Shown in pieces: positions 1 to 64,000 of a DNA stretch of 64,000 nt. The position numbers and the translations under genes are program-made. This DNA is from Nostoc sp. 106C (GTDB lineage Bacteria; Cyanobacteriota; Cyanobacteriia; Cyanobacteriales; Nostocaceae). The stretch spans positions 1 through 64,000 of the forward strand of contig NZ_MTAW01000106.1 in assembly GCF_002154725.1 (NCBI RefSeq), given 5' to 3'. The notes beneath the pieces were generated by a model, which saw only the letters and a list, made by a program, of their open reading frames with translations, was not told where the DNA came from and did no database searches. The first letter of the stretch is position 1. Each line of letters begins with the position of its first letter.

Positions 1-124
1 TATCTTCTCAAATTTTTGTCCTGCATAGCTTAGAGTTGCCTTGTCACCCTCTAAGGTTTTGAAGAAACGGTGACATATAATTTCTTCACCCTGATTAACT
101 CAAAACTTACTCCTGACTCAAAAT

Positions 125-709
125 TTAGTACTCCGGACTCAGCACTGCCAATTGCGGGAGTAAAGCTGTAAAAGCCTTACCTCGATGGCTAATTGACCTC
201 TTCATCTGTGGCGTCATCTCAGCAAAAGTCAATTGTTTCTCCGGGACGTAAAAAATTGGGTCGTAGCCAAAACCACCATGACCACGAGGTGCATGAAGAA
301 TTGTGCCCCGACAAATACCTTCGGATTGGAGGACAATCACACCATCAGGACTAGCGATCGCTACGACACAAACAAATTGGGCTTGTCGATTTACTTCGGG
401 ACCTAATTCGTTCAATACCCTAGCGATGCGTTCTGAGTCAGTTTTGCCGTAACGAGCAGAATACACCCCTGGTGCGCCATTTAAAGCATCTACTTGTAAG
501 CCGGAATCATCTGCTATTGCCCAGTTTCCTGTGACTTGCGCGATTTGAGAGGCTTTAAGACAAGCGTTGGCGGCAAATGTCTCGCCTGTCTCTTCAATTT
601 CTAATTCTTCAGGTTTCAGCGTTAATTCCCAGCCAGAATTAGCCAGGTAAGCTTGCATTTCTCGCAACTTGCCTGGATTTCCTGTAGCTACTACAAGTAG
701 TTTAGTCAT
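125..709 (-). CDS. rdgB: RdgB/HAM1 non-canonical purine NTP pyrophosphatase
   Basis: This enzyme hydrolyses dITP, XTP and ITP to the monophosphates and so keeps deaminated purines out of DNA and RNA; it acts in the cytoplasm. The 194-residue protein has the family length and all the signature blocks: ATGNPGKLREM near the N-terminus (nucleotide binding), an acidic EETGETFAANA stretch around residue 43, the IADDSGLQVDAL metal-binding block around residue 65, GHGGFGYDPIF around residue 143 and the SHRGKA motif near the C-terminus. The initiator ATG lies inside a heptanucleotide tandem array. The nearest in-frame upstream ATG runs into a stop after five codons, so this start is the usable one. 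No Shine-Dalgarno sequence is visible. The phosphohexomutase gene lies about 110 bases upstream on the same strand. Confidence 0.95.
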   Translation of the reverse strand: MTKLLVVATGNPGKLREMQAYLANSGWELTLKPEELEIEETGETFAANACLKASQIAQVTGNWAIADDSGLQVDALNGAPGVYSARYGKTDSERIARVLNELGPEVNRQAQFVCVVAIASPDGVIVLQSEGICRGTILHAPRGHGGFGYDPIFYVPEKQLTFAEMTPQMKRSISHRGKAFTALLPQLAVLSPEY

Positions 710-768
710 TGGTCATTGGTCATTTGTCATTGGTCATTTGTCAAGAGTCAAGAGTCAATGGTCAATAG
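706..768. repeat. Heptanucleotide tandem repeat (STRR type), nine units
   Basis: There are nine consecutive 7-base units of the form TCATTGG, TCATTTG, TCAAGAG, TCAATGG and TCAATAG. This is the short tandemly repeated repetitive class known from Nostocales. The first unit contains the complement of the rdgB start codon, so the array directly abuts translation initiation of rdgB. Confidence 0.85.
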
Positions 769-816
769 TTTTTGGACTATAAACTCTTGACTTTGGACTT
801 TCGACTATGATTTATT

Positions 817-2253
817 TTACTCTGCCCAATGTTTCGCCCACGCAAGAGTTTGATGTACTCGCTCGAGTGTAGCGGCTTCGCAGTAAAGGCGTAAAACAGG
901 TTCAGTACCGCTAAAACGAATCATTAACCAGCTGTTATCAGCTAGGCGGAATTTGTAGCCGTCAATAGTTTGGCAATCGATGACAGCTTGTCCAGCAATT
1001 TCCGTTAAAGGTTGGGTTTGCAGTTGTTGTAAAAGACGCGCTCTCACTTCCATACTTGCTAGCGGCAGATCGATGCGATCGTATGCTGAATTGAAACCTG
1101 TTTGCTGCTGTAAGTACTGGTAATATTCACCTAAATCTCTTCCAGATTCCACAATAGCTTCTAGCACGTACAATGCCGATAGCAGTGCGTCTCGTTCAGG
1201 AATATGGCTACCATAGCCAATTCCTCCTGACTCTTCGCCTCCCAACAAGACCTCTGCTGCTAACATTCTGTCGGCAATATATTTGTAACCAACAGGTGTC
1301 TCAAAAACTGACAAGTGATGTAGTGCTGCGACAAGGGGAATTAAGTCAGAACCACTGACTGTTTTGACGATTTCACCGCTAAAGCCGCGCCTTAAGGTTA
1401 AATGGTCAATTAATATCGGAATTAAGACTTGCGAACTTAAAAAGTTGGCTTTTCCGTCTACGGCTGCAATGCGATCGCAGTCTCCATCAAAGACTAACCC
1501 AACCGTTAAATCAGTTTGATTTGTTTCTCGGTGAGTTTTTATGACTGTAAATAGCTGCGACAGATATTTAGGCAAGGGTTCCGGCGCCCCACCACCAAAT
1601 AAAGGGTCGCGATCGCTGTTGATTTCTCGGACGCGATCGCCTAGTAGTCTTGCCAATCCACCAGCCGCCGCCCCATGCATGACATCAGCAAACACAGTCA
1701 GTTTGCCAGCGGTTATAGCATCTCGAATTTTAGCAATATCAACTTTACCTTCTAGGCCTGCTGTATAACTGGGCCAAGGGTCAAACTTCTCCAACTTGCC
1801 TGGTGTGGTTGCCTCTGGTAATCCTTCACCCAACAGCGCTTCTATTTCTTTGGTAACTTCAGGCGATACCGATCCACCAAAATATCCCTTGACTTTTAAT
1901 CCTAAATATGGACCCGGATTATGGCTAGCGGTAATTACTAGTGCCCCCAAAGCATTGAGTTGTTTCGCCGCCCAGCTAAAAGCTGGGGTTGGTGCATAGC
2001 TTTCACTGAGTAGCACATCAAATCCAACAGCAGTGACAGCATCGGCCACAGCAAGGGCAAAGTCTTCCGCCATAAATCGGCGATCGTAACCGACAACGAT
2101 TTTCCTGCTACCTACAATAGAAAAATAAGTATCATATAATACTTTTGCTGCGACTGCGGCAACCAAGGCTAGGCGTTCAAAGGTGAACTCATCACCAATA
2201 ACACCTCGCCAGCCGTCTGTACCAAATTTGATGGAGTTCGCTACAACTGGCAT
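817..2253 (-). CDS. Phosphoglucomutase/phosphomannomutase family protein
   Basis: This alpha-D-phosphohexomutase interconverts hexose 1- and 6-phosphates through a phosphoserine enzyme, supplying glycogen and cell-surface sugar synthesis. In 478 residues the family blocks appear in order: FGTDGWRG at about 10-17, the catalytic serine loop VITASHNPG with Ser110, the magnesium loop DGDCDR at 256-261, the sugar-specificity loop GGEESGGIG near 340, and the phosphate-binding RFSGTEPVLRLY near the C-terminus. It is complete and no key residue is missing. It is monocistronic or loosely coupled to rdgB downstream. The start ATG is preceded by GGAGGTATCC-like sequence read on the opposite strand rather than by a clear ribosome site. 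Substrate preference (glucose, mannose or glucosamine) cannot be read from the sequence. Confidence 0.93.
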   Translation of the reverse strand: MPVVANSIKFGTDGWRGVIGDEFTFERLALVAAVAAKVLYDTYFSIVGSRKIVVGYDRRFMAEDFALAVADAVTAVGFDVLLSESYAPTPAFSWAAKQLNALGALVITASHNPGPYLGLKVKGYFGGSVSPEVTKEIEALLGEGLPEATTPGKLEKFDPWPSYTAGLEGKVDIAKIRDAITAGKLTVFADVMHGAAAGGLARLLGDRVREINSDRDPLFGGGAPEPLPKYLSQLFTVIKTHRETNQTDLTVGLVFDGDCDRIAAVDGKANFLSSQVLIPILIDHLTLRRGFSGEIVKTVSGSDLIPLVAALHHLSVFETPVGYKYIADRMLAAEVLLGGEESGGIGYGSHIPERDALLSALYVLEAIVESGRDLGEYYQYLQQQTGFNSAYDRIDLPLASMEVRARLLQQLQTQPLTEIAGQAVIDCQTIDGYKFRLADNSWLMIRFSGTEPVLRLYCEAATLERVHQTLAWAKHWAE

Positions 2254-2595
2254 GGAGGTATCCTAAATTTATACCTGAGGATTCTACCATTTATGCAGTA
2301 TGCTGTGTAAAAAAATATAGCTAGACTAAGTACAATTGCTACTTAGCAGTTTTGAAATAAATGTAAGTGAATTTATTTTTTAGCTCAGCCAGGTACAAAT
2401 ACTACTTCATCGTACTCGCGTCTTTCTTTAAAACACAGCTTTATTTAAAGTATGTGAAAGATCGGATCTGAGAGCGAATTTATCAAAATCAAATAACGGA
2501 ACTTATGACATATCCAAATATTAATAATCCTTAATAGAAAATACTATTAAGGATTGTATATAAGAACACAAGATGCTCAACACCCTGACTGTTCC
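2254..2595. other. Intergenic region, AT-rich
   Basis: No credible ORF is seen. The region holds the upstream sequence of the phosphohexomutase gene and a long inverted repeat just after the ParR-like stop codon, described separately. Confidence 0.6.
2526..2555 (-). terminator. Perfect 12-bp inverted repeat downstream of the ParM/ParR-like pair
   Basis: AATCCTTAATAG and CTATTAAGGATT are separated by six bases, forming an AT-rich hairpin 40 bases after the stop of the ParR-like gene. The following sequence on the minus strand is only moderately T-rich, so termination is inferred. A protein-binding operator is also possible. Confidence 0.5.
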
Positions 2596-3087
2596 TTAAA
2601 AATCATCGAGAAACTGACTAAGTCGGCTAATCACAGGGTCAACCTCTTGAGGAGGGGGAGGTGCAGAATAAGTCGTGGTATTGACTGTTTCTACTACTGA
2701 TGTTGCTGGAGGTGGATACTGAATTACTGGCCGCTCAGCGACCATAATAGCCAAATGAGCCACTTGTTGAGTAAGTTGCAGTATCTGGTGTTCCATTGAC
2801 TCCAAACGATGAGATTCCTTGGCAAAAAACCGTTCCTCAAGGTCAGCCAGTTGATTTTGCAGTTTACCGATTTGTTGTTCAACCGCTTCTGTTGATGCTG
2901 TTTGCGGACCAGGTTTCACTGATTCCGGTACACATAAAGACTGCCATAGAGCTTCTTTGCAGAGGTCGCTGAAAGTTTTATCGACTTGTTTCTCCAAATA
3001 GCTTTCTACAAGAGCCAACAAGCTTTCATCAGCAACCCCTGGATTGAACGTGACCGATTTCACTACTTTTTTTGACCATTGGAACAT
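2596..3087 (-). CDS. ParR-like small partner of an actin-like protein
   Basis: The 163-residue protein starts five bases after the actin-like gene and is probably co-transcribed with it. The N-terminal third (about 1-55) is compact and includes VTFNPGVADESLLALVESYLEKQ. It resembles the ribbon-helix-helix DNA-binding end of ParR-type adaptors, which bind regularly spaced sites and also to a site resembling the ParM motor's end. Residues about 70-125 form a heptad-rich coiled coil. A proline-rich region (YPPPATS, APPPPQEVDP) and a short helix SRLSQFLDDF follow; a conserved C-terminal tail of this kind would suit filament contact. Assignment rests mainly on gene order and architecture, since this family diverges rapidly. 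A chromosomal, non-segregation role is possible. Confidence 0.6.
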   Translation of the reverse strand: MFQWSKKVVKSVTFNPGVADESLLALVESYLEKQVDKTFSDLCKEALWQSLCVPESVKPGPQTASTEAVEQQIGKLQNQLADLEERFFAKESHRLESMEHQILQLTQQVAHLAIMVAERPVIQYPPPATSVVETVNTTTYSAPPPPQEVDPVISRLSQFLDDF

Positions 3088-3092
3088 CAGTT

Positions 3093-4241
3093 TTAAGCCC
3101 TAGAAGAGCGAACGGCTGATAATTGTGCCTCTCCATAAATATACTGCCCCAAGGCGTTAGCTTGACGGGAAGGTGCAGCTAAATAAGCGTTAATTTTAGC
3201 CTCCTTCAGCAGACGTTGTACATCTTCCCAGAAGAATTGACCCCCCCCGCCGGTGATAATCACATCAGTCACACGCTCTGGTAACCACGCTAGTACACGA
3301 CTACAAATTTCCCGAGAAAACATCTCTGTGAGATTGGGGAGAAAATCATCTAGATTTGTAGGCTTACTTGCACCTTTGGGACGATAAAATCTTTCGCCCT
3401 TAGGTTTGTTAACAGCGGAAATCAATGCCAGAGATTGGCTATCAGCTCCCTCGATTTCAGCGGCTACTAATTCATAAAACTTATTCATCCCGAAATCTTC
3501 ACTCTTAGAAGCACCTCGAGCGAAGCGGAAGTTATCTACCATCAAAAGATCGATGGTTTGATGCCCAATATCAACGATAGCAACTGATATTTTTGTAAAA
3601 TCGGGAACAGTTGCACCTTTTTGAGGTTGAGCTTCTGACCAGAGCAGACTACCGTAGCCTTCTGGCATTACCCAAACTTTGCTGACATTTAGTGTTACGG
3701 ATTCGCCGCGGAAGTTTAAAACATGAGGCCCACTTACCAGGCTGATCAACTGCGCTTTTTCCTTTTCAAATTGCTCTAAAGAAAGGAAAGGCAGACCTAG
3801 TACGACCGAGATATCGTCTTTGAGCTTAAAATACCCGGCACTTGCCAACACTTTTACCAGTGCATCCTCTACCTTAGATTGACCTACTCCCAAATTAGCT
3901 CCAAAATCTGCTGCCAACTGACCGACAGCGTAGCCACTACCTTGATATTCCAGCCATAAATCCATTAAAGGATCGGTAGCGCGAGCCTCAAACACACCTC
4001 CACGTACCTGTTCTATTGACATTTGCTTTACGTTTGCAGGTACAAACACCACATTGTTTGGTTCGCGGCTGACACAAGTCTTGGTAGAAGTTCTGCCTAA
4101 ATCAACGCTGAGAATAGCCTTACCAGAAAAGGTGCTTGGCTTGGGAGTAGTAGTAGCATTGATTGGGGTGGACGCTGACACCCTATTCATGGGTATAGCA
4201 GCGGCATTTATCGGGGTGGCGGCGGAAGGTTGGTCTGTCAT
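3093..4241 (-). CDS. ParM/StbA-type actin-like ATPase
   Basis: This is an actin-fold ATPase expected to form dynamic filaments. The actin signature blocks are visible: phosphate-1 loop SVDLGRTSTK at about 45-54, phosphate-2 loop VAIVDIGHQTIDLLMV near 220-235, and the adenosine loop VIITGGGGQFFW near 338. The first 40 residues are a low-complexity Ala/Thr/Pro extension in which the word TPIN recurs, unusual for ParM. The total of 382 residues is otherwise typical. It is followed at five bases by a ParR-like gene, the normal parMR order. No iterated parC-like repeats were seen in the 210 bases upstream. On a chromosome such pairs are less well understood than on plasmids. Function in DNA positioning is inference. 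Confidence 0.8.
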   Translation of the reverse strand: MTDQPSAATPINAAAIPMNRVSASTPINATTTPKPSTFSGKAILSVDLGRTSTKTCVSREPNNVVFVPANVKQMSIEQVRGGVFEARATDPLMDLWLEYQGSGYAVGQLAADFGANLGVGQSKVEDALVKVLASAGYFKLKDDISVVLGLPFLSLEQFEKEKAQLISLVSGPHVLNFRGESVTLNVSKVWVMPEGYGSLLWSEAQPQKGATVPDFTKISVAIVDIGHQTIDLLMVDNFRFARGASKSEDFGMNKFYELVAAEIEGADSQSLALISAVNKPKGERFYRPKGASKPTNLDDFLPNLTEMFSREICSRVLAWLPERVTDVIITGGGGQFFWEDVQRLLKEAKINAYLAAPSRQANALGQYIYGEAQLSAVRSSRA

Positions 4242-4451
4242 AAAAGCTCCTAGTCCTAACTTAACTGTAAAAAGTTATCCTGCTCAATCTTACAAAAATG
4301 GGAATTACCAGAAATTTCAGGCTGCGTCAAGTGTAGCTAGAAATACGCAAAAAATTAAGTCAGGCGATCGCGAATCTAGCATTATTTGGGATAGTGTAGG
4401 CCAATATGAGGTATATTTAACACCTATTTTGACGCCAAAAGCCTGTGTATG

Positions 4452-5075
4452 TCATTTTCTAGGGCTTTTACGCTTGCGTTTGAACACCCAAATAGCAAAT
4501 GCCAGAACCAGGCTCCCAAGCAAAATTTTTGATACAGGAGCAAGGTACTTATCCACAAGTTCATACTGACTACCCAACAAGTATCCTGAGTATGTTAGCA
4601 AACATACCCAAGCAGCGCTACCCAAAGTTGTATAAAATAGAAATGGTATCAAAGGCAGATTGCTGATGCCCGCAGGTACAGAAATTAAAGTACGGATTCC
4701 TGGGACAAGGCGACCAATGAGAACTGCCTTCCTACCTTTAACGCCAAACCAGCGTGTGGCTTTAGTTATATCTTTGCTAGATATAGCTAGCCATTTGCCG
4801 TATTTATCAGCCAAAGCTCTTAAGCGCTCTTCGCCCAAAAACTTGCCTGGATAATACCAGATGAGTGCGCCTACTACAGAACCCAAAAGTCCGGCGAAAA
4901 ATACGCCAAAAATATTGAGTTTTGCTCCTCCTGGCTGATATGGACTTGCTGTAAATCCTGCCAGTGGCATGATCAATTCTGAAGGAATCGGGGGAAAGAG
5001 ATTCTCCAGGAACATCAGTAGAGCAATTCCCCAGTAGTCAAACTTTGTAATGGTATGAGTTATCCATTCGAGCAT
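4452..5075 (-). CDS. DedA family membrane protein
   Basis: This integral membrane protein of the DedA/VTT superfamily has members that act as undecaprenyl-phosphate or phospholipid flippases or scramblases and affect envelope homeostasis. The 207 residues contain the family block FLENLFPPIPSELIMPLAG at about 22-40, a re-entrant-loop region, and the second block RWFGVKGRKAVLIGRLVPGIR with the conserved Gly-Arg and Pro-Gly-Arg residues at about 108-128. Four to five hydrophobic segments are evident. The C-terminus is basic (KRKRKSPRK), favouring a cytoplasmic tail. It stands alone between an oppositely placed hairpin terminator and the actin-like gene. Confidence 0.9.
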   Translation of the reverse strand: MLEWITHTITKFDYWGIALLMFLENLFPPIPSELIMPLAGFTASPYQPGGAKLNIFGVFFAGLLGSVVGALIWYYPGKFLGEERLRALADKYGKWLAISSKDITKATRWFGVKGRKAVLIGRLVPGIRTLISVPAGISNLPLIPFLFYTTLGSAAWVCLLTYSGYLLGSQYELVDKYLAPVSKILLGSLVLAFAIWVFKRKRKSPRK

Positions 5076-5253
5076 TGAGTCATTCCTGAAATTGCTACAC
5101 CAGTCTGGTTGCTAAATTCAGCCTTAGCTTTGTCAAAAGTTAATTATCTGTATTTGTTTGAGTCAAGATAACGTGATTGGACTCAAATTGGCAATTAATT
5201 CTATTGAGAAATGGAAGAAGACGAATTGACAAATTACAGGTAGGTACAAAAAA

Positions 5254-5288
5254 CAAAAGTCAAAAGTGAAAACTACTTTTGACTTTTG
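5254..5288 (-). terminator. Rho-independent terminator of the Gfo/Idh/MocA gene
   Basis: A perfect 14-bp stem (CAAAAGTCAAAAGT with ACTTTTGACTTTTG) encloses a seven-base loop. On the minus strand it is followed by a run of six T, shortly after the stop codon at 5312. Confidence 0.8.
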
Positions 5289-5311
5289 TCTTCTTTATGC
5301 CCCCTGCTGGT

Positions 5312-6418
5312 CTAGACTGTTGGGGTTAATGATTGCACTCTCGATTCTGATTGCCAGTCTAATGGATTCCAAACCCGATCTTCTAGAGCCATCTGCTCAA
5401 TTAAACTGGCTAATCTTAAAGCTTTCAGCGCTTGTTCACCACCAACTGAGGGTTGATTGCCACCGTGGACACAGTTGACAAAATGTTCTAACTCTGCACT
5501 CAGAGGTTGAATATTAGTGGTATAGACTTTCTCAATTACACCGTCTTGACGATAAAGTATTTGCCGATGATCGTTGAGAGAGTTGGCATTAGTTTGTCGG
5601 TGAATCAAAATCTCATTTTTGAGAAAATCTGCCTCAGTAAATGAATTTTTACAATGAGCTACAATGCGGCGGATTTTTCTATGGGTGACTTTGCTGGCAG
5701 TCAAAGTAGCTACAATCCCATTAGCAAATCCTAAGGTGGCAGTTACGTAATCTAAATAACCAGAGTCCAGTGCCCGACTGCCGCTTGCAGTCAACTTTAC
5801 TACTGGGGAGGCAGCTAATTCCAGAAGTAGGTCAATGTCGTGGATCATTAAATCCAGCACAACAGAAACATCGTTTGCTCGGTCTGAATAAGGACTCATT
5901 CGATGAGCTTCTATCGCTAGCAATTCCTCAGTTTTCAGTACTTTGCTCAGTTCTCGGAATGCGGGATTGAAGCGCTCAATGTGACCTACTTGGAGAATAC
6001 ACTGAGATTCAGCTGCGGCATTGACTAGAGATTCTGCCTCAGAAATACTAGCGGCAATTGGCTTTTCAATTAAAACGTGAATTCCCGCCAACAGACAGTT
6101 GATGCCCACGGCGTAATGCAGGCGAGTAGGAACAGCAATGCAAACTGCTTCCACATGAGGTAGCAAATCACAATAGTCTTCAAAAAATTTGACCTTGTAT
6201 TTGCTAGCGGTTTCTAATCCTCGCTCGACGTTAATATCTGAAACACCCACCAGTTCAACATCTTTCATTGAACTCAAGACTCGGGTGTGATGTTGTCCCA
6301 TGTTACCCACCCCAATTACGCCTATGCGAATTGGTCGTGGTTGGTTGCGCTGTGTATATAGATTTGGTTCTGCCACTGATATGCTATCTTGCACTATTAT
6401 TCTCTCCTCAACCACCAA
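5312..6418 (-). CDS. Gfo/Idh/MocA family NAD(P)-dependent oxidoreductase
   Basis: This is a Rossmann-fold dehydrogenase that usually acts on sugars, inositols or nucleotide sugars. The N-terminal 30 residues precede the fold. The nucleotide loop is GVIGVGNMGQHH at about 33-44, and the family hallmark EKPIA lies near residue 136, with its lysine being the conserved catalytic/cofactor residue. VGHIERFNPAF near 162 and a histidine-containing MIHDIDLLLEL segment near 208 match the C-terminal substrate domain. The 368-residue length is normal. It has its own terminator and about 600 bases of upstream non-coding sequence, so it is probably monocistronic. UDP-N-acetylglucosamine 3-dehydrogenase-like members have this size and HIERFNPA block, but the substrate is not determined here. 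Confidence 0.9.
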   Translation of the reverse strand: MVVEERIIVQDSISVAEPNLYTQRNQPRPIRIGVIGVGNMGQHHTRVLSSMKDVELVGVSDINVERGLETASKYKVKFFEDYCDLLPHVEAVCIAVPTRLHYAVGINCLLAGIHVLIEKPIAASISEAESLVNAAAESQCILQVGHIERFNPAFRELSKVLKTEELLAIEAHRMSPYSDRANDVSVVLDLMIHDIDLLLELAASPVVKLTASGSRALDSGYLDYVTATLGFANGIVATLTASKVTHRKIRRIVAHCKNSFTEADFLKNEILIHRQTNANSLNDHRQILYRQDGVIEKVYTTNIQPLSAELEHFVNCVHGGNQPSVGGEQALKALRLASLIEQMALEDRVWNPLDWQSESRVQSLTPTV

Positions 6419-7014
6419 ATTTAGAGACGCTACGGTCGTTGGCCTTTATACTTAACTGCCAGTTACGATCCGTCTAAAACCATCCAGATGGTAACATAGA
6501 GGTTCTATTTATGAAGAATTTCAAAGTTTGTTATGGGTTCCCGTAATCTGAGTATCTTTTGTATAGTCAGTTCGCCATTGATTAATTTTTTACACTTTAT
6601 CCAAAATCTAATATGTCTTTTTATTAACTTAAAAATCTAAGTAATACTTAAGAGTAAATTACCGAGTGGCAATTAGGTAATTAATCATCTAGATTAATAT
6701 CTGAATTGATACAATTAGAAGTTAATAATTTTTTTGTTAGTAAAAATACAAAAAACTAAAAATGCCATACTGAGACTTTATTTGAATAAAGAGTGCAAGA
6801 ATTTATTAATAATGACCCTCACTGATACACTTTAATAATTTTTACATAATTATTCGCAACACTTGCAAATTCTGCCGTGCAATTTTTAGAGCACATTAGT
6901 GTAGATGTTAACCTTTAGCTGTTTAAGGCGTAATCAGAACTGCGATCGCCAACAGGGGTAAAAAGGCTCTAGCAATAAAATTTAGCGATTAGAAATCCAA
7001 AATTTAAACCCGCG
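6419..7014. other. Long divergent intergenic region
   Basis: About 600 AT-rich bases lie between the divergent oxidoreductase gene and queC. It must hold both promoters. A HIP1 octamer lies at about 6943-6952. I looked for a preQ1-type riboswitch ahead of queC and did not find a convincing one. Confidence 0.6.
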
Positions 7015-7692
7015 ATGAAAGCTGTAATTCTGTTGTCTGGAGGATTAGACTCTTCCACAATTCTGTACCAAGCCAAAGCTGATGGCTATGAGTGTCACGC
7101 CCTTTCCTTTGATTACCGACAACGACATCGGCGAGAGTTAAAGTCTGCCTTGTTGGTGGCGCAAAAAGCTGGTGTGGTAAAACACCAAGTAGTGAATTTC
7201 GATTTACGACAATGGGGTGGTTCGGCACTTACAGACGATGGAATTGATTTACCGGAGGAGCGTTCTTTGGATGAGATGTCTCAAAACATTCCTGTAACCT
7301 ATGTACCTGCCCGAAATACTATCTTTTTAAGTTTTGCCCTCGCTTACTCAGAAACAATAGCAGCCGAACGTGTCTATATCGGCGTTAATGCCTTGGATTA
7401 TTCGGGTTATCCTGATTGTCGCCCAGACTATATCCAGGCGATGCAGGAAGTTTTTCGGTTAGGAACCAAGCAAGGACGAGAGGGAGAACCCATTACTATT
7501 GTTGCGCCCTTGATTAACCTGAAAAAAACCGAAATTATTCAGCTGGGTAATCAACTAGGTGTTCCTTGGGAACTTACTTGGTCTTGTTACGCTGGTGCTG
7601 ATGTTGCCTGTGGTGCCTGTGATTCTTGTCGGCTAAGGCTAGCAGCTTTTGCAGAATTAGGATTAAACGATCCTGTACCTTATGCTCACTAG
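7015..7692 (+). CDS. queC: 7-cyano-7-deazaguanine synthase QueC
   Basis: QueC converts 7-carboxy-7-deazaguanine to preQ0 using ATP and ammonia, a step in queuosine synthesis for tRNA wobble positions. The PP-loop LSGGLDSSTILYQA begins at about residue 7, and the second conserved block YVPARNTIFLSFALAYSE lies near 96-113. The C-terminal zinc site is WSCYAGADVACGACDSCRLR at about 190-209, with four cysteines. The length of 225 residues is typical. The ATG start fits the family N-terminus directly. No other queuosine gene is in the window, so it appears to be a stand-alone gene. Confidence 0.96.
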   Translation: MKAVILLSGGLDSSTILYQAKADGYECHALSFDYRQRHRRELKSALLVAQKAGVVKHQVVNFDLRQWGGSALTDDGIDLPEERSLDEMSQNIPVTYVPARNTIFLSFALAYSETIAAERVYIGVNALDYSGYPDCRPDYIQAMQEVFRLGTKQGREGEPITIVAPLINLKKTEIIQLGNQLGVPWELTWSCYAGADVACGACDSCRLRLAAFAELGLNDPVPYAH

Positions 7693-7755
7693 GGCGGGGT
7701 AGGGAAGCAAGGAAGCAGAGGAGAGAAGAAATAACTAATGATTCTTGACTCTTAC

Positions 7756-9129
7756 CTATTGCCCTTCTGATTGCGTTTCCGTATCTGCTTGCAAGCGTCG
7801 TAGTTGCACTTGGTGCAATCTGGGTCCAATTACTGAAACGACAGTAAATTCCAGATTTTGAAAAAAGAAGGTTTCACCTTTGGCGGGAAGTTTCTGGAGA
7901 TGGTAAAGCAGAAAGCCTCCTAATGTCTGATATTCCTTCGTCAAGGGCAAATTCAAATCCAAAACTTCGTTGAGGTCTTCTAAGTTGATTTGCGCTTGTA
8001 CTAAAAATGTCTGCTCATCTAACATTTGGATCAGCAAGTCTTCAGCGCTATCAAGTACACCTGCGTCACCAATAATCTCGGCAATCACATCTTGGAGCGT
8101 CACTAATCCCACAATACCGCCAAATTCATTCACAACCATTACCATCGCTGGCTTTTCCTGCTGCATCATTGGTAATAGTTCACTCAAGGGCGTGTGTTCC
8201 GGGACAAAGCGCGCCGGACGCATCCAAGGTTGAATCAGCGATTCTAAAGTCAGCTTTCCTACAGCCAAAGGTTGTGCCAAATCTTTAAAGTAAACTATGC
8301 CGCGGATGTCGTCTAAAGATTCTCCAACAATGGGATAGCGGGAGTGACCAGTAGCAGCCATTTCCTTAAGAAATCTCTGAAAGGTAGCATCTTTAGGCAA
8401 CGCTACAATGCTGGTGCGGGGAATCATCACTTCTTGTGCCATCACATCCCCGAATTCAAAGATGTTATTTAGCAGTTCTCGCTCTGAAACCTGTAAACCA
8501 GTTGATTCTCGTTCTGTAGAGATAATCAGCTGCAATTCTTCCGAAGTGACAGGTGGTCTCCAGCCTTGACCGGTGTATTCGATGCCGAACAGTCTTAACA
8601 GCCAACGATTTGATTGGTTAAGAATCCAGATGAAGGGGCTGAAAAAACGTACGATCGCTTTTACTGAAGGTCCCAAAAACCTTGCTAGCTGTTCTGAGTA
8701 CAGCATTGCTACTGATTTAGGGCAAAGTTCTCCTAAAACGATTTGCAGATAAGCAACCAAAAAAAAGGCGATGGGAATGGATAGGGAATGAGCGATAAAC
8801 AGACTCATTTGTTGAGGTAAAGGCCAGGATTTTAACCATGCATTCACCAGCATGACAATCGAGCTTTCACCAATCCATCCCAGTGCCAAACTAGAGAGCG
8901 TAATGCCTAACTGGGTGGTAGATAGCAGTCGGTCAATACTACGTTGCAACATTTCCACAGCGATCGCGGGAATGTCACCAGCTTGGACTAACTGATGGAT
9001 ACGCGATCGCCGCACTGTCACCATTGAGAACTCAGCTGTGACAAAAAAAGCATTGATGGCAATCAGTAGCAGCACTGATAACAATCGCAGCCCCACATCT
9101 GTCCAAATTAAGCTAGGTAAACCACTCAC
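7756..9129 (-). CDS. CNNM/CorC (DUF21-CBS-CorC_HlyC) membrane protein
   Basis: This belongs to the hemolysin C/CorC/CNNM family, implicated in magnesium, cobalt or sodium export. An N-terminal DUF21 transmembrane domain (three to four helices, beginning LRLLSVLLLIAINAFFVTAEF) precedes two CBS domains, including VMIPRTSIVAL and NEFGGIVGLVTLQDV, and a C-terminal CorC_HlyC domain with EYQTLGGFLLYHL. The open frame extends upstream to 9243, but that extension starts with TTG and reads through the intergenic word family AATTCCCGAATCCAAAATTG. GTG at 9129, or possibly 9096, is the better start. At 457 residues it matches the family. Ion specificity cannot be inferred. Confidence 0.88.
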   Translation of the reverse strand: MSGLPSLIWTDVGLRLLSVLLLIAINAFFVTAEFSMVTVRRSRIHQLVQAGDIPAIAVEMLQRSIDRLLSTTQLGITLSSLALGWIGESSIVMLVNAWLKSWPLPQQMSLFIAHSLSIPIAFFLVAYLQIVLGELCPKSVAMLYSEQLARFLGPSVKAIVRFFSPFIWILNQSNRWLLRLFGIEYTGQGWRPPVTSEELQLIISTERESTGLQVSERELLNNIFEFGDVMAQEVMIPRTSIVALPKDATFQRFLKEMAATGHSRYPIVGESLDDIRGIVYFKDLAQPLAVGKLTLESLIQPWMRPARFVPEHTPLSELLPMMQQEKPAMVMVVNEFGGIVGLVTLQDVIAEIIGDAGVLDSAEDLLIQMLDEQTFLVQAQINLEDLNEVLDLNLPLTKEYQTLGGFLLYHLQKLPAKGETFFFQNLEFTVVSVIGPRLHQVQLRRLQADTETQSEGQ

Positions 9130-9251
9130 CGCTAAAGCTCGTGTACGACTTATGCACCCACTCTTGGATTTGCAATTTTGGATTCGGGAATTAGGAATGG
9201 TGGTTGCGATTTTTCCCCAGTCCCCAGTTCCCAACCACGCCAAGCATTTGC

Positions 9252-9370
9252 GTAGCTGGGTTTGTTAACGAGAGCAAACTGTCTGCGAGAGCCTTCGCAG
9301 TGCCGATGTTTAACGACAAGATGCACTCCGTTGCGAGTTCTGCTTCACAGAGGAAGCTGCTCAAATTACT
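9252..9370. repeat. Interspersed repeat-like intergenic segment
   Basis: The segment is more GC-rich and palindrome-rich than its flanks, with words such as CTGCGAGAGCCTTCGCAG (a near-perfect hairpin) and GTTTAACGACAAGATGC. It resembles the interspersed palindromic elements common between Nostoc genes and has no coding potential. Similar texture recurs at 37262-37360 and 41236-41465. Confidence 0.45.
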
Positions 9371-9431
9371 GGCTTTTCCATCTCCAGTTCTAATCTAAAA
9401 TCTCAAATCCCACATTTGACAATTGCCTTGC

Positions 9432-10133
9432 CTATTTTTCTACAGGAATATTCGACACTTCCAACTTCAGTTGTTGAGCAGGATAATCTGTCAGCGCCAG
9501 AGAAACCTTTTTGACATCATCAAGTAGAGCTGTAGGAATACTGACTGTACCAGAAAAAGTTGGGCCATTTGCTGGTAATTCCGCTGGTAACCCCTCTGTA
9601 CTAGCACTGAGAGTTCGTCCTTTGTCATCGGTGACATCCAAAAAACTATAAAGGAAGCGTACAGAATCAGCGCCTTTATTCTGCATTTTCACTTTCAGTA
9701 GTAAATCTCCACCCGAATAGCGAGCAGATTGCACAGAAAAAGTTACTCCCTTATTCTCAGCGGTAACGGGAAATCCTTTTTGGGGTTTTTCCTCAGCTAC
9801 TTCTGTAGGCTTTTCCTCAGGCTTTTGCTTACTACTGTTGGTATCCTCATCATCTTCCTCTAGCTTTTCGGATTTAGCGGCCTTGGTCTTACCCTCAATT
9901 CGTGCCTTGACAATTTTGAGGATTTCTTCTTCTCTTAATAGCGCTAAGTTTCCTTGTTGTGAGTTAGAGGACTTACTACTGGTAAATTTGCTCGTGGGAC
10001 GGCCATCTGGTGTTGTTACGCCTTTGAGTGCTGAACTCCCTAAAGTGAATCCCCAAAACGCGCTGACAGACCCTGCTCCCAACATTAGGGTTAATAAAAT
10101 TAACGTAAGAAGTACAGTGGAATTTAATTTCAT
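9432..10133 (-). CDS. Membrane-anchored or secreted protein of unknown function
   Basis: Function is not recognised. The 233-residue protein begins with a strongly hydrophobic segment (LLTLILLTLMLGAGSVSAFW, about 7-26) that could be a cleavable signal peptide (SVSA-FW) or an anchor. Residues about 65-135 are charged and low-complexity, rich in Glu, Lys and Pro, and look disordered. Residues about 140-233 form a compact beta-rich domain (VTFSVQSARYSGGDLLLKVKMQNKG) similar in style to DUF4352-like immunoglobulin-fold extracytoplasmic domains. Such domains often sit on cell-surface lipoproteins, but no lipobox cysteine is present here. It is probably exported to the periplasm or cell surface. 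Confidence 0.75.
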   Translation of the reverse strand: MKLNSTVLLTLILLTLMLGAGSVSAFWGFTLGSSALKGVTTPDGRPTSKFTSSKSSNSQQGNLALLREEEILKIVKARIEGKTKAAKSEKLEEDDEDTNSSKQKPEEKPTEVAEEKPQKGFPVTAENKGVTFSVQSARYSGGDLLLKVKMQNKGADSVRFLYSFLDVTDDKGRTLSASTEGLPAELPANGPTFSGTVSIPTALLDDVKKVSLALTDYPAQQLKLEVSNIPVEK

Positions 10134-10479
10134 CGCTCTTCAGCTATTGCAGAATAAGGCTAGTTTATTTAAACGTATTTAGGCTATTGACCGTGTCAAT
10201 TTTAGATTTTAGATTGCTGGTTTTAGATTTTTTTGGTTTATGCTTCACTCAACCTTGTATGAAACAAATCCAAAATCCTCGCATTTACGCATCTTCAAGC
10301 CCCATCCGTTTATCGGTGGGGTCAATCCAAAATCCAAAATTTGTGAACCTCAATGCTTATAAGAACATAATCAATATTAGTCTGGACTATTTCATAATCA
10401 AATTATCTAGTAAAAAAATCTGGTAAACTATCTTCGAGGGTACACGAGCTAGTAAAATCAAGCTACAATTGAAATTCGA
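10134..10479. other. Intergenic region upstream of tRNA-Met
   Basis: It contains repeated AATCCAAAATCC-type filler words common in Nostocales intergenic DNA and a small hairpin CCCCATCCGTTTATCGGTGGGG at about 10300-10321. The promoter of the tRNA must lie near its right end. No ORF is supported. Confidence 0.5.
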
Positions 10480-10551
10480 CCAGGGTTGGCCGAGCGGTTG
10501 AGGCAGCGAACTCATAATTCGCCCAAGGCAGGTTCAACTCCTGCACCCTGG
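10480..10551 (+). tRNA. tRNA-Met (anticodon CAU), elongator type
   Basis: The full cloverleaf can be drawn. The acceptor stem CCAGGGT pairs perfectly with ACCCTGG. The D arm is GCC...GGC and the anticodon stem GCGAA pairs with TTCGC around loop CTCATAA, giving anticodon CAU. The T arm is GCAGG-TTCAACT-CCTGC and the discriminator is A. CCA is not encoded. The first pair is a normal C-G, whereas bacterial initiators have a mismatch there, so this is not the initiator. An isoleucine tRNA with lysidine-modified CAU is the alternative, less likely from the overall sequence. Confidence 0.9.
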
Positions 10552-10757
10552 ATTTACCAAGATTGTGTTGTGAGTGCTGAGTCATGAGTTACTAATAATT
10601 CTGATCTCGGTTGGGTGTAAACAATCTAGGAAAAGGGTTTAGGGACTGAGTAATAGAAACTAGAGTAGTTTATTCAATTCAGATAAAAACTGCTATGATT
10701 TCATGCCTAAGTTTTACCTGTGTTTTCACCGAAACTATATGAATGAGTGAGATTCTC

Positions 10758-10796
10758 ACTCGATACTCAGTACTCAGCACTCAGCACTCAGCACTC
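10758..10796. repeat. Heptanucleotide tandem repeat ACTCAGC
   Basis: Units ACTCGAT, ACTCAGT and three copies of ACTCAGC follow one another, ending in a partial unit. It lies downstream of the secreted-protein gene at 10814-11233. Confidence 0.85.
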
Positions 10797-10813
10797 TTAC
10801 GTGGTGGTAAATT

Positions 10814-11233
10814 TTAAAAGCGGAACTCAGTGCCCACTTTCATCTGCTCAGCATTGACGCGGGGAGACATCAGTATAGATGTACCATAAGGATTAGGTAA
10901 ATCTGGGGTGCGAAGATATGGATCGTTAGTAGCTTGCTGAGTCAGCATATCCCGATAAACACCATTGACCAACTCACCATCGCGGGCAATTTCATTTTCA
11001 GGGAAAGAATTTGAGAACGAGCCAGCACCAAGAAAAGTGTCTAGCTGACGTTTTAAACTGCGATTTTCATAGAAATTGGGATCATGTCGAAAAAAAGCAC
11101 GCTCAATGGCATCATTTGGCATTTCATAATTTGGTTTTGCTGTTTGTGCATTACCAACCAACGGAAAAGCAACACTAGTAGCTAGCATTACCCAGAAAAC
11201 ACTCAGGGTTTTAAGGTTTATACCCATATTCAT
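10814..11233 (-). CDS. Small exported protein of unknown function
   Basis: This 139-residue protein has a clear signal peptide: after MNMGINLKTL comes a hydrophobic core SVFWVMLATSVAFPLVG, with a likely cleavage after GNAQ or nearby (about residue 30). The mature part is about 110 residues, rich in Asn, Pro and Arg, with RHDPNFYENRSLKRQLD in the middle and no recognised domain. It is probably periplasmic. No neighbour on the same strand suggests a pathway. The family resembles conserved cyanobacterial hypothetical proteins, but I cannot name it. Confidence 0.75.
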   Translation of the reverse strand: MNMGINLKTLSVFWVMLATSVAFPLVGNAQTAKPNYEMPNDAIERAFFRHDPNFYENRSLKRQLDTFLGAGSFSNSFPENEIARDGELVNGVYRDMLTQQATNDPYLRTPDLPNPYGTSILMSPRVNAEQMKVGTEFRF

Positions 11234-11328
11234 TACTCCTCAACTTTTGAGCGAATCTTAATTTATGCTTAAATTCAGAACTCTGATGAGTTCAACCTTT
11301 GGTGTAGCACAATTTTTAACGTCTTGTA

Positions 11329-11949
11329 ATGACTTATTCTACTGAAACCCACAACTCATCAAATATTTGGGCAGCTACTGCTGATTTGTCCACCCTGCGT
11401 TACAAGTTACTAGATTTATTTTGTCAACTCGCTTATCAAGAGGGTGATTTTGTTCTTTCCTCTGGGTTACGTAGCTCTTATTACGTTAACAAGACACAGG
11501 TAACACTACATCCCCAAGGCGCTTTAGCTGTAGGACGGTTACTATTTCCCTTATTACCTGCTGATATCCAGGCGGTAGCTGGTTTAACGCTAGGTGCTGA
11601 CCCAATTGTGACCGCAGTAAGTGTGGTTTCTGTTTATGAAAACCGACCGATTCCAGCGCTAATTATTCGCAAAGAAGCCAAAGGTTATGGAACGAGGGCT
11701 TATATTGAAGGGCCCAGCTTGAGTGAAGGTGCAAAAGTTGTAGTTTTAGAAGATGTAGTCACGACCGGGCAATCTGCCCTCAAAGCAGTTAATCGTCTAC
11801 AAGAGGCAGGTTATACCGTAGATCAAGTAATTGCACTAGTAGACCGCCTGCAAGGAGGCGCAGAGTTATATCAATCTGCTGGATTAAAGTTTGAAGCGTT
11901 GTTTTCGATTGAGGACATTCAAAAGCGGTATCGGGAATTAAAAAAATAG
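11329..11949 (+). CDS. pyrE: Orotate phosphoribosyltransferase
   Basis: PyrE condenses orotate with PRPP to give orotidine 5-phosphate in pyrimidine synthesis. The 206 residues show the orotate-side block LSSGLRSSYYVNKTQ near residue 45, the loop LIIRKEAKGYGTRAYIEG near 110-127, and the PRPP-binding signature VVVLEDVVTTGQSALKAV at about 135-152. The N-terminal 15 residues are extra and polar, as often in cyanobacteria. Start ATG is unambiguous. It converges with the DUF4058 gene across a shared hairpin. Confidence 0.95.
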   Translation: MTYSTETHNSSNIWAATADLSTLRYKLLDLFCQLAYQEGDFVLSSGLRSSYYVNKTQVTLHPQGALAVGRLLFPLLPADIQAVAGLTLGADPIVTAVSVVSVYENRPIPALIIRKEAKGYGTRAYIEGPSLSEGAKVVVLEDVVTTGQSALKAVNRLQEAGYTVDQVIALVDRLQGGAELYQSAGLKFEALFSIEDIQKRYRELKK

Positions 11950-11960
11950 TTAGGTAATGA

Positions 11961-11999
11961 AGGATGCGTACACCTTCGGTGAACGGTGTATGCATTCCT
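11961..11999. terminator. Hairpin between convergent pyrE and DUF4058 genes
   Basis: AGGATGCGTACACC and GGTGTATGCATTCCT pair with one bulge and one wobble around an eleven-base loop, placed exactly between the two convergent stop codons. There is no long T-run, so it may act as a bidirectional weak terminator. Confidence 0.5.
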
Positions 12000-12024
12000 G
12001 ATTATTTCACCTGCGAATATATAA

Positions 12025-12729
12025 CTAAGCCGTGTGAATTGTAATTCGCTGTTCTCGGCAAGTCCGCTCATAAATACTATCTAATTCTACTGGTAAGCAG
12101 ATTTCACCATGCAGCCACAATGGCAAAGTTGGTAGCATACAGCCTACAGTCAGTTTTTCTTGCCAAATATTTAGTTTATACTGCCCATTTTGCTGGATGG
12201 GTCGATAAGCAGTAGCATAAAGTTCAGCGTTAAACAGCAATGCATTGGTTTCTGCGACACGAGTTAATAATTCATTGTGGAGGCTTGTCTTACGTTCAGT
12301 TACAACGTCAACAATCACCAAACCAATACCCTGTCGTAAATAGGTTTCACATTTAGAAACAAAAGCATTGCGATGAGTAGAACGGTCTTTATTTGCAGGA
12401 CTTACTAATTCTATTGCCCCGGCTAAAATGGGGCCAGCCTCAGTATTAAAAATATTTATTTCTACTGTTTCATCTGTAGGTAGAAAAGTTATTGTTTGGG
12501 CAGGTGGTGGAGGCATCCAAATACTATTAGCATTTTTTGATTCTTGCCATGACTCTTCAAAAGCTGCTATATCAATTTCAATGCCAAATTGTACATTTGG
12601 TTCAGCAAAGTAGCCATCAGGCAATTTAGAGTTTAAATCAGATGCAATATAAGTCGCCCAGGCGTTATGAAATGCGTGCCAATGACGGCGAACTGAGAGT
12701 GGTGGACGAAAATGGTCTTGCAGCATCAT
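12025..12729 (-). CDS. DUF4058 family protein
   Basis: This 234-residue protein is of the cyanobacteria/planctomycete DUF4058 family, whose role is unknown. The family pattern is visible: an N-terminal HWHAFHNAWATYIASDLNSKLPDGYFAEPNVQ stretch with LNSKLPDGY, an acidic middle (IFNTEAGPILAGAIELVSPANKDR, 90-115) and EIDI/VELDSIYER near the end. The ELVSP-NK motif together with acidic residues resembles a PD-(D/E)XK-type core, as in Uma2 proteins, but this is only a suggestion. Two adjacent ATG codons can serve as start. It has its own short upstream region and is probably monocistronic. Confidence 0.8.
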   Translation of the reverse strand: MMLQDHFRPPLSVRRHWHAFHNAWATYIASDLNSKLPDGYFAEPNVQFGIEIDIAAFEESWQESKNANSIWMPPPPAQTITFLPTDETVEINIFNTEAGPILAGAIELVSPANKDRSTHRNAFVSKCETYLRQGIGLVIVDVVTERKTSLHNELLTRVAETNALLFNAELYATAYRPIQQNGQYKLNIWQEKLTVGCMLPTLPLWLHGEICLPVELDSIYERTCREQRITIHTA

Positions 12730-12906
12730 GGTTTCTACATTAGCAGTGTGATCGCACTACTCGCAGTTTTAACTAAGTGCGAACTTTCACAAAATTTACT
12801 CAACATTAATAAACTCGTATTAATTACAAGTAATTGTATAGTTTTTTGAAAATTTTACAAATTTCTTTCCGTGGCTTAACCGAAAAGTAATTGTCTATTT
12901 CAGTAG

Positions 12907-13218
12907 AAGCACAAATGTAGTTTTAAAAATAATTTTGTTATCTTTCAGGGTAGCTCAGTAAATCCGATTCAAAACGGGGATAATAAAATTTTAGATGATG
13001 TAAAAGCTTTAGGTACTATTGCAGCTACTGCTGGAGCTGCTGGTACAGGTTCATTAGCAGTAGCGACTATCACTTCCTCTGCACCAGGTATTTTAGGTGT
13101 CTTAGGATTTACAACTACAACAGTTGTGATACTCCCCGTAGCAGGTGTTGTTGCAGCAGCAGGCTTAGTCGGTTATGGGATATACAAAGATGTACAAGCT
13201 GCTCAATCACATAAATAA
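12907..13218 (+). pseudogene. Probable C-terminal remnant of a Gly/Ala-rich hydrophobic protein
   Basis: An open frame of 103 codons has strongly coding-like composition from about 12946 onward: polar DNKILDDVKALG, then two Gly/Ala-rich hydrophobic segments (TIAATAGAAGTGSLAVATI and VVILPVAGVVAAAGLVGYG) and a short hydrophilic end KDVQAAQSHK before TAA. No ATG, GTG or TTG start exists in frame after the upstream TAG at 12904. It therefore looks like the 3-prime end of a larger gene whose beginning was lost, or a gene with an unusual start. The two glycine-zipper-like helices resemble small membrane-active proteins. Confidence 0.45.
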
Positions 13219-13431
13219 AATTTTTAGTATAATTTAAAGCTATTACTGTCTTGCGAGTGGTATTCTGTCCACCCTTTACTTTTTAATATCTTGTAAGAGG
13301 TTGAAGTTACGAGAATCGACATCATTAATTGGATATTGTATAAACAGGGAATGATTTTATCTATTTTCCTTTGCGCGAAACTCAATTCATATTTTTGTTT
13401 TGCAACGCTGTTTTTAAAGATGCATATAATT

Positions 13432-13472
13432 AGCCCACTTTCGTCTTGGTATTTCCAAAGAGTAGGTGGGCT
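13432..13472. terminator. Nested hairpin between the remnant gene and thiC
   Basis: AGCCCAC and GTGGGCT form an outer 7-bp stem, with an inner CTTGG/CCAAG stem, lying between convergent units. TTTGTATTT follows on the plus strand. It could terminate either side. Confidence 0.5.
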
Positions 13473-13513
13473 TTGTATTTAAGGCAGTGGCTTCTAGTTT
13501 GAGAGCTATCTCA

Positions 13514-14991
<1,478 letters not shown>

Positions 14992-15571
14992 GGATGTAGA
15001 TTGTACCACCTTGCTTGTGGCTGGGAGCAAGGGGGTTAACAAATCCTGAGGTGAGTGGGGTTGTCGGTAACAGCCGTTTTTTCAGAGTCTTGTAACTTAT
15101 CCATCGACTGAAGACGGGAGAATTTCGTATTAGTTGTCAGCAGACGGTGATCAGTGGCAAAAATAACATTTAGAAAACTATCTCGATCACCCGATTTAGT
15201 TTTTATTTTAGTGGAAATATTTGACTGCTCGCGATCCTCATCTTTTCCTCATTTTTAATTGCTAGAAAAAATACAGGTATACATTGAACCTACACAATAT
15301 GCCCCGACTATCGGGTCGGGGTTTTTTCTAATTGGTAGGAGATGCGATCGCACTTGTTCCACTCCTCAAATAAAAGCTGCTAACCACTAGATAGTAGAGG
15401 GCGATCGCCTTTTTGAAACCTGACTCATACTTGTTGTAAAGCCGTAGGGGCAGGGTTCTTAGCATCATAGACTGTAGGGTAGGCAAAGAGGATAAGCGGG
15501 AAATAACTAATGAATCTTCTCCCTTGACTATTGTCTATTACCTTTTAACCCTTGACCTTTGATCTTGACCA
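14992..15571. other. Intergenic region between thiC and the pseudouridine synthase gene
   Basis: It must contain the thiC promoter (left part, minus strand). It also holds an isolated plus-strand terminator at 15302-15328 and two HIP1 sites near 15345 and 15400. No protein gene is visible. Confidence 0.6.
15302..15328 (+). terminator. Strong isolated rho-independent terminator
   Basis: CCCCGAC pairs with GTCGGGG around a six-base loop, followed directly by TTTTTT. No plus-strand gene ends upstream within 2 kb, so it either ends an unannotated small RNA or shields thiC from antisense transcription. Confidence 0.85.
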
Positions 15572-16150
15572 ATGACTGCCAACTATAGATATATTATTTT
15601 TCACAAACCTTATGGGGTTCTCAGCCAGTTTACGCAGGAAACGTCCAAACACCGTACCCTGAAGGACTATATTCCGGTTGCTGAGGTCTATCCTGTAGGT
15701 CGTTTAGATTGGGATAGTGAAGGGTTACTACTGTTGACGAACAATGGACAACTGCAACATCGTCTTGCCAATCCTCGATTTGGGCATGAACGTACTTACT
15801 GGGTGCAGGTAGAACGAATTCCGGATGCAGATGCTATAAATAAGTTGCAAACAGGTGTAAAGATTCAAGATTACCGTACTCGTCCAGCAAAAGTCGGTCT
15901 CTTACCAGAAGAACCACCAGTAGGCGATCGCAATCCACCTATTAGATTTCGGAAAAATGTGCCTACTGCTTGGTTAGAAATTACTTTAACCGAAGGCAAA
16001 AACCGCCAGGTGCGACGGATGACGGCGGCTGTAGGATTTCCGACTCTGCGATTGATCAGGGTAAGTATCGCCCACTTACAATTACATGGTCTACAGCCAG
16101 GTGAGTGGCGTGACCTTACTTCCGCTGAACTAGAAATTTTTCAGGGTTAA
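15572..16150 (+). CDS. RluE/RsuA-family rRNA pseudouridine synthase
   Basis: The enzyme isomerises uridine to pseudouridine in large-subunit rRNA. The 192 residues lack the S4 domain of RsuA/RluB and begin straight at the catalytic fold ([13 protein letters not shown]), as in RluE. The catalytic motif is [16 protein letters not shown] at about 42-57, with Asp46 the expected nucleophile. [25 protein letters not shown] at about 140-164 is the second conserved block. Length and N-terminus fit RluE, which in E. coli modifies U2457. The target is inferred from homology only. The start ATG follows a stretch of heptamer-like filler (CCCTTGACCTTTGATC). Confidence 0.88.
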
Positions 16151-16485
16151 TTCACTAAGGTCATAGCGCCTTAACCAAAAACATCATTAATATATACCCG
16201 ATGAATTACTTATTTAATAAGTAAAATTGCTTATTCTTTTCTAAAAGATTACTTAGCAAGATTCTGCTGCTTTTAATTAATTGCATCCTGCATATAACAG
16301 ATTAGTTTTTATTCTTAAATAAAAAATCATAATAATGTATTTTGCTAAACAGATTGTTCCACTAATTTGAACTAAAAATTCACAAATGACAAAACAGGTA
16401 TTTTCTTTGTTACATAAGTTTTTATTTGCACCTTTGACAAAAATCAATTTAAAAGCAGTATAATAATCTTTTTTTATTCCTGCCC
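16151..16485. other. AT-rich upstream region of the histidine kinase gene
   Basis: 335 very AT-rich bases without an ORF. The only structure noticed is a run of T near 16470. It probably holds the kinase promoter. Confidence 0.5.
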
Positions 16486-16524
16486 TTGTCTATATCAGCC
16501 CTTGGGTGCAAGTTATTAAGTCTT

Positions 16525-18255
16525 ATGAGCCGCAATCAGCAATCGATCTGGCAGAAAACTCGTCAAAAACAAGATATCTTGTCTGCAACACCTGCACGCT
16601 TGGAACTTGTGCCTGAACGAGCCTGCGATTTAGAACTTTGCACAGCAGAAACTCTACATCGTACCCAAGAGGAACTGAAGTTCTATCGTAGGCTTTATGA
16701 AAATATTCCTTCTGTATATTTCAGTTTGGATACAACAGGAATAATTTTGTCTGTAAATCAATGTGGTGCAAGCTGTCTTGGCTACACCGTAGAAGAGTTG
16801 ATTGACAAATCGGTTTTTAACCTATTTGAACAGTCAGAGAAACAAAGATTAGTTGATGTATTTAGAGAATTATTAAAGACTTCATCTAATAGTGAAATTG
16901 CCAATTGGGAATTTCGTTTAGGTTGTCCCGCCAGTAAGATTTTATGGGTAAAAGTTGTGGCGCGGTTCTTACCTGACGGCGGTGAAAACTATCTTGTTGA
17001 TGCTAAATCAACTGATACATGTCCTCAAAAAAAACCACAGATTCTCATGGTTTTAGAAGACATTACTGCTCATAAACAGGCGGAAGATGCTTTACGAGAA
17101 AGTGAACAACGCTTTCACTCTATGGCTAATACCGCACCAGTAATGTTATGGATGGCAGAATGTGATGGACTATTTACTTTTTTTAATCAATCTTGGTTAA
17201 AGTTTACTGGACGTGGTATGGAGCAGCAGCAAGGGTTAGGCTGGCTGGAGGGAGTACATCCACAAGACCAAGAATTTTGCCAAGAAATCTATGATTCTGC
17301 CTTTCATGCTAGAGGCAAATTTGAGATGGAATATCGGCTTAAGCGTCATGATGGCGAATATCGTTGGATTTTAGATACTGGTGTTCCTAGATTTACGCCC
17401 AATGGCAAATTTGTTGGTTACATTGGATGCTGCCTAGATATTACAGAGCGTAAATTAGCAGAAGTTGCTTTAAAACATAGCCAAGAAGCTGTGCAGGCAC
17501 AATTAGAGGAAATGGAGAGCCTAAATCGCCTCAAAGATGAATTTCTCAGCACAGTTTCTCACGAACTACGCACGCCACTAACTAATATGAAAATGGCGAT
17601 TCAAATGCTGGGAATCACACTAAATCAAGAGCAAAACTTTTTGTCAGAAATGGCAAAGCCACAAGCAGAACGCTCGAAAGCAGCTCGCTATTATCAAATT
17701 TTAGATAATGAGTGCGATCGCGAAATTAATTTAATTAGTAACTTCTTAGATTTGCAAAGGTTGGATACTGGTGCGAAGCCTTTAGTCCTAGAAACTATTC
17801 AAGTACAGCAATGGCTCTGGCGGGTAGTAGAAGTCTTTAAAGCACGCAACCGCAACTCCTGTCAGCAAAAGTTGCGCCTCAGTGTAGCAGCTAATCTTCC
17901 CTTGCTAGCGTGCGATCCATTCAGCCTTGAGCGCATTTTAATAGAACTGCTGACCAATGCTTGTAAATTTAGCCCCCCAGATGCAGAAATCACTATTTCT
18001 GCTCAATTAAAATCTCACAATATCCAATTTCAAGTGATCAATTCTGGTGTAGAAATTTCTAGCTTTGAATTACCTCGTATTTTTGATAAGTTTTATCGCA
18101 TTCCCAGTAACGACCCCTGGAAACAGGGCGGTACAGGATTAGGTTTAGCATTAGTACAGAAACTCACCAAGCATTTAGGAGGAACAATCGAGGTTGAAAG
18201 TGGGTCAAACCTTACCTGTTTTGCTATCCAACTACCACTGAGTAGTGAGCTATGA
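16525..18255 (+). CDS. Sensor histidine kinase with two PAS domains
   Basis: This is a cytoplasmic two-component sensor kinase. No transmembrane segment is visible. Numbering from the alternative TTG start at 16486, a PAS domain spans about 70-195 (FYRRLYENIPSVYFSLDT to VLEDITAHKQAE) and a second PAS/PAC about 205-325 (MANTAPVMLWMAECDG to CLDITERKLAE). The HisKA H-box DEFLSTVSHELRTPLTN carries His359. The ATPase domain has N-box ELLTNACKFSPP, and G-box TGLGLALVQK near the end. The ATG at 16525 is taken as start, but the TTG cannot be excluded. No response regulator adjoins it, so it is an orphan. The second PAS is of the type with WLEGVHPQD, often associated with energy or redox sensing, but no ligand can be named. 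Confidence 0.9.
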   Translation: MSRNQQSIWQKTRQKQDILSATPARLELVPERACDLELCTAETLHRTQEELKFYRRLYENIPSVYFSLDTTGIILSVNQCGASCLGYTVEELIDKSVFNLFEQSEKQRLVDVFRELLKTSSNSEIANWEFRLGCPASKILWVKVVARFLPDGGENYLVDAKSTDTCPQKKPQILMVLEDITAHKQAEDALRESEQRFHSMANTAPVMLWMAECDGLFTFFNQSWLKFTGRGMEQQQGLGWLEGVHPQDQEFCQEIYDSAFHARGKFEMEYRLKRHDGEYRWILDTGVPRFTPNGKFVGYIGCCLDITERKLAEVALKHSQEAVQAQLEEMESLNRLKDEFLSTVSHELRTPLTNMKMAIQMLGITLNQEQNFLSEMAKPQAERSKAARYYQILDNECDREINLISNFLDLQRLDTGAKPLVLETIQVQQWLWRVVEVFKARNRNSCQQKLRLSVAANLPLLACDPFSLERILIELLTNACKFSPPDAEITISAQLKSHNIQFQVINSGVEISSFELPRIFDKFYRIPSNDPWKQGGTGLGLALVQKLTKHLGGTIEVESGSNLTCFAIQLPLSSEL

Positions 18256-18615
18256 ACGAAATTCAAAAAGCTTCAAGGGTCAAGAGTCAAAGAGCAAAAG
18301 TTAATTAAATTTATTAATTTTGAATTGTTTATCTCTTTTATCCCCTGTGCTTCTATGCTGCCTACGGTCTTAATCATAAGTCCTTAACTAAACACGATAT
18401 ACTTTTACTCTGCCACTCCTACCCTTTTTGGAGAAATTGGCTTGCTGATATCTGAAATATTTAGCTAATATGCGTCACAATTAATACTGCCACCAAAATT
18501 CACCAGTGATACCACAATTTTTATTAGGTCTACTGTAGGCAGGGGTAGCCAGTTGTGGCACTTTGGATTTTTGATGGCGAGAAGCACCTTGGAACGGGAA
18601 TGAGGAACTTCCACT
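18256..18615. other. Intergenic region ahead of the phosphatase gene
   Basis: No ORF is supported. It holds heptamer-like filler (GGGTCAAGAGTCAA) at the left. At the right end, GAGGAAC lies about ten bases before the phosphatase ATG and serves as a ribosome binding site. Confidence 0.5.
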
Positions 18616-20577
18616 ATGCTGATTTGCCCTCAGTGTAAATTTGAAAACTCCAATACTAATAAATTCTGCCAAAACTGTGGTGCATCCCTGACCCAGAAGG
18701 TCTGTCCTGAATGCAGTACCTCCGTACCTCTAAACGCACAAAGTTGTCCTAACTGTGGCACAGACTGCGGAACAGTGTGGTGGGCAATTATTGGCAAACA
18801 AGCTACTGGGGGCGATGGAGAAAATGAGGAAGCAATATCTTCTCTATCTGCTACACCTATTAACTCTCATCTCGAAGTAGGCTCTTATTTAGACCAAGAG
18901 CAACGCTATCAATTATTAGAGCCGCTACCAAGTCTAGAAGAACTTGCCGCTAATACTGAGGTGTGTATTAAAGTTTTAGACTGCCAACCATATCAAATCT
19001 CACCTTTGGAGGCAATATTAGAAAATTGTCAAAAGGGACTAGTAACACCATCAGTGGAAGCAAGTAGAATTCCCCAACTTGCTAAACCTTATATTGCCTT
19101 ACAACCACAGGGACATCCAGGCGTACCGCCAATTCATGATGCATGGCAACAAGGTAATTTACAGATTGTACTCATTCAAGACCGCTCGAATTGGCCGCGT
19201 TTACTTGACCTGTGGCAGGAAAACACAACAAGTTCATTGCAACTTTTACATTGGTGCTATCAGATGACCCAATTATGGGGAGTCCTAGAACCAGTAAATT
19301 GTTGTCAAAGTCTTTTGGATGTGTCGAATTTGCTATTAGATGAAGACCAAACACTGGCTCTAGGACGCTTATATTCAGAACCATTTAATCATCAGTCTGT
19401 TGCCGATTTACCAGCAGATGTGGTAGATCAACCATCTGCTGAACAAAAACAAGCTTTAACAATTAAAGCTTTAGGACGGGTTTGGCAGTCACTCTTTAGA
19501 CAGTCTCAACGCACTCAATTTGGTTCTATAGTCCAGATGTTAGGAGATTTGGAACTAGGTAAGATTGAAACGATCGCACAATTGCGATCGCGTTTGGAAG
19601 AAATGTCTAGCGAAATAGTAGCACCCACAATTGAAACTTTTTCGCCAACACAGGAGCAGTACACCACTGCACCAACTATGCTGCAATTCGATGAGCTAGA
19701 AGATTTCAACGCCAAAAATGATGATATGCCGACAGTGGTCCTACCAATGCAGCTCAGCAGCCTGCAAGATACAGGGCATACTGATGTGGGTCGTCAACGT
19801 CATCACAATGAAGACTACTTTGGCATTGAAACCAACATTAAAAAATTAGAGTTACCCAAAACTAGAGTTTTACAAGCGCGTGGCTTATATATTCTCTGCG
19901 ACGGTATGGGGGGACATGCTGGCGGTGAGGTAGCCAGTGAGTTGGCAGTCAATACTCTGCGGCAATACTTTCAAGAACATTGGATTGGCAACCAACTACC
20001 AATAGAAGAGACTATCCGTGAAGCAGTATATCTAGCAAATCAGGCAATTTACGATCTTAATCAAAAAGATGCGCGTTCTGGTGTTGGGCGCATGGGTACT
20101 ACCCTAGTTATGCTCTTAATTCAGGACAGCCACGCCGCAGTTGCTCATGTGGGAGATAGCCGCCTGTATTGCGTAAGCCATAAGCGTGGATTAGAACAAA
20201 TCACAGTCGATCACGAAGTCGGTCAACGAGAAATTACTAGAGGAGTAGAAGCCAGCATCGCTTATGCTCGTCCTGATGCTTACCAACTTACCCAAGCTTT
20301 AGGGCCGCGTGACGAAAACTCAATTAATCCTGATGTAGAGTTTTTCGAGATTAATGAAGATACTCTTTTTGTACTGGTCTCGGACGGTTTATCGGATAAT
20401 GATTTATTAGAAAGCCATTGGCAGACACATTTACTGCCTTTGCTTGGCTCTGGTACTAACCTAGAAGCCGGAGTTACAGACTTAATTGATTTGGCAAACC
20501 AATACAATGGTCATGACAATATTACTGCTATTTTGATCCGGGCGAAAGTGCGTCCAAATCTCGACAGTCAAAGATAA
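18616..20577 (+). CDS. Zinc-ribbon, pseudokinase-like and PP2C phosphatase fusion
   Basis: This 653-residue protein removes phosphate from phosphoserine/threonine proteins. Two zinc ribbons (CPQC...CQNC, CPEC...CPNC) fill residues 4-50. Residues about 95-330 look like a degenerate Ser/Thr kinase: GHPGVPPIHDAWQQGNLQIVLIQD mimics kinase subdomains IV-V and SLLDVSNLLLDEDQTLALGRL the catalytic and DFG region, but the catalytic Asp, Lys and DFG are absent. A PP2C domain occupies about 385-645, with TDVGRQRHHNEDYFG, the metal-binding ILCDGMGGHAGGEVA (429-440), GRMGTTLVMLL, AHVGDSRLY and LVSDGLSDN. The FHA-kinase gene follows at 92 bases, and the pair probably forms a kinase/phosphatase module. Confidence 0.9.
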   Translation: MLICPQCKFENSNTNKFCQNCGASLTQKVCPECSTSVPLNAQSCPNCGTDCGTVWWAIIGKQATGGDGENEEAISSLSATPINSHLEVGSYLDQEQRYQLLEPLPSLEELAANTEVCIKVLDCQPYQISPLEAILENCQKGLVTPSVEASRIPQLAKPYIALQPQGHPGVPPIHDAWQQGNLQIVLIQDRSNWPRLLDLWQENTTSSLQLLHWCYQMTQLWGVLEPVNCCQSLLDVSNLLLDEDQTLALGRLYSEPFNHQSVADLPADVVDQPSAEQKQALTIKALGRVWQSLFRQSQRTQFGSIVQMLGDLELGKIETIAQLRSRLEEMSSEIVAPTIETFSPTQEQYTTAPTMLQFDELEDFNAKNDDMPTVVLPMQLSSLQDTGHTDVGRQRHHNEDYFGIETNIKKLELPKTRVLQARGLYILCDGMGGHAGGEVASELAVNTLRQYFQEHWIGNQLPIEETIREAVYLANQAIYDLNQKDARSGVGRMGTTLVMLLIQDSHAAVAHVGDSRLYCVSHKRGLEQITVDHEVGQREITRGVEASIAYARPDAYQLTQALGPRDENSINPDVEFFEINEDTLFVLVSDGLSDNDLLESHWQTHLLPLLGSGTNLEAGVTDLIDLANQYNGHDNITAILIRAKVRPNLDSQR

Positions 20578-20669
20578 ATGGGGACTAAGAATTAGGAGCT
20601 AGAGAATAGTTTTCTAATACCTAATACCCCATTTCAATTGCTTAATCCTTTTACCTTTTAGTTTGTATT

Positions 20670-21920
20670 GTGGTTACTCTGACTCTGCTAGAACCGCAAC
20701 AAAAAACGCCACTCAAACAATGGTATTTTGAGAACTCCTCCGCAATTAAGATTGGACGAGCGGCGGATAATCACGTTGTGTTAAATGATAGTTTGGTTTC
20801 CCGCTATCATTTAGAACTTAAACCCGTTGGTTCTGCCAAAAAGGGCAGTTCGTGGCAGATAATTAGCCACGGCACGAATGGTACTTTCCTCAACGGCGTC
20901 CTTGTAACTCAGAGCCAATTGCCAGATAATTCCCTGCTGCAATTAGCACAGGGAGGCCCAATCATAAAATTTCAAATTCAAGAGGTAACAGCACCAGATT
21001 CTTGGTTGTGGCAAAAGGAAATTCCAGGCTCAATGGAAAAAACCTCTGCGCCTGCATCTTCTACCTGTACCCATGAAGGGAACTCCCCCAAAAATCTATT
21101 TTGCATCCATTGCGGCCAACCTCTGTCAGTGCAAAAGACAATTCACCAGTATCAAGTTTTACGAACTTTGGGGCAAGGAGGCATGGGTACTACCTATCTG
21201 GCATGGGATGCAGCAGGTGTGATTGCTGGGCATCCACAACTGCTGGTGTTAAAACAGATGAATGCCGATATGGCGAAAATTGCCAAGGCGCAAGAATTGT
21301 TTGAACGGGAGGCGCACACTCTCAAATCCCTTCACCATCCTGGGATTCCTAAATATTATGACTTTTTTGTCGAAGGTGGCAAAAAATACTTGGCAATGGA
21401 ATTAGTCCACGGTCAGGATTTAGAAAAACGTATATATACTACAGGGCCAGTCATACCAAGCCAGGCGATCGCTTGGATGATCCAAACCTGCGATATTTTA
21501 GATTATCTCCACAGTCAGCAACCACCACTGATTCATCGGGATATTAAACCCGCTAACCTGATGGTGCGAAATTCTAATAATCAGATAGTGGTACTAGATT
21601 TTGGTGCAGTTAAGGAAATTGGTACGGCACCTGGCACTCGGATTGGAGCAGAGGGTTATTGTGCTCCCGAACAAGAACGAGGACAACCACTGACTCAATC
21701 CGATTTATATGCCATTGGTCCAACTTTAATTTTTTTGCTTACAGGTGAAAACCCTTTCAAGTTTTACCATCAACGAGGGCGGCATTTTAGATTTGATGTA
21801 GCTAGCGTTCCTACAATTACTCCCAAATTAAGGGAGATTATCGATCGCGTTACAGAGCCATTGCCACGCGATCGCTATCAGACTGCAAAAGAACTGGCTA
21901 CGGCACTAGCTACTTGTTGA
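20670..21920 (+). CDS. FHA, zinc-ribbon and Ser/Thr protein kinase fusion
   Basis: The 416-residue kinase starts with an FHA phosphothreonine-binding domain (IKIGRAADNHVVLNDSLVSRYHLEL at 26-50 and GTNGTFLNG at 68-76). A short zinc-ribbon remnant follows (CTHEGNSPKNLFCIHCGQPL, 133-152). The kinase domain then shows P-loop LGQGGMGTTYLAWD (167-180), LVLKQM with the ATP lysine, catalytic loop HRDIKPANLM with Asp291, DFGAVKE at 310-316 and GYCAPEQ at 329-335. All catalytic residues are present. The start is GTG. The FHA domain may bind its own phosphorylated tail or a partner. The upstream PP2C/pseudokinase gene is the natural antagonist. No transmembrane helix is seen. Confidence 0.92.
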   Translation: MVTLTLLEPQQKTPLKQWYFENSSAIKIGRAADNHVVLNDSLVSRYHLELKPVGSAKKGSSWQIISHGTNGTFLNGVLVTQSQLPDNSLLQLAQGGPIIKFQIQEVTAPDSWLWQKEIPGSMEKTSAPASSTCTHEGNSPKNLFCIHCGQPLSVQKTIHQYQVLRTLGQGGMGTTYLAWDAAGVIAGHPQLLVLKQMNADMAKIAKAQELFEREAHTLKSLHHPGIPKYYDFFVEGGKKYLAMELVHGQDLEKRIYTTGPVIPSQAIAWMIQTCDILDYLHSQQPPLIHRDIKPANLMVRNSNNQIVVLDFGAVKEIGTAPGTRIGAEGYCAPEQERGQPLTQSDLYAIGPTLIFLLTGENPFKFYHQRGRHFRFDVASVPTITPKLREIIDRVTEPLPRDRYQTAKELATALATC

Positions 21921-21976
21921 TGAAGAAACAGGGCAATTGTGAAGGCTAAAAAATTTCATCCTTCATAGTTCACACT

Positions 21977-22195
21977 TTATTCTTCATCCCAAGCTTCCAC
22001 TGCTAACAATTCACTGATAGGATCTTGCATAGTAAAGCCAAAATCTAACAGTTCTTGTTTCCAGTGCTGCCATTCATTGCCATAGAGCAAAGCAATTTTC
22101 CAAATGCTATCACTAGGCTTGATAATATTGGATTCTACGAGTGATTGCACGTTACGCTGCAATTTCACCATTGGGTGAATTACTTGCTGAGTCAT
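21977..22195 (-). CDS. DUF4327 family small protein
   Basis: This 72-residue protein belongs to a family restricted to cyanobacteria. The pattern VIHPMVKLQRNVQSLVESNIIKPSDSIWKIALLYG is typical of it, with a conserved acidic end LLAVEAWDEE. It is helical, soluble and without cysteine or a membrane segment. Function is not known. It converges with the FHA-kinase gene. Confidence 0.85.
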   Translation of the reverse strand: MTQQVIHPMVKLQRNVQSLVESNIIKPSDSIWKIALLYGNEWQHWKQELLDFGFTMQDPISELLAVEAWDEE

Positions 22196-23116
22196 AACCT
22201 CGATTCAATTCAGATTTTGTTTAGTAAATACTTAATCAAAACTGCTTTCCGTTTTGTAAATGTTACCGATGCGTAGAGCGTTGTAATTTTGGCAAAGCTA
22301 GTCTTAACTTTTTAACTATACCATAACTAACTCTACTAAGTTGTTGATAATTCGGTTTTGTACGGTAATTACCACCACAAAACCCTAATTCCATCGAACA
22401 TTCATCATAGATACCAAAATCAAAAATTAGCCGTCCCCATAAATGCATTTATAGCTATGGTAGGTACGACTATTAAAACTGTATTTGTTTTAGTAAACGG
22501 AATGTATGCAGATTGCGAAAACCCCATAGAATAAGGGTTTATGGGAGTTTTGTGAGTTAACAGTTAATTATTTACCGTATTTGAATCTTATATACAATAT
22601 CGCAAACATCTGAAACTAAACAATCTTCTTGCAAATCTTTATATAAATTTCATATTAGCATTTAAGAGCTATTATCTATGGTATTTAATTTTACGTGTTG
22701 AACAGAAATAAAAATAGTGCTTTAGGTAGATGAAGATATACAAAATATTACTTCGTTTTTCAATTAAATTACTTTGTTCGTAAATTAGTTTTCTTTAACG
22801 TTTTTGACTTTACCAGTTAAGCTCGTAACGGGTAACAACTGGCAGAGCAGCTTAGGAAACCTCACAACTTACGCCCTCCTGTGTTTGCTCACAAGGCTCA
22901 ACCCGAAAGTGAACCAAGATTACCTCAGGCGATCGCCGCTGAAAGTGGTGAGTGCTTTATTGGCATACCATAAAACTCCATCAGCCTTCAGAGTTTGCTT
23001 TTGAGTTTTGTGTAAAATATTTCTCCGCAAGATGATAGTTGCTGTGAAGGAGTGGGTATCCTCATAACGGGAGGGTTGCTACTACCTAAATATTTACTAA
23101 AGCACGTGTATAAAGT
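22196..23116. other. Long intergenic region with a conserved-looking GC-richer island
   Basis: About 920 bases lie between the DUF4327 and TPR genes. 22517-22552 holds an imperfect inverted repeat (AAAACCCCATA...TATGGGAGTTTT). The stretch 22560-22800 is very AT-rich. The island about 22815-23005 is clearly richer in G and C, carries a HIP1 site and ends in an AAACTC/GAGTTT hairpin with T-rich tail. A 66-codon TTG-initiated frame covers it (22804-23004), but start and context are poor. A structured RNA is an alternative. Confidence 0.5.
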
Positions 23117-23527
23117 ATGGGTTCAGACGAAAAATACCTAATTAACCGTCGCAAGCAAATTGAACGACGACAAAGGTTTTTAACAGTAGTATCAATTGTA
23201 TCATTTTTTGGTTCCATCATCTTTTCAGCGGTTCCGGCGATACAACAGGCTATGAATCCGCCGAAGGTAGCAGTTGGATCTCCAGAGAATTCACTAGAAA
23301 AACAGGCAAAAGGTTTAGAGATGGTTTTACAACGCGAACCAGAGAATCAGGTGGCGTTGGAGGGGTTGGTAAATGTGCGGCTAAATTTGAAAGATACTCA
23401 GGGTGCGATTCAACCTTTAGAAAAGTTAGTAAAGTTACGCCCAGAACGCCAAGATTACAAAGTTGTCTTGGGGCGGTTGAAGAAAGAACAAAACAAGAGC
23501 GATTCCCAGACAAATAACCAGCCTTAG
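23117..23527 (+). CDS. Membrane-anchored tetratricopeptide protein
   Basis: This is a 136-residue protein with a short basic N-terminus (INRRKQIERRQRF), one transmembrane helix at about 24-45 (TVVSIVSFFGSIIFSAVPAI) and two TPR-like units at about 58-125 (ALEGLVNVRLNLKDTQGAIQPLEKLVKLRPE). The positive-inside rule places the TPR part outside the cytoplasm or in the thylakoid lumen. Such single-pass TPR proteins serve as assembly scaffolds in cyanobacteria. The specific partner is not known. It is monocistronic. The ATG is preceded by a moderately AT-rich leader with no obvious ribosome site. Confidence 0.8.
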   Translation: MGSDEKYLINRRKQIERRQRFLTVVSIVSFFGSIIFSAVPAIQQAMNPPKVAVGSPENSLEKQAKGLEMVLQREPENQVALEGLVNVRLNLKDTQGAIQPLEKLVKLRPERQDYKVVLGRLKKEQNKSDSQTNNQP

Positions 23528-23881
23528 AGGATCTTTTAAAAGAGCCATTTGCTCTCATAGTGAACACAGTAAAGCATCTAAGTACATGGCTGAAACCTTG
23601 ATTTTTGGTTGCTGTTGACCAAAATCACAACAGGGTGCATCCACTTTTGGAAAAAACATAATTATATAATGCCATAAACCCCACTATATAGCTTGTCTAA
23701 AAAAGACTATCTGCCAAAACTAGATGCTCTCATCACAACGGCAATTCTACCTTCCAGGATTTTTAAAACAACCTCTTAGACTAAATTGTATTGTTCAGTC
23801 AAGCAGTGTAGTAAAAATCTTATCCAAGGCATTCTTCATTAAACAATAGTTTTATCTTCTGTATAGACTCAAAGGTATTAC
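23528..23881. other. Promoter region of the nonulosonic acid cluster
   Basis: 350 bases without an ORF. The right end has AAAGG about eight bases ahead of the GTG start of the first cluster gene. The cluster promoter is expected here. Confidence 0.5.
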
Positions 23882-24892
23882 GTGGCAGACTTATCTAATG
23901 TCAATATCCTAGTTACAGGTGCTGATGGCTTTATCGGTTCTCATTTAACTGAAGAACTTGTTAAGAAAGGCTATCGAGTACGAGCCTTTGTTTTTTATAA
24001 CTCTTTTAACTCTTGGGGCTGGTTAGACCACTCTCCTCAAGATATTAAAGAAAATTTGGAAATATTCGCTGGAGATATTCGAGATCCTCACGGAGTCAAG
24101 GAAGCTCTAAAAGGATGCGACATTGTTATGCATTTAGCAGCTTTGATTGCTATTCCTTATTCCTATCATTCTCCTGATACTTATATTGATACCAATATCA
24201 AAGGAACACTCAATATTGTGCAAGCTGCTCGAGAATTAGGCTTGCAAAAAATCATTCATACTTCTACTAGTGAAGTATACGGTACTGCTAGATTTGTTCC
24301 TATTACTGAAGAGCATCCGCTTCAAGGTCAATCACCTTATTCAGCAAGCAAAATTGGAGCAGATAGTATTGCAATGTCTTTTTACTACTCTTTTAATACT
24401 CCAGTTACAATTATCAGACCATTTAATACTTATGGTCCTAGGCAATCTGCTCGTGCAATTATTCCAACTGTAATTACTCAAATTGCTAGTGGGCAGCAGA
24501 AAATCAAACTAGGTGCATTACATCCTACCAGAGATTTTAACTATGTTAAAGACATAGTTCAAGGCTTTATCGCTGCGGCTCAATCAAATGCTATCGGAGA
24601 AGTTATTAATCTTGGAAGTAACTATGAGATATCAATTGAGGAAACTGTTAAATTAATTTCTGAAGTAATGAATATTGAAATTGATATTCAAACTGAAGAA
24701 CAACGTCTACGTCCTGAAAAAAGCGAAGTTGAGCGTCTCTGGGCAGATAATACCAAAGCAAAGAAATTGCTGGGTTGGAAACCTATTTACAGTGGTAAAG
24801 AAGGATTGAAACAGGGAATTACAGAAACTGTCAAATGGTTTGCCAATCGAGATAATTGTAAGCTTTATAAAACCAATATTTATAACATATAA
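23882..24892 (+). CDS. legB: LegB-type NDP-N-acetylglucosamine 4,6-dehydratase
   Basis: This is an extended short-chain dehydrogenase that starts nonulosonic acid synthesis by making the 4-keto-6-deoxy sugar from GDP- or UDP-GlcNAc. In 336 residues the nucleotide loop is VTGADGFIGSH (11-21), the catalytic triad is ST at 128-130 with Tyr153 and Lys157 (SPYSASK), and RPFNTYGPRQSARAIIPT near 179 is characteristic of LegB/UDP-GlcNAc dehydratases rather than of UDP-glucose 4-epimerases. GTG is the start, with AAAGG upstream. The next gene is LegC type at 23 bases. This gene and the next are notably AT-rich and I see no HIP1 sites in them, in contrast to the chromosome around them. Confidence 0.88.
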   Translation: MADLSNVNILVTGADGFIGSHLTEELVKKGYRVRAFVFYNSFNSWGWLDHSPQDIKENLEIFAGDIRDPHGVKEALKGCDIVMHLAALIAIPYSYHSPDTYIDTNIKGTLNIVQAARELGLQKIIHTSTSEVYGTARFVPITEEHPLQGQSPYSASKIGADSIAMSFYYSFNTPVTIIRPFNTYGPRQSARAIIPTVITQIASGQQKIKLGALHPTRDFNYVKDIVQGFIAAAQSNAIGEVINLGSNYEISIEETVKLISEVMNIEIDIQTEEQRLRPEKSEVERLWADNTKAKKLLGWKPIYSGKEGLKQGITETVKWFANRDNCKLYKTNIYNI

Positions 24893-24915
24893 TAAATATA
24901 TTTTGATGATATTAA

Positions 24916-26082
24916 ATGAGCCAACTTGATTTAAAAGTTATTCTTGAAGCATTACAAAAAGTTTTACCGCAAGAGCAAAGTTGTATCGGATTGCATGAAC
25001 CTTATTTTATTGGTAATGAATGGGTTTATGTCAAAGAATGTTTAGATACAAGATGGGTTTCTTCAGTAGGTAAATTCGTTGATAATTTTGAATCTAGCCT
25101 AGCTAAATATACTGGAGTCAATCGGGCAGTTGCAGTGGTAAATGGTACTGCTGCTCTTCATATATGTTTACAGTTGATTGGAGTTAAAGCAGGGGATGAA
25201 GTTTTAATTCCAAGCTTAACCTTTGTAGCAACAGCAAATGCAGTTTCCTATTGTGGAGCTATTCCTCACTTTATAGATAGTGAAGAAACAACATTGGGAA
25301 TAGATCCAAAAAAACTAGGTAATTATCTGGATAGTATTGCAGAAATTAAGTCTGAAGGTTGCTGTAATCGAAAAACTGGGCGATTTATCAAAGCTATTAT
25401 TGCAGTTCATACATTTGGTCATCCAGTAGATTTGGATGCTTTGTACCAGGTTTGTGAGCACTTTCAATTAACCTTAATTGAAGATGCGGCGGAGTCTTTA
25501 GGTAGTTTTTACAAAGGTCGCCATACAGGTAACTGGGGTAAAGTTACGGCACTCAGTTTTAACGGCAATAAAATTATTACGACTGGAGGAGGTGGAGCGA
25601 TTTTAACCCAAGATGATTCTTTAGCAAACTTGGCTAAGCATATGACTACAACTGCTAAATTACCGCATCGGTGGGCATTTAATCACGATCAGGTTAGTTA
25701 TAATTATCGATTACCTAATATTAACGCAGCTATAGGATGTGCCCAACTAGAGAATTTACCAGAAATTTTAAGTGCAAAAAGAGCTTTGGCAGAAAAATAC
25801 GCTCAAATTTTCCAACAAATTTATGGGATCAAGTTTTTTACAGAACCTGATTATGCACATAGTAATTATTGGCTGAATACTTTGTTGTTAAATGAAGATT
25901 ATGCTGCACAAAGAAATGATTTATTAGAATTAACTAATAATTATGGTATTATGACTCGTCCTGCATGGACTTTAATGCATAAATTACCTATGTATAAAGA
26001 TTTTCCTCGTATGAATTTAGAGGTTGCAGAAAGTTTAGAAAGTAGAATAATTAATATTCCGAGTAGTGCTTTTCTAGTTTAA
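24916..26082 (+). CDS. legC: LegC-type PLP aminotransferase
   Basis: This DegT/DnrJ/EryC1 aminotransferase would transfer an amino group from glutamate to C4 of the 4-keto sugar made by LegB. The 388 residues include VAVVNGTAALHICLQL (73-88), the PLP-phosphate and ring contacts in LIEDAAESLGSFYKG (187-201, Asp190), and the Schiff-base lysine in ALSFNGNKIITTGGGG (Lys219). The extra N-terminal segment (IGLHEPYFIGNEWVYVKECLDTRWVSSVGKF) is the LegC subtype signature. It lies between LegB- and LegI-type genes, which fixes its role. The C-terminus is complete (SSAFLV). Confidence 0.9.
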   Translation: MSQLDLKVILEALQKVLPQEQSCIGLHEPYFIGNEWVYVKECLDTRWVSSVGKFVDNFESSLAKYTGVNRAVAVVNGTAALHICLQLIGVKAGDEVLIPSLTFVATANAVSYCGAIPHFIDSEETTLGIDPKKLGNYLDSIAEIKSEGCCNRKTGRFIKAIIAVHTFGHPVDLDALYQVCEHFQLTLIEDAAESLGSFYKGRHTGNWGKVTALSFNGNKIITTGGGGAILTQDDSLANLAKHMTTTAKLPHRWAFNHDQVSYNYRLPNINAAIGCAQLENLPEILSAKRALAEKYAQIFQQIYGIKFFTEPDYAHSNYWLNTLLLNEDYAAQRNDLLELTNNYGIMTRPAWTLMHKLPMYKDFPRMNLEVAESLESRIINIPSSAFLV

Positions 26083-26154
26083 AAATTAAATGTTTGATGT
26101 TATAAAATAATGTTTTTAGAGTAGTATTTGTATGGTCAAACTAAAGTAATAAAT

Positions 26155-27204
26155 ATGCAAAAAATTGACGTATCTGGTATATCAATAGGACCAGGATATC
26201 CTTGTTTTATCATTGCTGAAGCAGGGGTAAACCACAATGGTAGCTTAGACATAGCTAAACATTTAATTGACAAAGCTTTAGAAGCAGGAGCAGATGCGGT
26301 TAAATTTCAATCTTTTAAGTCAGAAAAAGTTGTTACTAGCACAGCTCCTAAAGCAGAATACCAATTACTGACAACAAATCCTAATGAATCTCAACTTGAT
26401 ATGATTCGTCCATTAGAATTGTCAGTAGAAGCACATCGAGAATTACAAGCTTACTCAAAACAACAAGGAATCTTATTTATTTCAACTCCCTTTGATGAAG
26501 AAAGTGCAGACCTTTTGGAAGAATTAAAAGTGCCGCTATTTAAAATTCCTTCAGGAGAAATCACAAACTGGAATTTTTTAAAGTATGTCGCACGTAAGGG
26601 TAAACCTTTAATTGTTTCAACTGGAATGTCCTACTTAAGCGAAGTCGAAGAAGCTCTCCGGGTAATTCGCCAAGTTGGATGTGAACAATTGGTATTGTTA
26701 CACTGTGTCTCAAACTACCCTGCCAACCCAGTTGAAGCCAATCTTAGGGCAATGCATTCAATGGCGACAGCCCTGCAAGTACCAGTAGGCTATTCGGATC
26801 ATACACCAGGAATTGAAGTGGCATTAGCGGCAGTTGCTTTGGGAGCTTGTGTGATTGAAAAGCATTTTACCTTAGATAAAAACTTGCTTGGGCCTGACCA
26901 CAAAGCTTCTTTAGACCCTCAAGAGTTACAGGCATTAGTTAAGGGGGTAAGAAGCGTAGAACTTGCTTTAGGAAATGGCTTGAAACAACCGACAGAATCT
27001 GAAACTAATACCCGTGCGATCGCTCGTCGTAGCATAGCAGTAACCTGTGATGTAGTAAAAGGAACTGTACTTCAGCCAGAAATGCTCACTGCTCTGCGCC
27101 CAGCCAGTGGTATTTCTCCAACCCAGCAAGACTTAGTAATAGGGCGCAAGGTAACGAGATCGCTCAAAGCAGGTCAAATAATCTGTTGGAGTGATTTAAC
27201 ATGA
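26155..27204 (+). CDS. legI: LegI/NeuB-type nonulosonic acid synthase
   Basis: It condenses the free 2,4-diacylamino-6-deoxyhexose with phosphoenolpyruvate to give the nine-carbon acid. The NeuB barrel is recognised by FIIAEAGVNHNGSLDIAKHLIDKA near the start, ADAVKFQSF, STPFDEESADLL, VSTGMSYLSEVEEA, HCVSNYP and VPVGYSDHTPGIEVALAAVALGA, with EKHFTLDK containing the metal His. A C-terminal SAF/antifreeze-like domain starts near RSIAVTCDVVKG. A longer frame starts with TTG at 26128, but the ATG at 26155 matches the family N-terminus better. The 349 residues match the family. The stop overlaps the next ATG by four bases. Confidence 0.93.
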   Translation: MQKIDVSGISIGPGYPCFIIAEAGVNHNGSLDIAKHLIDKALEAGADAVKFQSFKSEKVVTSTAPKAEYQLLTTNPNESQLDMIRPLELSVEAHRELQAYSKQQGILFISTPFDEESADLLEELKVPLFKIPSGEITNWNFLKYVARKGKPLIVSTGMSYLSEVEEALRVIRQVGCEQLVLLHCVSNYPANPVEANLRAMHSMATALQVPVGYSDHTPGIEVALAAVALGACVIEKHFTLDKNLLGPDHKASLDPQELQALVKGVRSVELALGNGLKQPTESETNTRAIARRSIAVTCDVVKGTVLQPEMLTALRPASGISPTQQDLVIGRKVTRSLKAGQIICWSDLT

Positions 27205-28364
27205 GAAGCATTGGTGTCGTGACGGTAGGACGATCAGACTACAGCAGTTGTCTACCAATTCTCAAACAGATTCAACAAGATCCTGATTTACATCTACACC
27301 TAATTGTCACAGGAATGCATCTATCGCCTGAATTTGGGTTGACTGTGCAAGAGATTGAATCTGATGGTTTTGAGATTGGCGATCGCGTAGAAATGCTCCT
27401 CAATTCTAATACTCCCGAAGGCGTTGCTAAATCTATAGGTCTTGGGACGATTGGCTTGGCTCAAAGCTTTGCTCGCTATCAGCCAGATCTATTGCTGATT
27501 GTAGGCGATCGCTTTGAATTACTTTCAATTGTCAGTTCTACTCTACCCTTTCGTATTCCTATTGCTCACATCTCTGGTGGAGATATCACGGAAGGAGCGA
27601 TTGACAATCAAATCCGCTACGCAGTGACTCAAATGAGCCATCTACATTTTGTAGCGATGCAGGAACATAAAGAAAGACTACTCCAGATGGGTGAACAACC
27701 TTGGCGTGTTTTTGTAACAGGAGATCCAGCTTTAGACTCCATCCAACAAATGAAATTAATGGTACGAGAGGAGCTAAGTCAGAGTCTTGGACTGGAGTTA
27801 AAACCTCCTATTTTACTAATCACGTATCATCCCACGACCCTTAGTGCCATAAGTCCTGTGGAAGAGATTGAGATTGTCTTGAAGGCTTTAGAGCAAGTTG
27901 AAGGAACTCTCATCTTTACTTGTCCCAATGCTGATCCTGAAGGACGAGTGATTATCAAAAAAATTCAAGAATTTGTTGCTACTAGAACCCAAGCTAAGTT
28001 TTTTTCTAATCTCGGTCAGTTAAGATACTACAGTTTGCTAGGACAAGCTGACGTAATGGTAGGCAATTCTTCCAGTGGGATTTGGGAAGCGCCCAGTTTT
28101 CGCCTACCAGTTGTTAATATTGGCGATCGCCAGCAAGGTCGGCTGCAAACCAAAAATGTGATTGATGTTGGGCTTGATTTTAAGGCAATCAATGAATCTA
28201 TTAATAGAGCCTTGCAGTCTTATTTTCGCCTTGGTCTGTCAGACTTAAAAAATCCTTACGGAGATGGTCAGGCAGCTTATCGCATTATTAGAGTTCTCAA
28301 AAGTATTAACATTGGCTCAAGTTTTTTAAAAAAACAATTTTTTAGCGTTTCAAATCAGATATGA
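27201..28364 (+). CDS. legG: LegG/NeuC-type UDP-sugar 2-epimerase (hydrolysing)
   Basis: This enzyme hydrolyses the nucleotide and inverts C2, giving the 2,4-diamino-6-deoxymannose needed by LegI. The 387 residues have the GT-B fold marks GVVTVGRSDYSSCLPILKQI, VTGMHLSPEFG, LLIVGDRFELLSI, IAHISGGDITEGAIDNQIRYAVTQMSHLHF (with the His/Asp catalytic region), TYHPTT and the UDP-binding VMVGNSSSGIWEAPSF. It starts in a 4-bp ATGA overlap with LegI and ends in another with the next gene, so the three are translationally coupled. This gene holds three HIP1 sites, unlike its cluster neighbours. Confidence 0.92.
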   Translation: MRSIGVVTVGRSDYSSCLPILKQIQQDPDLHLHLIVTGMHLSPEFGLTVQEIESDGFEIGDRVEMLLNSNTPEGVAKSIGLGTIGLAQSFARYQPDLLLIVGDRFELLSIVSSTLPFRIPIAHISGGDITEGAIDNQIRYAVTQMSHLHFVAMQEHKERLLQMGEQPWRVFVTGDPALDSIQQMKLMVREELSQSLGLELKPPILLITYHPTTLSAISPVEEIEIVLKALEQVEGTLIFTCPNADPEGRVIIKKIQEFVATRTQAKFFSNLGQLRYYSLLGQADVMVGNSSSGIWEAPSFRLPVVNIGDRQQGRLQTKNVIDVGLDFKAINESINRALQSYFRLGLSDLKNPYGDGQAAYRIIRVLKSINIGSSFLKKQFFSVSNQI

Positions 28365-29485
28365 GGCAGAAATTCAAAGCTTTAGGGGGAGAAATGGAAT
28401 TAGCTCCTCAAACACTCACTGCCCCTCTAATCCATAACATCTTATCCCAATTGCCTAGCCATCAAACTGTTGTTACAGGGAGGACAGGAATTAAATTGAT
28501 TTTGCAGGCTATCAAAGAAGAATTAAATGGGGTATTTCTTCTGCCAGCCTATTTATGTTCTAGCGTACTTCAAACTTTTCAAGAAGAAAAAATTGAAATA
28601 GCTTTTTATAACATTAATTCTGATTTAAGTTTAGATTTAATGCATTTAATAAAGCAGGTAGAGAATTTATCTCCTCAAGGAATATTTTTTATTAACTATT
28701 TCGGATTTCCTGTCGCTAAAAAAGTTAAGGAAGCTCTGCTAAATTTAAAAAAACAGTGCTGGTTGATTGAAGATTGCGTCCAGGGATCTCTAGTTGAAGC
28801 TACTCATCCGGTTGTTGGGAAAATTGGACATTTTAGCTTGACCAGTTTTCGGAAATATTTACCCTTGCCAGATGGCGGATTAGTGATCAATAATACACAA
28901 CATACTTTAGCTTATTTGCCAGCAATCCTTAGCAAGTTTGTGAGATATCGTTTATTTGGTAAGTTTTTACGTTATGAGTTTATCCACCATTACTTAAACT
29001 CTTCTGAATTAGAAGAGATATATCTAAATCTCTTCGCTGCTGCGGAAAGAGAATTAGATACTCAAACGCCCATGCAGGGAATGTCTGAAATTTCCCAAGA
29101 TTTACTTAAGCGTCTTAATTTGTCGGATGCTATGGAAAGAAGACGCAGCAATTTTTTATCTATTCTCCAGGCATTTACGGAAACTCCTAAACTACAGTCT
29201 CTAGGTGTTCCCTTGATTGCACAATTACCAGAAGGAGTATCTCCTTTGGTATTTCCCCTTCGAGTCAGAGAGAAGAAAAGAGACCAACTAAGGCATCAAC
29301 TCCAGTCTCAAAACGTCTTTTGTCCTATTCACTGGCATTTACCTCAAGAAGTTCAAGTAACCGAATTTCCAGAAGCCCATCAGATATCAAAAGAAATACT
29401 GAGTTTGCCTATCGACCAACGTTACACCAAAGACGATATGAATAGTTTGATCGACCAATTATTGATCGCGTATCAAAATATATGA
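28361..29485 (+). CDS. DegT-like PLP-dependent enzyme of the nonulosonic acid cluster
   Basis: This is a 374-residue protein of the aspartate-aminotransferase fold. The DegT-family middle is visible: LIEDCVQGSLVEA near 138-150, with the PLP-pyridine Asp, and the Schiff-base lysine region FSLTSFRKYLPLPDGGLVINN near 155-176 (FRKYLPLPDGG). Substrate-binding N-terminal motifs differ from LegC, so it is not a duplicate. It may aminate another position, act on a linked carbohydrate, or serve the methyltransferase and FemAB-like genes downstream to which it is coupled by 4-bp overlap. No family name beyond DegT-like can be supported. Confidence 0.8.
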   Translation: MRQKFKALGGEMELAPQTLTAPLIHNILSQLPSHQTVVTGRTGIKLILQAIKEELNGVFLLPAYLCSSVLQTFQEEKIEIAFYNINSDLSLDLMHLIKQVENLSPQGIFFINYFGFPVAKKVKEALLNLKKQCWLIEDCVQGSLVEATHPVVGKIGHFSLTSFRKYLPLPDGGLVINNTQHTLAYLPAILSKFVRYRLFGKFLRYEFIHHYLNSSELEEIYLNLFAAAERELDTQTPMQGMSEISQDLLKRLNLSDAMERRRSNFLSILQAFTETPKLQSLGVPLIAQLPEGVSPLVFPLRVREKKRDQLRHQLQSQNVFCPIHWHLPQEVQVTEFPEAHQISKEILSLPIDQRYTKDDMNSLIDQLLIAYQNI

Positions 29486-30156
29486 TGAATTGGGATTCCA
29501 CTTGGGAACAGATATTCAGTACACGGGAGTGGGGAAAATATCCTCCAGAAGAAGTTATTCGCTTCATAGCGCGAAATTTTTATGCCTTTACAAATAGAAA
29601 GCAAATTAAATTGCTAGAAATTGGCTGCGGTACTGGAGCAAATATTTGGTATATGAGCAGAGAAGGTTTTGATGTCTATGGGATTGATGGATCAGCCACA
29701 GCAATAGCTAAAGCGGAAAATCGTTTACATTCAGAAGGTTTAAAAGCCCATCTCCAAATCGGGGATCTGATTTCATTATCTAACTTTTATCCTCCTGCCT
29801 ATTTTGATGCAGTGCTAGACGTAGCGTGCTTGCAACACAACTCAATTCCAGGCATTAAAATCATAGTAGAACAAGTTAAAACTGTGCTCAAACCTGGAGG
29901 TAGAATCTTTTCTATGGCCGTTGCTTCTGGATCGTGGGGATATGGCTTAGGGAAAGAAGTCGAATCAGGAACGTTCATTGAGATCACGGAAGGACCTTTA
30001 GAAAGCAAAGGGCTATGCCATTTTTTCAATTTAGAAGAAGTGCAGGAACTCTCAAATTACTTTACTGATGTACAAATTGAATATTCACTTCGTAGTCTGA
30101 ACCACCAGCAACAATATTATAAGCATTGGCTTGTCGAAGGCAAAAAACAACCGTGA
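29482..30156 (+). CDS. Class I SAM-dependent methyltransferase
   Basis: This 224-residue methyltransferase has motif I LLEIGCGTGANIWYMS near 45-60, acidic motif YGIDGSATAIAKAE near 66-79, and FDAVLDVACLQHN near 110, where a canonical DxVxD is present. KPGGRIFSMA marks the post-motif loop. The substrate is not determined by sequence. By position it probably O- or N-methylates an intermediate or the completed nonulosonic sugar. It starts at a coupled ATGATG just at the previous stop codon, and its TGA overlaps the next gene's GTG. Confidence 0.85.
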   Translation: MMNWDSTWEQIFSTREWGKYPPEEVIRFIARNFYAFTNRKQIKLLEIGCGTGANIWYMSREGFDVYGIDGSATAIAKAENRLHSEGLKAHLQIGDLISLSNFYPPAYFDAVLDVACLQHNSIPGIKIIVEQVKTVLKPGGRIFSMAVASGSWGYGLGKEVESGTFIEITEGPLESKGLCHFFNLEEVQELSNYFTDVQIEYSLRSLNHQQQYYKHWLVEGKKQP

Positions 30157-31208
30157 AATGGCAAATTTTTACTGCTCAAGAGACAGAAGAGTGGTACAAA
30201 GTACTAGAACGTTTTCACTCAATAGATATCTATTTTCTCCCTGAATATCATAGAGCATATGAGTTAAATGGGGATGGAATAGCTTATGCTTTTGTTGCCC
30301 AAGATGAAGGTAATACTTGGTTTTACCCTTTCTTTGTGCGTTCTATTCAGCAAGTTGGGTCTGAAGTTTTAGACGAGCCTTGGTACGATATTGAAACAGT
30401 CTACGGATACAGTGGTCCATTAAGTACTACTACCGATCCAGCGTTTTTGACAAAAGTTCAAGCCGTGTTTTCTCAATGGTGCCAAGATAATCGTATAATT
30501 GCTGAGTTTATTCGCTTCAATCCGCTGCTTCAGAATCACCAATACGTCGATCAGTCTTGTCGGCTAATCCCCAATAGAGAAACGGTCGTTGTTAGTTTAA
30601 AGGGATCTGAGCAAGATTTATGGGCAAACTATCCTTCTGTGCAGCGCAATATGGTTAACAAAGCTATTAAAAATGGATTGGTTTGTGCAGAAAGTTCTAC
30701 ACCGGAAAACTTAGAAGCATTCCGACAAATGTATGAACAGACGATGAACCTTCTCGGCGCTATTCCTTATTACTACTTCTGTGAGTCTTATTTTAAATAC
30801 TTATGGAACAATCTGACTCAAGCCGTTAAACTATTCACGGTCAGATATGAAGAGCATATTGTTACTGCTGGATTATTTCTGCAACATGGAGATTTCCTCC
30901 ACTACCATCTGGCAGGTAGCGATGTCAATTATCGCTCCTTTGCTCCTAACAATTTACTATTACACACAGTTGCACAATGGGGACAAAAAAACGGCTTTCA
31001 CTGGCTGCATCTGGGAGGGGGACGAACCGCAGACCCAAAAGATGACCTCTTCCGCTTTAAAGCCAGTCTCTCGAGATTGTATCTTCCTTTCTATATCGGT
31101 GGACGAGTTCATAATGCAGCCGTCTACGAAAAACTCTGCGTTAACTGGATGCGTCAGCAACAATTCATCCAACGGCCTAACTACTTCCTTCTTTATCGCT
31201 TAACTTGA
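30153..31208 (+). CDS. FemAB/CelD-like GNAT acyltransferase of the nonulosonic acid cluster
   Basis: This 351-residue protein (counted from the GTG at 30153) shows the FemAB-type double-GNAT architecture: two acyltransferase halves, with RNMVNKAIKNGLVC and the second block FRQMYEQTMNLLGA and YYFCESYFKYLWN. YHLAGSDVNYRSFAPNNLLLHTVAQWGQKNGFHWLHLGGG is characteristic of FemAB/BioF2-like transferases. The GTG overlaps the upstream TGA (GTGA), favouring it over the TTG at 30126. The family uses aminoacyl-tRNA or acyl-CoA donors on sugars or peptidoglycan. In this cluster it may acylate the amino sugar or nonulosonate. No LegH/PglD-type acetyltransferase is present. Confidence 0.8.
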   Translation: MKWQIFTAQETEEWYKVLERFHSIDIYFLPEYHRAYELNGDGIAYAFVAQDEGNTWFYPFFVRSIQQVGSEVLDEPWYDIETVYGYSGPLSTTTDPAFLTKVQAVFSQWCQDNRIIAEFIRFNPLLQNHQYVDQSCRLIPNRETVVVSLKGSEQDLWANYPSVQRNMVNKAIKNGLVCAESSTPENLEAFRQMYEQTMNLLGAIPYYYFCESYFKYLWNNLTQAVKLFTVRYEEHIVTAGLFLQHGDFLHYHLAGSDVNYRSFAPNNLLLHTVAQWGQKNGFHWLHLGGGRTADPKDDLFRFKASLSRLYLPFYIGGRVHNAAVYEKLCVNWMRQQQFIQRPNYFLLYRLT

Positions 31209-31395
31209 AGCAATTACTGTTATTTTCTGGTTATATTTGGGAATTCTATTAATTAACACAACTTGGAAAGTTAATAGGTAAACTCTAGTTTCCAGCGGTC
31301 ACTGGTAAGCGTAAAAGTACCTCATTTTTATTTATGAGATACCTGAACTTTCCAACTCGTGAATTAAAAACCCTGAAAAGAACTAGGGGAATACC
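31209..31395. other. Spacer between the two halves of the nonulosonic acid cluster
   Basis: 187 bases with an imperfect repeat TTTCCAACTCGTGAATTAAAAAC. It is the only gap over 100 bases in the cluster, so a second promoter for the PtmE, LegF and giant-protein genes is plausible. Confidence 0.4.
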
Positions 31396-32445
31396 GTGAA
31401 AGACTGGAAAATAATATTGATTTCGCCACAATACTCACTTCGGGAAGCAATCCAAACCATTGATACTAGCGCTCTGCAAATTGCACTGGTTGTGAACGAA
31501 CAACAGCAATTATTAGGAACTGTGACTGATGGAGATATCCGCCGAGCGATATTGAGAGGGTTATCGTTAGATGAACCTGTTCATCTAGCAATGAATCTTC
31601 AACCCATTACTGTCGGTACTAATACGACTAATGATGAAATTATCGCTATAATGCGCCGAAAAAGCATTCGGCAAATCCCTGTAATTGATCTAGACAGGCG
31701 AGTTGTCAAACTTGCACTACTAGAACAACTGCTAGAAGTTACTAAGCGTGATAACTGGATTGTTTTAATTGCTGGTGGGTTGGGAACTCGGTTAGCCCCC
31801 TTAACTCAAGATTGTCCAAAGCCCTTGTTGAAAGTAGGTGGTAAGCCAATTCTGGAAAATATCTTAGAGAGCTTTATTGACTGTGGATTCCATCAATTTT
31901 TTATTTCAGTCAATTATAAATCTCACATGATTGAAAACTACTTTAACGATGGCTCACGGTGGGGAGTAAATGTCGAATATCTGCGTGAAACAGAACGTTT
32001 AGGTACTGCTGGCGGTTTAAGTTTACTGCCGGAACACCCAGAATTACCTTTTTTTGTAATGAATGCGGATTTATTAACGAAACTGAACTTCCATAACATG
32101 CTCAATTTTCATCAAGAGCATGAGAGCGTGGCAACAATGGCAGTCACAGAGTATGATTTTCAGATTCCCTTTGGTGTAGTTGATACAGAGCAACAAAGAA
32201 TTATTGGACTTAGAGAGAAGCCTGTATATAAATTTCATGTTAATACAGGAATTTATATTTTAGAACCATCATGTTTAGACTCAATTCCTAAAGCAAAATA
32301 CTACGACATGCCGTCTCTATTTGAAACACTAATTCAAAAACAAGAAAAAACCTCTGCTTTTCCCATTAGAGAATACTGGTTAGATATTGGAAGGATGAGT
32401 GATTTTGAGAAAGCCAACGAAGAATTTAGAGAGGTATTTGTATGA
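31396..32445 (+). CDS. ptmE: PtmE-type CBS-nucleotidyltransferase (glucosamine-1-phosphate guanylyltransferase)
   Basis: PtmE makes GDP-glucosamine from GTP and glucosamine-1-phosphate, the entry step of the GDP-based legionaminic acid route in Campylobacter. The 349 residues carry two CBS motifs in the first 120 (VTDGDIRRAILRG, IRQIPVIDLDRRV), then the nucleotidyltransferase signature IAGGLGTRLAPLTQDCPKPLLKVGGKPILE near 127-156, and the metal-binding MNADLLTKLNF near 223. The CBS-transferase order matches PtmE. The start is GTG, 187 bases after the FemAB-like gene. Its presence favours the GDP-legionaminic variant over the UDP-based pseudaminic route. Confidence 0.85.
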   Translation: MKDWKIILISPQYSLREAIQTIDTSALQIALVVNEQQQLLGTVTDGDIRRAILRGLSLDEPVHLAMNLQPITVGTNTTNDEIIAIMRRKSIRQIPVIDLDRRVVKLALLEQLLEVTKRDNWIVLIAGGLGTRLAPLTQDCPKPLLKVGGKPILENILESFIDCGFHQFFISVNYKSHMIENYFNDGSRWGVNVEYLRETERLGTAGGLSLLPEHPELPFFVMNADLLTKLNFHNMLNFHQEHESVATMAVTEYDFQIPFGVVDTEQQRIIGLREKPVYKFHVNTGIYILEPSCLDSIPKAKYYDMPSLFETLIQKQEKTSAFPIREYWLDIGRMSDFEKANEEFREVFV

Positions 32446-33128
32446 TTCAAGAAAAAAAAGTTTTGGCAATTATTCCCGCCCGAGGAGGATCTAAAACAGT
32501 CCCGCGTAAAAATATTCGAGAAATAGGAGGAAAACCATTAATTGCATGGACAATTGAAGAAGCTAAAAAATCTATTTATATAGATAGATTAATACTGTCA
32601 TCAGAAGATGATGAAATTATTAGCATCGCTCAACAATGGGGCTGTGAAGTTGCTTTTAAACGCCCTATTGAACTCGCTCAGGATGATACGCCAGGAATTG
32701 CTCCTGTTTTACACGCTTTAAGTCAGCTTCCTATATATGATTATATTGTTCTTCTCCAACCAACTTCTCCTCTGAGAAAGGTGATAGACATTGATGCTTG
32801 TCTTGAAGCTTGTGTTAAAACTCACAGTTATTCTTCTGTCTCAGTTACTGAATCTGATTCAAGCCCCTATTGGATGTATACCGTTGATAAAAGTGGAAAA
32901 ATGCAGCCTTTTATCAAAACACCCAATATTTTTGAGCGTCGGCAAGATTTACCAAAAGTTTATCTATTAAATGGTGCTGTTTATGTGGCTCAAACAGCAT
33001 GGCTCCTACAAAATAAAAATTTTATTAGTGAAGACACAACGGCATATATTATGCCATTGGAACGTTCATTAGATATAGATACTGAATTCGATTTACTTTG
33101 GATGCAGAACCATATAAAACATAGTTAA
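32442..33128 (+). CDS. legF: LegF/NeuA-type CMP-nonulosonate cytidylyltransferase
   Basis: It activates the nonulosonic acid with CTP to CMP-sugar for transfer. The 228 residues begin with the diagnostic LAIIPARGGSKTVPRKNIREIGGKPLIAWTI, with GGSK-x-x-RKN the CTP loop. The LLQPTSPLRK block and DIDTEFDLLWMQ end (Asp-Ile-Asp) are typical. It overlaps the PtmE-type gene by 4 bases and is followed 40 bases later by the giant glycosyltransferase. Whether it prefers legionaminate, pseudaminate or N-acetylneuraminate cannot be read, but the LegB/PtmE neighbours argue for legionaminate. Confidence 0.92.
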   Translation: MIQEKKVLAIIPARGGSKTVPRKNIREIGGKPLIAWTIEEAKKSIYIDRLILSSEDDEIISIAQQWGCEVAFKRPIELAQDDTPGIAPVLHALSQLPIYDYIVLLQPTSPLRKVIDIDACLEACVKTHSYSSVSVTESDSSPYWMYTVDKSGKMQPFIKTPNIFERRQDLPKVYLLNGAVYVAQTAWLLQNKNFISEDTTAYIMPLERSLDIDTEFDLLWMQNHIKHS

Positions 33129-33167
33129 TATTTACAAACTAATCTTATTTCTATTAATTGAGTAATT

Positions 33168-36100
33168 ATGCCTAAAATCAGATTAATTGTAGTTCAAGGA
33201 CCAGCCCAATTACTAACTGTACTCTCTGTGCTTCGTTCACAAGAAAAAAATGGAGAATATAGAAACTGTGATGATTATTTGATAATGGGGGGCTATAGAG
33301 ACCAAAAATTGAATAAAGTGTGTATACAAATTTCTCAAATTTGGAAATTTAAAGAGAGGTTATCACTTTATGAATTTGAAAATCTTTGTTCTGTAAAAGA
33401 TTTTGATTTTGTTACCACGACACAGTTATTAAAAAACTACCTCAACCTTCCATTTGCTGATGTTGTTTATACTTGTCGCAACTGGCAATTTATAAATGAA
33501 GTATTTTTATCAGCTTATGCAAACGCTCGGAAAATATGTTATGGAGATAGTTTAGGTTTATTAAACCTGTATAGTAGTAATTCAGATATTAAATCTCTAA
33601 ATGCATGTGGTTATATTCCTATAGATGATAGTTATCTGATTACACCAATCGATTGTGGAAAATCATTTGAACTTTGTAATGTTAAACAAGTTAGTCCAGA
33701 GTTTTTTGAAGATATAGTTTCTGATAGTTCTAGACAAATAGATGGGCTTAGAGATTATTGTAAAAATCTGAACAATCAATTTGGAAATTCATTAACAATT
33801 TCTCTAACATCTTATGAGACAGAAGCTGGATTAGTCAAAAATTATCAAGATGAAATTCATTCTTACCTATCAAGTATTTTACCTTATACTCAAGCATGCG
33901 AAAATATTTTAGTTAAAGGTCACCCAAGGCAGCAACTCAATCAGGCACAGGTACTAGTTAGAGAACTAAATAAACACAAGCTTAATGCTTTTTTGATTCC
34001 AGAAGTTTTTACAAGAGTGCCTATTGATCTATTTTGTAACTTTTTGAAAATCACGAAAGCATTTACATCTTATTCTTCAGCATGTGTCTCTATTGCGTAT
34101 CTTTGTCAAAGCGAATTGGTGATAGGCTATGGAGAAAAAATAGTTAGCGAATTTTATGATAAAAATATAGGAGAAGAAAAACTCATATATGAACATATTT
34201 TCTCTTTAGCTGTAAAACAGGCTTATATGAAAAAATTTGAGCCTATAAGTTTTATAGATATAAAAGAAAAAATTACACAATTTCATCAATATCCAATATT
34301 AATTAAACCAAGCACCAATATGCAATACCAAATCCAATCCCAAGTCGCAGAAAAAGATATTATTCAGTGGTTTCATCAACTTTACTATAATGCAGCCCAG
34401 CAAAGAGGGCTAACATGGCAAAAAACTTATTGGATGGGAATACCTGTTTACAAGTGTCCATTAGATTTATGGATTTATCAGGAGATTCTATTTGAAATTA
34501 AGCCTGACATTATTATTGAAACTGGAACACTTTATGGTGGAAGTGCTTTATTTTTGGCACAGATGTGCGATCTACTTGGTAAGGGTGAAATTGTAAGTAT
34601 TGACATCCAAGATCGCCCTAATAGACCCCAGCATCCCCGCATATCTTATTGGCTCGGCTCTTCAATATCTGAAACTATGATAGAGCGAGTACGGCAAAAA
34701 ATAACCAATAAAAGCTCAGTATTGGTTATTTTGGATTCTGATCATCGTGCCGAACATGTATTACAAGAACTGCATCTTTACCATCAATTTGTGACACCTA
34801 AAAGCTATCTTATTGTCGAGGACACAAATATTAATGGCCATCCAGTTTATCCTGAGTATGGGCCTGGTCCAATGGAGGCAGTTCAAGCTTTTCTACATGA
34901 AAATTCAGATTTTTATATAGAGCAAGAATGTGAAAAATTATATCTCACATTTAACCCGTCAGGATATTTAAAGAAGCGCGACTACCAAGAAGTTACTGAG
35001 ACTGATACATTTTCAATTTACATCCAAGAGTACCAAAAAGACCCTAGTAATCCATTAGCGATCGCTAACTTGCGAGAATTGCGTAATCAAATTGCTATTG
35101 AATTTCTGAACTTACCAGCTTTTCAACTTGAAAGCGTTTACATAGGAGAATTGGGTAAGAAGCATCAAGTATTGCTTAAAGTGGGTTTGATAAATGAACC
35201 AATTACTCCTAAAGAACAGGCTTTTGTTAATGAAGTAGTCACATATCTCTCGCAAGAATGTGATGATTCTAAAGTGCTTCAGTCTCTACTGGTAGCTATG
35301 CTGTATCTTCATCCTCAGCAGTTACCCTTGCGTCAGGAAATTGCTCTCATACCTTATTGGCTGATAACTGACTACGTCACCTATCTTTTTAATCCGCATT
35401 CTTACTTCCAAAAATCTGGTGAATCAAAAGATTATTACTATTATCTTGAAGATTGGGTAGATGTCTTACATAAATCTATTTTATGCCATGATAATTTTAT
35501 TTATTGGAATGATTTTTTAGAGAATTTTGTGTTTAAGTCTAATTTTATTCATTTATACTTTAATGAGGCAAATGTTAAAAGTATTTATGCCAAACGAGCA
35601 GAAATCATAGAGCATTTTTTAAAAGAGAAGAACTATAAATTAGATTATGTATTCCCTAATAGTTCTATTAACCGTAGAAAAATTCGTCTTGGAATATTAG
35701 CATCTCATTTTCTCCCCTCATCTGAAACCTTTGCTTCTCTTCCTGTTTATGAATATCTAAGCAGAGAGTATGAAGTAATCTTGTACTCTCTTAATCAAAC
35801 TGGTCATCCACTAGAGCAATATTGTCAAAGTTGTGCAAACTCCTTTAAGTTACTACCACAAGAATTAACAGAACAAGTAAATACTATTCGTGCTGACGAT
35901 CTGGATATATTATTTATCGCTACTAATGTAACAGCAGTAACTAATCAAATATGCTTCTTATCAATGCATAGATTAGCTAGGATACAAGTTACAAGTGGAG
36001 GCTCGGTTGTTACAACTGGAGTACGAAATATAGATTATTATATTTCCGGTACATTAACCGACCCATCACCAACAGCACAAGAACAGTATCGAGAAAAATT

Positions 36101-37241
36101 AGTGAAATTAGAAGGAACTGCGCATTGTTTTAGTTATGGTGCTGAACCGGAAAAGGTAACTGTAGAAGTTGATCGAGAGAGTTTAGGAATTTCTCAAGAT
36201 ACTATTGTTTTTATCTCTAGTGCTAACTTCTTCAAAATCATCCCAGAATTAATTAACTCATGGGCAAAAATTATTACAGAAGTGCCAAATTCCGTTCTGG
36301 TACTACTACCATATGGGCCAAATTGGTCTAATGCATATCCAAAGAAAGCTTTTGAAAATCACTTAAGTAAAGTATTTGCAAAATATGAGATATCAGTAAA
36401 TAGATTGATAGTTTTAGATCCTCAGCCAATACCAAATAGAGAAGATGTTAAGGAATACTTCAAAATCGCTGATGTTTATCTAGATTCTTATCCATTTGCG
36501 GGTACAACTTCTTTAATTGAACCATTACAGGTTAATCTACCAGTAATTGCTAGACAGGGAACTAGTTTTCGTTCTGCCATGGGTGCAGCAATGGTGCAAG
36601 CATTGAATATTCCTGGTTTAGTTGCGGATAATGAAGAGTCTTATATCCAGCTAGCGATCGCACTTGGTAATGACTCTGAATTACGCCAGCAAAAGAGTGC
36701 TCAAATCCAAGGAAAAATGCAGGCTAATCCTAGTTTTCTAGATAGTCGCTCCTACTCAGCTAAAATAGGAAGCCTATTTCAAGAGCTATTCAGCAATTAT
36801 CTTGTAGATAATCTAAGCCAAAATTTGCGCTTAAATGATACTAACCTGATTGTTTTTCCTGACTGGTCACAGCCAGAAGACCTACTATATCAAGATTTAG
36901 CAAGTGTGATTTCTGCTCTCACTACTCACCCAGATAAAAGTCAGATAACTCTCTTAATAGATACTCATAATATTGCTGAAGAGGAAGCTGATATGCTTTT
37001 ATCGTCTTTGACCATGAATTTGCTCATGGAAGAGGATGTGGATATAACAGAGGGTCCAGAAATTTCTCTGTTAGGTCATATAAGTGATATTCAATGGCAT
37101 ATTCTTTTGCCTAGGATTCAAACTCGAATTGCTATGGCAATAGATAACCCGCAGGCGATCACACAAGTAAAAGCAGACAAGTTACCAGTCTGTGAATTAG
37201 ATAGCTTGAGCATCTTCCAATCAGAGGTTATACCTGTCTAG
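33168..37241 (+). CDS. Trimodular giant: polysialyltransferase-like, CmcI-type methyltransferase and GT41/OGT-like
   Basis: A 1357-residue fusion not recognised as a named protein. Residues about 1-345 resemble bacterial polysialyltransferase-like enzymes that use CMP-nonulosonates: LIVVQGPAQLLTVLSVL at the start, LVKGHPRQQ (the HP motif, 251-254) and FTSYSSACVSIAY (the SS motif, 303-304). About 400-605 is a CmcI/cephalosporin-hydroxylase-like methyltransferase with ETGTLYGGSALFLAQ (451-465), ILDSDH (521-526) and VEDTNINGHP. After a helical linker, 838-1200 is GT41/SPINDLY-like, with SANFFKIIPELI (Lys1023) and DVYLDSYPFAGTTSLIEPL. The His corresponding to the GT41 NHxxG motif appears replaced by Ser (LPSSET). 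A 150-residue acidic tail follows. It directly follows the CMP-sugar gene. Confidence 0.78.
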   Translation: MPKIRLIVVQGPAQLLTVLSVLRSQEKNGEYRNCDDYLIMGGYRDQKLNKVCIQISQIWKFKERLSLYEFENLCSVKDFDFVTTTQLLKNYLNLPFADVVYTCRNWQFINEVFLSAYANARKICYGDSLGLLNLYSSNSDIKSLNACGYIPIDDSYLITPIDCGKSFELCNVKQVSPEFFEDIVSDSSRQIDGLRDYCKNLNNQFGNSLTISLTSYETEAGLVKNYQDEIHSYLSSILPYTQACENILVKGHPRQQLNQAQVLVRELNKHKLNAFLIPEVFTRVPIDLFCNFLKITKAFTSYSSACVSIAYLCQSELVIGYGEKIVSEFYDKNIGEEKLIYEHIFSLAVKQAYMKKFEPISFIDIKEKITQFHQYPILIKPSTNMQYQIQSQVAEKDIIQWFHQLYYNAAQQRGLTWQKTYWMGIPVYKCPLDLWIYQEILFEIKPDIIIETGTLYGGSALFLAQMCDLLGKGEIVSIDIQDRPNRPQHPRISYWLGSSISETMIERVRQKITNKSSVLVILDSDHRAEHVLQELHLYHQFVTPKSYLIVEDTNINGHPVYPEYGPGPMEAVQAFLHENSDFYIEQECEKLYLTFNPSGYLKKRDYQEVTETDTFSIYIQEYQKDPSNPLAIANLRELRNQIAIEFLNLPAFQLESVYIGELGKKHQVLLKVGLINEPITPKEQAFVNEVVTYLSQECDDSKVLQSLLVAMLYLHPQQLPLRQEIALIPYWLITDYVTYLFNPHSYFQKSGESKDYYYYLEDWVDVLHKSILCHDNFIYWNDFLENFVFKSNFIHLYFNEANVKSIYAKRAEIIEHFLKEKNYKLDYVFPNSSINRRKIRLGILASHFLPSSETFASLPVYEYLSREYEVILYSLNQTGHPLEQYCQSCANSFKLLPQELTEQVNTIRADDLDILFIATNVTAVTNQICFLSMHRLARIQVTSGGSVVTTGVRNIDYYISGTLTDPSPTAQEQYREKLVKLEGTAHCFSYGAEPEKVTVEVDRESLGISQDTIVFISSANFFKIIPELINSWAKIITEVPNSVLVLLPYGPNWSNAYPKKAFENHLSKVFAKYEISVNRLIVLDPQPIPNREDVKEYFKIADVYLDSYPFAGTTSLIEPLQVNLPVIARQGTSFRSAMGAAMVQALNIPGLVADNEESYIQLAIALGNDSELRQQKSAQIQGKMQANPSFLDSRSYSAKIGSLFQELFSNYLVDNLSQNLRLNDTNLIVFPDWSQPEDLLYQDLASVISALTTHPDKSQITLLIDTHNIAEEEADMLLSSLTMNLLMEEDVDITEGPEISLLGHISDIQWHILLPRIQTRIAMAIDNPQAITQVKADKLPVCELDSLSIFQSEVIPV

Positions 37242-37261
37242 CAAATATACCTGGCAATTAG

Positions 37262-37360
37262 AAATCGCGGCTACACAAACGAAGTCCCTTCGGGTTCGCC
37301 AGTCGCCTGCGGAGGGAAACCTTCCCGCAGCACTGGACTCACCGCCTGCGCGGACTTGAG
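37262..37360. repeat. Palindrome-rich interspersed repeat fragment
   Basis: The GC-rich stretch (GAAGTCCCTTCGGGTTCGCC, GTCGCCTGCGGAGGG, CCTTCCCGCAGCACTG) matches in style the elements at 41236-41465, sharing TTCCCGCAG. It lies between the giant gene and the shared terminator. Confidence 0.5.
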
Positions 37361-37367
37361 GAATTTT

Positions 37368-37390
37368 AAACCCGCATAGGCGGGTTTTGT
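37368..37390. terminator. Bidirectional terminator between the giant gene and ogtA
   Basis: AAACCCGC pairs with GCGGGTTT around loop ATAG, with TTTTGT on the plus strand and TTTAAAA on the minus strand. It sits between the two convergent stop codons. Confidence 0.8.
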
Positions 37391-37436
37391 CTGTATAGCT
37401 GCGAATTCCATTCGCCAAGGCTAAGGATATTTTTAC

Positions 37437-39647
37437 TTACTTTTCTTCTACATACCTTTGCCACATCTGTTCGTAAGCGTTCTCCATCTCAAGAGTAAAC
37501 TGCTTACCATTCCACAATGGTGCAGTGTGTCTAGATTGACGTAATTGCCAAGAAATTTGTTGTCTTAAAGAAGCGTCTTTACCCAAGCAGACACCCCATT
37601 CTATATACTCTTCATCTGTCCAAGCTATGCCTTGAGTGACACCAGCATTGATCATCATGGTATAACTATTACGCGCCGCAAATTGTTCACCAACTCTGGT
37701 CACTAAAGGTATACCCATCCACAATGTTTCTAGGGTTGTTGTTGCTCCGTTGTAAGGATATGTATCTAATACAATATCAGCAATACCTAAGTTAGCACGA
37801 TGAACTGACTCTAGAGAAACTTGGGGTAAAAATCGTAATCGAGAGCAATCAACACCCTCTTCTTCAGCAATTTGATAAAAGAAGCGTTTAATTGCTTCTT
37901 CTTCAGAAAGCCCCTTAATCAAAAAGTAGCTGTTAGGTACTTGTTTGATAATTTGCATTTGCCATTTAGTTGTTTCTGGATGGCGTTTATATCCTCTTTG
38001 TGCGCTTAGGTACACAACAGCATCCCCAGGAATATTTAAGTCTTCCCGACGAAGAGTTGGGACACCTACCTCAAAACCATCTACTGCTATGTAAGTTTGG
38101 GGTAATCGCCAAATTTTTTCTGTGTAGTAATTTTGTGCATCGTCTGGCAATACATAGGGGTCGGCAATATAGTAATCAATTGCAGGTATGCCTGATGCAT
38201 CCCAACCTAGCCAAGTAACTTGGATAGGGGCTGGCTTGAGTGCCATCACTTCACTAGTAATGTCTAAAGTAATACTATCAAGGTCAATTAAAATATCGAT
38301 TTCATCTTGATATATCTGTTCAGCAATTTTTAAACCATTCATACCTAATTTATGAGCATTGCCTGCCTTTTGTACATACCAATCCTGGAGAAAATCATCT
38401 ACTAATTGATAGTTAACAAAATAAGTATGAATATCAAATTTATCTTGGTCATGATGCTGAAATAACCAGCGAGCTAACCAACCAACTGAATGATTTCTTA
38501 AAGCGTAAGATATATAACCAATTTTAAGTTTCTTGCTGGGAGTTTTTAATTTTTTTTCTTGGGCATCATATTTTTTTCCTTGTGATTTAGCTAAAGTTTG
38601 AATATCAGTATTAAAGATTTCAGCTACTTTATTATGAATTGCTCGAAAATTGGCAGGAGTATCTTTAATATGAGGTATAGCAAAGGATGGCGTAAGCAAC
38701 CTTAGTATTCTTGCCTCTTCTAAAGAAATTGGTTGAGCTTTGATGAATTCTTGATATATACCTTCTAATTCTTCGCAAGTTTCACATATTTCTTGCCAAT
38801 ATCCACCTGCCGACATTAGTCCTCTTAACAGCAAATGGAGGGCAAAAATTTTATCAGCTAAACCTTCTGATAGTGAATAACATAACTTAGCAGTCTCTAT
38901 ACCTTGAGAATAATGACGAGCATCTTGATAAAAAACTGCTAAATGTCGCAAAATTTCTACATTCTCTGGTTCTAATTGTAAATGCAATTTAAGAAGTTCT
39001 GCTGCTAATAAAGGCTGCCGTAAAGTATGACCGATTGTCATGGCAGTGGTAAGAATTAGACAAAAGCATTGATAAGTATCAGAGAAGTAAGGTAAACAAG
39101 CTTCTACTAAATTTAAATTGATTGCATGTAAAGGAGCAGTATTTAAAATTTCCTCTAAAACTTGTATTAATAATTCACTATTGATATTTAGACTTTCTGG
39201 CTCGTTTAAAATTTCAATTATTCCCCACTCATGCAAGTCCTTAATTTCTTCAAACTTTTCTAGCTTGAGGCAAAGTTGCAAAATGTGGAGTAAATTATTA
39301 ATATCAATAGGATTAACTTCTCGCATATGCTGGCGAATTAACCAGGCTATAGAATATTCCTCTCGTATTTCACGTCTTTCAGCTTCTATTTGTAAAAATT
39401 GAAACAGTTCATTTGTCCAAATTTCTAACTGTTCTTCATCTGCCTCTGTCATTGGCAGCATCCACGTCATTTGAGCTTCTGCTTCTTGTCCTTGTAATAG
39501 CAATAGTAATCCTAAATGACAATAATAAGAAATAGTATTTGGTTCTATTGCGATTGCTTCTTCATATAACTTCGCTGCTTGCGAATATTTTTCTTGAATA
39601 AAGTATTGTTCAGCTTGATTTTGCCAATTATATATATCAGTAATCAT
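37437..39647 (-). CDS. ogtA: TPR-GT41 O-linked glycosyltransferase (OgtA type)
   Basis: A SPINDLY/O-GlcNAc-transferase family protein of 736 residues. In the N-terminal half TPR units include AAKLYEEAIAIEPNTISYYCHLGLLLLLQGQ and further helical repeats to about 340. The catalytic GT41 half begins with LKIGYISYALRNHSVGWLARWLF, which holds the catalytic-region His, continues through APIQVTWLGWDASGIPAIDYYIADPYV, VYLSAQRGYKRHPET and ADIVLDTYPYNGATTTLETLWMGIPLVT. The ATG at 39647 has GGAG eight bases upstream, so it is preferred over the longer frame to 39731. It is directly downstream of pilA in the same direction, as in Nostoc punctiforme, where ogtA is required for hormogonium motility. The most likely target is pilin. 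Confidence 0.88.
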   Translation of the reverse strand: MITDIYNWQNQAEQYFIQEKYSQAAKLYEEAIAIEPNTISYYCHLGLLLLLQGQEAEAQMTWMLPMTEADEEQLEIWTNELFQFLQIEAERREIREEYSIAWLIRQHMREVNPIDINNLLHILQLCLKLEKFEEIKDLHEWGIIEILNEPESLNINSELLIQVLEEILNTAPLHAINLNLVEACLPYFSDTYQCFCLILTTAMTIGHTLRQPLLAAELLKLHLQLEPENVEILRHLAVFYQDARHYSQGIETAKLCYSLSEGLADKIFALHLLLRGLMSAGGYWQEICETCEELEGIYQEFIKAQPISLEEARILRLLTPSFAIPHIKDTPANFRAIHNKVAEIFNTDIQTLAKSQGKKYDAQEKKLKTPSKKLKIGYISYALRNHSVGWLARWLFQHHDQDKFDIHTYFVNYQLVDDFLQDWYVQKAGNAHKLGMNGLKIAEQIYQDEIDILIDLDSITLDITSEVMALKPAPIQVTWLGWDASGIPAIDYYIADPYVLPDDAQNYYTEKIWRLPQTYIAVDGFEVGVPTLRREDLNIPGDAVVYLSAQRGYKRHPETTKWQMQIIKQVPNSYFLIKGLSEEEAIKRFFYQIAEEEGVDCSRLRFLPQVSLESVHRANLGIADIVLDTYPYNGATTTLETLWMGIPLVTRVGEQFAARNSYTMMINAGVTQGIAWTDEEYIEWGVCLGKDASLRQQISWQLRQSRHTAPLWNGKQFTLEMENAYEQMWQRYVEEK

Positions 39648-39706
39648 AGTAATTCTCCGAAAAAATTGTATGGGAAATATAATTGTGAGCGACACATAAT
39701 GGAAAT

Positions 39707-39734
39707 AAAGTGGATAGAATAATCTACCCACTTT
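39707..39734 (-). terminator. Hairpin between pilA and ogtA
   Basis: AAAGTGG and CCACTTT pair with an inner ATAGA/TCTAC helix, in the 190-base spacer. It lacks a long T-run, so it could attenuate rather than stop transcription and set a high pilA to ogtA ratio. Confidence 0.5.
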
Positions 39735-39837
39735 AAAAACTACCTAATTTAGTTCAATACAAACTACATGAAAAATTAACTGTTGTATGAAGTGTCTTAG
39801 ACAAAGAATATTTTCACGTAGTAAGTCAATGCTTTAC

Positions 39838-40392
39838 TTATTTCAAAGCAGCGAAGCTAGTGGGGCAACTAGGTCCGTTTGCGGTAAAGTCAGATGCTAC
39901 TACATCTGAACCACCGTTAACTCTGGCTTGTGTAGCTTCACATAAGACGGCAATGGTAGTAGCTTCACTGGTAGCAGCTTGAGTTGCTATACTCACACCA
40001 CCAATATAACTTTTCAGAGGTGCAGCATCAACTACTGTTTTTGCTTGGTTGGTTACTGCACTACTGTTAGCACCACCAGCATTAATTTGATATTTGTAAT
40101 TTGTTGTTTGTGTTGCAACACCAAGACCTAACTTACCAAAATCAGAATTCGCTGCAAATTCGTTGTTTTCTAAGTAATAAGCTTGCTGAGCGCGGTTCAT
40201 GGAACCTACGTAGGTTTTAGCTTCCGACTGCTTAGCTTTGTTTGCTTGGTTCAAGAAAGAAGGTAGCGCAATAGCCGACAAAATACCGATGATGATAATT
40301 ACTACCAACAATTCAATGAGTGTGAAACCTTCGTTTTCTTGCTTTTTACCGAGAATGTGTTGGATAAATTTAGCTTTTAGTTCGGTTTTCAT
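39838..40392 (-). CDS. pilA: Major type IV pilin PilA
   Basis: Prepilin of the type IV pilus, processed by PilD and assembled for motility or DNA uptake. From the ATG at 40392 the protein is 184 residues: a 22-residue leader ending KKQENEG, the cleavage motif G-FTLIE and helix FTLIELLVVIIIIGILSAIALPSFLNQANKA with Glu at +5. The mature globular part has LENNEFAANSDFGKLGLGV and a C-terminal disulfide loop with Cys in VLCEATQ and PSCPT. Ser/Thr-rich stretches near the end are plausible O-glycosylation sites. The 5-prime leader holds a hairpin. ogtA follows downstream. The frame to 40446 adds 18 residues not found in pilins and is rejected. Confidence 0.93.
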   Translation of the reverse strand: MKTELKAKFIQHILGKKQENEGFTLIELLVVIIIIGILSAIALPSFLNQANKAKQSEAKTYVGSMNRAQQAYYLENNEFAANSDFGKLGLGVATQTTNYKYQINAGGANSSAVTNQAKTVVDAAPLKSYIGGVSIATQAATSEATTIAVLCEATQARVNGGSDVVASDFTANGPSCPTSFAALK

Positions 40393-40412
40393 AAGTGTTT
40401 TCCCTGGGGTGG

Positions 40413-40447
40413 GGTGGGTTGTTTGTTCTAAAAAGAACTTACCCACC
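40413..40447 (-). promoter_or_regulatory. Two-tier hairpin in the pilA 5-prime leader
   Basis: Outer stem GGTGGGT/ACCCACC (7 bp) and inner stem GTTCT/AGAAC (5 bp) lie 21 bases upstream of the pilA start codon. It could stabilise the mRNA or control access to the AGGGAAAACACTTATG ribosome site. Confidence 0.55.
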
Positions 40448-40610
40448 TCCGTTCAGTTTCATATCACTAGTAGTAAAAATTTTTTTGCTAGGTTTTCATC
40501 CTCAAACGGCGGTGATGGCAAGGTGAAGTGATAGGGTTAGAAAATATAGCACATAAATAAAACCCCTGGTGTTGACTAAGGGCTAAATTCTCAATTTCGA
40601 TGTGGGAGTA

Positions 40611-41177
40611 TCAATCAAACTCAGGTGGCCAAAGTTCTGATACAGCCAACTCCCAGCCTGGCAGCAAATCTGGTAACGTGAGTGTGTCTCCATTCTGCAA
40701 TATCACTAGAGCTTGGTTAAGTCGGTAAACTGTTACTGTCAATTTGTCAGGGTCAATCAATATCCCGACTTTAGACCCAAGTTGTAAGAATAACTGAATC
40801 TTCTCTTCAAGCGGTTGAATTTTGTCCGTTTTGGACTTGACCTCAACCATGACGTCAGGAAGCAACTCTACAAAATCGCGCTTGGTTTTCTTCAATCGGT
40901 CAGCCCGTACAAAAGAAACGTCAGGCGCACGCAGATTTCTTTTTTCAGAGTCGCCTTCTTCTATGTTAGGTAAGATAAACCCGGCGCTAGAACCAGTCAC
41001 TCGTCCCAGCTTGCGCGACATGACCCAGTTATTTAAGAAGGTACTCAAGCGAGTAGCGATTTCCTCTGACTCGTAATCCGATGGCCCCATAAGTATAATA
41101 TTTCCTTCTACCAGCTCCATCTGCCATTCTGGATGCTCGGTTTGTAATTGCTCTAGATCTGTAATGGTGAACGACAT
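40611..41177 (-). CDS. Uma2 family (DUF820) protein
   Basis: A PD-(D/E)XK nuclease-fold protein of the Uma2 family, very abundant in cyanobacteria and of uncertain role (transposon or putative restriction connection). The 188 residues from the ATG at 41177 show LEQLQTEHPEWQMELVEGNIILMGP, the core RAPDVSFVRADRLK with Asp, and the nuclease-like motif LPDVMVEVKSKTDKIQPLEEKIQLFLQLGSKVGILIDP with Asp, Glu and Lys. All expected catalytic residues are present. The end ADLLPGWELAVSELWPPEFD matches the family tail. It is monocistronic. Confidence 0.9.
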   Translation of the reverse strand: MSFTITDLEQLQTEHPEWQMELVEGNIILMGPSDYESEEIATRLSTFLNNWVMSRKLGRVTGSSAGFILPNIEEGDSEKRNLRAPDVSFVRADRLKKTKRDFVELLPDVMVEVKSKTDKIQPLEEKIQLFLQLGSKVGILIDPDKLTVTVYRLNQALVILQNGDTLTLPDLLPGWELAVSELWPPEFD

Positions 41178-41204
41178 AAGATTACAGAAAATACTCTTAT
41201 ACAT

Positions 41205-41560
41205 ATCATAGGTACTGTTCGCCTAACAATTGACTAGCTGCGTAGACGCGGAGCGGTGTTAGCGCAGCGGTAGCGACGTAGGAGCGTCAGCAGTGCGTTG
41301 GGGAGACAGTGCGTTGCGGAGGTTCCCTCAGTTGTAGCAACTGTCGTCGGGTTTCCCGACTTGTTCGCTCTCAAGCGTTCCCGCAGGGTAGCAACTGCTG
41401 AACCCGTTCGTCGAAGACGTTCCCGTTCCCCGAAGGGGTTCCCGCAGGGTAGGGTAGGGCTTGTCGTAGACATCGCTAACAATATCCCCATTTTTCCCAA
41501 TTGCGATCGCACTTTGTTATGCTATATTAAGCGTAGTCGTTATGAGTTTGTATAACTGTT
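41205..41560. other. Intergenic region upstream of NTRC
   Basis: 356 bases, mostly the repeat element described below. The promoter of the NTRC gene is expected at the right end, with TATGTT-like sequence near 41517. No ORF is supported. Confidence 0.5.
41236..41465. repeat. GC-rich mosaic of short interspersed repeats
   Basis: A string of short GC-rich units with internal duplications, for example two copies of GCAGTGCGTT near 41290, two of TTCCCGCAGGGTAG at 41380 and 41440, and the hairpin CCCCGAAGGGGTT. It contrasts with its AT-rich flanks and resembles multi-copy intergenic elements of Nostoc genomes. It is not coding. Confidence 0.6.
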
Positions 41561-42934
41561 ATGACCAACCCGACAGTAGAAAACTTGGTAATCATCGGTT
41601 CTGGGCCAGCAGGATACACAGCGGCCATCTATGCAGGGCGAGCTAACTTGAAGCCCGTTGTATTTGAAGGCTTCCAAGCAGGGGGATTGCCTGGTGGGCA
41701 ACTGATGACAACGACGGAAGTAGAGAACTTTCCTGGGTTTCCCCAAGGCATTACCGGGCCGGAACTGATGGATAGGATGAAGGCACAGGCAGAGCGCTGG
41801 GGGGCTGAATTATATACAGAGGATGTGATATCAGTAGATTTGACTCAACGTCCTTTTACTATCCGCTCAGAGGAAAGAGAAGTTAAAGCTAACAGCATCA
41901 TCATCGCCACTGGTGCGACGGCGAAGCGTTTAGGTTTACCCAGCGAACATGAATTTTGGAGTCGCGGGATTTCTGCTTGTGCGATTTGCGATGGTGCTAC
42001 ACCAATCTTCCACGGTGCGGAACTGGCTGTAATTGGTGCTGGTGACTCAGCAGCAGAAGAGTCAATATATTTGACAAAGTACGGTTCTAAAGTAAATCTG
42101 CTGGTACGCTCTGATAAAATGCGGGCTTCTAAAGCCATGCAAGACAGGGTTTTGAGTAACCCCAAAATCCAAGTACATTGGAACACAGAAGCCGTAGATA
42201 TCTTTGGTAACGGCCACATGGATGGGGTGAAAATCCGTAATACTAAAACTGGTGAAGAAAGCAAACTACAGGCGAAAGGTTTATTCTACGCCATCGGTCA
42301 CACACCTAATACTTCTCTGTTCAAAGGACAACTGGAACTGGATGAGGTGGGTTACGTTGCTACTAAGCATGGTTCTGTAGAAACCAGTGTCGCAGGTGTC
42401 TTTGCTGCTGGCGACGTACAAGATCATGAGTTTCGGCAGGCAATTACAGCTGCGGGTACTGGCTGTATGGCGGCGATGTTGGCAGAACGCTGGTTATCTT
42501 CCAATGGTTTAATTCAGGAATTCCATCAACAGCCAGAAACAGCAGTTAATGAATTAGAACATCAGCCAGCAGCCAAGAAAACCGAAGCTGAGCAAGAAGC
42601 CGAATTTAATTTGAATGCTACGCGCCATGAGGGTGGTTATGCTTTGCGGAAACTATTCCACGAAAGCGATCGCGTAGTTCTGGTAAAATACGTTTCTCCT
42701 GGCTGTGGTCCTTGTCATACTCTCAAGCCAATACTAAATAAAGTAGTCGATGAATTTGATGGCAAAATTCACTTTGTTGAAATTGATATCGACAAAGACA
42801 GAGATATTGCCGAAAATGCTGGTGTGACAGGAACACCGACAGTTCAATTGTTCAAAAATAAGGAACTTTTGAAAGAACTCAAAGGTGTGAAGCAAAAAAG
42901 TGAGTACCGCCAGTTGATTGAAAGTAGCCTTTAA
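41561..42934 (+). CDS. NADPH-thioredoxin reductase-thioredoxin fusion (NTRC)
   Basis: NTRC uses NADPH to reduce 2-Cys peroxiredoxin and other redox targets, mostly in the dark. The 457 residues are a thioredoxin reductase (FAD loop [28 protein letters not shown] near the start, redox-active CAIC in the [10 protein letters not shown] segment, NADPH loop [14 protein letters not shown], and [19 protein letters not shown] near the FAD end) joined by an acidic linker (about 325-350) to a thioredoxin with [15 protein letters not shown], the redox-active CGPC. Such fusion is a hallmark of cyanobacteria and chloroplasts. Full length, with all four redox cysteines. Confidence 0.96.
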
Positions 42935-42938
42935 AAAA

Positions 42939-42965
42939 CCCCCTCAGGCTAGAAGCCTGGGGGTA
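42939..42965 (+). terminator. Hairpin at the 3-prime end of NTRC
   Basis: CCCCCTCAGGCT pairs with AGCCTGGGGGT with one bulged T, starting five bases after the TAA. No T-run follows, so termination is only plausible. Confidence 0.5.
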
Positions 42966-42986
42966 TCCATCCAGATTTTGTGTTGG

Positions 42987-43208
42987 AACTATAAGTCGCC
43001 TTCTGAGAACCTCAAACCTTGGCAAGAAAAAATGGCAGAATACATGAGGGAATCAGGAGTAGACTTAGGTTGGCTAATTGACCGTAAAGCGCGCCAAGTC
43101 TATATCTATCGTCTTGGTATGCCAGAAGTATGTTTGGAAAATCCCAAGACTGTTAGCAGCGATCCAGTTATGCCTGGATTCGTTGTGAACATGAGTAAAG
43201 TTTGGTAA
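42987..43208 (+). pseudogene. C-terminal fragment of a Uma2 gene
   Basis: The frame encodes only the C-terminal third of a Uma2 protein: YKSPSENLKPWQEKMAEYM, then GVDLGWLIDRKARQVYIYR and ENPKTVSSDPVMPGFVVNMSKVW, the usual family end with proper stop. The N-terminal core with the conserved Asp and the start are missing, and the frame runs back into the NTRC terminator. It is a decayed copy. Confidence 0.8.
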
Positions 43209-43332
43209 TCAGGGCGTGATCTAGAATATCGGAGTCATCATTATATTAATGCGATCGCAGTTACAGAATACATCACTATTGCCACCGCTATAAGCCAAAA
43301 TTTTTATAGAGAAGAACTTAGGTACAGGCAAA

Positions 43333-44307
43333 ATGGATATCAAAAATGGCTTCGTCGGCACCGTTGGCAATACACCTCTAATTCGCTTAAACAGCTTTAG
43401 TGAAGAAACGGGGTGCGAAATTCTCGGTAAAGCAGAATTTCTTAATCCTGGTGGTTCCGTCAAAGACCGCGCCGCACTTTATATTATTGAAGACGCAGAA
43501 AAAAAGGGCTTACTCAAACCCGGTGGCACAGTAGTTGAAGGTACAGCTGGTAATACTGGCATTGGATTGGCGCATATTTGTAATGCCAAAGGCTACAAAT
43601 GCCTAATTATCATTCCTGATACTCAGTCCCAAGAAAAAATAGACGCCTTAACAACATTAGGGGCAGAAGTTCGTCCTGTTCCCGCAGTACCCTACAAAGA
43701 CCCCAACAACTACGTCAAGCTATCTGGCAGAATAGCTAGTGAATTAGATAATGCGATTTGGGCAAATCAGTTTGATAATTTAGCTAACCGCCACGCTCAT
43801 TACGAAACTACAGGACCAGAAATTTGGACGCAAACAGATGGTAAAGTCGATGGCTGGGTAGCTGCAACGGGGACTGGTGGTACATTTGCTGGTGTAGCAC
43901 TTTACTTAAAAGAAAAGAATCCAGCAATTAAATGTGTTGTTGCAGACCCCCTAGGGAGTGGACTTTACAGCTACATCAAAACTGGGGAAATCAAGATAGA
44001 AGGCAATTCCATCACCGAAGGTATTGGTAATAGTCGCATCACAGCGAATATGGAAGGCTCACCAGCCGATGATGCTATCCAAATAGATGACAAAGAAGCT
44101 TTGCGAGTAGTTTATCAACTACTGAGAAAAGACGGATTGTTAATGGGTGGTTCAACAGGTATTAATGTTGGTGCAGCTGTTGCCCTCGCAAGGCAGTTAG
44201 GCCCAGGACATACGATTGTTACAATTTTATGTGATAGTGGGTCCCGGTATCAGTCGCGGATATTTAACCAAGAATGGTTAGCTTCCAAAGGACTTTCAGT
44301 CGATTAG
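43333..44307 (+). CDS. cysK: Cysteine synthase A family enzyme
   Basis: PLP-dependent O-acetylserine sulfhydrylase that makes cysteine from O-acetylserine and sulfide. The 324 residues contain the PLP lysine in LNPGGSVKDRAAL near 36-48, the phosphate-binding loop GTGGTFAGVALYL near 175-188, EGTAGNTGIGLAHIC near 70-83, and MGGSTGINVGAAVALA near the C-terminus, with the active-site Ser. Length and motifs are standard. It may instead be a close CysM-like or cystathionine-type member (this cyanobacterial subtype has EGTAGNTGIGLA), so the substrate is moderately certain. It is preceded by the decayed Uma2 fragment. Confidence 0.88.
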   Translation: MDIKNGFVGTVGNTPLIRLNSFSEETGCEILGKAEFLNPGGSVKDRAALYIIEDAEKKGLLKPGGTVVEGTAGNTGIGLAHICNAKGYKCLIIIPDTQSQEKIDALTTLGAEVRPVPAVPYKDPNNYVKLSGRIASELDNAIWANQFDNLANRHAHYETTGPEIWTQTDGKVDGWVAATGTGGTFAGVALYLKEKNPAIKCVVADPLGSGLYSYIKTGEIKIEGNSITEGIGNSRITANMEGSPADDAIQIDDKEALRVVYQLLRKDGLLMGGSTGINVGAAVALARQLGPGHTIVTILCDSGSRYQSRIFNQEWLASKGLSVD

Positions 44308-44421
44308 TCAATTGTCATTTGTTAAAAGGCAAGGGTCAATAGTCAATAGTTATCTCCTCTGGTCCTCCTACTTCCCTGTCCTCTTCTTTGTGTCCTTAGC
44401 GCCTCTGCGGTTCGTAAAAAA

Positions 44422-44754
44422 ATGTCAAACACCACTCAACCATCACACTCACCAACTCTAGACCCAAATACTTCTCCCAGATGCGTGCGAGTCTGTCAAA
44501 ACCGCAGTTGTAAAAAACAAGGTGCATTAGGTGTTTTAGCAGCCTTTGTCGCTTTGCCAGTTCCTGGTGTGATGGTTACAGCTAGTGGTTGTTTGGGACA
44601 ATGTGGCAACGGACCGATGGTATTAGTATTACCAGAGATGGTTTGGTATAGCGGCGTTCAACCAAGCGAAGTACCTCTACTGGTAGAACAACACTTATTG
44701 GGTGCTCAAAGAGTCAAGCAGATGCTTTATTATCGGTTTCATCCCCAGGGATAA
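44422..44754 (+). CDS. Thioredoxin-like [2Fe-2S] ferredoxin
   Basis: A 110-residue protein with the Shethna/NuoE-type ferredoxin fold, in which four cysteines bind a [2Fe-2S] cluster: CVRVCQNRSCKKQGA at about 21-35 and SGCLGQCGNGPMVLVLP near 55-71. Its role in the cell is electron transfer, with partner not identifiable. The first 20 residues are polar and dispensable-looking. The gene follows cysK on the same strand after about 110 bases and precedes the DUF5331 gene, but no operon is certain. Confidence 0.85.
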   Translation: MSNTTQPSHSPTLDPNTSPRCVRVCQNRSCKKQGALGVLAAFVALPVPGVMVTASGCLGQCGNGPMVLVLPEMVWYSGVQPSEVPLLVEQHLLGAQRVKQMLYYRFHPQG

Positions 44755-44810
44755 AGCTGTTTAAAAATATATAAAGTCTGCACTCTTTGTTGACTGAAGT
44801 GAGGCATCCA

Positions 44811-45728
44811 ATGAACATTCAGCAGCTACGTCAATCATTAAAAATGAAGTGGCTGAGTTACTACGAACAAAACCGCCCCTGGTTAGTAAAAATGCGAATT
44901 TGGGGTACTTATGATGGTCTGCGGCGTCCTTCATCTGGTTTTATCTTAGCTACTCTGTCTGTTTTAGAACCGCAGTTCGATCAGATACTTTCTTTTCTGA
45001 GCGAACTAAATAATAATCCTGACCATATAGTTACCGCATTGGGTCTTAACTTCAATCCTGATGAAGAGTTAGATTCATTTACCACAGAGCATTTTATACC
45101 TGCAAATCATTTTTATAGCGAATCTTCAGAAGAGATTCACGATCAATTTCAGGCTGTATCATTAGCTACTGATTCTCCAGAAGTCGCTTTTGAGAGACCA
45201 CATTCAGAAAAAACGGCTACTGAGCTTGCATATCCAAAACTGGCTGTGTCATCGGTTACAGTAACTAATGAAGTAGTTCGCGATCGCCAACCCAGATCAT
45301 CAGTCGCAGTAGCTAGCCAAGTTAATTGCGAATCTTCAGCCAAAACGCTACTTGTCGAGAAGCCTGCTTCCAAGATGATACTTCAACATCAACCTGGGCG
45401 AGCGCTAGCAATAGCTACAGGAGTTTCCCGCGAACCCGCAATTATACCACCTTCAGAAATAACTCCTGAAATTCCTAGTAAAGACATATCTGTGTTATCC
45501 ACTGCAATGGCTACTGAGGTTTCCCAATATGACACAAATTTAAAATCGCTTGCTGTCGCTGTCAAGGTACCTGGCACTAGTAAACCATTGAGGATGCAAT
45601 TGCCTAATATTCCTCATAAGGTTAAGCTCTCACCTAAGACTAATGCTCGTAGTCTTGCCTCTTGGGTCGATGAGTTTTGTCAAGGTGCTGATTGGGACCC
45701 CGAGGAATCTATTTTTATCCACTTTTGA
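44811..45728 (+). CDS. DUF5331-containing protein
   Basis: A cyanobacterial protein of unknown function, 305 residues from the ATG at 44811 (the longer TTG frame is not supported). Residues 1-90 form the conserved DUF5331 domain (MNIQQLRQSLKMKWLSYYEQNRPWL, then WGTYDGLRRPSSGFILATLSVLEPQFDQILSFLSELN). The middle 90-280 is low-complexity and rich in Ser, Val, Ala, Glu with repeated LAVA/VAVA words and looks disordered. A short conserved acidic tail SWVDEFCQGADWDPEESIFIHF closes it. Such DUF-disorder-tail organisation suggests a scaffold or adaptor. The reason for the low-complexity expansions is not evident. Confidence 0.8.
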   Translation: MNIQQLRQSLKMKWLSYYEQNRPWLVKMRIWGTYDGLRRPSSGFILATLSVLEPQFDQILSFLSELNNNPDHIVTALGLNFNPDEELDSFTTEHFIPANHFYSESSEEIHDQFQAVSLATDSPEVAFERPHSEKTATELAYPKLAVSSVTVTNEVVRDRQPRSSVAVASQVNCESSAKTLLVEKPASKMILQHQPGRALAIATGVSREPAIIPPSEITPEIPSKDISVLSTAMATEVSQYDTNLKSLAVAVKVPGTSKPLRMQLPNIPHKVKLSPKTNARSLASWVDEFCQGADWDPEESIFIHF

Positions 45729-45894
45729 AGTAGTTATACCAAATCAAATAATGTTGGCGACACATCAATAAATATTCTAGAGGTCACGGCAGTGCCGTGC
45801 CCCTACAATCTGTCGCATTCTTTTTTCAAATTGGTATTACAAGATTTTTTGATTACAAAACAACCATAACAGCGAGGAAAAAGGTAAACATCAA

Positions 45895-45981
45895 TTGAAC
45901 TTAGAAGTTGTACCTCAGTTGTTAGTTTTGGGGTTGAGTGTGGAACAACTACAGCAAGCAGCAGGGAATCAGTCTAACTGA
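45895..45981 (+). pseudogene. Possible tail fragment of a decayed gene
   Basis: A 28-residue frame (EVVPQLLVLGLSVEQLQQAAG) resembles the C-terminal tails of longer Uma2- or Rpn/transposase-associated proteins (PxLLxxGLSVEQ). There is no upstream body. It is either a remnant or chance; low certainty. Confidence 0.3.
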
Positions 45982-46014
45982 TAGCTGCTGCTTGCTATGT
46001 CTCAATCAATAACC

Positions 46015-46257
46015 TTACATTTTACCGTGCTGCAATACTTGTTGAAGATGGTGGCGGATTTCTTGTGCTTGTTCAATATCAGACTGCCGCAATTTTTGGA
46101 ATAATTCTACACAGGGCTGGGAGTTAGCTTCCTGTGCATCTTGGATGTAAGTGTCATAAGCTTTAACTGCTTCTGCTTTGTTATGCAGCACAGTAACAAA
46201 ATCGTACTCTAGGTTGCTAATAGGTTGTTGAGACTGTCCGTTCCCTGTACTAACCAT
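46015..46257 (-). CDS. Small conserved helical protein
   Basis: This 80-residue protein has a polar N-terminus (MVSTGNGQSQQPISN) followed by a long amphipathic helical pair (LEYDFVTVLHNKAEAVKAYDTYIQDAQEA and ELFQKLRQSDIEQAQEIRHHLQQVL). The sequence style resembles ferritin-like/DUF2383-type stress proteins with acidic and His residues, but no iron site is provable. No membrane segment. It is monocistronic and opposite in direction to the DUF5331 gene. I do not recognise a function. Confidence 0.7.
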   Translation of the reverse strand: MVSTGNGQSQQPISNLEYDFVTVLHNKAEAVKAYDTYIQDAQEANSQPCVELFQKLRQSDIEQAQEIRHHLQQVLQHGKM

Positions 46258-46516
46258 AAATTTGCCCTCTTTTAGGTTTCTAATTAATTTCTACTCACCT
46301 GAAAACAGAGCTTCATCTTCCCAAAAGCGTAGAAAAAATTACCAAGCTTACATCGGCAGTCTGAGGTATGGCAAAAATATCAGGCGATTAGAAAAATAGG
46401 GACTGGAGACAAGGGGAGAATAGTAATTACTAATGCCCAAAGCCCATTTTCATGCGTGCTAGTATACGCAGTTGATGACGACTGTGGGCGATAATATTCT
46501 GCAAAACCAAATTTTG

Positions 46517-49156
46517 CTATAACCAATTGCCTACCAGAACGAAAGCAGCCCAAAAATAGGGATGTTGATATAAAGGATTTGCCTTAATTTTTAGTTGCGC
46601 CTGCCGTAATGCCTCAGCTTTACTGAGTTTAGGGTTACTCAGCTGCTGATAAAATTCCTTCATTAAGTTAGATGTTGATTCGTCGTTCACTGACCACAGG
46701 CTAGCAATAGTACTTTTGGCTCCAGAACGCAAAGCAAACCCAGCTAATCCTAAAGTAGCGCGATTATCACCTGCTGCTGTCTGGCAAGCACTCATCACTA
46801 ATAATTCAATTGGTTCGAGGATTCCCAGCCTTCTTTTTTGGAATAAACGATCAAAATCTAGAATGGAAATGCGATCGCTCCATGTCAGCAAAAAAGTTTC
46901 CTTGGGATTAGAACTAAATTGACCGTGAGTTGCAAGGTGAACTATTGGAAATGGTTGACTATCAAGCGCTGTTTTCAAGCTATCACGAGTAAATTTTTGA
47001 TTGAGCAATACTTTTGCTTCAACTTTCGCTGTTACTTCTTGAATTTCTCCTGTAACAGCAGGTAGGGAACTGAAACCTTGCCGTGCTTCTGCTAGTCCAG
47101 CAGCTAAGACGCCTAATTTTTTTCGTTGCAGTCCTTGGGGAAATAGCTGTAATCCCGGGCTGAGAGCAACACTATATTTTTCAAGCAAGTAGCGATCGCC
47201 ATCGTGAAGCGCTGCCATTGGCAAGTTGCGCAAAAAACCATCTAGGACAAATACTAAGGTTGTTACCTTACTGCTGTTGAGCTTCGCTTCCGCAGGTGCA
47301 ATCAGCCATTTATAAACTTTTTGAGACAGTTGAAAACTCTCTTCGCTGATATAACCACGGGATACATAAGAATAAAGGTGTTTCAGGGTATTTTCAATTT
47401 GCTTTTTTGACAGTTGGGTACTGTAGTGATGCAGGGGTTGATTGGGAATTGAAAGGATGACTTCCAAGCGATCGCTGAGAATAATCGGGTAGATGACAGC
47501 AGCTTGCACGTCGATTTGATCGATAGCTACAGGATGGGTATCTACACAAGCATCCTTAAAATAGTTATCTAATTCCGCTAGTTGTAAAGCTTCTATTACC
47601 TGACGCGCTTGTTTGAGGTTGCTTTGCTCATCACCTTTTTCTAACAACAGGCTGACATAATCTCGATAGATGGGTTCAATACTTTCTCTAAAATCAAACT
47701 GAACATCGGGATTAATAGCTACTAAATCACTGCGTAAGGATTGTAGATGATTAAAAGCAATTTCATAATCTGCGATCGCACTCTTAATATCTCCTTGTTC
47801 TTTAGCAATTGTGCCCGACTGTGCCGCAGTTCGAGCCACCAAATCAGCCGCATCCATTTCTTGCGCTAATTTTTGTGCCTGTTGTGTCAATCTTTTAGCA
47901 TCTGTTAACTGACCGTTTTGTTGATAGAGTTTACCTAATTGTTGTAAACTGTAAGTCTCGGCTCTAGAATCTTTGATTTCTCTAGCTTGTTGGATGGTTT
48001 TTGCTAACAGTTGGGCAGTTTTAGCAGCAATTAAGTTCTCTTCTGCACGCTCTATTGCCATCAAAGTTTCTGCAAAGTTGATACTGGCATAAATAGCAGG
48101 ACGACTAGGAGAAAGTGAGGATAAGTTAGTTTCGATTTCTGGAATTAACGCCTTTGCTGGTTCCCATCTTTGCAGTTTTACTAACAAACTAAACTTATTT
48201 AATTGCGCTTCTAATTGAGCTTGTGGTTCTGGAGATAAATTAATTACTTCTTGGTAGTCTATCAAAGCAACATCATAGTTCTGTAAATCTTTAGCGATAT
48301 TACCAAGACTAAACAAAACTACACTCACATCCGCTGGAGAATTAAATTGTTTACTAATTGCCAAACTTTTCTCTAAAACTGTATTTGATTTCTGCAAATC
48401 ACCAATAGTTTGCAGCGCTACTCCTAAGCTTCTGAGTCCTTTAGCTTTCAGCAGACTATCAGGTTGATTTTGCAGTTCTGCAACCAGTTCTTCTAACAGA
48501 GTTTTAGCTCGACGATATTGCCCTAAAGTTTGCAAACCCTGTGCCTGATTAATTTGACTGATGAGTTTGCCTGTTTTATCTCCAGTGCGATCGTAGATTA
48601 CTGCTGCTTGCTTCCAGGTATTTATAGCAGTTTCCGTTTGTCCTTGCAGTAGTTGGATTGTTCCTTGAGTATTTAATGCTTGGGCTAATAGTAAGTTACT
48701 CTGACGCTCTGGTTTTTTAAAGCTTTTTATTAAATTCAGACTTTCTGTAATTGTAGTTTGAGATTGTTGCGTTTTTCCTAAATCTTTATATACTGAGGCT
48801 AAATAATTCAGTACTTGAACTTGGTTGACGACTTCTTTTTTTGCTTCATAAGATTTTAGAGCATTTTCCCATACTCTAGCGGCTTCTGTATATTGACCAT
48901 TTTGATAATAATTTTTTCCCTGTTGTATTAAATTTGAAGTATTAGGTAGTTCTTGAGTTATGCGATTCTGCTCTGGTAACCTGGATTGAATTACAACAGC
49001 AGCACTACCTTTATTGACTAATAGCACAGTCAATATTAAGCTTATTAAAAAATACCATAAAATCTGGATTTTTCTTTTTAATACAAACCCAAAATTGTGC
49101 AGCAATGTTTTATTATATATAATTTTATAAAAATTATTTTTGTTTCTGTTTAACAT
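46517..49156 (-). CDS. TPR-CHAT domain protein
   Basis: The 879-residue protein has a single N-terminal transmembrane helix or signal (IQILWYFLISLILTVLLVN, about 31-49), then many TPR-like repeats over about 80-480 (EAARVWENALKSYE, LLSQINQAQGLQTLGQYRRAKTLLEELV), and a CHAT caspase-like peptidase at about 580-879. The catalytic dyad is visible: His in IVHLATHGQF and Cys in LVMSACQTAAGD. FVLDGFLRNLPMAALHDGDRYL starts the peptidase. AFVLVGNWL ends it. The start is ATG at 49156 with AGGTC nearby, not TTG at 49213. It is the last gene of a minus-strand block with two surface proteins. Confidence 0.9.
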   Translation of the reverse strand: MLNRNKNNFYKIIYNKTLLHNFGFVLKRKIQILWYFLISLILTVLLVNKGSAAVVIQSRLPEQNRITQELPNTSNLIQQGKNYYQNGQYTEAARVWENALKSYEAKKEVVNQVQVLNYLASVYKDLGKTQQSQTTITESLNLIKSFKKPERQSNLLLAQALNTQGTIQLLQGQTETAINTWKQAAVIYDRTGDKTGKLISQINQAQGLQTLGQYRRAKTLLEELVAELQNQPDSLLKAKGLRSLGVALQTIGDLQKSNTVLEKSLAISKQFNSPADVSVVLFSLGNIAKDLQNYDVALIDYQEVINLSPEPQAQLEAQLNKFSLLVKLQRWEPAKALIPEIETNLSSLSPSRPAIYASINFAETLMAIERAEENLIAAKTAQLLAKTIQQAREIKDSRAETYSLQQLGKLYQQNGQLTDAKRLTQQAQKLAQEMDAADLVARTAAQSGTIAKEQGDIKSAIADYEIAFNHLQSLRSDLVAINPDVQFDFRESIEPIYRDYVSLLLEKGDEQSNLKQARQVIEALQLAELDNYFKDACVDTHPVAIDQIDVQAAVIYPIILSDRLEVILSIPNQPLHHYSTQLSKKQIENTLKHLYSYVSRGYISEESFQLSQKVYKWLIAPAEAKLNSSKVTTLVFVLDGFLRNLPMAALHDGDRYLLEKYSVALSPGLQLFPQGLQRKKLGVLAAGLAEARQGFSSLPAVTGEIQEVTAKVEAKVLLNQKFTRDSLKTALDSQPFPIVHLATHGQFSSNPKETFLLTWSDRISILDFDRLFQKRRLGILEPIELLVMSACQTAAGDNRATLGLAGFALRSGAKSTIASLWSVNDESTSNLMKEFYQQLSNPKLSKAEALRQAQLKIKANPLYQHPYFWAAFVLVGNWL

Positions 49157-49246
49157 TTTTGACCTAAATAATTTGTAAAAATTTTTAGTATAAGGTGGGC
49201 AGTAGGTACGCAAGCAGAAAAGCTGTAGATAAACTACATAAAAAAT

Positions 49247-52200
49247 TTATGAATGACTACAATTAAAACTTTTTTGAGGGGAACTTTCTTGAGGTAAAGA
49301 TGCTACTAATTCCACTTCTCCTTTTGCATTAATTATCCAGCCTGTTGCTGCCACGATTAACTGTCTTGTTTGAGGCGAAAAATTACTTGCTAGATTGCGA
49401 CTTTCTGTAGTTGTAAAATCTCGCATATCAGACAATAGAGTTTGACTGCGAATAGTTGCAGTCGGATCTACGGGTAACCCACCCCTTCCGGTGATCGTAA
49501 AGGAATTACCTTCGGTCGCAGCACAACTAGCAATTACTCTATTGCGCGGATCGTTCGGTTTTTCTGGTAATGTCACCAATCCCGCACTGCGATTAACCTC
49601 TGGATTATTAATTGATACAGTTCCCGAAACGCCGAACTGAGAACTCGCTGTAATATCGCTCCCAGAGGTAAGTTGTTGTTGAAATCCGATACCAAAAAGA
49701 CCTGTGGCTGTAATATCGACATTGCCACCACGACCGAAGAAAGCGTTGGCTGTAATATCACTATTTTCTGTCGGCACAGCAACAATAAAATTTGTGTCTA
49801 TTTTAATGTTGCCACCATCACCACCTGCACCAGAATTCCCAGCCGTTGTTGAAATGCGACTTCCACGACGTAACAATAAAAAATCTGGTAAATTCAAGGC
49901 AATATTACCGCCATTGCTACTGGCTGTCTCCGCAGAAATTAAAGCTTGATTGTCGAGGATTAATTTGTTTGCCTGAATCTCGATATTGCCACCAATCCCA
50001 CCACCTTGGCTATTTACGGAAATGGTTGCACCATCCCCGATCTCAACAAGTTCGGGATCGATGAATATATTGCCACCATTACCAGTAGAACCCGGATTGG
50101 TATTGGAAAACAGACCCGTATTTGTACCTGAGAGGAAGACTCTATCCTTGGCTTTAATTACTATATTGCCTGCATCTCCTCCACCTTCAGTCAAGGCTTC
50201 TAATTCTGCGCCATTAGTGATGGATAAAAAGGGTGTCGTGATTTGCAGCGTTCCGCCTTTTCCGATTGCACCCTCTAAAGTACTGACAAAAGCACCGCTA
50301 GGCTTAAACGGTTGACCAGGATTACCATCGAAGGCAACTGATTCACTTGCATTGATAAAAATACTACCTGCATCACCTGGAGCAATCGTACTAGCACTAA
50401 TACCCGCACCATTACTGACAGAAAGTTGACTTGTATTAATGTTAATTACATTACCTTGACCTTGCGAACCAGGTAAAACTTCACTAATAATGCCACTAGG
50501 GATCGCTACTGATTGAGGAAGATTTGGGTTTGCTAATAAAATTGCCCCATCCATCACAATCGATTTTGCTGCTTCTACCTCAATTCTGCCTGCATTCCCA
50601 CGCCCCACAGTAGTGGCTCGAATTTGCCCTCCCTGTTGTAGAGATAAAGAGCCAGTCTTAATTTTAATGATGCCACCATTGCCTTCAGCAGTAGGAAAGA
50701 CAATACTACTAAAACCACTAAAAGCCCCAATATCAGAGGTTCCAGTGAGGGCGATCGCATCCGCAGCATTAACTGTAATATTACCAGCATTGCCTACACC
50801 TTCTGTTTGCGAAAAGACCTGACCACCATTGGTTGCCACAAAGGTCTTCGTATTAATCTCGACATCGCCAGCCTTTCCCCCATCGGCACTTAAAGTCTGA
50901 CTTCCTAGCCTAGAGTTATTCAAAGAAATTGCATCAGCATTAACGATGACATTGCCAGCATTACCACCCCGAGTAATATTCGATAATTCGGCTTGATTTG
51001 CTTGTAAGGAATTAGCGGTAATTATCAACTTACCACCTGGGCCTGTTGCACCTGTACGCAAATTACTTTGCACATAGTTACTTAAAGAAATCGACGGTGC
51101 ATTCAATGTCACATCACCACCTTGACCGGAACCATAGGCGGCACTTTCAATATATGAATCTCCTGGAGGCGCTGGTTCTTGAATAATCGCTGATTGACTC
51201 TTGAGGGTAATGTTTCCCCCAGCTGAACCATAGGAGAAAATTTGAGATCCAGATGGCATGAAAATATCATCTTTAGCTAACAGTGTGATATTTCCACCGG
51301 GGTTGGAAAACGAGAAAGTAGAAAAATCGACCCCAGAAGCATCAACAAATTTAGGAGTGATAATTTTTCCTCTTGAGTCAATCACAATATCACCACCCCC
51401 GGAAGTACCAGCAAATGTCCCCAGCAGAGATTTAACGCTAATGTCACCCGATAAAACAAGATTGGGTTGATACTGATTGGTTAAAAAAACCAGTCCTCCC
51501 TGATTAATAATTTGATTGATGGTGATATTGGCACTACTAGGATTGCCATTTATGTTAGGAGTAGAAGAAAAAACAAATGAATTTCCTGTAATTCCTGGTG
51601 GGTTGAAAGCGTTAGTTCCGGCTCTAATATCAACAGTGGGTTTTACACTGCCATTAATAGGAACTTGCGTTACGCCATCAGCAAGCGTAACTGTTTCATT
51701 AATAAAATTAGTAGTATCGGGGCTAGTAATAGTTAAACTGTCAATTGTGACACTACCACCAGCAAAAATATGAATGGAAGCTCCTGTATAACTATTAAAA
51801 CTCACATCTCCACTCGCCCGAATAATCGGATCATCAGTGTTTGCTAAATCTCCGCCATTACCATTCATTTGTTCGAGACGAAAATTCCCATTACTGAAAA
51901 ATTGTGCGTTTCCACCAATAGAATTTGCTGAACGCAACAGCATATTTTCACCAGCAAAGAAGCCACTGGCGGGATGATTTAAGGCAAAGATGTCTATTTT
52001 ATTGCCTTGGACTAATAGTTGTTTTCCAGCCGAGGCGATGAAAGGGTTATTGAAGCTATCTCGTATTTTGACAGTATCGCTAGCTTGCAAGGTTAAATTA
52101 CTATCTGCTTGCAACTGTCCTTGTAAGTCAAGATTTTGCCCAACTAAAGTCAAGTCTTGCCCTACAGATAAGTTACCAGAGTTAGCAATAGCACTTTGAG

Positions 52201-52738
52201 GCGGTAACCAACTATCTAACCCCGGACGCTGGTTGATAGTTAGTAAAGGAGGCGCTTTTGGGTTTTGGGTACTAAATTTTTCACCGTTCTCTAATAACAG
52301 GCTGTTGCTAGTGCTGGCGAAAAAAGAACCGGAGATATCTAGGCGTGCATTTTGTCCGAAAATAATCCCATTAGGGTTAATCAAATATAGATTGGCACTA
52401 CCTAAAACCCCCAACGTCCCGAAAATCTTAGAGGCTTGATTTCCCGTGACTCTTCCCAAAATATTCTCTATTCCAGCAGGATTGGCAAAATATACCCGTT
52501 GCAGATTACCAACATTGAAATCTTGGAAACTGTGAAACAGATTACTACCCCGAATCGCCCCACCATCAATGCGATCTATCAGACCATCTTGCTTTTGGAC
52601 ATTAGGAGTAACAATTGAGCGTTCAGATTCTAAACTGTTGTCAGGGATAATTTGTGCCAATACACCTGTAGTTAAGCCTAGCGTACAGGCGATCGCTCCA
52701 CCGCTTACCAAAATTTCGATCGGCTTGTAGTGCACCAT
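49247..52738 (-). CDS. Two-partner-secretion filamentous haemagglutinin-like protein
   Basis: A 1163-residue exoprotein. A signal peptide (1-29, ending TGVLAQ) is followed by the haemagglutination-activity (TPS) domain at about 35-165, with the NPNGIIFGQNARLDISGSF motif required for recognition by an FhaC/ShlB-like outer-membrane transporter. The rest is a beta-helical series of repeats (GNAGNITVNAADAIALTG, GDAGSIFINASESVAFDG and similar), ending in a C-terminal block with two Cys (VIASCAATEGNSF and SFNCSHS), typical of cyanobacterial TPS proteins. No FhaC partner lies in the window. It is 30 bases downstream of the RTX protein and 90 bases upstream of the CHAT gene, so likely co-transcribed. 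Confidence 0.9.
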   Translation of the reverse strand: MVHYKPIEILVSGGAIACTLGLTTGVLAQIIPDNSLESERSIVTPNVQKQDGLIDRIDGGAIRGSNLFHSFQDFNVGNLQRVYFANPAGIENILGRVTGNQASKIFGTLGVLGSANLYLINPNGIIFGQNARLDISGSFFASTSNSLLLENGEKFSTQNPKAPPLLTINQRPGLDSWLPPQSAIANSGNLSVGQDLTLVGQNLDLQGQLQADSNLTLQASDTVKIRDSFNNPFIASAGKQLLVQGNKIDIFALNHPASGFFAGENMLLRSANSIGGNAQFFSNGNFRLEQMNGNGGDLANTDDPIIRASGDVSFNSYTGASIHIFAGGSVTIDSLTITSPDTTNFINETVTLADGVTQVPINGSVKPTVDIRAGTNAFNPPGITGNSFVFSSTPNINGNPSSANITINQIINQGGLVFLTNQYQPNLVLSGDISVKSLLGTFAGTSGGGDIVIDSRGKIITPKFVDASGVDFSTFSFSNPGGNITLLAKDDIFMPSGSQIFSYGSAGGNITLKSQSAIIQEPAPPGDSYIESAAYGSGQGGDVTLNAPSISLSNYVQSNLRTGATGPGGKLIITANSLQANQAELSNITRGGNAGNVIVNADAISLNNSRLGSQTLSADGGKAGDVEINTKTFVATNGGQVFSQTEGVGNAGNITVNAADAIALTGTSDIGAFSGFSSIVFPTAEGNGGIIKIKTGSLSLQQGGQIRATTVGRGNAGRIEVEAAKSIVMDGAILLANPNLPQSVAIPSGIISEVLPGSQGQGNVININTSQLSVSNGAGISASTIAPGDAGSIFINASESVAFDGNPGQPFKPSGAFVSTLEGAIGKGGTLQITTPFLSITNGAELEALTEGGGDAGNIVIKAKDRVFLSGTNTGLFSNTNPGSTGNGGNIFIDPELVEIGDGATISVNSQGGGIGGNIEIQANKLILDNQALISAETASSNGGNIALNLPDFLLLRRGSRISTTAGNSGAGGDGGNIKIDTNFIVAVPTENSDITANAFFGRGGNVDITATGLFGIGFQQQLTSGSDITASSQFGVSGTVSINNPEVNRSAGLVTLPEKPNDPRNRVIASCAATEGNSFTITGRGGLPVDPTATIRSQTLLSDMRDFTTTESRNLASNFSPQTRQLIVAATGWIINAKGEVELVASLPQESSPQKSFNCSHS

Positions 52739-52768
52739 CTGTTAGTTGCTTCACTGTGGAAAATCGAG

Positions 52769-55111
52769 TTAAAAAATAAAATCGGCTATATTAACCGCAG
52801 TGACTCCTGTGAAAGTGATGCTACCACCATTCAAAGACGTCAGATCTAAATTTAGATTACAATTGTTCAGCGAAGCGAGCTTATCTTTAGCATTGATAAC
52901 GCCATCACTATTACTGTCCAAAGTGCCTTTAGTTAGACTCAGTTGGCTGAGGTCGATTTGGTCTTGATATCTACAAAAGTCGCTAATGGCATCGTCACCA
53001 AAGTTAGCACCAAAAATGAACCGATCCTTGCCTTCGTTACCAGTTAACCAATCATTACCTCTACCACCAGTAATTAAATCATCACCGCAACCGCCACAAA
53101 TCGTATCATTGCCATCGAAACCAGATAAAGTATCAACACAGTTTCCGCCTTTAATTACATCATCAAATCGAGTGCCAATAATCGTATCGCTGGCATTATC
53201 ACTACCCCGCAAAGTAAAAGTTGGGATTGCATTAGAAACGCTCAGATTTTGTGTAGAGAAATCAAGGTTCGCCCCACTCTTATCAGATGCAAAAGTCACT
53301 TGTTTCACACTACTATCAATCGTAATACTGGAAACTAACCAATTATTTTTGTAACCGCCTAATTCTTGCAATCGGGTTTTAATCTTACCATCTCCATTAG
53401 AATCTTTAATGTTAATTTTGACTCCAGTAGGACTAGTAAAATTAAAAGAATCAAAGGCAGCTTGTAAGTCAGTAAATAATGATCCTTGGGACTTACTGTT
53501 ACTACCAGTGAACACTACACCTGTATCTGTGACTGAGAGATTTACAAAATTCTTGATTTCTGGAGAAAATTGACCAACTTCAAAGCTCAGGTCTTCTGTC
53601 TGAGTACCATTATTGAAAGTAAATAAACCGTTAGCATAACGATCGCGACTATAAACTCCATCTTGAACAAAAGCAGCAAGCTTGTTGATGACTGCTTGTT
53701 CATCTTGAGTATTGGATAGATTTCCGTCAGCCCCCAAATTTACCCAAGTTGCTAAATCAGCTAAGTATTGGGGATCGTTACTTTTAATCCACGTTGCTAA
53801 AAATCCAGCAATACCAGTCTGACCTGGTTGTAAGAAATTCGATTGATTAAAGTAGGGATAGCCGAGACTTATAGAACCAGCATCAGGGTCGGGATTAAGG
53901 AAAAAAGAGGGGTTAGAAGTGTTAGGGTTCTTTAAATTCTCGACAGAATAAACTTGAAATGGCTGTCCGTTATTTAATGTCCCCTGAAGTTTGTAGGTAG
54001 AAACATCTAACCTAGCACTAGTAGTTATCGATCCTGCATTAAGAGTATTGCCGTTGACAGCAACAACTTCAGCATTATTCTGAATATTTAAAAAACCGAA
54101 ATTTACCCTGTCTTGACTTACGTCTTTTTGTACATTGTAATGAAGAAAAAAAGTCCCGTTAAAAGGCGTTTCATAATATTCGGGCAGGGCTGTATTTATC
54201 TCACCTGTATCAGGATTAACCGTTCCTAATCTGCCTGACAAATTAATAGGCGTAATATAATCGGTACTGACTTTAGCATTGACGGTAATGGTTTTAGATT
54301 TACCAGGAGCAATGTTGTTAAATAAAACCTCAACTGTTTGCGCATTATTATCTGTGTCAATGCTTGTACCACCATCAAGATTAGAAAAACTGACAAAATC
54401 TAAACCTATAGGCAGCTTTTGTCTGAGATCGTCAACAATTTTCACTCCTTTAGCATTAGCAAAACCATTATTACTTATAGTAATCGTAAAGCTAACATTA
54501 TCTCCAGGAAGTGCAATAAACTGATCTTTTATACCATCTCCGTTGTTATCAATGGCTTGTTTAAGATTGGTAAATGGTTGTTGATTAACGAGAGTAAATT
54601 TTGTGTCTAAAGCTAGCTTAATGACAGGTGCAAGCACACTTGTGTAGTCATCTTCAGTCGGTTTATGATTATTAACAACTGAATCTGGGTCTTTCTGATT
54701 AGCAGCAATAATTTCTGCAACATTAGTGTAAGCAGAAGCGCTGGCTGCATTAAGAACTGTACCCTTCAGGATTAACGTTGCATTACATCTTGATGCGATA
54801 CAATCAACATTCCAAATACCAGTTTTGCTGTCATAACTCCCAACACTAGGTTGAGCACTGACAAAGCTAAAACCAGAAGGTAGTAAATCTTTTATTTTCA
54901 CTCCTGTTGCATTGGCTGAACCGCTATTCTTCAATGTCAGTGTAAAAATAGCCTGATTGCCTACTAATAAGGAAGTATCAGATATCGTTTGACTAAGCGA
55001 TAAATCGGCTAGTAAAGGTTTACACTTACCTTTCTCTCTACCTTTTGATGAAAAATCAAACTTTTGGGAACGATGAGATGAATCAGAAAATCTAGAATTT
55101 TGATTAGTCAT
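52769..55111 (-). CDS. DUF11 and RTX calcium-binding surface protein
   Basis: A 780-residue protein without an N-terminal signal peptide, as expected for type I secretion. Two DUF11-like domains at about 30-160 and 200-290 (LKNSGSANATGVKIKDLLPSGFSFVSAQPSVGSYDSKTGIWNV and ISNNGFANAKGVKIVDDL) are followed by a non-repetitive middle with a dockerin-like calcium loop (NNGDGIKDQF) and a C-terminal RTX block at about 660-730 (GNCVDTLSGFDGNDTICGGCGDDLITGGRGNDWLTGNEG). Four cysteines within the RTX repeats are unusual. A final DSNSDGVINAKDK calcium loop follows. Start ATG at 55111 is preferred over TTG at 55138. Confidence 0.85.
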   Translation of the reverse strand: MTNQNSRFSDSSHRSQKFDFSSKGREKGKCKPLLADLSLSQTISDTSLLVGNQAIFTLTLKNSGSANATGVKIKDLLPSGFSFVSAQPSVGSYDSKTGIWNVDCIASRCNATLILKGTVLNAASASAYTNVAEIIAANQKDPDSVVNNHKPTEDDYTSVLAPVIKLALDTKFTLVNQQPFTNLKQAIDNNGDGIKDQFIALPGDNVSFTITISNNGFANAKGVKIVDDLRQKLPIGLDFVSFSNLDGGTSIDTDNNAQTVEVLFNNIAPGKSKTITVNAKVSTDYITPINLSGRLGTVNPDTGEINTALPEYYETPFNGTFFLHYNVQKDVSQDRVNFGFLNIQNNAEVVAVNGNTLNAGSITTSARLDVSTYKLQGTLNNGQPFQVYSVENLKNPNTSNPSFFLNPDPDAGSISLGYPYFNQSNFLQPGQTGIAGFLATWIKSNDPQYLADLATWVNLGADGNLSNTQDEQAVINKLAAFVQDGVYSRDRYANGLFTFNNGTQTEDLSFEVGQFSPEIKNFVNLSVTDTGVVFTGSNSKSQGSLFTDLQAAFDSFNFTSPTGVKINIKDSNGDGKIKTRLQELGGYKNNWLVSSITIDSSVKQVTFASDKSGANLDFSTQNLSVSNAIPTFTLRGSDNASDTIIGTRFDDVIKGGNCVDTLSGFDGNDTICGGCGDDLITGGRGNDWLTGNEGKDRFIFGANFGDDAISDFCRYQDQIDLSQLSLTKGTLDSNSDGVINAKDKLASLNNCNLNLDLTSLNGGSITFTGVTAVNIADFIF

Positions 55112-55138
55112 AAAAACTATTGAGTGAGTCAGCGTCAA

Positions 55139-56072
55139 TATTTCCCAGCCTGAGGCATGGGAATGAGAAAAAGTCTAGGGTGATACCCTTCACCCTTCAG
55201 TAATTAATCAAAAGTATCCTTGGAAATCGCATTTACATAGGCAAAAATCACCTACTCTGTGAGGTTGGTTCTGCTTTGCCGCACGTGGATTTGAAACCCG
55301 AAGTTTTTTGTTAGTCTGTGTAAGAAGCGAATTAAATTCGCTTCTTGTTTGCAAATATCCGCTTACTTGGATGTTAATAACAAGATTTTTCAGATATTCT
55401 CTAAAAAGTCTTATGAGATATCTCTAGAAATCTTTGGAAACAAAATACACAAAATTAGTATTTTTTAAGATAAAAATACTAAAAAAATGGTTATATACAA
55501 GGCTCTATATGAAGTGTTCAATTCATAATAGGCACACAAAAAATACTCTTTTTAGTTATTAAAGCACAATGTAATGAAATTATAAATATCTAGGTAATAT
55601 CTTTAAAAAGACTGTTTAAGAGGGTGTCCTATAAATAAATTGTTAAGTAGTTAGTTCTTGAAGCACAAATATGTATGCCAAATCATTTATCTATCGAAAT
55701 CACTTCTAAGACTGATGTAGTAAGGAGTAAGTGTAAAATCAATTTTACTGAGTTGCTGACTCTCTTATTCACTTTAGGGAGAGAAAAATGATATTCTTAT
55801 TGAAAACTTCATATTTACTAAAGTAGTGCTGAGTCATCAAAGTTCATAGCAGCAGAAGCCGTTACTATAACTTATTGCTGAGTCTGGTAACTTTAGACTA
55901 TGTACTCAACACTATTGAACGCACACCAGTTTCCTTCTCTACATCCTTTAATTATTTGTTGTCATTTCATTTATGAAACAAAGAATATTTAAAGCATAAG
56001 AGAAAAAGTAGTGACAGGATGCCAACATTAGCTTTTTTCTAAATTTAAACTAGTAGCATAAGTTAAGACTTC
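55139..56072. other. Long intergenic region between surface-protein block and polysaccharide operon
   Basis: About 930 bases without a credible ORF. A perfect hairpin (AGAAGCGAATT/AATTCGCTTCT) lies at 55325-55349. The rest is AT-rich. The promoter of the RTX gene lies in the left part, and the downstream end of the polysaccharide operon is at the right. Confidence 0.5.
55325..55349. terminator. Perfect 11-bp hairpin
   Basis: AGAAGCGAATT and AATTCGCTTCT around a very short loop, followed by TGTTTGC on the plus strand. No gene end is nearby, so its function is uncertain. Confidence 0.35.
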
Positions 56073-57236
56073 TCAATTCAAAGTTGATGGAGTGGTAGTA
56101 TCGACTGCTAATGTTTTGGGCACATCGGATACAGCAGAGCGAATTACATTAATAAAGTTATGGGCGTAACGTTGCGTTGAAAAATCAAGGGCGCGTTGTC
56201 GTGCTGCTACTCCGATAGTATGGGTTAATTGTGGATCTTCAAGATAGCGGAGAATGGCGATCGCTAATGCATCTGCATCACCGTAAGGTGTTAGTAGGCC
56301 ATTGACATCATCTGTAATAATTTCCGTTGGACCGCCAGCATTACCAGCAATCACAGGTTTACCAAGTGCCATCGCCTCGATAATCACAATACCAAATGGC
56401 TCTTTGTCGGAAGCGTGTACAAAGATATCCATCGCCTGCATCCACTCAGGAACGTTGCGCTGTAATCCAACCATGAACACGCGATCGCTCAAACCCAAAG
56501 CCGCTATTTGTGTTTTTAAAAAGTCCTCATAATCAGGTTCTAAATCATGCTTACCGCCAACGACTACACAGTGAGCATCAGGATATTTCTGCAAAATTTG
56601 CGGCATTGCATCTACTAAAACATGCATTCCCTTCCATCTTTGCAAACGCCCGACAATGCCGATTAAAGGCCCGTGGATCGGTAAGCCCAACTTGATCCGC
56701 GCTTCCATTGGAGATGGTAGAACAGTAGGCTCGAAGCGGTCTAAAGCTACACCAGGATATACCAGAGGTGTTGGTCTATGAGGCCAAATCTTTGCCTGCG
56801 CTTCCTGACCATCTTGAGAGAGAGTTACTATCGCACGAGCAGGTAATAAAGTCGCCAGTCTTACCAACCAAGACTTACCATCAGGTACTTCTAGTTGATA
56901 CCACACAGCAGGTAATCCTGCTGCGATCGCGGCCATTCCTCCATAGATATGAGTGATCCACATCCAGTTGGCGATCGCATCTGCACGTTCGCGTCTGGCG
57001 ATCAAAGCTATCTGAAAAACCGTATTAATCAAACGGTGAATTTGACGCAGGCGACCACTTGCAATCACTCTTGTATTAATACCGAGCGACCTTACTTGTT
57101 CTACCATTGGGCCGTCTTCTAAAAATATCGCCAACCATTCGATACCCGCTTGTCGTCCCTGTTGCATTAAATCCCAAAACATCATTTCACCGCCACCTTT
57201 TTGTTCAGCCAGCGGCATAATAGCAATAACTTTCAT
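56073..57236 (-). CDS. Family 4 glycosyltransferase
   Basis: A 387-residue GT-B-fold transferase of family 4, using nucleotide-sugar donors to extend a polysaccharide. The N-terminal acceptor domain has AEQKGGGEMMFWDLMQQG; the donor domain has VGRLQRWKGMHVLVDAMPQI near 190 and the sugar-nucleotide binding EPFGIVIIEAMALGKPVIAGNAGGPTEII near 275-303, with the E-x7-E pair. It is the last gene of the minus-strand polysaccharide cluster, 240 bases after the O-antigen-ligase-like gene. The sugar transferred cannot be predicted. The gene carries several HIP1 sites. Confidence 0.9.
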   Translation of the reverse strand: MKVIAIMPLAEQKGGGEMMFWDLMQQGRQAGIEWLAIFLEDGPMVEQVRSLGINTRVIASGRLRQIHRLINTVFQIALIARRERADAIANWMWITHIYGGMAAIAAGLPAVWYQLEVPDGKSWLVRLATLLPARAIVTLSQDGQEAQAKIWPHRPTPLVYPGVALDRFEPTVLPSPMEARIKLGLPIHGPLIGIVGRLQRWKGMHVLVDAMPQILQKYPDAHCVVVGGKHDLEPDYEDFLKTQIAALGLSDRVFMVGLQRNVPEWMQAMDIFVHASDKEPFGIVIIEAMALGKPVIAGNAGGPTEIITDDVNGLLTPYGDADALAIAILRYLEDPQLTHTIGVAARQRALDFSTQRYAHNFINVIRSAVSDVPKTLAVDTTTPSTLN

Positions 57237-57475
57237 AATGTTGACCTTAATTTAAATGAAATAGATTGTCATAAATTGCGAGGAACACTCGCCCTTATAA
57301 AGTTCACGATGACCGAATTTTAGATTTTAAATTTCGGATTAAAGCTTCAAACTTTAAAACTGTTTGAAATAACTAAATTTATTGGTGACACAAATCCAAA
57401 ATCTCCAATTCTTTATTCAAGAAGGAACATTGATTCATGGAGTCAATCTAAAATCCAAAATCCAAAATTCTTTAA

Positions 57476-58906
57476 CTACTTAGTTCCTTGATGCTGATAA
57501 TATTTATGTGCTGCCATAGCCATAGCAAAAAATCCCCAAAGAATCATGCCTGCAACACTCAACATCCCGCTACCAATAATTAGTTGAGAACAAGCACTGA
57601 TCCCAATCGCACGGGAAGCACTTACAAAGCTATCAAAACGACCTTCACTATACTTACTGACATTAACAATCAACAAAATCAAACCGCCTAAATAAGGGAT
57701 AGCGCCAAACCAGCCCAAGGTGAAAAACATATCTAAAACGCCACTGTCAATGACAAATACTTCAATTTGTCCTGTTTTTTCATTTACCTTCCAAATATTT
57801 CCTAAACCGTTACCTAGCCCATTAGAAAGAGCAACACTGAGATTTCTGTCATAACTTCCCGATCTATCTTTAAAGCTACTGTCTTTTTCTAGATTAGAAA
57901 AAGTTTCAAAACGAGTAGCCACAACTTTAGAAATAGGTTCGATAGTTATTAAGGGTACAACACAAAGTGCCATTACCAAAATAATGGTAATTAGACGTAT
58001 TTGAATTCTAGCTTTGACTGAACCTAAAATGATAATTACTCCTAATAACCAGCCACCCCAATTAGTCCGGGCTTGTGCTAATAAGAATGATAAATAACCA
58101 ACAGCTGAAGCAGGAAAAATTAAAAATCCAGTTCTGGTAAATAACAACAATAAACCAGCTTGCATCACAGAGCCAAAAGGCCCGACTGAGTGCAACGTAC
58201 TCCAAACACGCATCCCAAACGGTACAGGATCTCCAGAACTGCTAAACATTTTTGACTCTATCAGCCAGTATCTGTCCCACTCTGGAGCTACTACAAATTG
58301 ATAAACACCGTAAGCTCCAAGAATTAACACGCACCAAAGAAATGTGCGCTGAATATGATCGCGATAGCTAGGATAATCTCGCCAATTTGTGAATAAATGA
58401 AAAGCAAAAATAATCGGACTGAGCCAATCTAAAAGACCTCGTGCTACAGGAACAGGCGCATTATAAATTAGACCAACTAAAAAACCATAAAATACTCCAA
58501 TAAAAGCTAAAAGAAAAGGTAAACCTCCTTGGCGTAGGGTACTAGGAAGGTAGCGTAAGAAGGTTCCTATAGTCACAAACACTACTAAATAGGGTGTAAT
58601 CAGTATCTGGCGGGTTGCATCCCAGCCGACTCGGTAGTCTATTAAGCGAGAAACTAAGGGTGTGAGAAACCAAATCCACCAGGTAAACCCGATGTAGAGA
58701 ATTGGATGGCGTAAATAGAGAAATAAACCTACTAGTAAAGCTGTTGCTGGAAAAACTAGGCGCAAAATTGCAGCTGCACCAGCAAAATAGCAAACTATTG
58801 TTAATAGTATGAAACCCAATATTACCATCCAAGCCTGTGCTGCTCGATCCTGGGGAGAAAAGTTTTGTTGTAAAACACTATTGAAGAGTATCTGCTTAGA
58901 AGTCAT
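57476..58906 (-). CDS. O-antigen ligase/polysaccharide polymerase-like membrane protein
   Basis: A 476-residue integral membrane protein with about 11 hydrophobic segments. The region 285-300 (LAQARTNWGGWLLGVIIIL) matches the Wzy/O-antigen ligase family block around the large periplasmic loop, and the loop before it (ESKMFSSSGDPVPFGMRVW) contains the Ser- and Arg-rich sequence of polymerases. It lies among glycosyltransferases and a HepA-like exporter, so polymerisation or ligation of the repeat unit is the most likely job. It is about 130 bases from the GT2 gene upstream. Specificity is unknown. Confidence 0.82.
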   Translation of the reverse strand: MTSKQILFNSVLQQNFSPQDRAAQAWMVILGFILLTIVCYFAGAAAILRLVFPATALLVGLFLYLRHPILYIGFTWWIWFLTPLVSRLIDYRVGWDATRQILITPYLVVFVTIGTFLRYLPSTLRQGGLPFLLAFIGVFYGFLVGLIYNAPVPVARGLLDWLSPIIFAFHLFTNWRDYPSYRDHIQRTFLWCVLILGAYGVYQFVVAPEWDRYWLIESKMFSSSGDPVPFGMRVWSTLHSVGPFGSVMQAGLLLLFTRTGFLIFPASAVGYLSFLLAQARTNWGGWLLGVIIILGSVKARIQIRLITIILVMALCVVPLITIEPISKVVATRFETFSNLEKDSSFKDRSGSYDRNLSVALSNGLGNGLGNIWKVNEKTGQIEVFVIDSGVLDMFFTLGWFGAIPYLGGLILLIVNVSKYSEGRFDSFVSASRAIGISACSQLIIGSGMLSVAGMILWGFFAMAMAAHKYYQHQGTK

Positions 58907-59038
58907 TCAATTTTAGATTTTGGATTTTTGATTATAGAAATTATTCTTTGCGCCTCTGCGTGAAATTCTTTTAAGCTTGTTGAATACACGAAAGAATTAT
59001 GGAACCACAGATGAACACAGATGAATTGTAGTGAATTT

Positions 59039-59974
59039 TTAATTTTGACTTTTGAATTGCCGATGTGTTTGCCATCCCTGCCAACGACCGCGCAAAGATG
59101 CCCAGCATTTTTTACCTGCCAATTGACCTTGACTAGGCAAAAGTCTCAGCCATTGCACTAAGCCTAAGCTATCCCTTGTGCCTACTAATATTGCCCATAA
59201 TAAAAAGACCACACGGCGTAAAAGCGGCAAATATTCTAATAAAACTAAAGTTTCATTATGAACTAAGTTAATAAAGGCAATTTCATTAAAATTATTGCGC
59301 TGGTCTTCATCAAAACGTTGTGCTGGGTAGTGATCTACTGCCACTTGTGGATCGTAAATTAGCTTCCAACCAGCCTGCTTTAACGCTAGGGTAAATGCCA
59401 TTTCAAAATGTACTTGTGCCCCTGTACCGCGCATCCGTTCATCAAAACGCAATTGTGCGATTGCTTCTTGGCGAAAACTCATGTTCACGCCTTTGAGAAC
59501 ATCGACTTCACGAGGTTCTCCCACTCCTAGATGATGGTTACCTATCACCCGTCCAAACCATTGCAATTTACCAACTATCTGCCGGGAGTCATCTATTACC
59601 TTGTTTCCTTGATGTACCCAATCACGCCCACCAACACCACCAATGCGGCTATCTGAGATAAAATGAGCGTTGATTTTCTCTAACCAATCAGGATGGGGGG
59701 CTGCATCATCATCTGTAATGGAAACAATGTCTCCTTCTACTGCGGTTAGTCCGGCGTTGAGGGCTGCTACTACCCCAGGTTTGGTAACTTTGATGGTGTG
59801 CAGAGGTAGGTTGTGCGGTGGCGATTGGGCGAGGAATTCCCAAGTTTGAGCATCTGTATCGCGGACAACTACTATTACTTGATCGACTGGTTTAGTTTGC
59901 GCCTGTAGTGCTAAAAGGCAGCGAGATAGATCTAGAGGACGGCGATAGGTGGGGATGAGAACAGTGTTCTTCAT
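59039..59974 (-). CDS. Family 2 glycosyltransferase
   Basis: A 311-residue GT-A-fold transferase. The nucleotide-binding N-terminus VLIPTYRRPLDLSRCLLALQAQ begins right at the start, VVVRDTDAQTWEFL follows, and the DXD-like metal motif is SITDDDAAPHPDW near 92-104. RFDERMRGTGAQVHFEMAF near 176 is a substrate-side motif with the acceptor Asp. The final 60 residues are hydrophobic and basic and may associate with the membrane. Its start lies 83 bases inside the upstream GT4 frame. The conserved domain at residue 1 shows this start is real. Confidence 0.9.
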   Translation of the reverse strand: MKNTVLIPTYRRPLDLSRCLLALQAQTKPVDQVIVVVRDTDAQTWEFLAQSPPHNLPLHTIKVTKPGVVAALNAGLTAVEGDIVSITDDDAAPHPDWLEKINAHFISDSRIGGVGGRDWVHQGNKVIDDSRQIVGKLQWFGRVIGNHHLGVGEPREVDVLKGVNMSFRQEAIAQLRFDERMRGTGAQVHFEMAFTLALKQAGWKLIYDPQVAVDHYPAQRFDEDQRNNFNEIAFINLVHNETLVLLEYLPLLRRVVFLLWAILVGTRDSLGLVQWLRLLPSQGQLAGKKCWASLRGRWQGWQTHRQFKSQN

Positions 59975-61094
59975 TCTTGATTAACTCCTCAAATAGATCT
60001 ACATAGGTTTGTGCCATCGTAGTCCAGCTATGTTGTTCAGCGACAGAACGAGCTGCTTTTCCCATTTGCTGCAACAAAGTGTCATCGTCTACTAAAGACA
60101 ACAAGGCTGCTACTAAAGCATCGATATCATCTGAATCGGACAAAACTACCCCGCATTCTGGTGTCACCAATTCTGCACCCCCAGTGGCGGTGGCGGTAAT
60201 GACAGGTAAACCAGAGGCGAGGGCTTCTAATAATACGAGGGTGCAAGCCTCATAACGGGAAGGAAATACAAATAAATCTGCAACCCGCATAATTGCGGCG
60301 ATATCACGTCGATACCCTAAAAAATGCACTCGCTCACTTAACCCCAGAGAGGCTGTCAATTGAGGGAAGGGGCTACCCTCTGTGTTACCAACCACCGCTA
60401 AATGTAAATCGGGAACTTTTGCTAAGGCGTATAGTACTGTATCTAAGTTCTTTCTGGCGGTGCGAATATCGCCAGCAAACAGAGCTAGAGGAACATTTTC
60501 TGGTAAACCCCATGTTTGGCGGTCGTCTACACCAGGAGTAAATTCTTCTAAATCTACACCGTTGACAATTACCTGAATTCGAGAACGCGGTACGCCAATA
60601 TTGACTAATTCCTGAGCTACTTTCTCAGATACGGCGATGACTACTTTCGCTTTTTGAAAAGCCTGTTTCTCCCAGTGAGCATTCAACGCAGTGTAAAGCC
60701 ACTGATAAAATCCGTAAGCATCCCGACGAGTGCGGGAAATATGCACAGGCGATCGCAGCCAAGAACTGTGGACAAAATGTACAGCATTCACATCTGCTGA
60801 TGTGTTGGTAATCGCGCCATTGACTTTGACTAAATCAATATCAGCGCGATTTTTTTGCAACCAATCTGCACTTTTTTTTGCAAATACGAAATTCCGAATA
60901 AATTCTGTAGGAAACTTTTGGACTGGAATCTCAATCCAGTTAACTTGGCTATTCTCTTTTAATTCAGGTGCTACTTCGCTTGCTAATAATGTGAGGTGAT
61001 GACCACGACGGATTATTTCCTTGGCTACCTCATAATTGACTCGTCCTTGACCATCACCTTTTTTAACTGTGTGGGTAACAATGCAAAGTTTCAC
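59892..61094 (-). CDS. Family 4 glycosyltransferase
   Basis: A 400-residue GT-B transferase. VKKGDGQGRVNYEVAKEI at the N-terminus and NGVDLEEFTPGVDDR near 180, the donor domain LFAGDIRTARKNLDTVLYALAK near 209, and YEACTLVLLEALASGLPVITATATGGAEL near 285 carry the family pattern. It overlaps the next gene by 83 bases. The last 25 residues (HCSHPHLSPSSRSISLPF) lie in the overlap and look like read-through, while the folded domain ends near residue 370. It belongs to the same operon as its neighbours. Confidence 0.88.
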   Translation of the reverse strand: MKLCIVTHTVKKGDGQGRVNYEVAKEIIRRGHHLTLLASEVAPELKENSQVNWIEIPVQKFPTEFIRNFVFAKKSADWLQKNRADIDLVKVNGAITNTSADVNAVHFVHSSWLRSPVHISRTRRDAYGFYQWLYTALNAHWEKQAFQKAKVVIAVSEKVAQELVNIGVPRSRIQVIVNGVDLEEFTPGVDDRQTWGLPENVPLALFAGDIRTARKNLDTVLYALAKVPDLHLAVVGNTEGSPFPQLTASLGLSERVHFLGYRRDIAAIMRVADLFVFPSRYEACTLVLLEALASGLPVITATATGGAELVTPECGVVLSDSDDIDALVAALLSLVDDDTLLQQMGKAARSVAEQHSWTTMAQTYVDLFEELIKNEEHCSHPHLSPSSRSISLPFSTTGAN

Positions 61095-61303
61095 ACACCA
61101 CCTCCTTAATAAATTAGTTAATTAGTAGGCTTCTAATAAGTATCCAAGATAAAGATATTTGGAACCACAAATAAACATAGATAAACACAGATAATTTATT
61201 AGTGTAAACTTGTGTATTTCTATGATTTTTTCTCATAAAACAAAATTTTGTACGAGGCTTAATTCTAGAATTTAGCTCATTCTAGTAATTGCTTGACTAA
61301 GAT

Positions 61304-62260
61304 TCAAATAATGAAACTGAGAGTCAGAGCAGCTAGAGTCCGCAAATTAAATTTCTGTTTGCTCAGTGCTTGCCAAAGATAAGGACGTGCTGCATCTGTC
61401 TGTTTATTTCGTATTAATCCAATCCCCAAAGTTGTATTAGCTTCTAACCATTTATTTTGAAAGTATGGCTTAAATTCTTGAAGTTTAGGATCTGCCATCA
61501 AGATTTGATAACAAAATAATTCGCTTTTAGCTTTACGAATTTTTGCTTGAACATCTTGAGAGCCACTGAGCATTGTATCAGTTTGCTCATGGGCACGATA
61601 TCGCGTCAATCTTTCTGGAGAATAGTAAGCTGCATAACCAGATATACAGCAAAGATAGGTTAAATATAAATCCCACATTCCACCAGCTTCTGAAGGAATA
61701 TTATCCCAATCCAAAAGATTATTGCGAATTACACAAGCTGCGGCTGTGGGTATACTTTTATCTACTAACCCAATCTTAGCGAAAGATTTATAAACACCTT
61801 TTACTAGTTTGTGACGCTTGAAACCTCGTGTATTTTCTTCTGTACCAGAATAATTAATATTGCCTTGAGCGTCTATTATATATTGGTCACAAAAAGCGAT
61901 AATCAGTTCGGGATTTTCTTCTAATGGTGGTACAAGCTTGGCTAAAAAGTTTTCGTTCCACACATCATCATCATGCAAGCTAGCAACATATTTACCCCGC
62001 GCCATTTTAAAACCATGCATCTGATTAGCAATCATCCCTATATTTTGCGGATGTCGCCAAAATTGGATACGTGAATCTCCAAAAGATTCGACAATCGGTA
62101 GGGGATTTTCGGGACTACAATTATCAGAAACAATAATTTCAATATTTTGATAAGTCTGTTTAACCGCGCTGGCGATCGCTTGCTTAAGATACTCTGGTCG
62201 ATTATAGGTAGGAATAATCACACTGACCAGAGGTTGTACTACTTCAGAGGTGCTAGACAT
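61304..62260 (-). CDS. Family 2 glycosyltransferase
   Basis: A 318-residue GT-A transferase: VSVIIPTYNRPEYLKQAIASAVKQTYQNIEIIVSDN near 11-47, DDDVWNE (the DXD metal site, ~97-103), and a helical C-terminus LRTLAALTLSFII. Probably uses a UDP- or dTDP-sugar. It lies between the HepA-like exporter and the GT4 gene, all on the minus strand, with 210- and 150-base gaps. Confidence 0.9.
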   Translation of the reverse strand: MSSTSEVVQPLVSVIIPTYNRPEYLKQAIASAVKQTYQNIEIIVSDNCSPENPLPIVESFGDSRIQFWRHPQNIGMIANQMHGFKMARGKYVASLHDDDVWNENFLAKLVPPLEENPELIIAFCDQYIIDAQGNINYSGTEENTRGFKRHKLVKGVYKSFAKIGLVDKSIPTAAACVIRNNLLDWDNIPSEAGGMWDLYLTYLCCISGYAAYYSPERLTRYRAHEQTDTMLSGSQDVQAKIRKAKSELFCYQILMADPKLQEFKPYFQNKWLEANTTLGIGLIRNKQTDAARPYLWQALSKQKFNLRTLAALTLSFII

Positions 62261-62317
62261 AAGTTTAAGACATTAAATTTTCATGTCTGTAAATAGAATG
62301 GGTTGTCAAGATATCTG

Positions 62318-62404
62318 TCATTTGTCATTGGTCAATAGTCAATAGTTATTGGTCATTTCTCCCTTGTCCCATTTCTCCCCACACTCCCCATATCTCCCTT
62401 GTCC
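62318..62404. repeat. Heptanucleotide/CT-rich tandem filler
   Basis: TCATTTG, TCATTGG, TCAATAG, TCAATAG in tandem, then CCCTTGTCCC/CTCCCCA repeats. It is the same heptamer class as at 706-768. Confidence 0.75.
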
Positions 62405-64000
62405 CTACTCTGCTTGGCCAATTTGGTACTGTGTCTGGTGATATCTCCACAGCTTGCCTTGACGAGCGAGTAATTCTTGATATTTGCCTTGTTCTACGAT
62501 CCGCCCCTTTTCAATTACTACAACCTTATCTGCTTGAGCAATAGTTGAAAGACGGTGAGCAATAACAATCACTGTTCGTCCTACAGCAAAATTCTCTAAA
62601 ACCTCTTGAATTGACTGCTGTGTGATTGCATCTAAAGCACTAGTGGCTTCATCTAAAATCAAAATTTCTGGTTTGCGCACCAAAGCACGCGCGATCGCAA
62701 TTCGTTGTTGCTGTCCACCAGATAATTGAATGCCGTTAGCACCCAAAATTGTATTAAAACCCCCAGGCAATTTTTCGATAAATTCTAGTGCATTCGCTTG
62801 GCGGGCTGCTTCGTAAATTTCTGCTTCAGTGGCTTCAGGAGTACCGTAAGCAATATTATTCCGAATAGAGGTGTTGAAAATAAATGTCTTCTGACTAACT
62901 ACAGCCATTTTGCGACGTAGCGAGTCAATGTCAAAATGGCACAAATCAACTCCATCTAAAAGAATTTGCCCTTCTACAGGATCGTGAAATCTGGGAATCA
63001 AATCAGCAAGTGTACTTTTACCGCCACCAGTTTCTCCTACTAGAGCGATCATTTTTCCCTGCTCCATACTCAGGGTAATATTGTGTAGCACTAGACTGCC
63101 AGGTTCATAGCCAAAATCTACAGATACTATATCAATTCCTTGTTGCAATCCAGGGAACCGGACTTTGCCATTATGGAAGTAATCTTTATCCTCAGTTCTT
63201 AATAACTGTTTGATATTTTCTACTGCTCCGGCTTGGGTACTTAAAAAGGCGATAACTCCATTTAAATCTTGAATCATCGGCACCAAACGAAACAGTACAA
63301 AGAAGAATGTCAACAATGAGGCAATCTTCATTAAGCCAGTTGTCAGCGCCACAATAATCATCGCTACAAGAATTACTGTGGAGATACTTTCAGCAATTGG
63401 CCTGACTATTAAAGACAACCAATAAACATTTTTCCAAGCATTAACTACATTATGGCTCGCTTGATAATACAGTTTTCGTTCAAAATCTATCGTAGAAAAT
63501 GCATGAATTGTGCGGATGCCATCAATAAACTCTAGCGACCTAGAAGTAAAATTGTCGTTCGCTTTGGTGACAGCAAAACTGCGCTCACGAATATGTTTAT
63601 TGAGAGTTGTCAGCCCTACAGCTAAAAAACTAAACAGTAAAATTGAAATTATTGAAAGCTGCCAAGAGAGGACAAATAAGGATAGAGAGTAGACTGCAAT
63701 TGTTAAAGTTCTTGTGATCACAAAAGCCATCCCTCCAAAAATCTGCCTAATCCTCTCCATCTCACTAGTGAGGCTATTAATTATTTCACCTGAGTTTTTC
63801 TTGGCAAAATATTTTAGACTTTGAGCCTGTAGTTGTTCAAATATCTGTTTACGAAGATGATCTACTAAATTAATTTCGCTAAACTGAATACAAATTTGTG
63901 CTAAGTAGTTAAATCCTGCACGTATACAAGTTATAATTACAATTAATGTAGATACTCGAAATAATCTCTCATTAGCTGAACGGTTAATACCTAAAATAAT
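62405..64000 (-). CDS. hepA: HepA-like ABC exporter, partial at the window edge
   Basis: A half-size ABC exporter: transmembrane domain (four or more hydrophobic segments visible), then ATPase with Walker A VGETGGGKSTLADLI, Q-loop VSQKTFIFNTSIRNNIAYG, signature LSGGQQQRIAIARAL, Walker B ILILDEATSALDA and H-loop VIAHRLSTI. The frame is open from 63760 to the window edge (80 more codons, LKYFAKKNSGEIINSLTSE before the first ATG), so the true start lies outside; about 531 residues are visible. Its neighbours are glycosyltransferases and a polymerase-like protein in the order described for the heterocyst envelope polysaccharide island, so HepA is the likely identity. The gene symbol is inferred from context. 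Confidence 0.85.
   Translation of the reverse strand: MILGINRSANERLFRVSTLIVIITCIRAGFNYLAQICIQFSEINLVDHLRKQIFEQLQAQSLKYFAKKNSGEIINSLTSEMERIRQIFGGMAFVITRTLTIAVYSLSLFVLSWQLSIISILLFSFLAVGLTTLNKHIRERSFAVTKANDNFTSRSLEFIDGIRTIHAFSTIDFERKLYYQASHNVVNAWKNVYWLSLIVRPIAESISTVILVAMIIVALTTGLMKIASLLTFFFVLFRLVPMIQDLNGVIAFLSTQAGAVENIKQLLRTEDKDYFHNGKVRFPGLQQGIDIVSVDFGYEPGSLVLHNITLSMEQGKMIALVGETGGGKSTLADLIPRFHDPVEGQILLDGVDLCHFDIDSLRRKMAVVSQKTFIFNTSIRNNIAYGTPEATEAEIYEAARQANALEFIEKLPGGFNTILGANGIQLSGGQQQRIAIARALVRKPEILILDEATSALDAITQQSIQEVLENFAVGRTVIVIAHRLSTIAQADKVVVIEKGRIVEQGKYQELLARQGKLWRYHQTQYQIGQAE

Follow-up and report, generated by a model that had tools for sequence, protein, structure and literature searches.

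What would a single polypeptide with several unrelated transferase domains make, and on what acceptor? In a 64,000-nucleotide stretch of DNA from Nostoc sp. 106C (the window), a sequence-only reading had found one 1357-residue frame with three enzyme domains. Sequence profiles and the open frame agree with this, and we found a fourth module, the tail (residues ~1204-1348). As read from the sequence, the order is polysialyltransferase-like, CmcI methyltransferase, GT41-like, tail:

33168..37241, plus strand: mosaic glycosyltransferase/methyltransferase, 1357 amino acids, single open frame
33168..34322, plus strand: N-module, residues 1-385, polysialyltransferase-like (PF07388/GT52-related), with HPR 252-254, SS 303-304 and acidic D127
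34365..34992, plus strand: CmcI-type SAM methyltransferase module, residues ~400-608 (PF04989, 205 bits)
35013..36770, plus strand: GT41-like half, residues ~616-1200 (PF13844, SPINDLY/OGT alignment, residue counts)
36777..37211, plus strand: tail module, last ~145 residues; no curated Pfam match, repeated within relatives

The fusion is a single gene and belongs to a mosaic family

An assembly or annotation artefact that fused separate genes would have undone the earlier reading. We found nothing in favor of one. An independent assembly from another family of the class (G197, regional GC 0.545) encodes a 1362-amino-acid protein that is colinear with residues 1-1345 of the fusion, at 51% identity and with the identical module order, and because of this we exclude a misassembly. 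The N-module, GT41-like half and tail also occur together in two other relatives (L005 and L051). Unless the two assemblies carry a common error, an artefact is thus ruled out. The protein in G197 also bears on the novelty of the arrangement, which had been thought to be without a described precedent: it is rare, but it is not unique, and the fusion belongs to a mosaic family with many members.

The fusion protein has no long hydrophobic stretch (the maximum 19-residue mean is 1.66). Among viral contigs, there were 12 pattern matches, none of them related to the N-domain.

The N-module and its putative sugar donor

When the full-length fusion was scanned, the N-terminal domain had no match in Pfam. 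Scanned alone, it matched the polysialyltransferase family PF07388 at 17.2 bits, below the cut-off of 23.3. Three relatives exceed this cut-off (L050, 24.1 bits; L005, 23.8; L054, 41.5) and two fall narrowly below it (L051, 21.9; L052, 22.8). At E <= 1, PF07388 was matched by all nine members of the N-domain family alignment (best E = 4.3e-16) and GT52 by three of the nine. The HP and SS motifs that had been picked out by eye are real: H252-P253-R254 and S303-S304 are invariant across the nine rows. Position 127, which follows C124-Y125-G126, is aspartate or glutamate in 9/9 rows. We take these motifs and the acidic residue to be marks of PF07388 polysialyltransferase-like enzymes. Solved structures had no match to the N-domain as a single sequence, and the nine-row profile found no sialyltransferase in the PDB (its sole match was to a proteasome maturation protein, E = 0.049). 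On the family profile and the motifs, the putative assignment of the N-module as polysialyltransferase-like, related to PF07388 and GT52, holds; the sub-threshold score of the window's own N-domain and the PDB result count against its proposed role. It differs from those enzymes in being one module of a fusion, and its activity is putative.

Given this family relation, we also considered that the N-module might be a true polymerase, which would make a poly-nonulosonate chain instead of adding a single residue. This seems quite improbable: the methyltransferase alongside would suit a cap, and relatives in PF07388/GT52 also transfer single residues.

The genes upstream point to a donor. The claim that a CMP-sugar synthetase gene lies close by is correct (it ends 39 bases before the fusion gene), and it is the last gene of a predicted nonulosonate operon that runs in the same direction as the fusion gene:

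23882..24892, plus strand: LegB 4,6-dehydratase (TIGR04180, 532.3 bits; cut-off 475)
24916..26082, plus strand: LegC aminotransferase (TIGR04181, 547.8 bits; cut-off 420)
26128..27204, plus strand: NeuB/LegI-type nonulosonate synthase (TIGR03569, 456.7 bits; cut-off 399.65)
27201..28364, plus strand: NeuC/LegG-type UDP-GlcNAc 2-epimerase (TIGR03568, 453.7 bits; cut-off 235.9)
28361..29485, plus strand: divergent DegT-family aminotransferase
29482..30156, plus strand: small SAM methyltransferase
30126..31208, plus strand: FemAB/GNAT-fold acyl- or aminoacyl-transferase
31396..32445, plus strand: CBS + nucleotidyltransferase, PtmE-like
32442..33128, plus strand: CMP-nonulosonate synthetase (CTP_transf_3; 150.9 bits to the PseF model, below its cut-off of 205.7)

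For the legionaminic acid pathway, LegB, LegC, NeuC/LegG and NeuB/LegI all score above their cut-offs. NeuB is also upstream in three of the four relatives that share the N-module (the contig of the fourth ends 1.6 kb upstream), versus 6/38 mosaics without this N-module (exact test by hand, ~0.03, which is descriptive only, as the sequences are related). Those six count against a tie between the operon and the N-module. The operon directly upstream favors a CMP-nonulosonate as the probable donor for the N-module. The first modules of other mosaics (13 module sets, including those with NeuB) were tried as distant copies of the N-module and rejected, with profile-profile probabilities of at most 1.3%.

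The methyltransferase module

Residues 417-603 match RMNT_CmcI (PF04989) far above the cut-off of 23.2 bits, and D523, E551 and D552 align with acidic residues of the solved CmcI, so the earlier assignment of a CmcI-type core stands. The module resembles the CmcI/rhamnosyl O-methyltransferase family in both respects, but it differs from the rhamnosyl O-methyltransferases proper: it scores 166.3 bits against the equivalog model NF045824, whose cut-off is 400.

Tail-bearing mosaics often lie beside ogtA and a pilin gene

The following genes lie downstream of the fusion gene:

37437..39731, minus strand: ogtA-like TPR + GT41 protein glycosyltransferase (PF13844, 172 bits; TPR), convergent with the fusion gene and 195 bases from it
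39838..40446, minus strand: type IV pilin (Pilin_GH, N_methyl), the proposed acceptor
41561..42934, plus strand: thioredoxin reductase/thioredoxin fusion, a conserved flank of the locus

A review that covers OgtA/Ogt-PilA pilin glycosylation in cyanobacteria (PMC12288463) cites Khayatan 2017 and Suban 2022. We named OgtA, by its position, by analogy with the cyanobacterial Ogt beside pilA, which according to this review is involved in PilA glycosylation. As there, a TPR-GT41 gene adjoins a pilin gene in the window (37437-40446). The difference is that, in the passages of the review consulted, Ogt is described with no variable multi-module protein beside it.

Is the fusion next to this pair by chance? 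The tail is present in 39 of the 42 loci with a GT41-like half. In 35 of these 39, it is within 6.2 kb of ogtA (34 are convergent), and the pilin gene adjoins ogtA in 33 of the 35 (the other two are cut off by the end of the fetched stretch). None of the three loci without the tail is near ogtA (35/39 vs 0/3, exact test by hand ~0.003; again, related sequences make this descriptive only). We also hand-picked 20 genomes that lack the GT41-like half: 16 of them have another tail protein no farther than 5.8 kb from ogtA, and the pilin gene adjoins ogtA in all 20. Outside the host's taxonomic family, 11 of 19 tail-anchored loci are beside ogtA (all 11 convergent, 10 with the pilin gene), and the other eight have no full ogtA in 20 kb. 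The linkage of the tail and its mosaics to the ogtA-pilin genes is well supported.

There are exceptions. The mosaic lies away from ogtA in G182, G137 and G197, the last being the source of the nearest relative that shares the fusion's module order, and on a different contig in the draft genome G043. In G009, G033 and G026 the tail is present elsewhere, not beside ogtA, and G045 has ogtA and the pilin gene and no tail match. We also discarded one line of evidence, the absence of OgtA from nine genomes of the host's taxonomic family without a match to the fusion, because the argument was circular: the query itself contains a GT41 domain.

By their sequence matches, other module sets recur in the same neighborhood. 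Across 25 relatives scanned, the modules preceding the tail vary (GT2, GT4, GT11 and several methyltransferases). In comparisons inside the genus, the thioredoxin reductase on the flank keeps 94-98% identity (three of seven comparisons were partial), against 47-90% for OgtA and 57-83% for the pilin, and the mosaic modules differ.

The tail itself had nothing above a cut-off in the full-length Pfam scan. Its members had isolated weak matches to Pfam, each by 1/27 members (best E = 0.0032), and there was no match among solved structures.

Because the mosaic modules are ordinary polysaccharide glycosyltransferases, because certain mosaics are unlinked to ogtA, and because PF07388 enzymes are known from capsules, we also considered that the mosaic might make a cell-surface or sheath polysaccharide, and that it adjoins ogtA-pilA merely since both are surface-glycan genes. 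However, the linkage recurs in three differently anchored samples, and we noticed no flippase or polymerase among the annotated ORFs from 20670 to 45728. We consider this explanation unlikely.

OgtA probably makes the attachment to protein

Residues 990-1199 of the fusion match Glyco_transf_41 (PF13844) at 96.6 bits (cut-off 25). K1023 aligns with the lysine of SPINDLY/OGT that is conserved in GT41, as the earlier reading had it, and G1112-T1114-E1118 are retained. So the GT41-like half might itself be a protein O-glycosyltransferase, acting on the pilin or another protein, with the N-module extending or capping the product. Of 41 distinct relatives, 40 retain the catalytic lysine and the donor-site G-T-E/D, as would be expected. 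But the position of the OGT histidine, presumably the active-site histidine of the N-lobe in protein O-GlcNAc transferases, is S851 in the fusion, and it is histidine in just 2/42 rows of GT41-like halves, versus 54/55 rows of OgtA. (E853 is invariant across the GT41-like-half subfamily.) Furthermore, the fusion protein has no TPR match at E <= 1, unlike the adjoining OgtA, so it has neither the N-lobe histidine nor the TPR superhelix of OGT/OgtA-type enzymes. We find this alternative improbable, and the protein-attaching step is likely to be performed by the neighboring OgtA.

Proposed role of the fusion protein

We infer the chemistry of the fusion's modules from their sequences. We propose, as the probable explanation, that the locus serves the O-glycosylation of the type IV pilin and that the fusion is its pilin-glycan synthase, with modules that vary between strains; here it would add and O-methylate a legionaminic-type sugar. 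The fusion protein would be a cytoplasmic, multi-module glycan builder. OgtA would attach the first sugar to a serine or threonine of the pilin, and the GT41-like half, which is common to the subfamily, would add the next. The polysialyltransferase-like N-module would then add a legionaminic-type nonulosonate from the CMP-sugar of the upstream operon, and the CmcI module would O-methylate the distal sugar. The tail may tether the fusion protein to OgtA, to the pilin or to the glycan as it grows. Modules before the tail would be swapped between strains together with the upstream sugar genes, giving a strain-specific pilus glycan.

The sequence-only reading had the protein transferring, methylating and possibly attaching a nonulosonic acid to a protein or glycan. 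Its domain reading is supported by the sequence profiles, but attachment by the fusion's own GT41 half seems improbable, as the usual histidine is absent and OgtA adjoins. Because of the conserved neighbors, we narrow the target to the type IV pilin glycan.

More tentatively, it is possible that the locus is class-wide and serotype-like, and that a single modular polypeptide assembles the pilin glycan in the manner of a production line. The tail, a domain of a new kind, would dock onto OgtA or the glycosylated pilin and follow successive transferase units, and the order of the modules would set the order of the sugars. Here the line would end in an O-methylated legionaminic-type sugar. If so, the pilus would have a sialic-acid-like surface, which could block phages or alter adhesion.

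Relation to known systems and implications

In multi-domain glycosyltransferases of O-antigen and of serine-rich adhesin glycosylation, too, a single chain carries several transferases and, in some cases, a methyltransferase. To our knowledge, none of these has the tail module or is found at a pilin locus. In the literature searched (titles, starts of abstracts and some passages), we found no multi-module transferases at a pilin locus.

Two systems seem comparable, as far as the consulted parts of the reports describe them. In Caulobacter, FlmG has TPRs and a GT-B transferase, like the OgtA of the window, and pseudaminic acid is required for flagellin modification (PMC7591256), so this is also cytoplasmic glycosylation of a filament subunit that needs a nonulosonic acid. 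But FlmG has two domains, uses one sugar and has no polysialyltransferase-like or methyltransferase module (the comparison is by description). The O-glycan of the Thermus thermophilus pilin contains a pseudaminic acid derivative, with a reported composition of W-H-N-N (PMC7203116). This is again a nonulosonate within a type IV pilin glycan, although from another phylum, and the likeness is in the glycan.

Cyanobacterial pilin glycosylation is known genetically via Ogt, and the builders of the remaining glycan are not named in the portions of the literature searched. The mosaic family offers concrete candidates for these steps, often one gene from ogtA, and the tail is a sequence signature for finding them. 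A nonulosonate-transferase-like module fused to a methyltransferase would, if active, be of use as a glycosylation tool in a single chain. The strong variability of the locus recalls surface-antigen loci, and it becomes testable whether the pilus is involved in phage escape or partner recognition.

A three-domain mosaic protein

33168-37241, + strand: mosaic fusion gene, a single frame of 1357 amino acids

The sequence-only reading described this frame as a fusion of sialyltransferase-like, CmcI-type methyltransferase and OGT-like domains, and this make-up was borne out. A Pfam scan placed the CmcI-type methyltransferase at residues 417–603 and a GT41 match at residues 990–1199. Among solved structures, the C-terminal half is closest to SPINDLY (E = 3.1e-27) and human OGT, and K1023 aligns to their catalytic lysine.

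Judging by profile matches, the N-terminal domain is polysialyltransferase-like. In its family alignment, every one of the nine sequences matches PF07388 (E ≤ 1; best 4.3e-16), three of the nine match GT52 (E ≤ 1), and the HPR and SS motifs are invariant. The window's own domain scores 17.2 bits against PF07388, which is below the Pfam cut-off of 23.3; the relatives at loci L050, L005, and L054 pass it. A profile search of the PDB did not find a sialyltransferase for this domain. Scanning the class with the N-domain gave matches in 13 of 388 genomes: two within frames of ~1360 amino acids (the window and genome G197), the others in frames of 397–429 amino acids. Stand-alone relatives of ~400 amino acids from other genera of the class (L027–L037 and L054) score higher against PF07388 than the fusion does (41.5 bits for L054).

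We also considered that the frame might be an assembly artefact that joins separate genes. But G197, which belongs to a different family of the class (regional GC 0.545), encodes a 1362-amino-acid protein that is colinear with residues 1–1345 at 51% identity, so we rejected this explanation: the frame is genuine. L005 (Nostoc paludosum) and L051 (genome G043) lack the methyltransferase but carry the parts on either side of it, the N-domain and the C-terminal half, so this module is an optional insert.

A tail module shared by variable proteins

Residues ~1204–1348 form a separate unit, the tail, which is also present in proteins without the GT41-like half. Several relatives have two copies, one behind an inner transferase unit and one at the end. 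N, FPDW-like, and R positions are shared across 27 divergent copies; searches with these copies gave no consistent match in Pfam and no match in the PDB. Within the class, the tail profile matches 62 of the 291 genomes scanned, spread over 44 of 131 genera. Elsewhere, the window's genome has a second, shorter tail plus GT41 protein (740 amino acids; L151, G000:C126, 8634-10853), with no full ogtA (TPR-GT41 gene) or pilin gene inside the 20 kb fetched around it.

Pfam scans of 25 relatives found GT2, GT4, GT11, DUF5672, and polysaccharide deacetylase domains; counting the window, 11 of 26 proteins include a methyltransferase of the CmcI, FkbM or another type. Seven other genomes of the window's genus were compared, and none of their mosaics shares the window's N-terminal modules. 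In these seven genomes, the flanking thioredoxin reductase is 94–98% identical (three comparisons are partial), while OgtA is 47–90% and the pilin 57–83% identical. This pattern looks like that of an exchangeable surface-antigen locus.

In the GT41-like half, 40 of 41 distinct relatives keep the lysine; the same count holds for the donor-site glycine, for the donor-site threonine, and for the acidic residue. E853, T949, and T950 are invariant. The position of OGT's histidine is mostly Ser, Gln or Gly (His in 2 of 42 rows); the OgtA family keeps His in 54 of 55 rows, the remaining row being a gap. The retained lysine and donor-site residues, with the histidine replaced, suggest an active but altered transferase, for which glycan extension seems more likely than initiation.

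Linkage to ogtA and pilin

The GT41-like half is encoded at all 42 loci of our first sample. The family scan supplied 40 of them, one being the window, and L005 and G197 were added. The tail is present in 39. In 35 of these, ogtA is within 6.2 kb (34 convergent), and the pilin gene is within 450 bases of ogtA in 33 of the 35; the fetched stretch ends in the other two. L051, L068, L076, and L097 are the four away from ogtA. None of the three loci without the tail has ogtA nearby; in one of those genomes (G116), a separate tail protein adjoins ogtA.

The second sample was 20 hand-picked, non-random genomes in which the GT41-like half has no strong match (five are from the window's genus, and several of the others had already given a tail match). 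All 20 have ogtA with an adjoining pilin gene, and in 16 of them ogtA lies no more than 5.8 kb from the gene for a tail protein (15 of 16 convergent). The third sample was 19 of 50 extra-family genomes with a tail match, mostly the top-scoring and picked irrespective of ogtA. A full ogtA (48–58% identity) is convergent with the tail gene in 11, with a pilin gene in 10 of the 11; in the other eight, the 20 kb examined holds no full ogtA.

The linkage has genuine exceptions. In G182, G137, and G197, ogtA and the mosaic are on different contigs; in G009, G033, and G026, the chromosome carries the tail protein at a site away from ogtA; and G045 has no tail match. At six loci (L102, L104, L105, L106, L108, and L132), an extra GT41 protein (~560–770 amino acids) lies between the tail protein and ogtA. 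At L091 (G066), three large GT41 or tail proteins are consecutive and adjoin ogtA.

Proposed role in pilin glycosylation

Upstream of the fusion, nine genes run in the same direction and belong to a legionaminic-type nonulosonic acid pathway. LegB, LegC, NeuB, and NeuC exceed their NCBIfam cut-offs, and the operon also encodes a CMP-synthetase and, as two candidate tailoring enzymes, a FemAB-like protein and a methyltransferase. The FemAB/GNAT-fold enzyme (30126-31208) suggests that the sugar is decorated with an aminoacyl or acyl group. On the downstream side, genes for a 764-amino-acid ogtA-like TPR-GT41 protein and a type IV pilin are convergent with the fusion. Three big neighboring genes at 46517-55138 (- strand) encode TPR-CHAT, secreted TPS-domain, and DUF11/RTX-repeat proteins.

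We propose that OgtA initiates a glycan on the pilin and that the mosaic then lengthens it. The GT41-like half would work proximal to the protein, and the N-module would use CMP-nonulosonate as donor at the distal end; the CmcI module would be the methylation step. Of 38 mosaics that lack the window-type N-module, 6 also have NeuB upstream, which counts against an exclusive pairing of the two; the first modules of those mosaics have no detectable relation to the N-module.

A cyanobacterial Ogt is reported to be involved in PilA glycosylation (PMC12288463), and in Synechocystis, the authors suggest a link to PilA1 glycosylation for Sll1696, which is co-transcribed with pilA2 (PMC8546353). Type IV pilin glycans of Thermus are described as having nonulosonic acid among their sugars (PMC7203116), and FlmG, a cytoplasmic TPR/GT-B enzyme, is described as putting pseudaminic acid on filament subunits (PMC7591256).

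The earlier idea that the fusion transfers, methylates, and possibly attaches a nonulosonic acid to a protein or glycan is partly supported, and the conserved gene setting sharpens it to the ogtA-pilin locus. The fusion belongs to a modular family that is widespread, variable, and tied to this locus, and it is a rare form within that family. The new elements are the tail module and a modular locus proposed for the pilin glycan.
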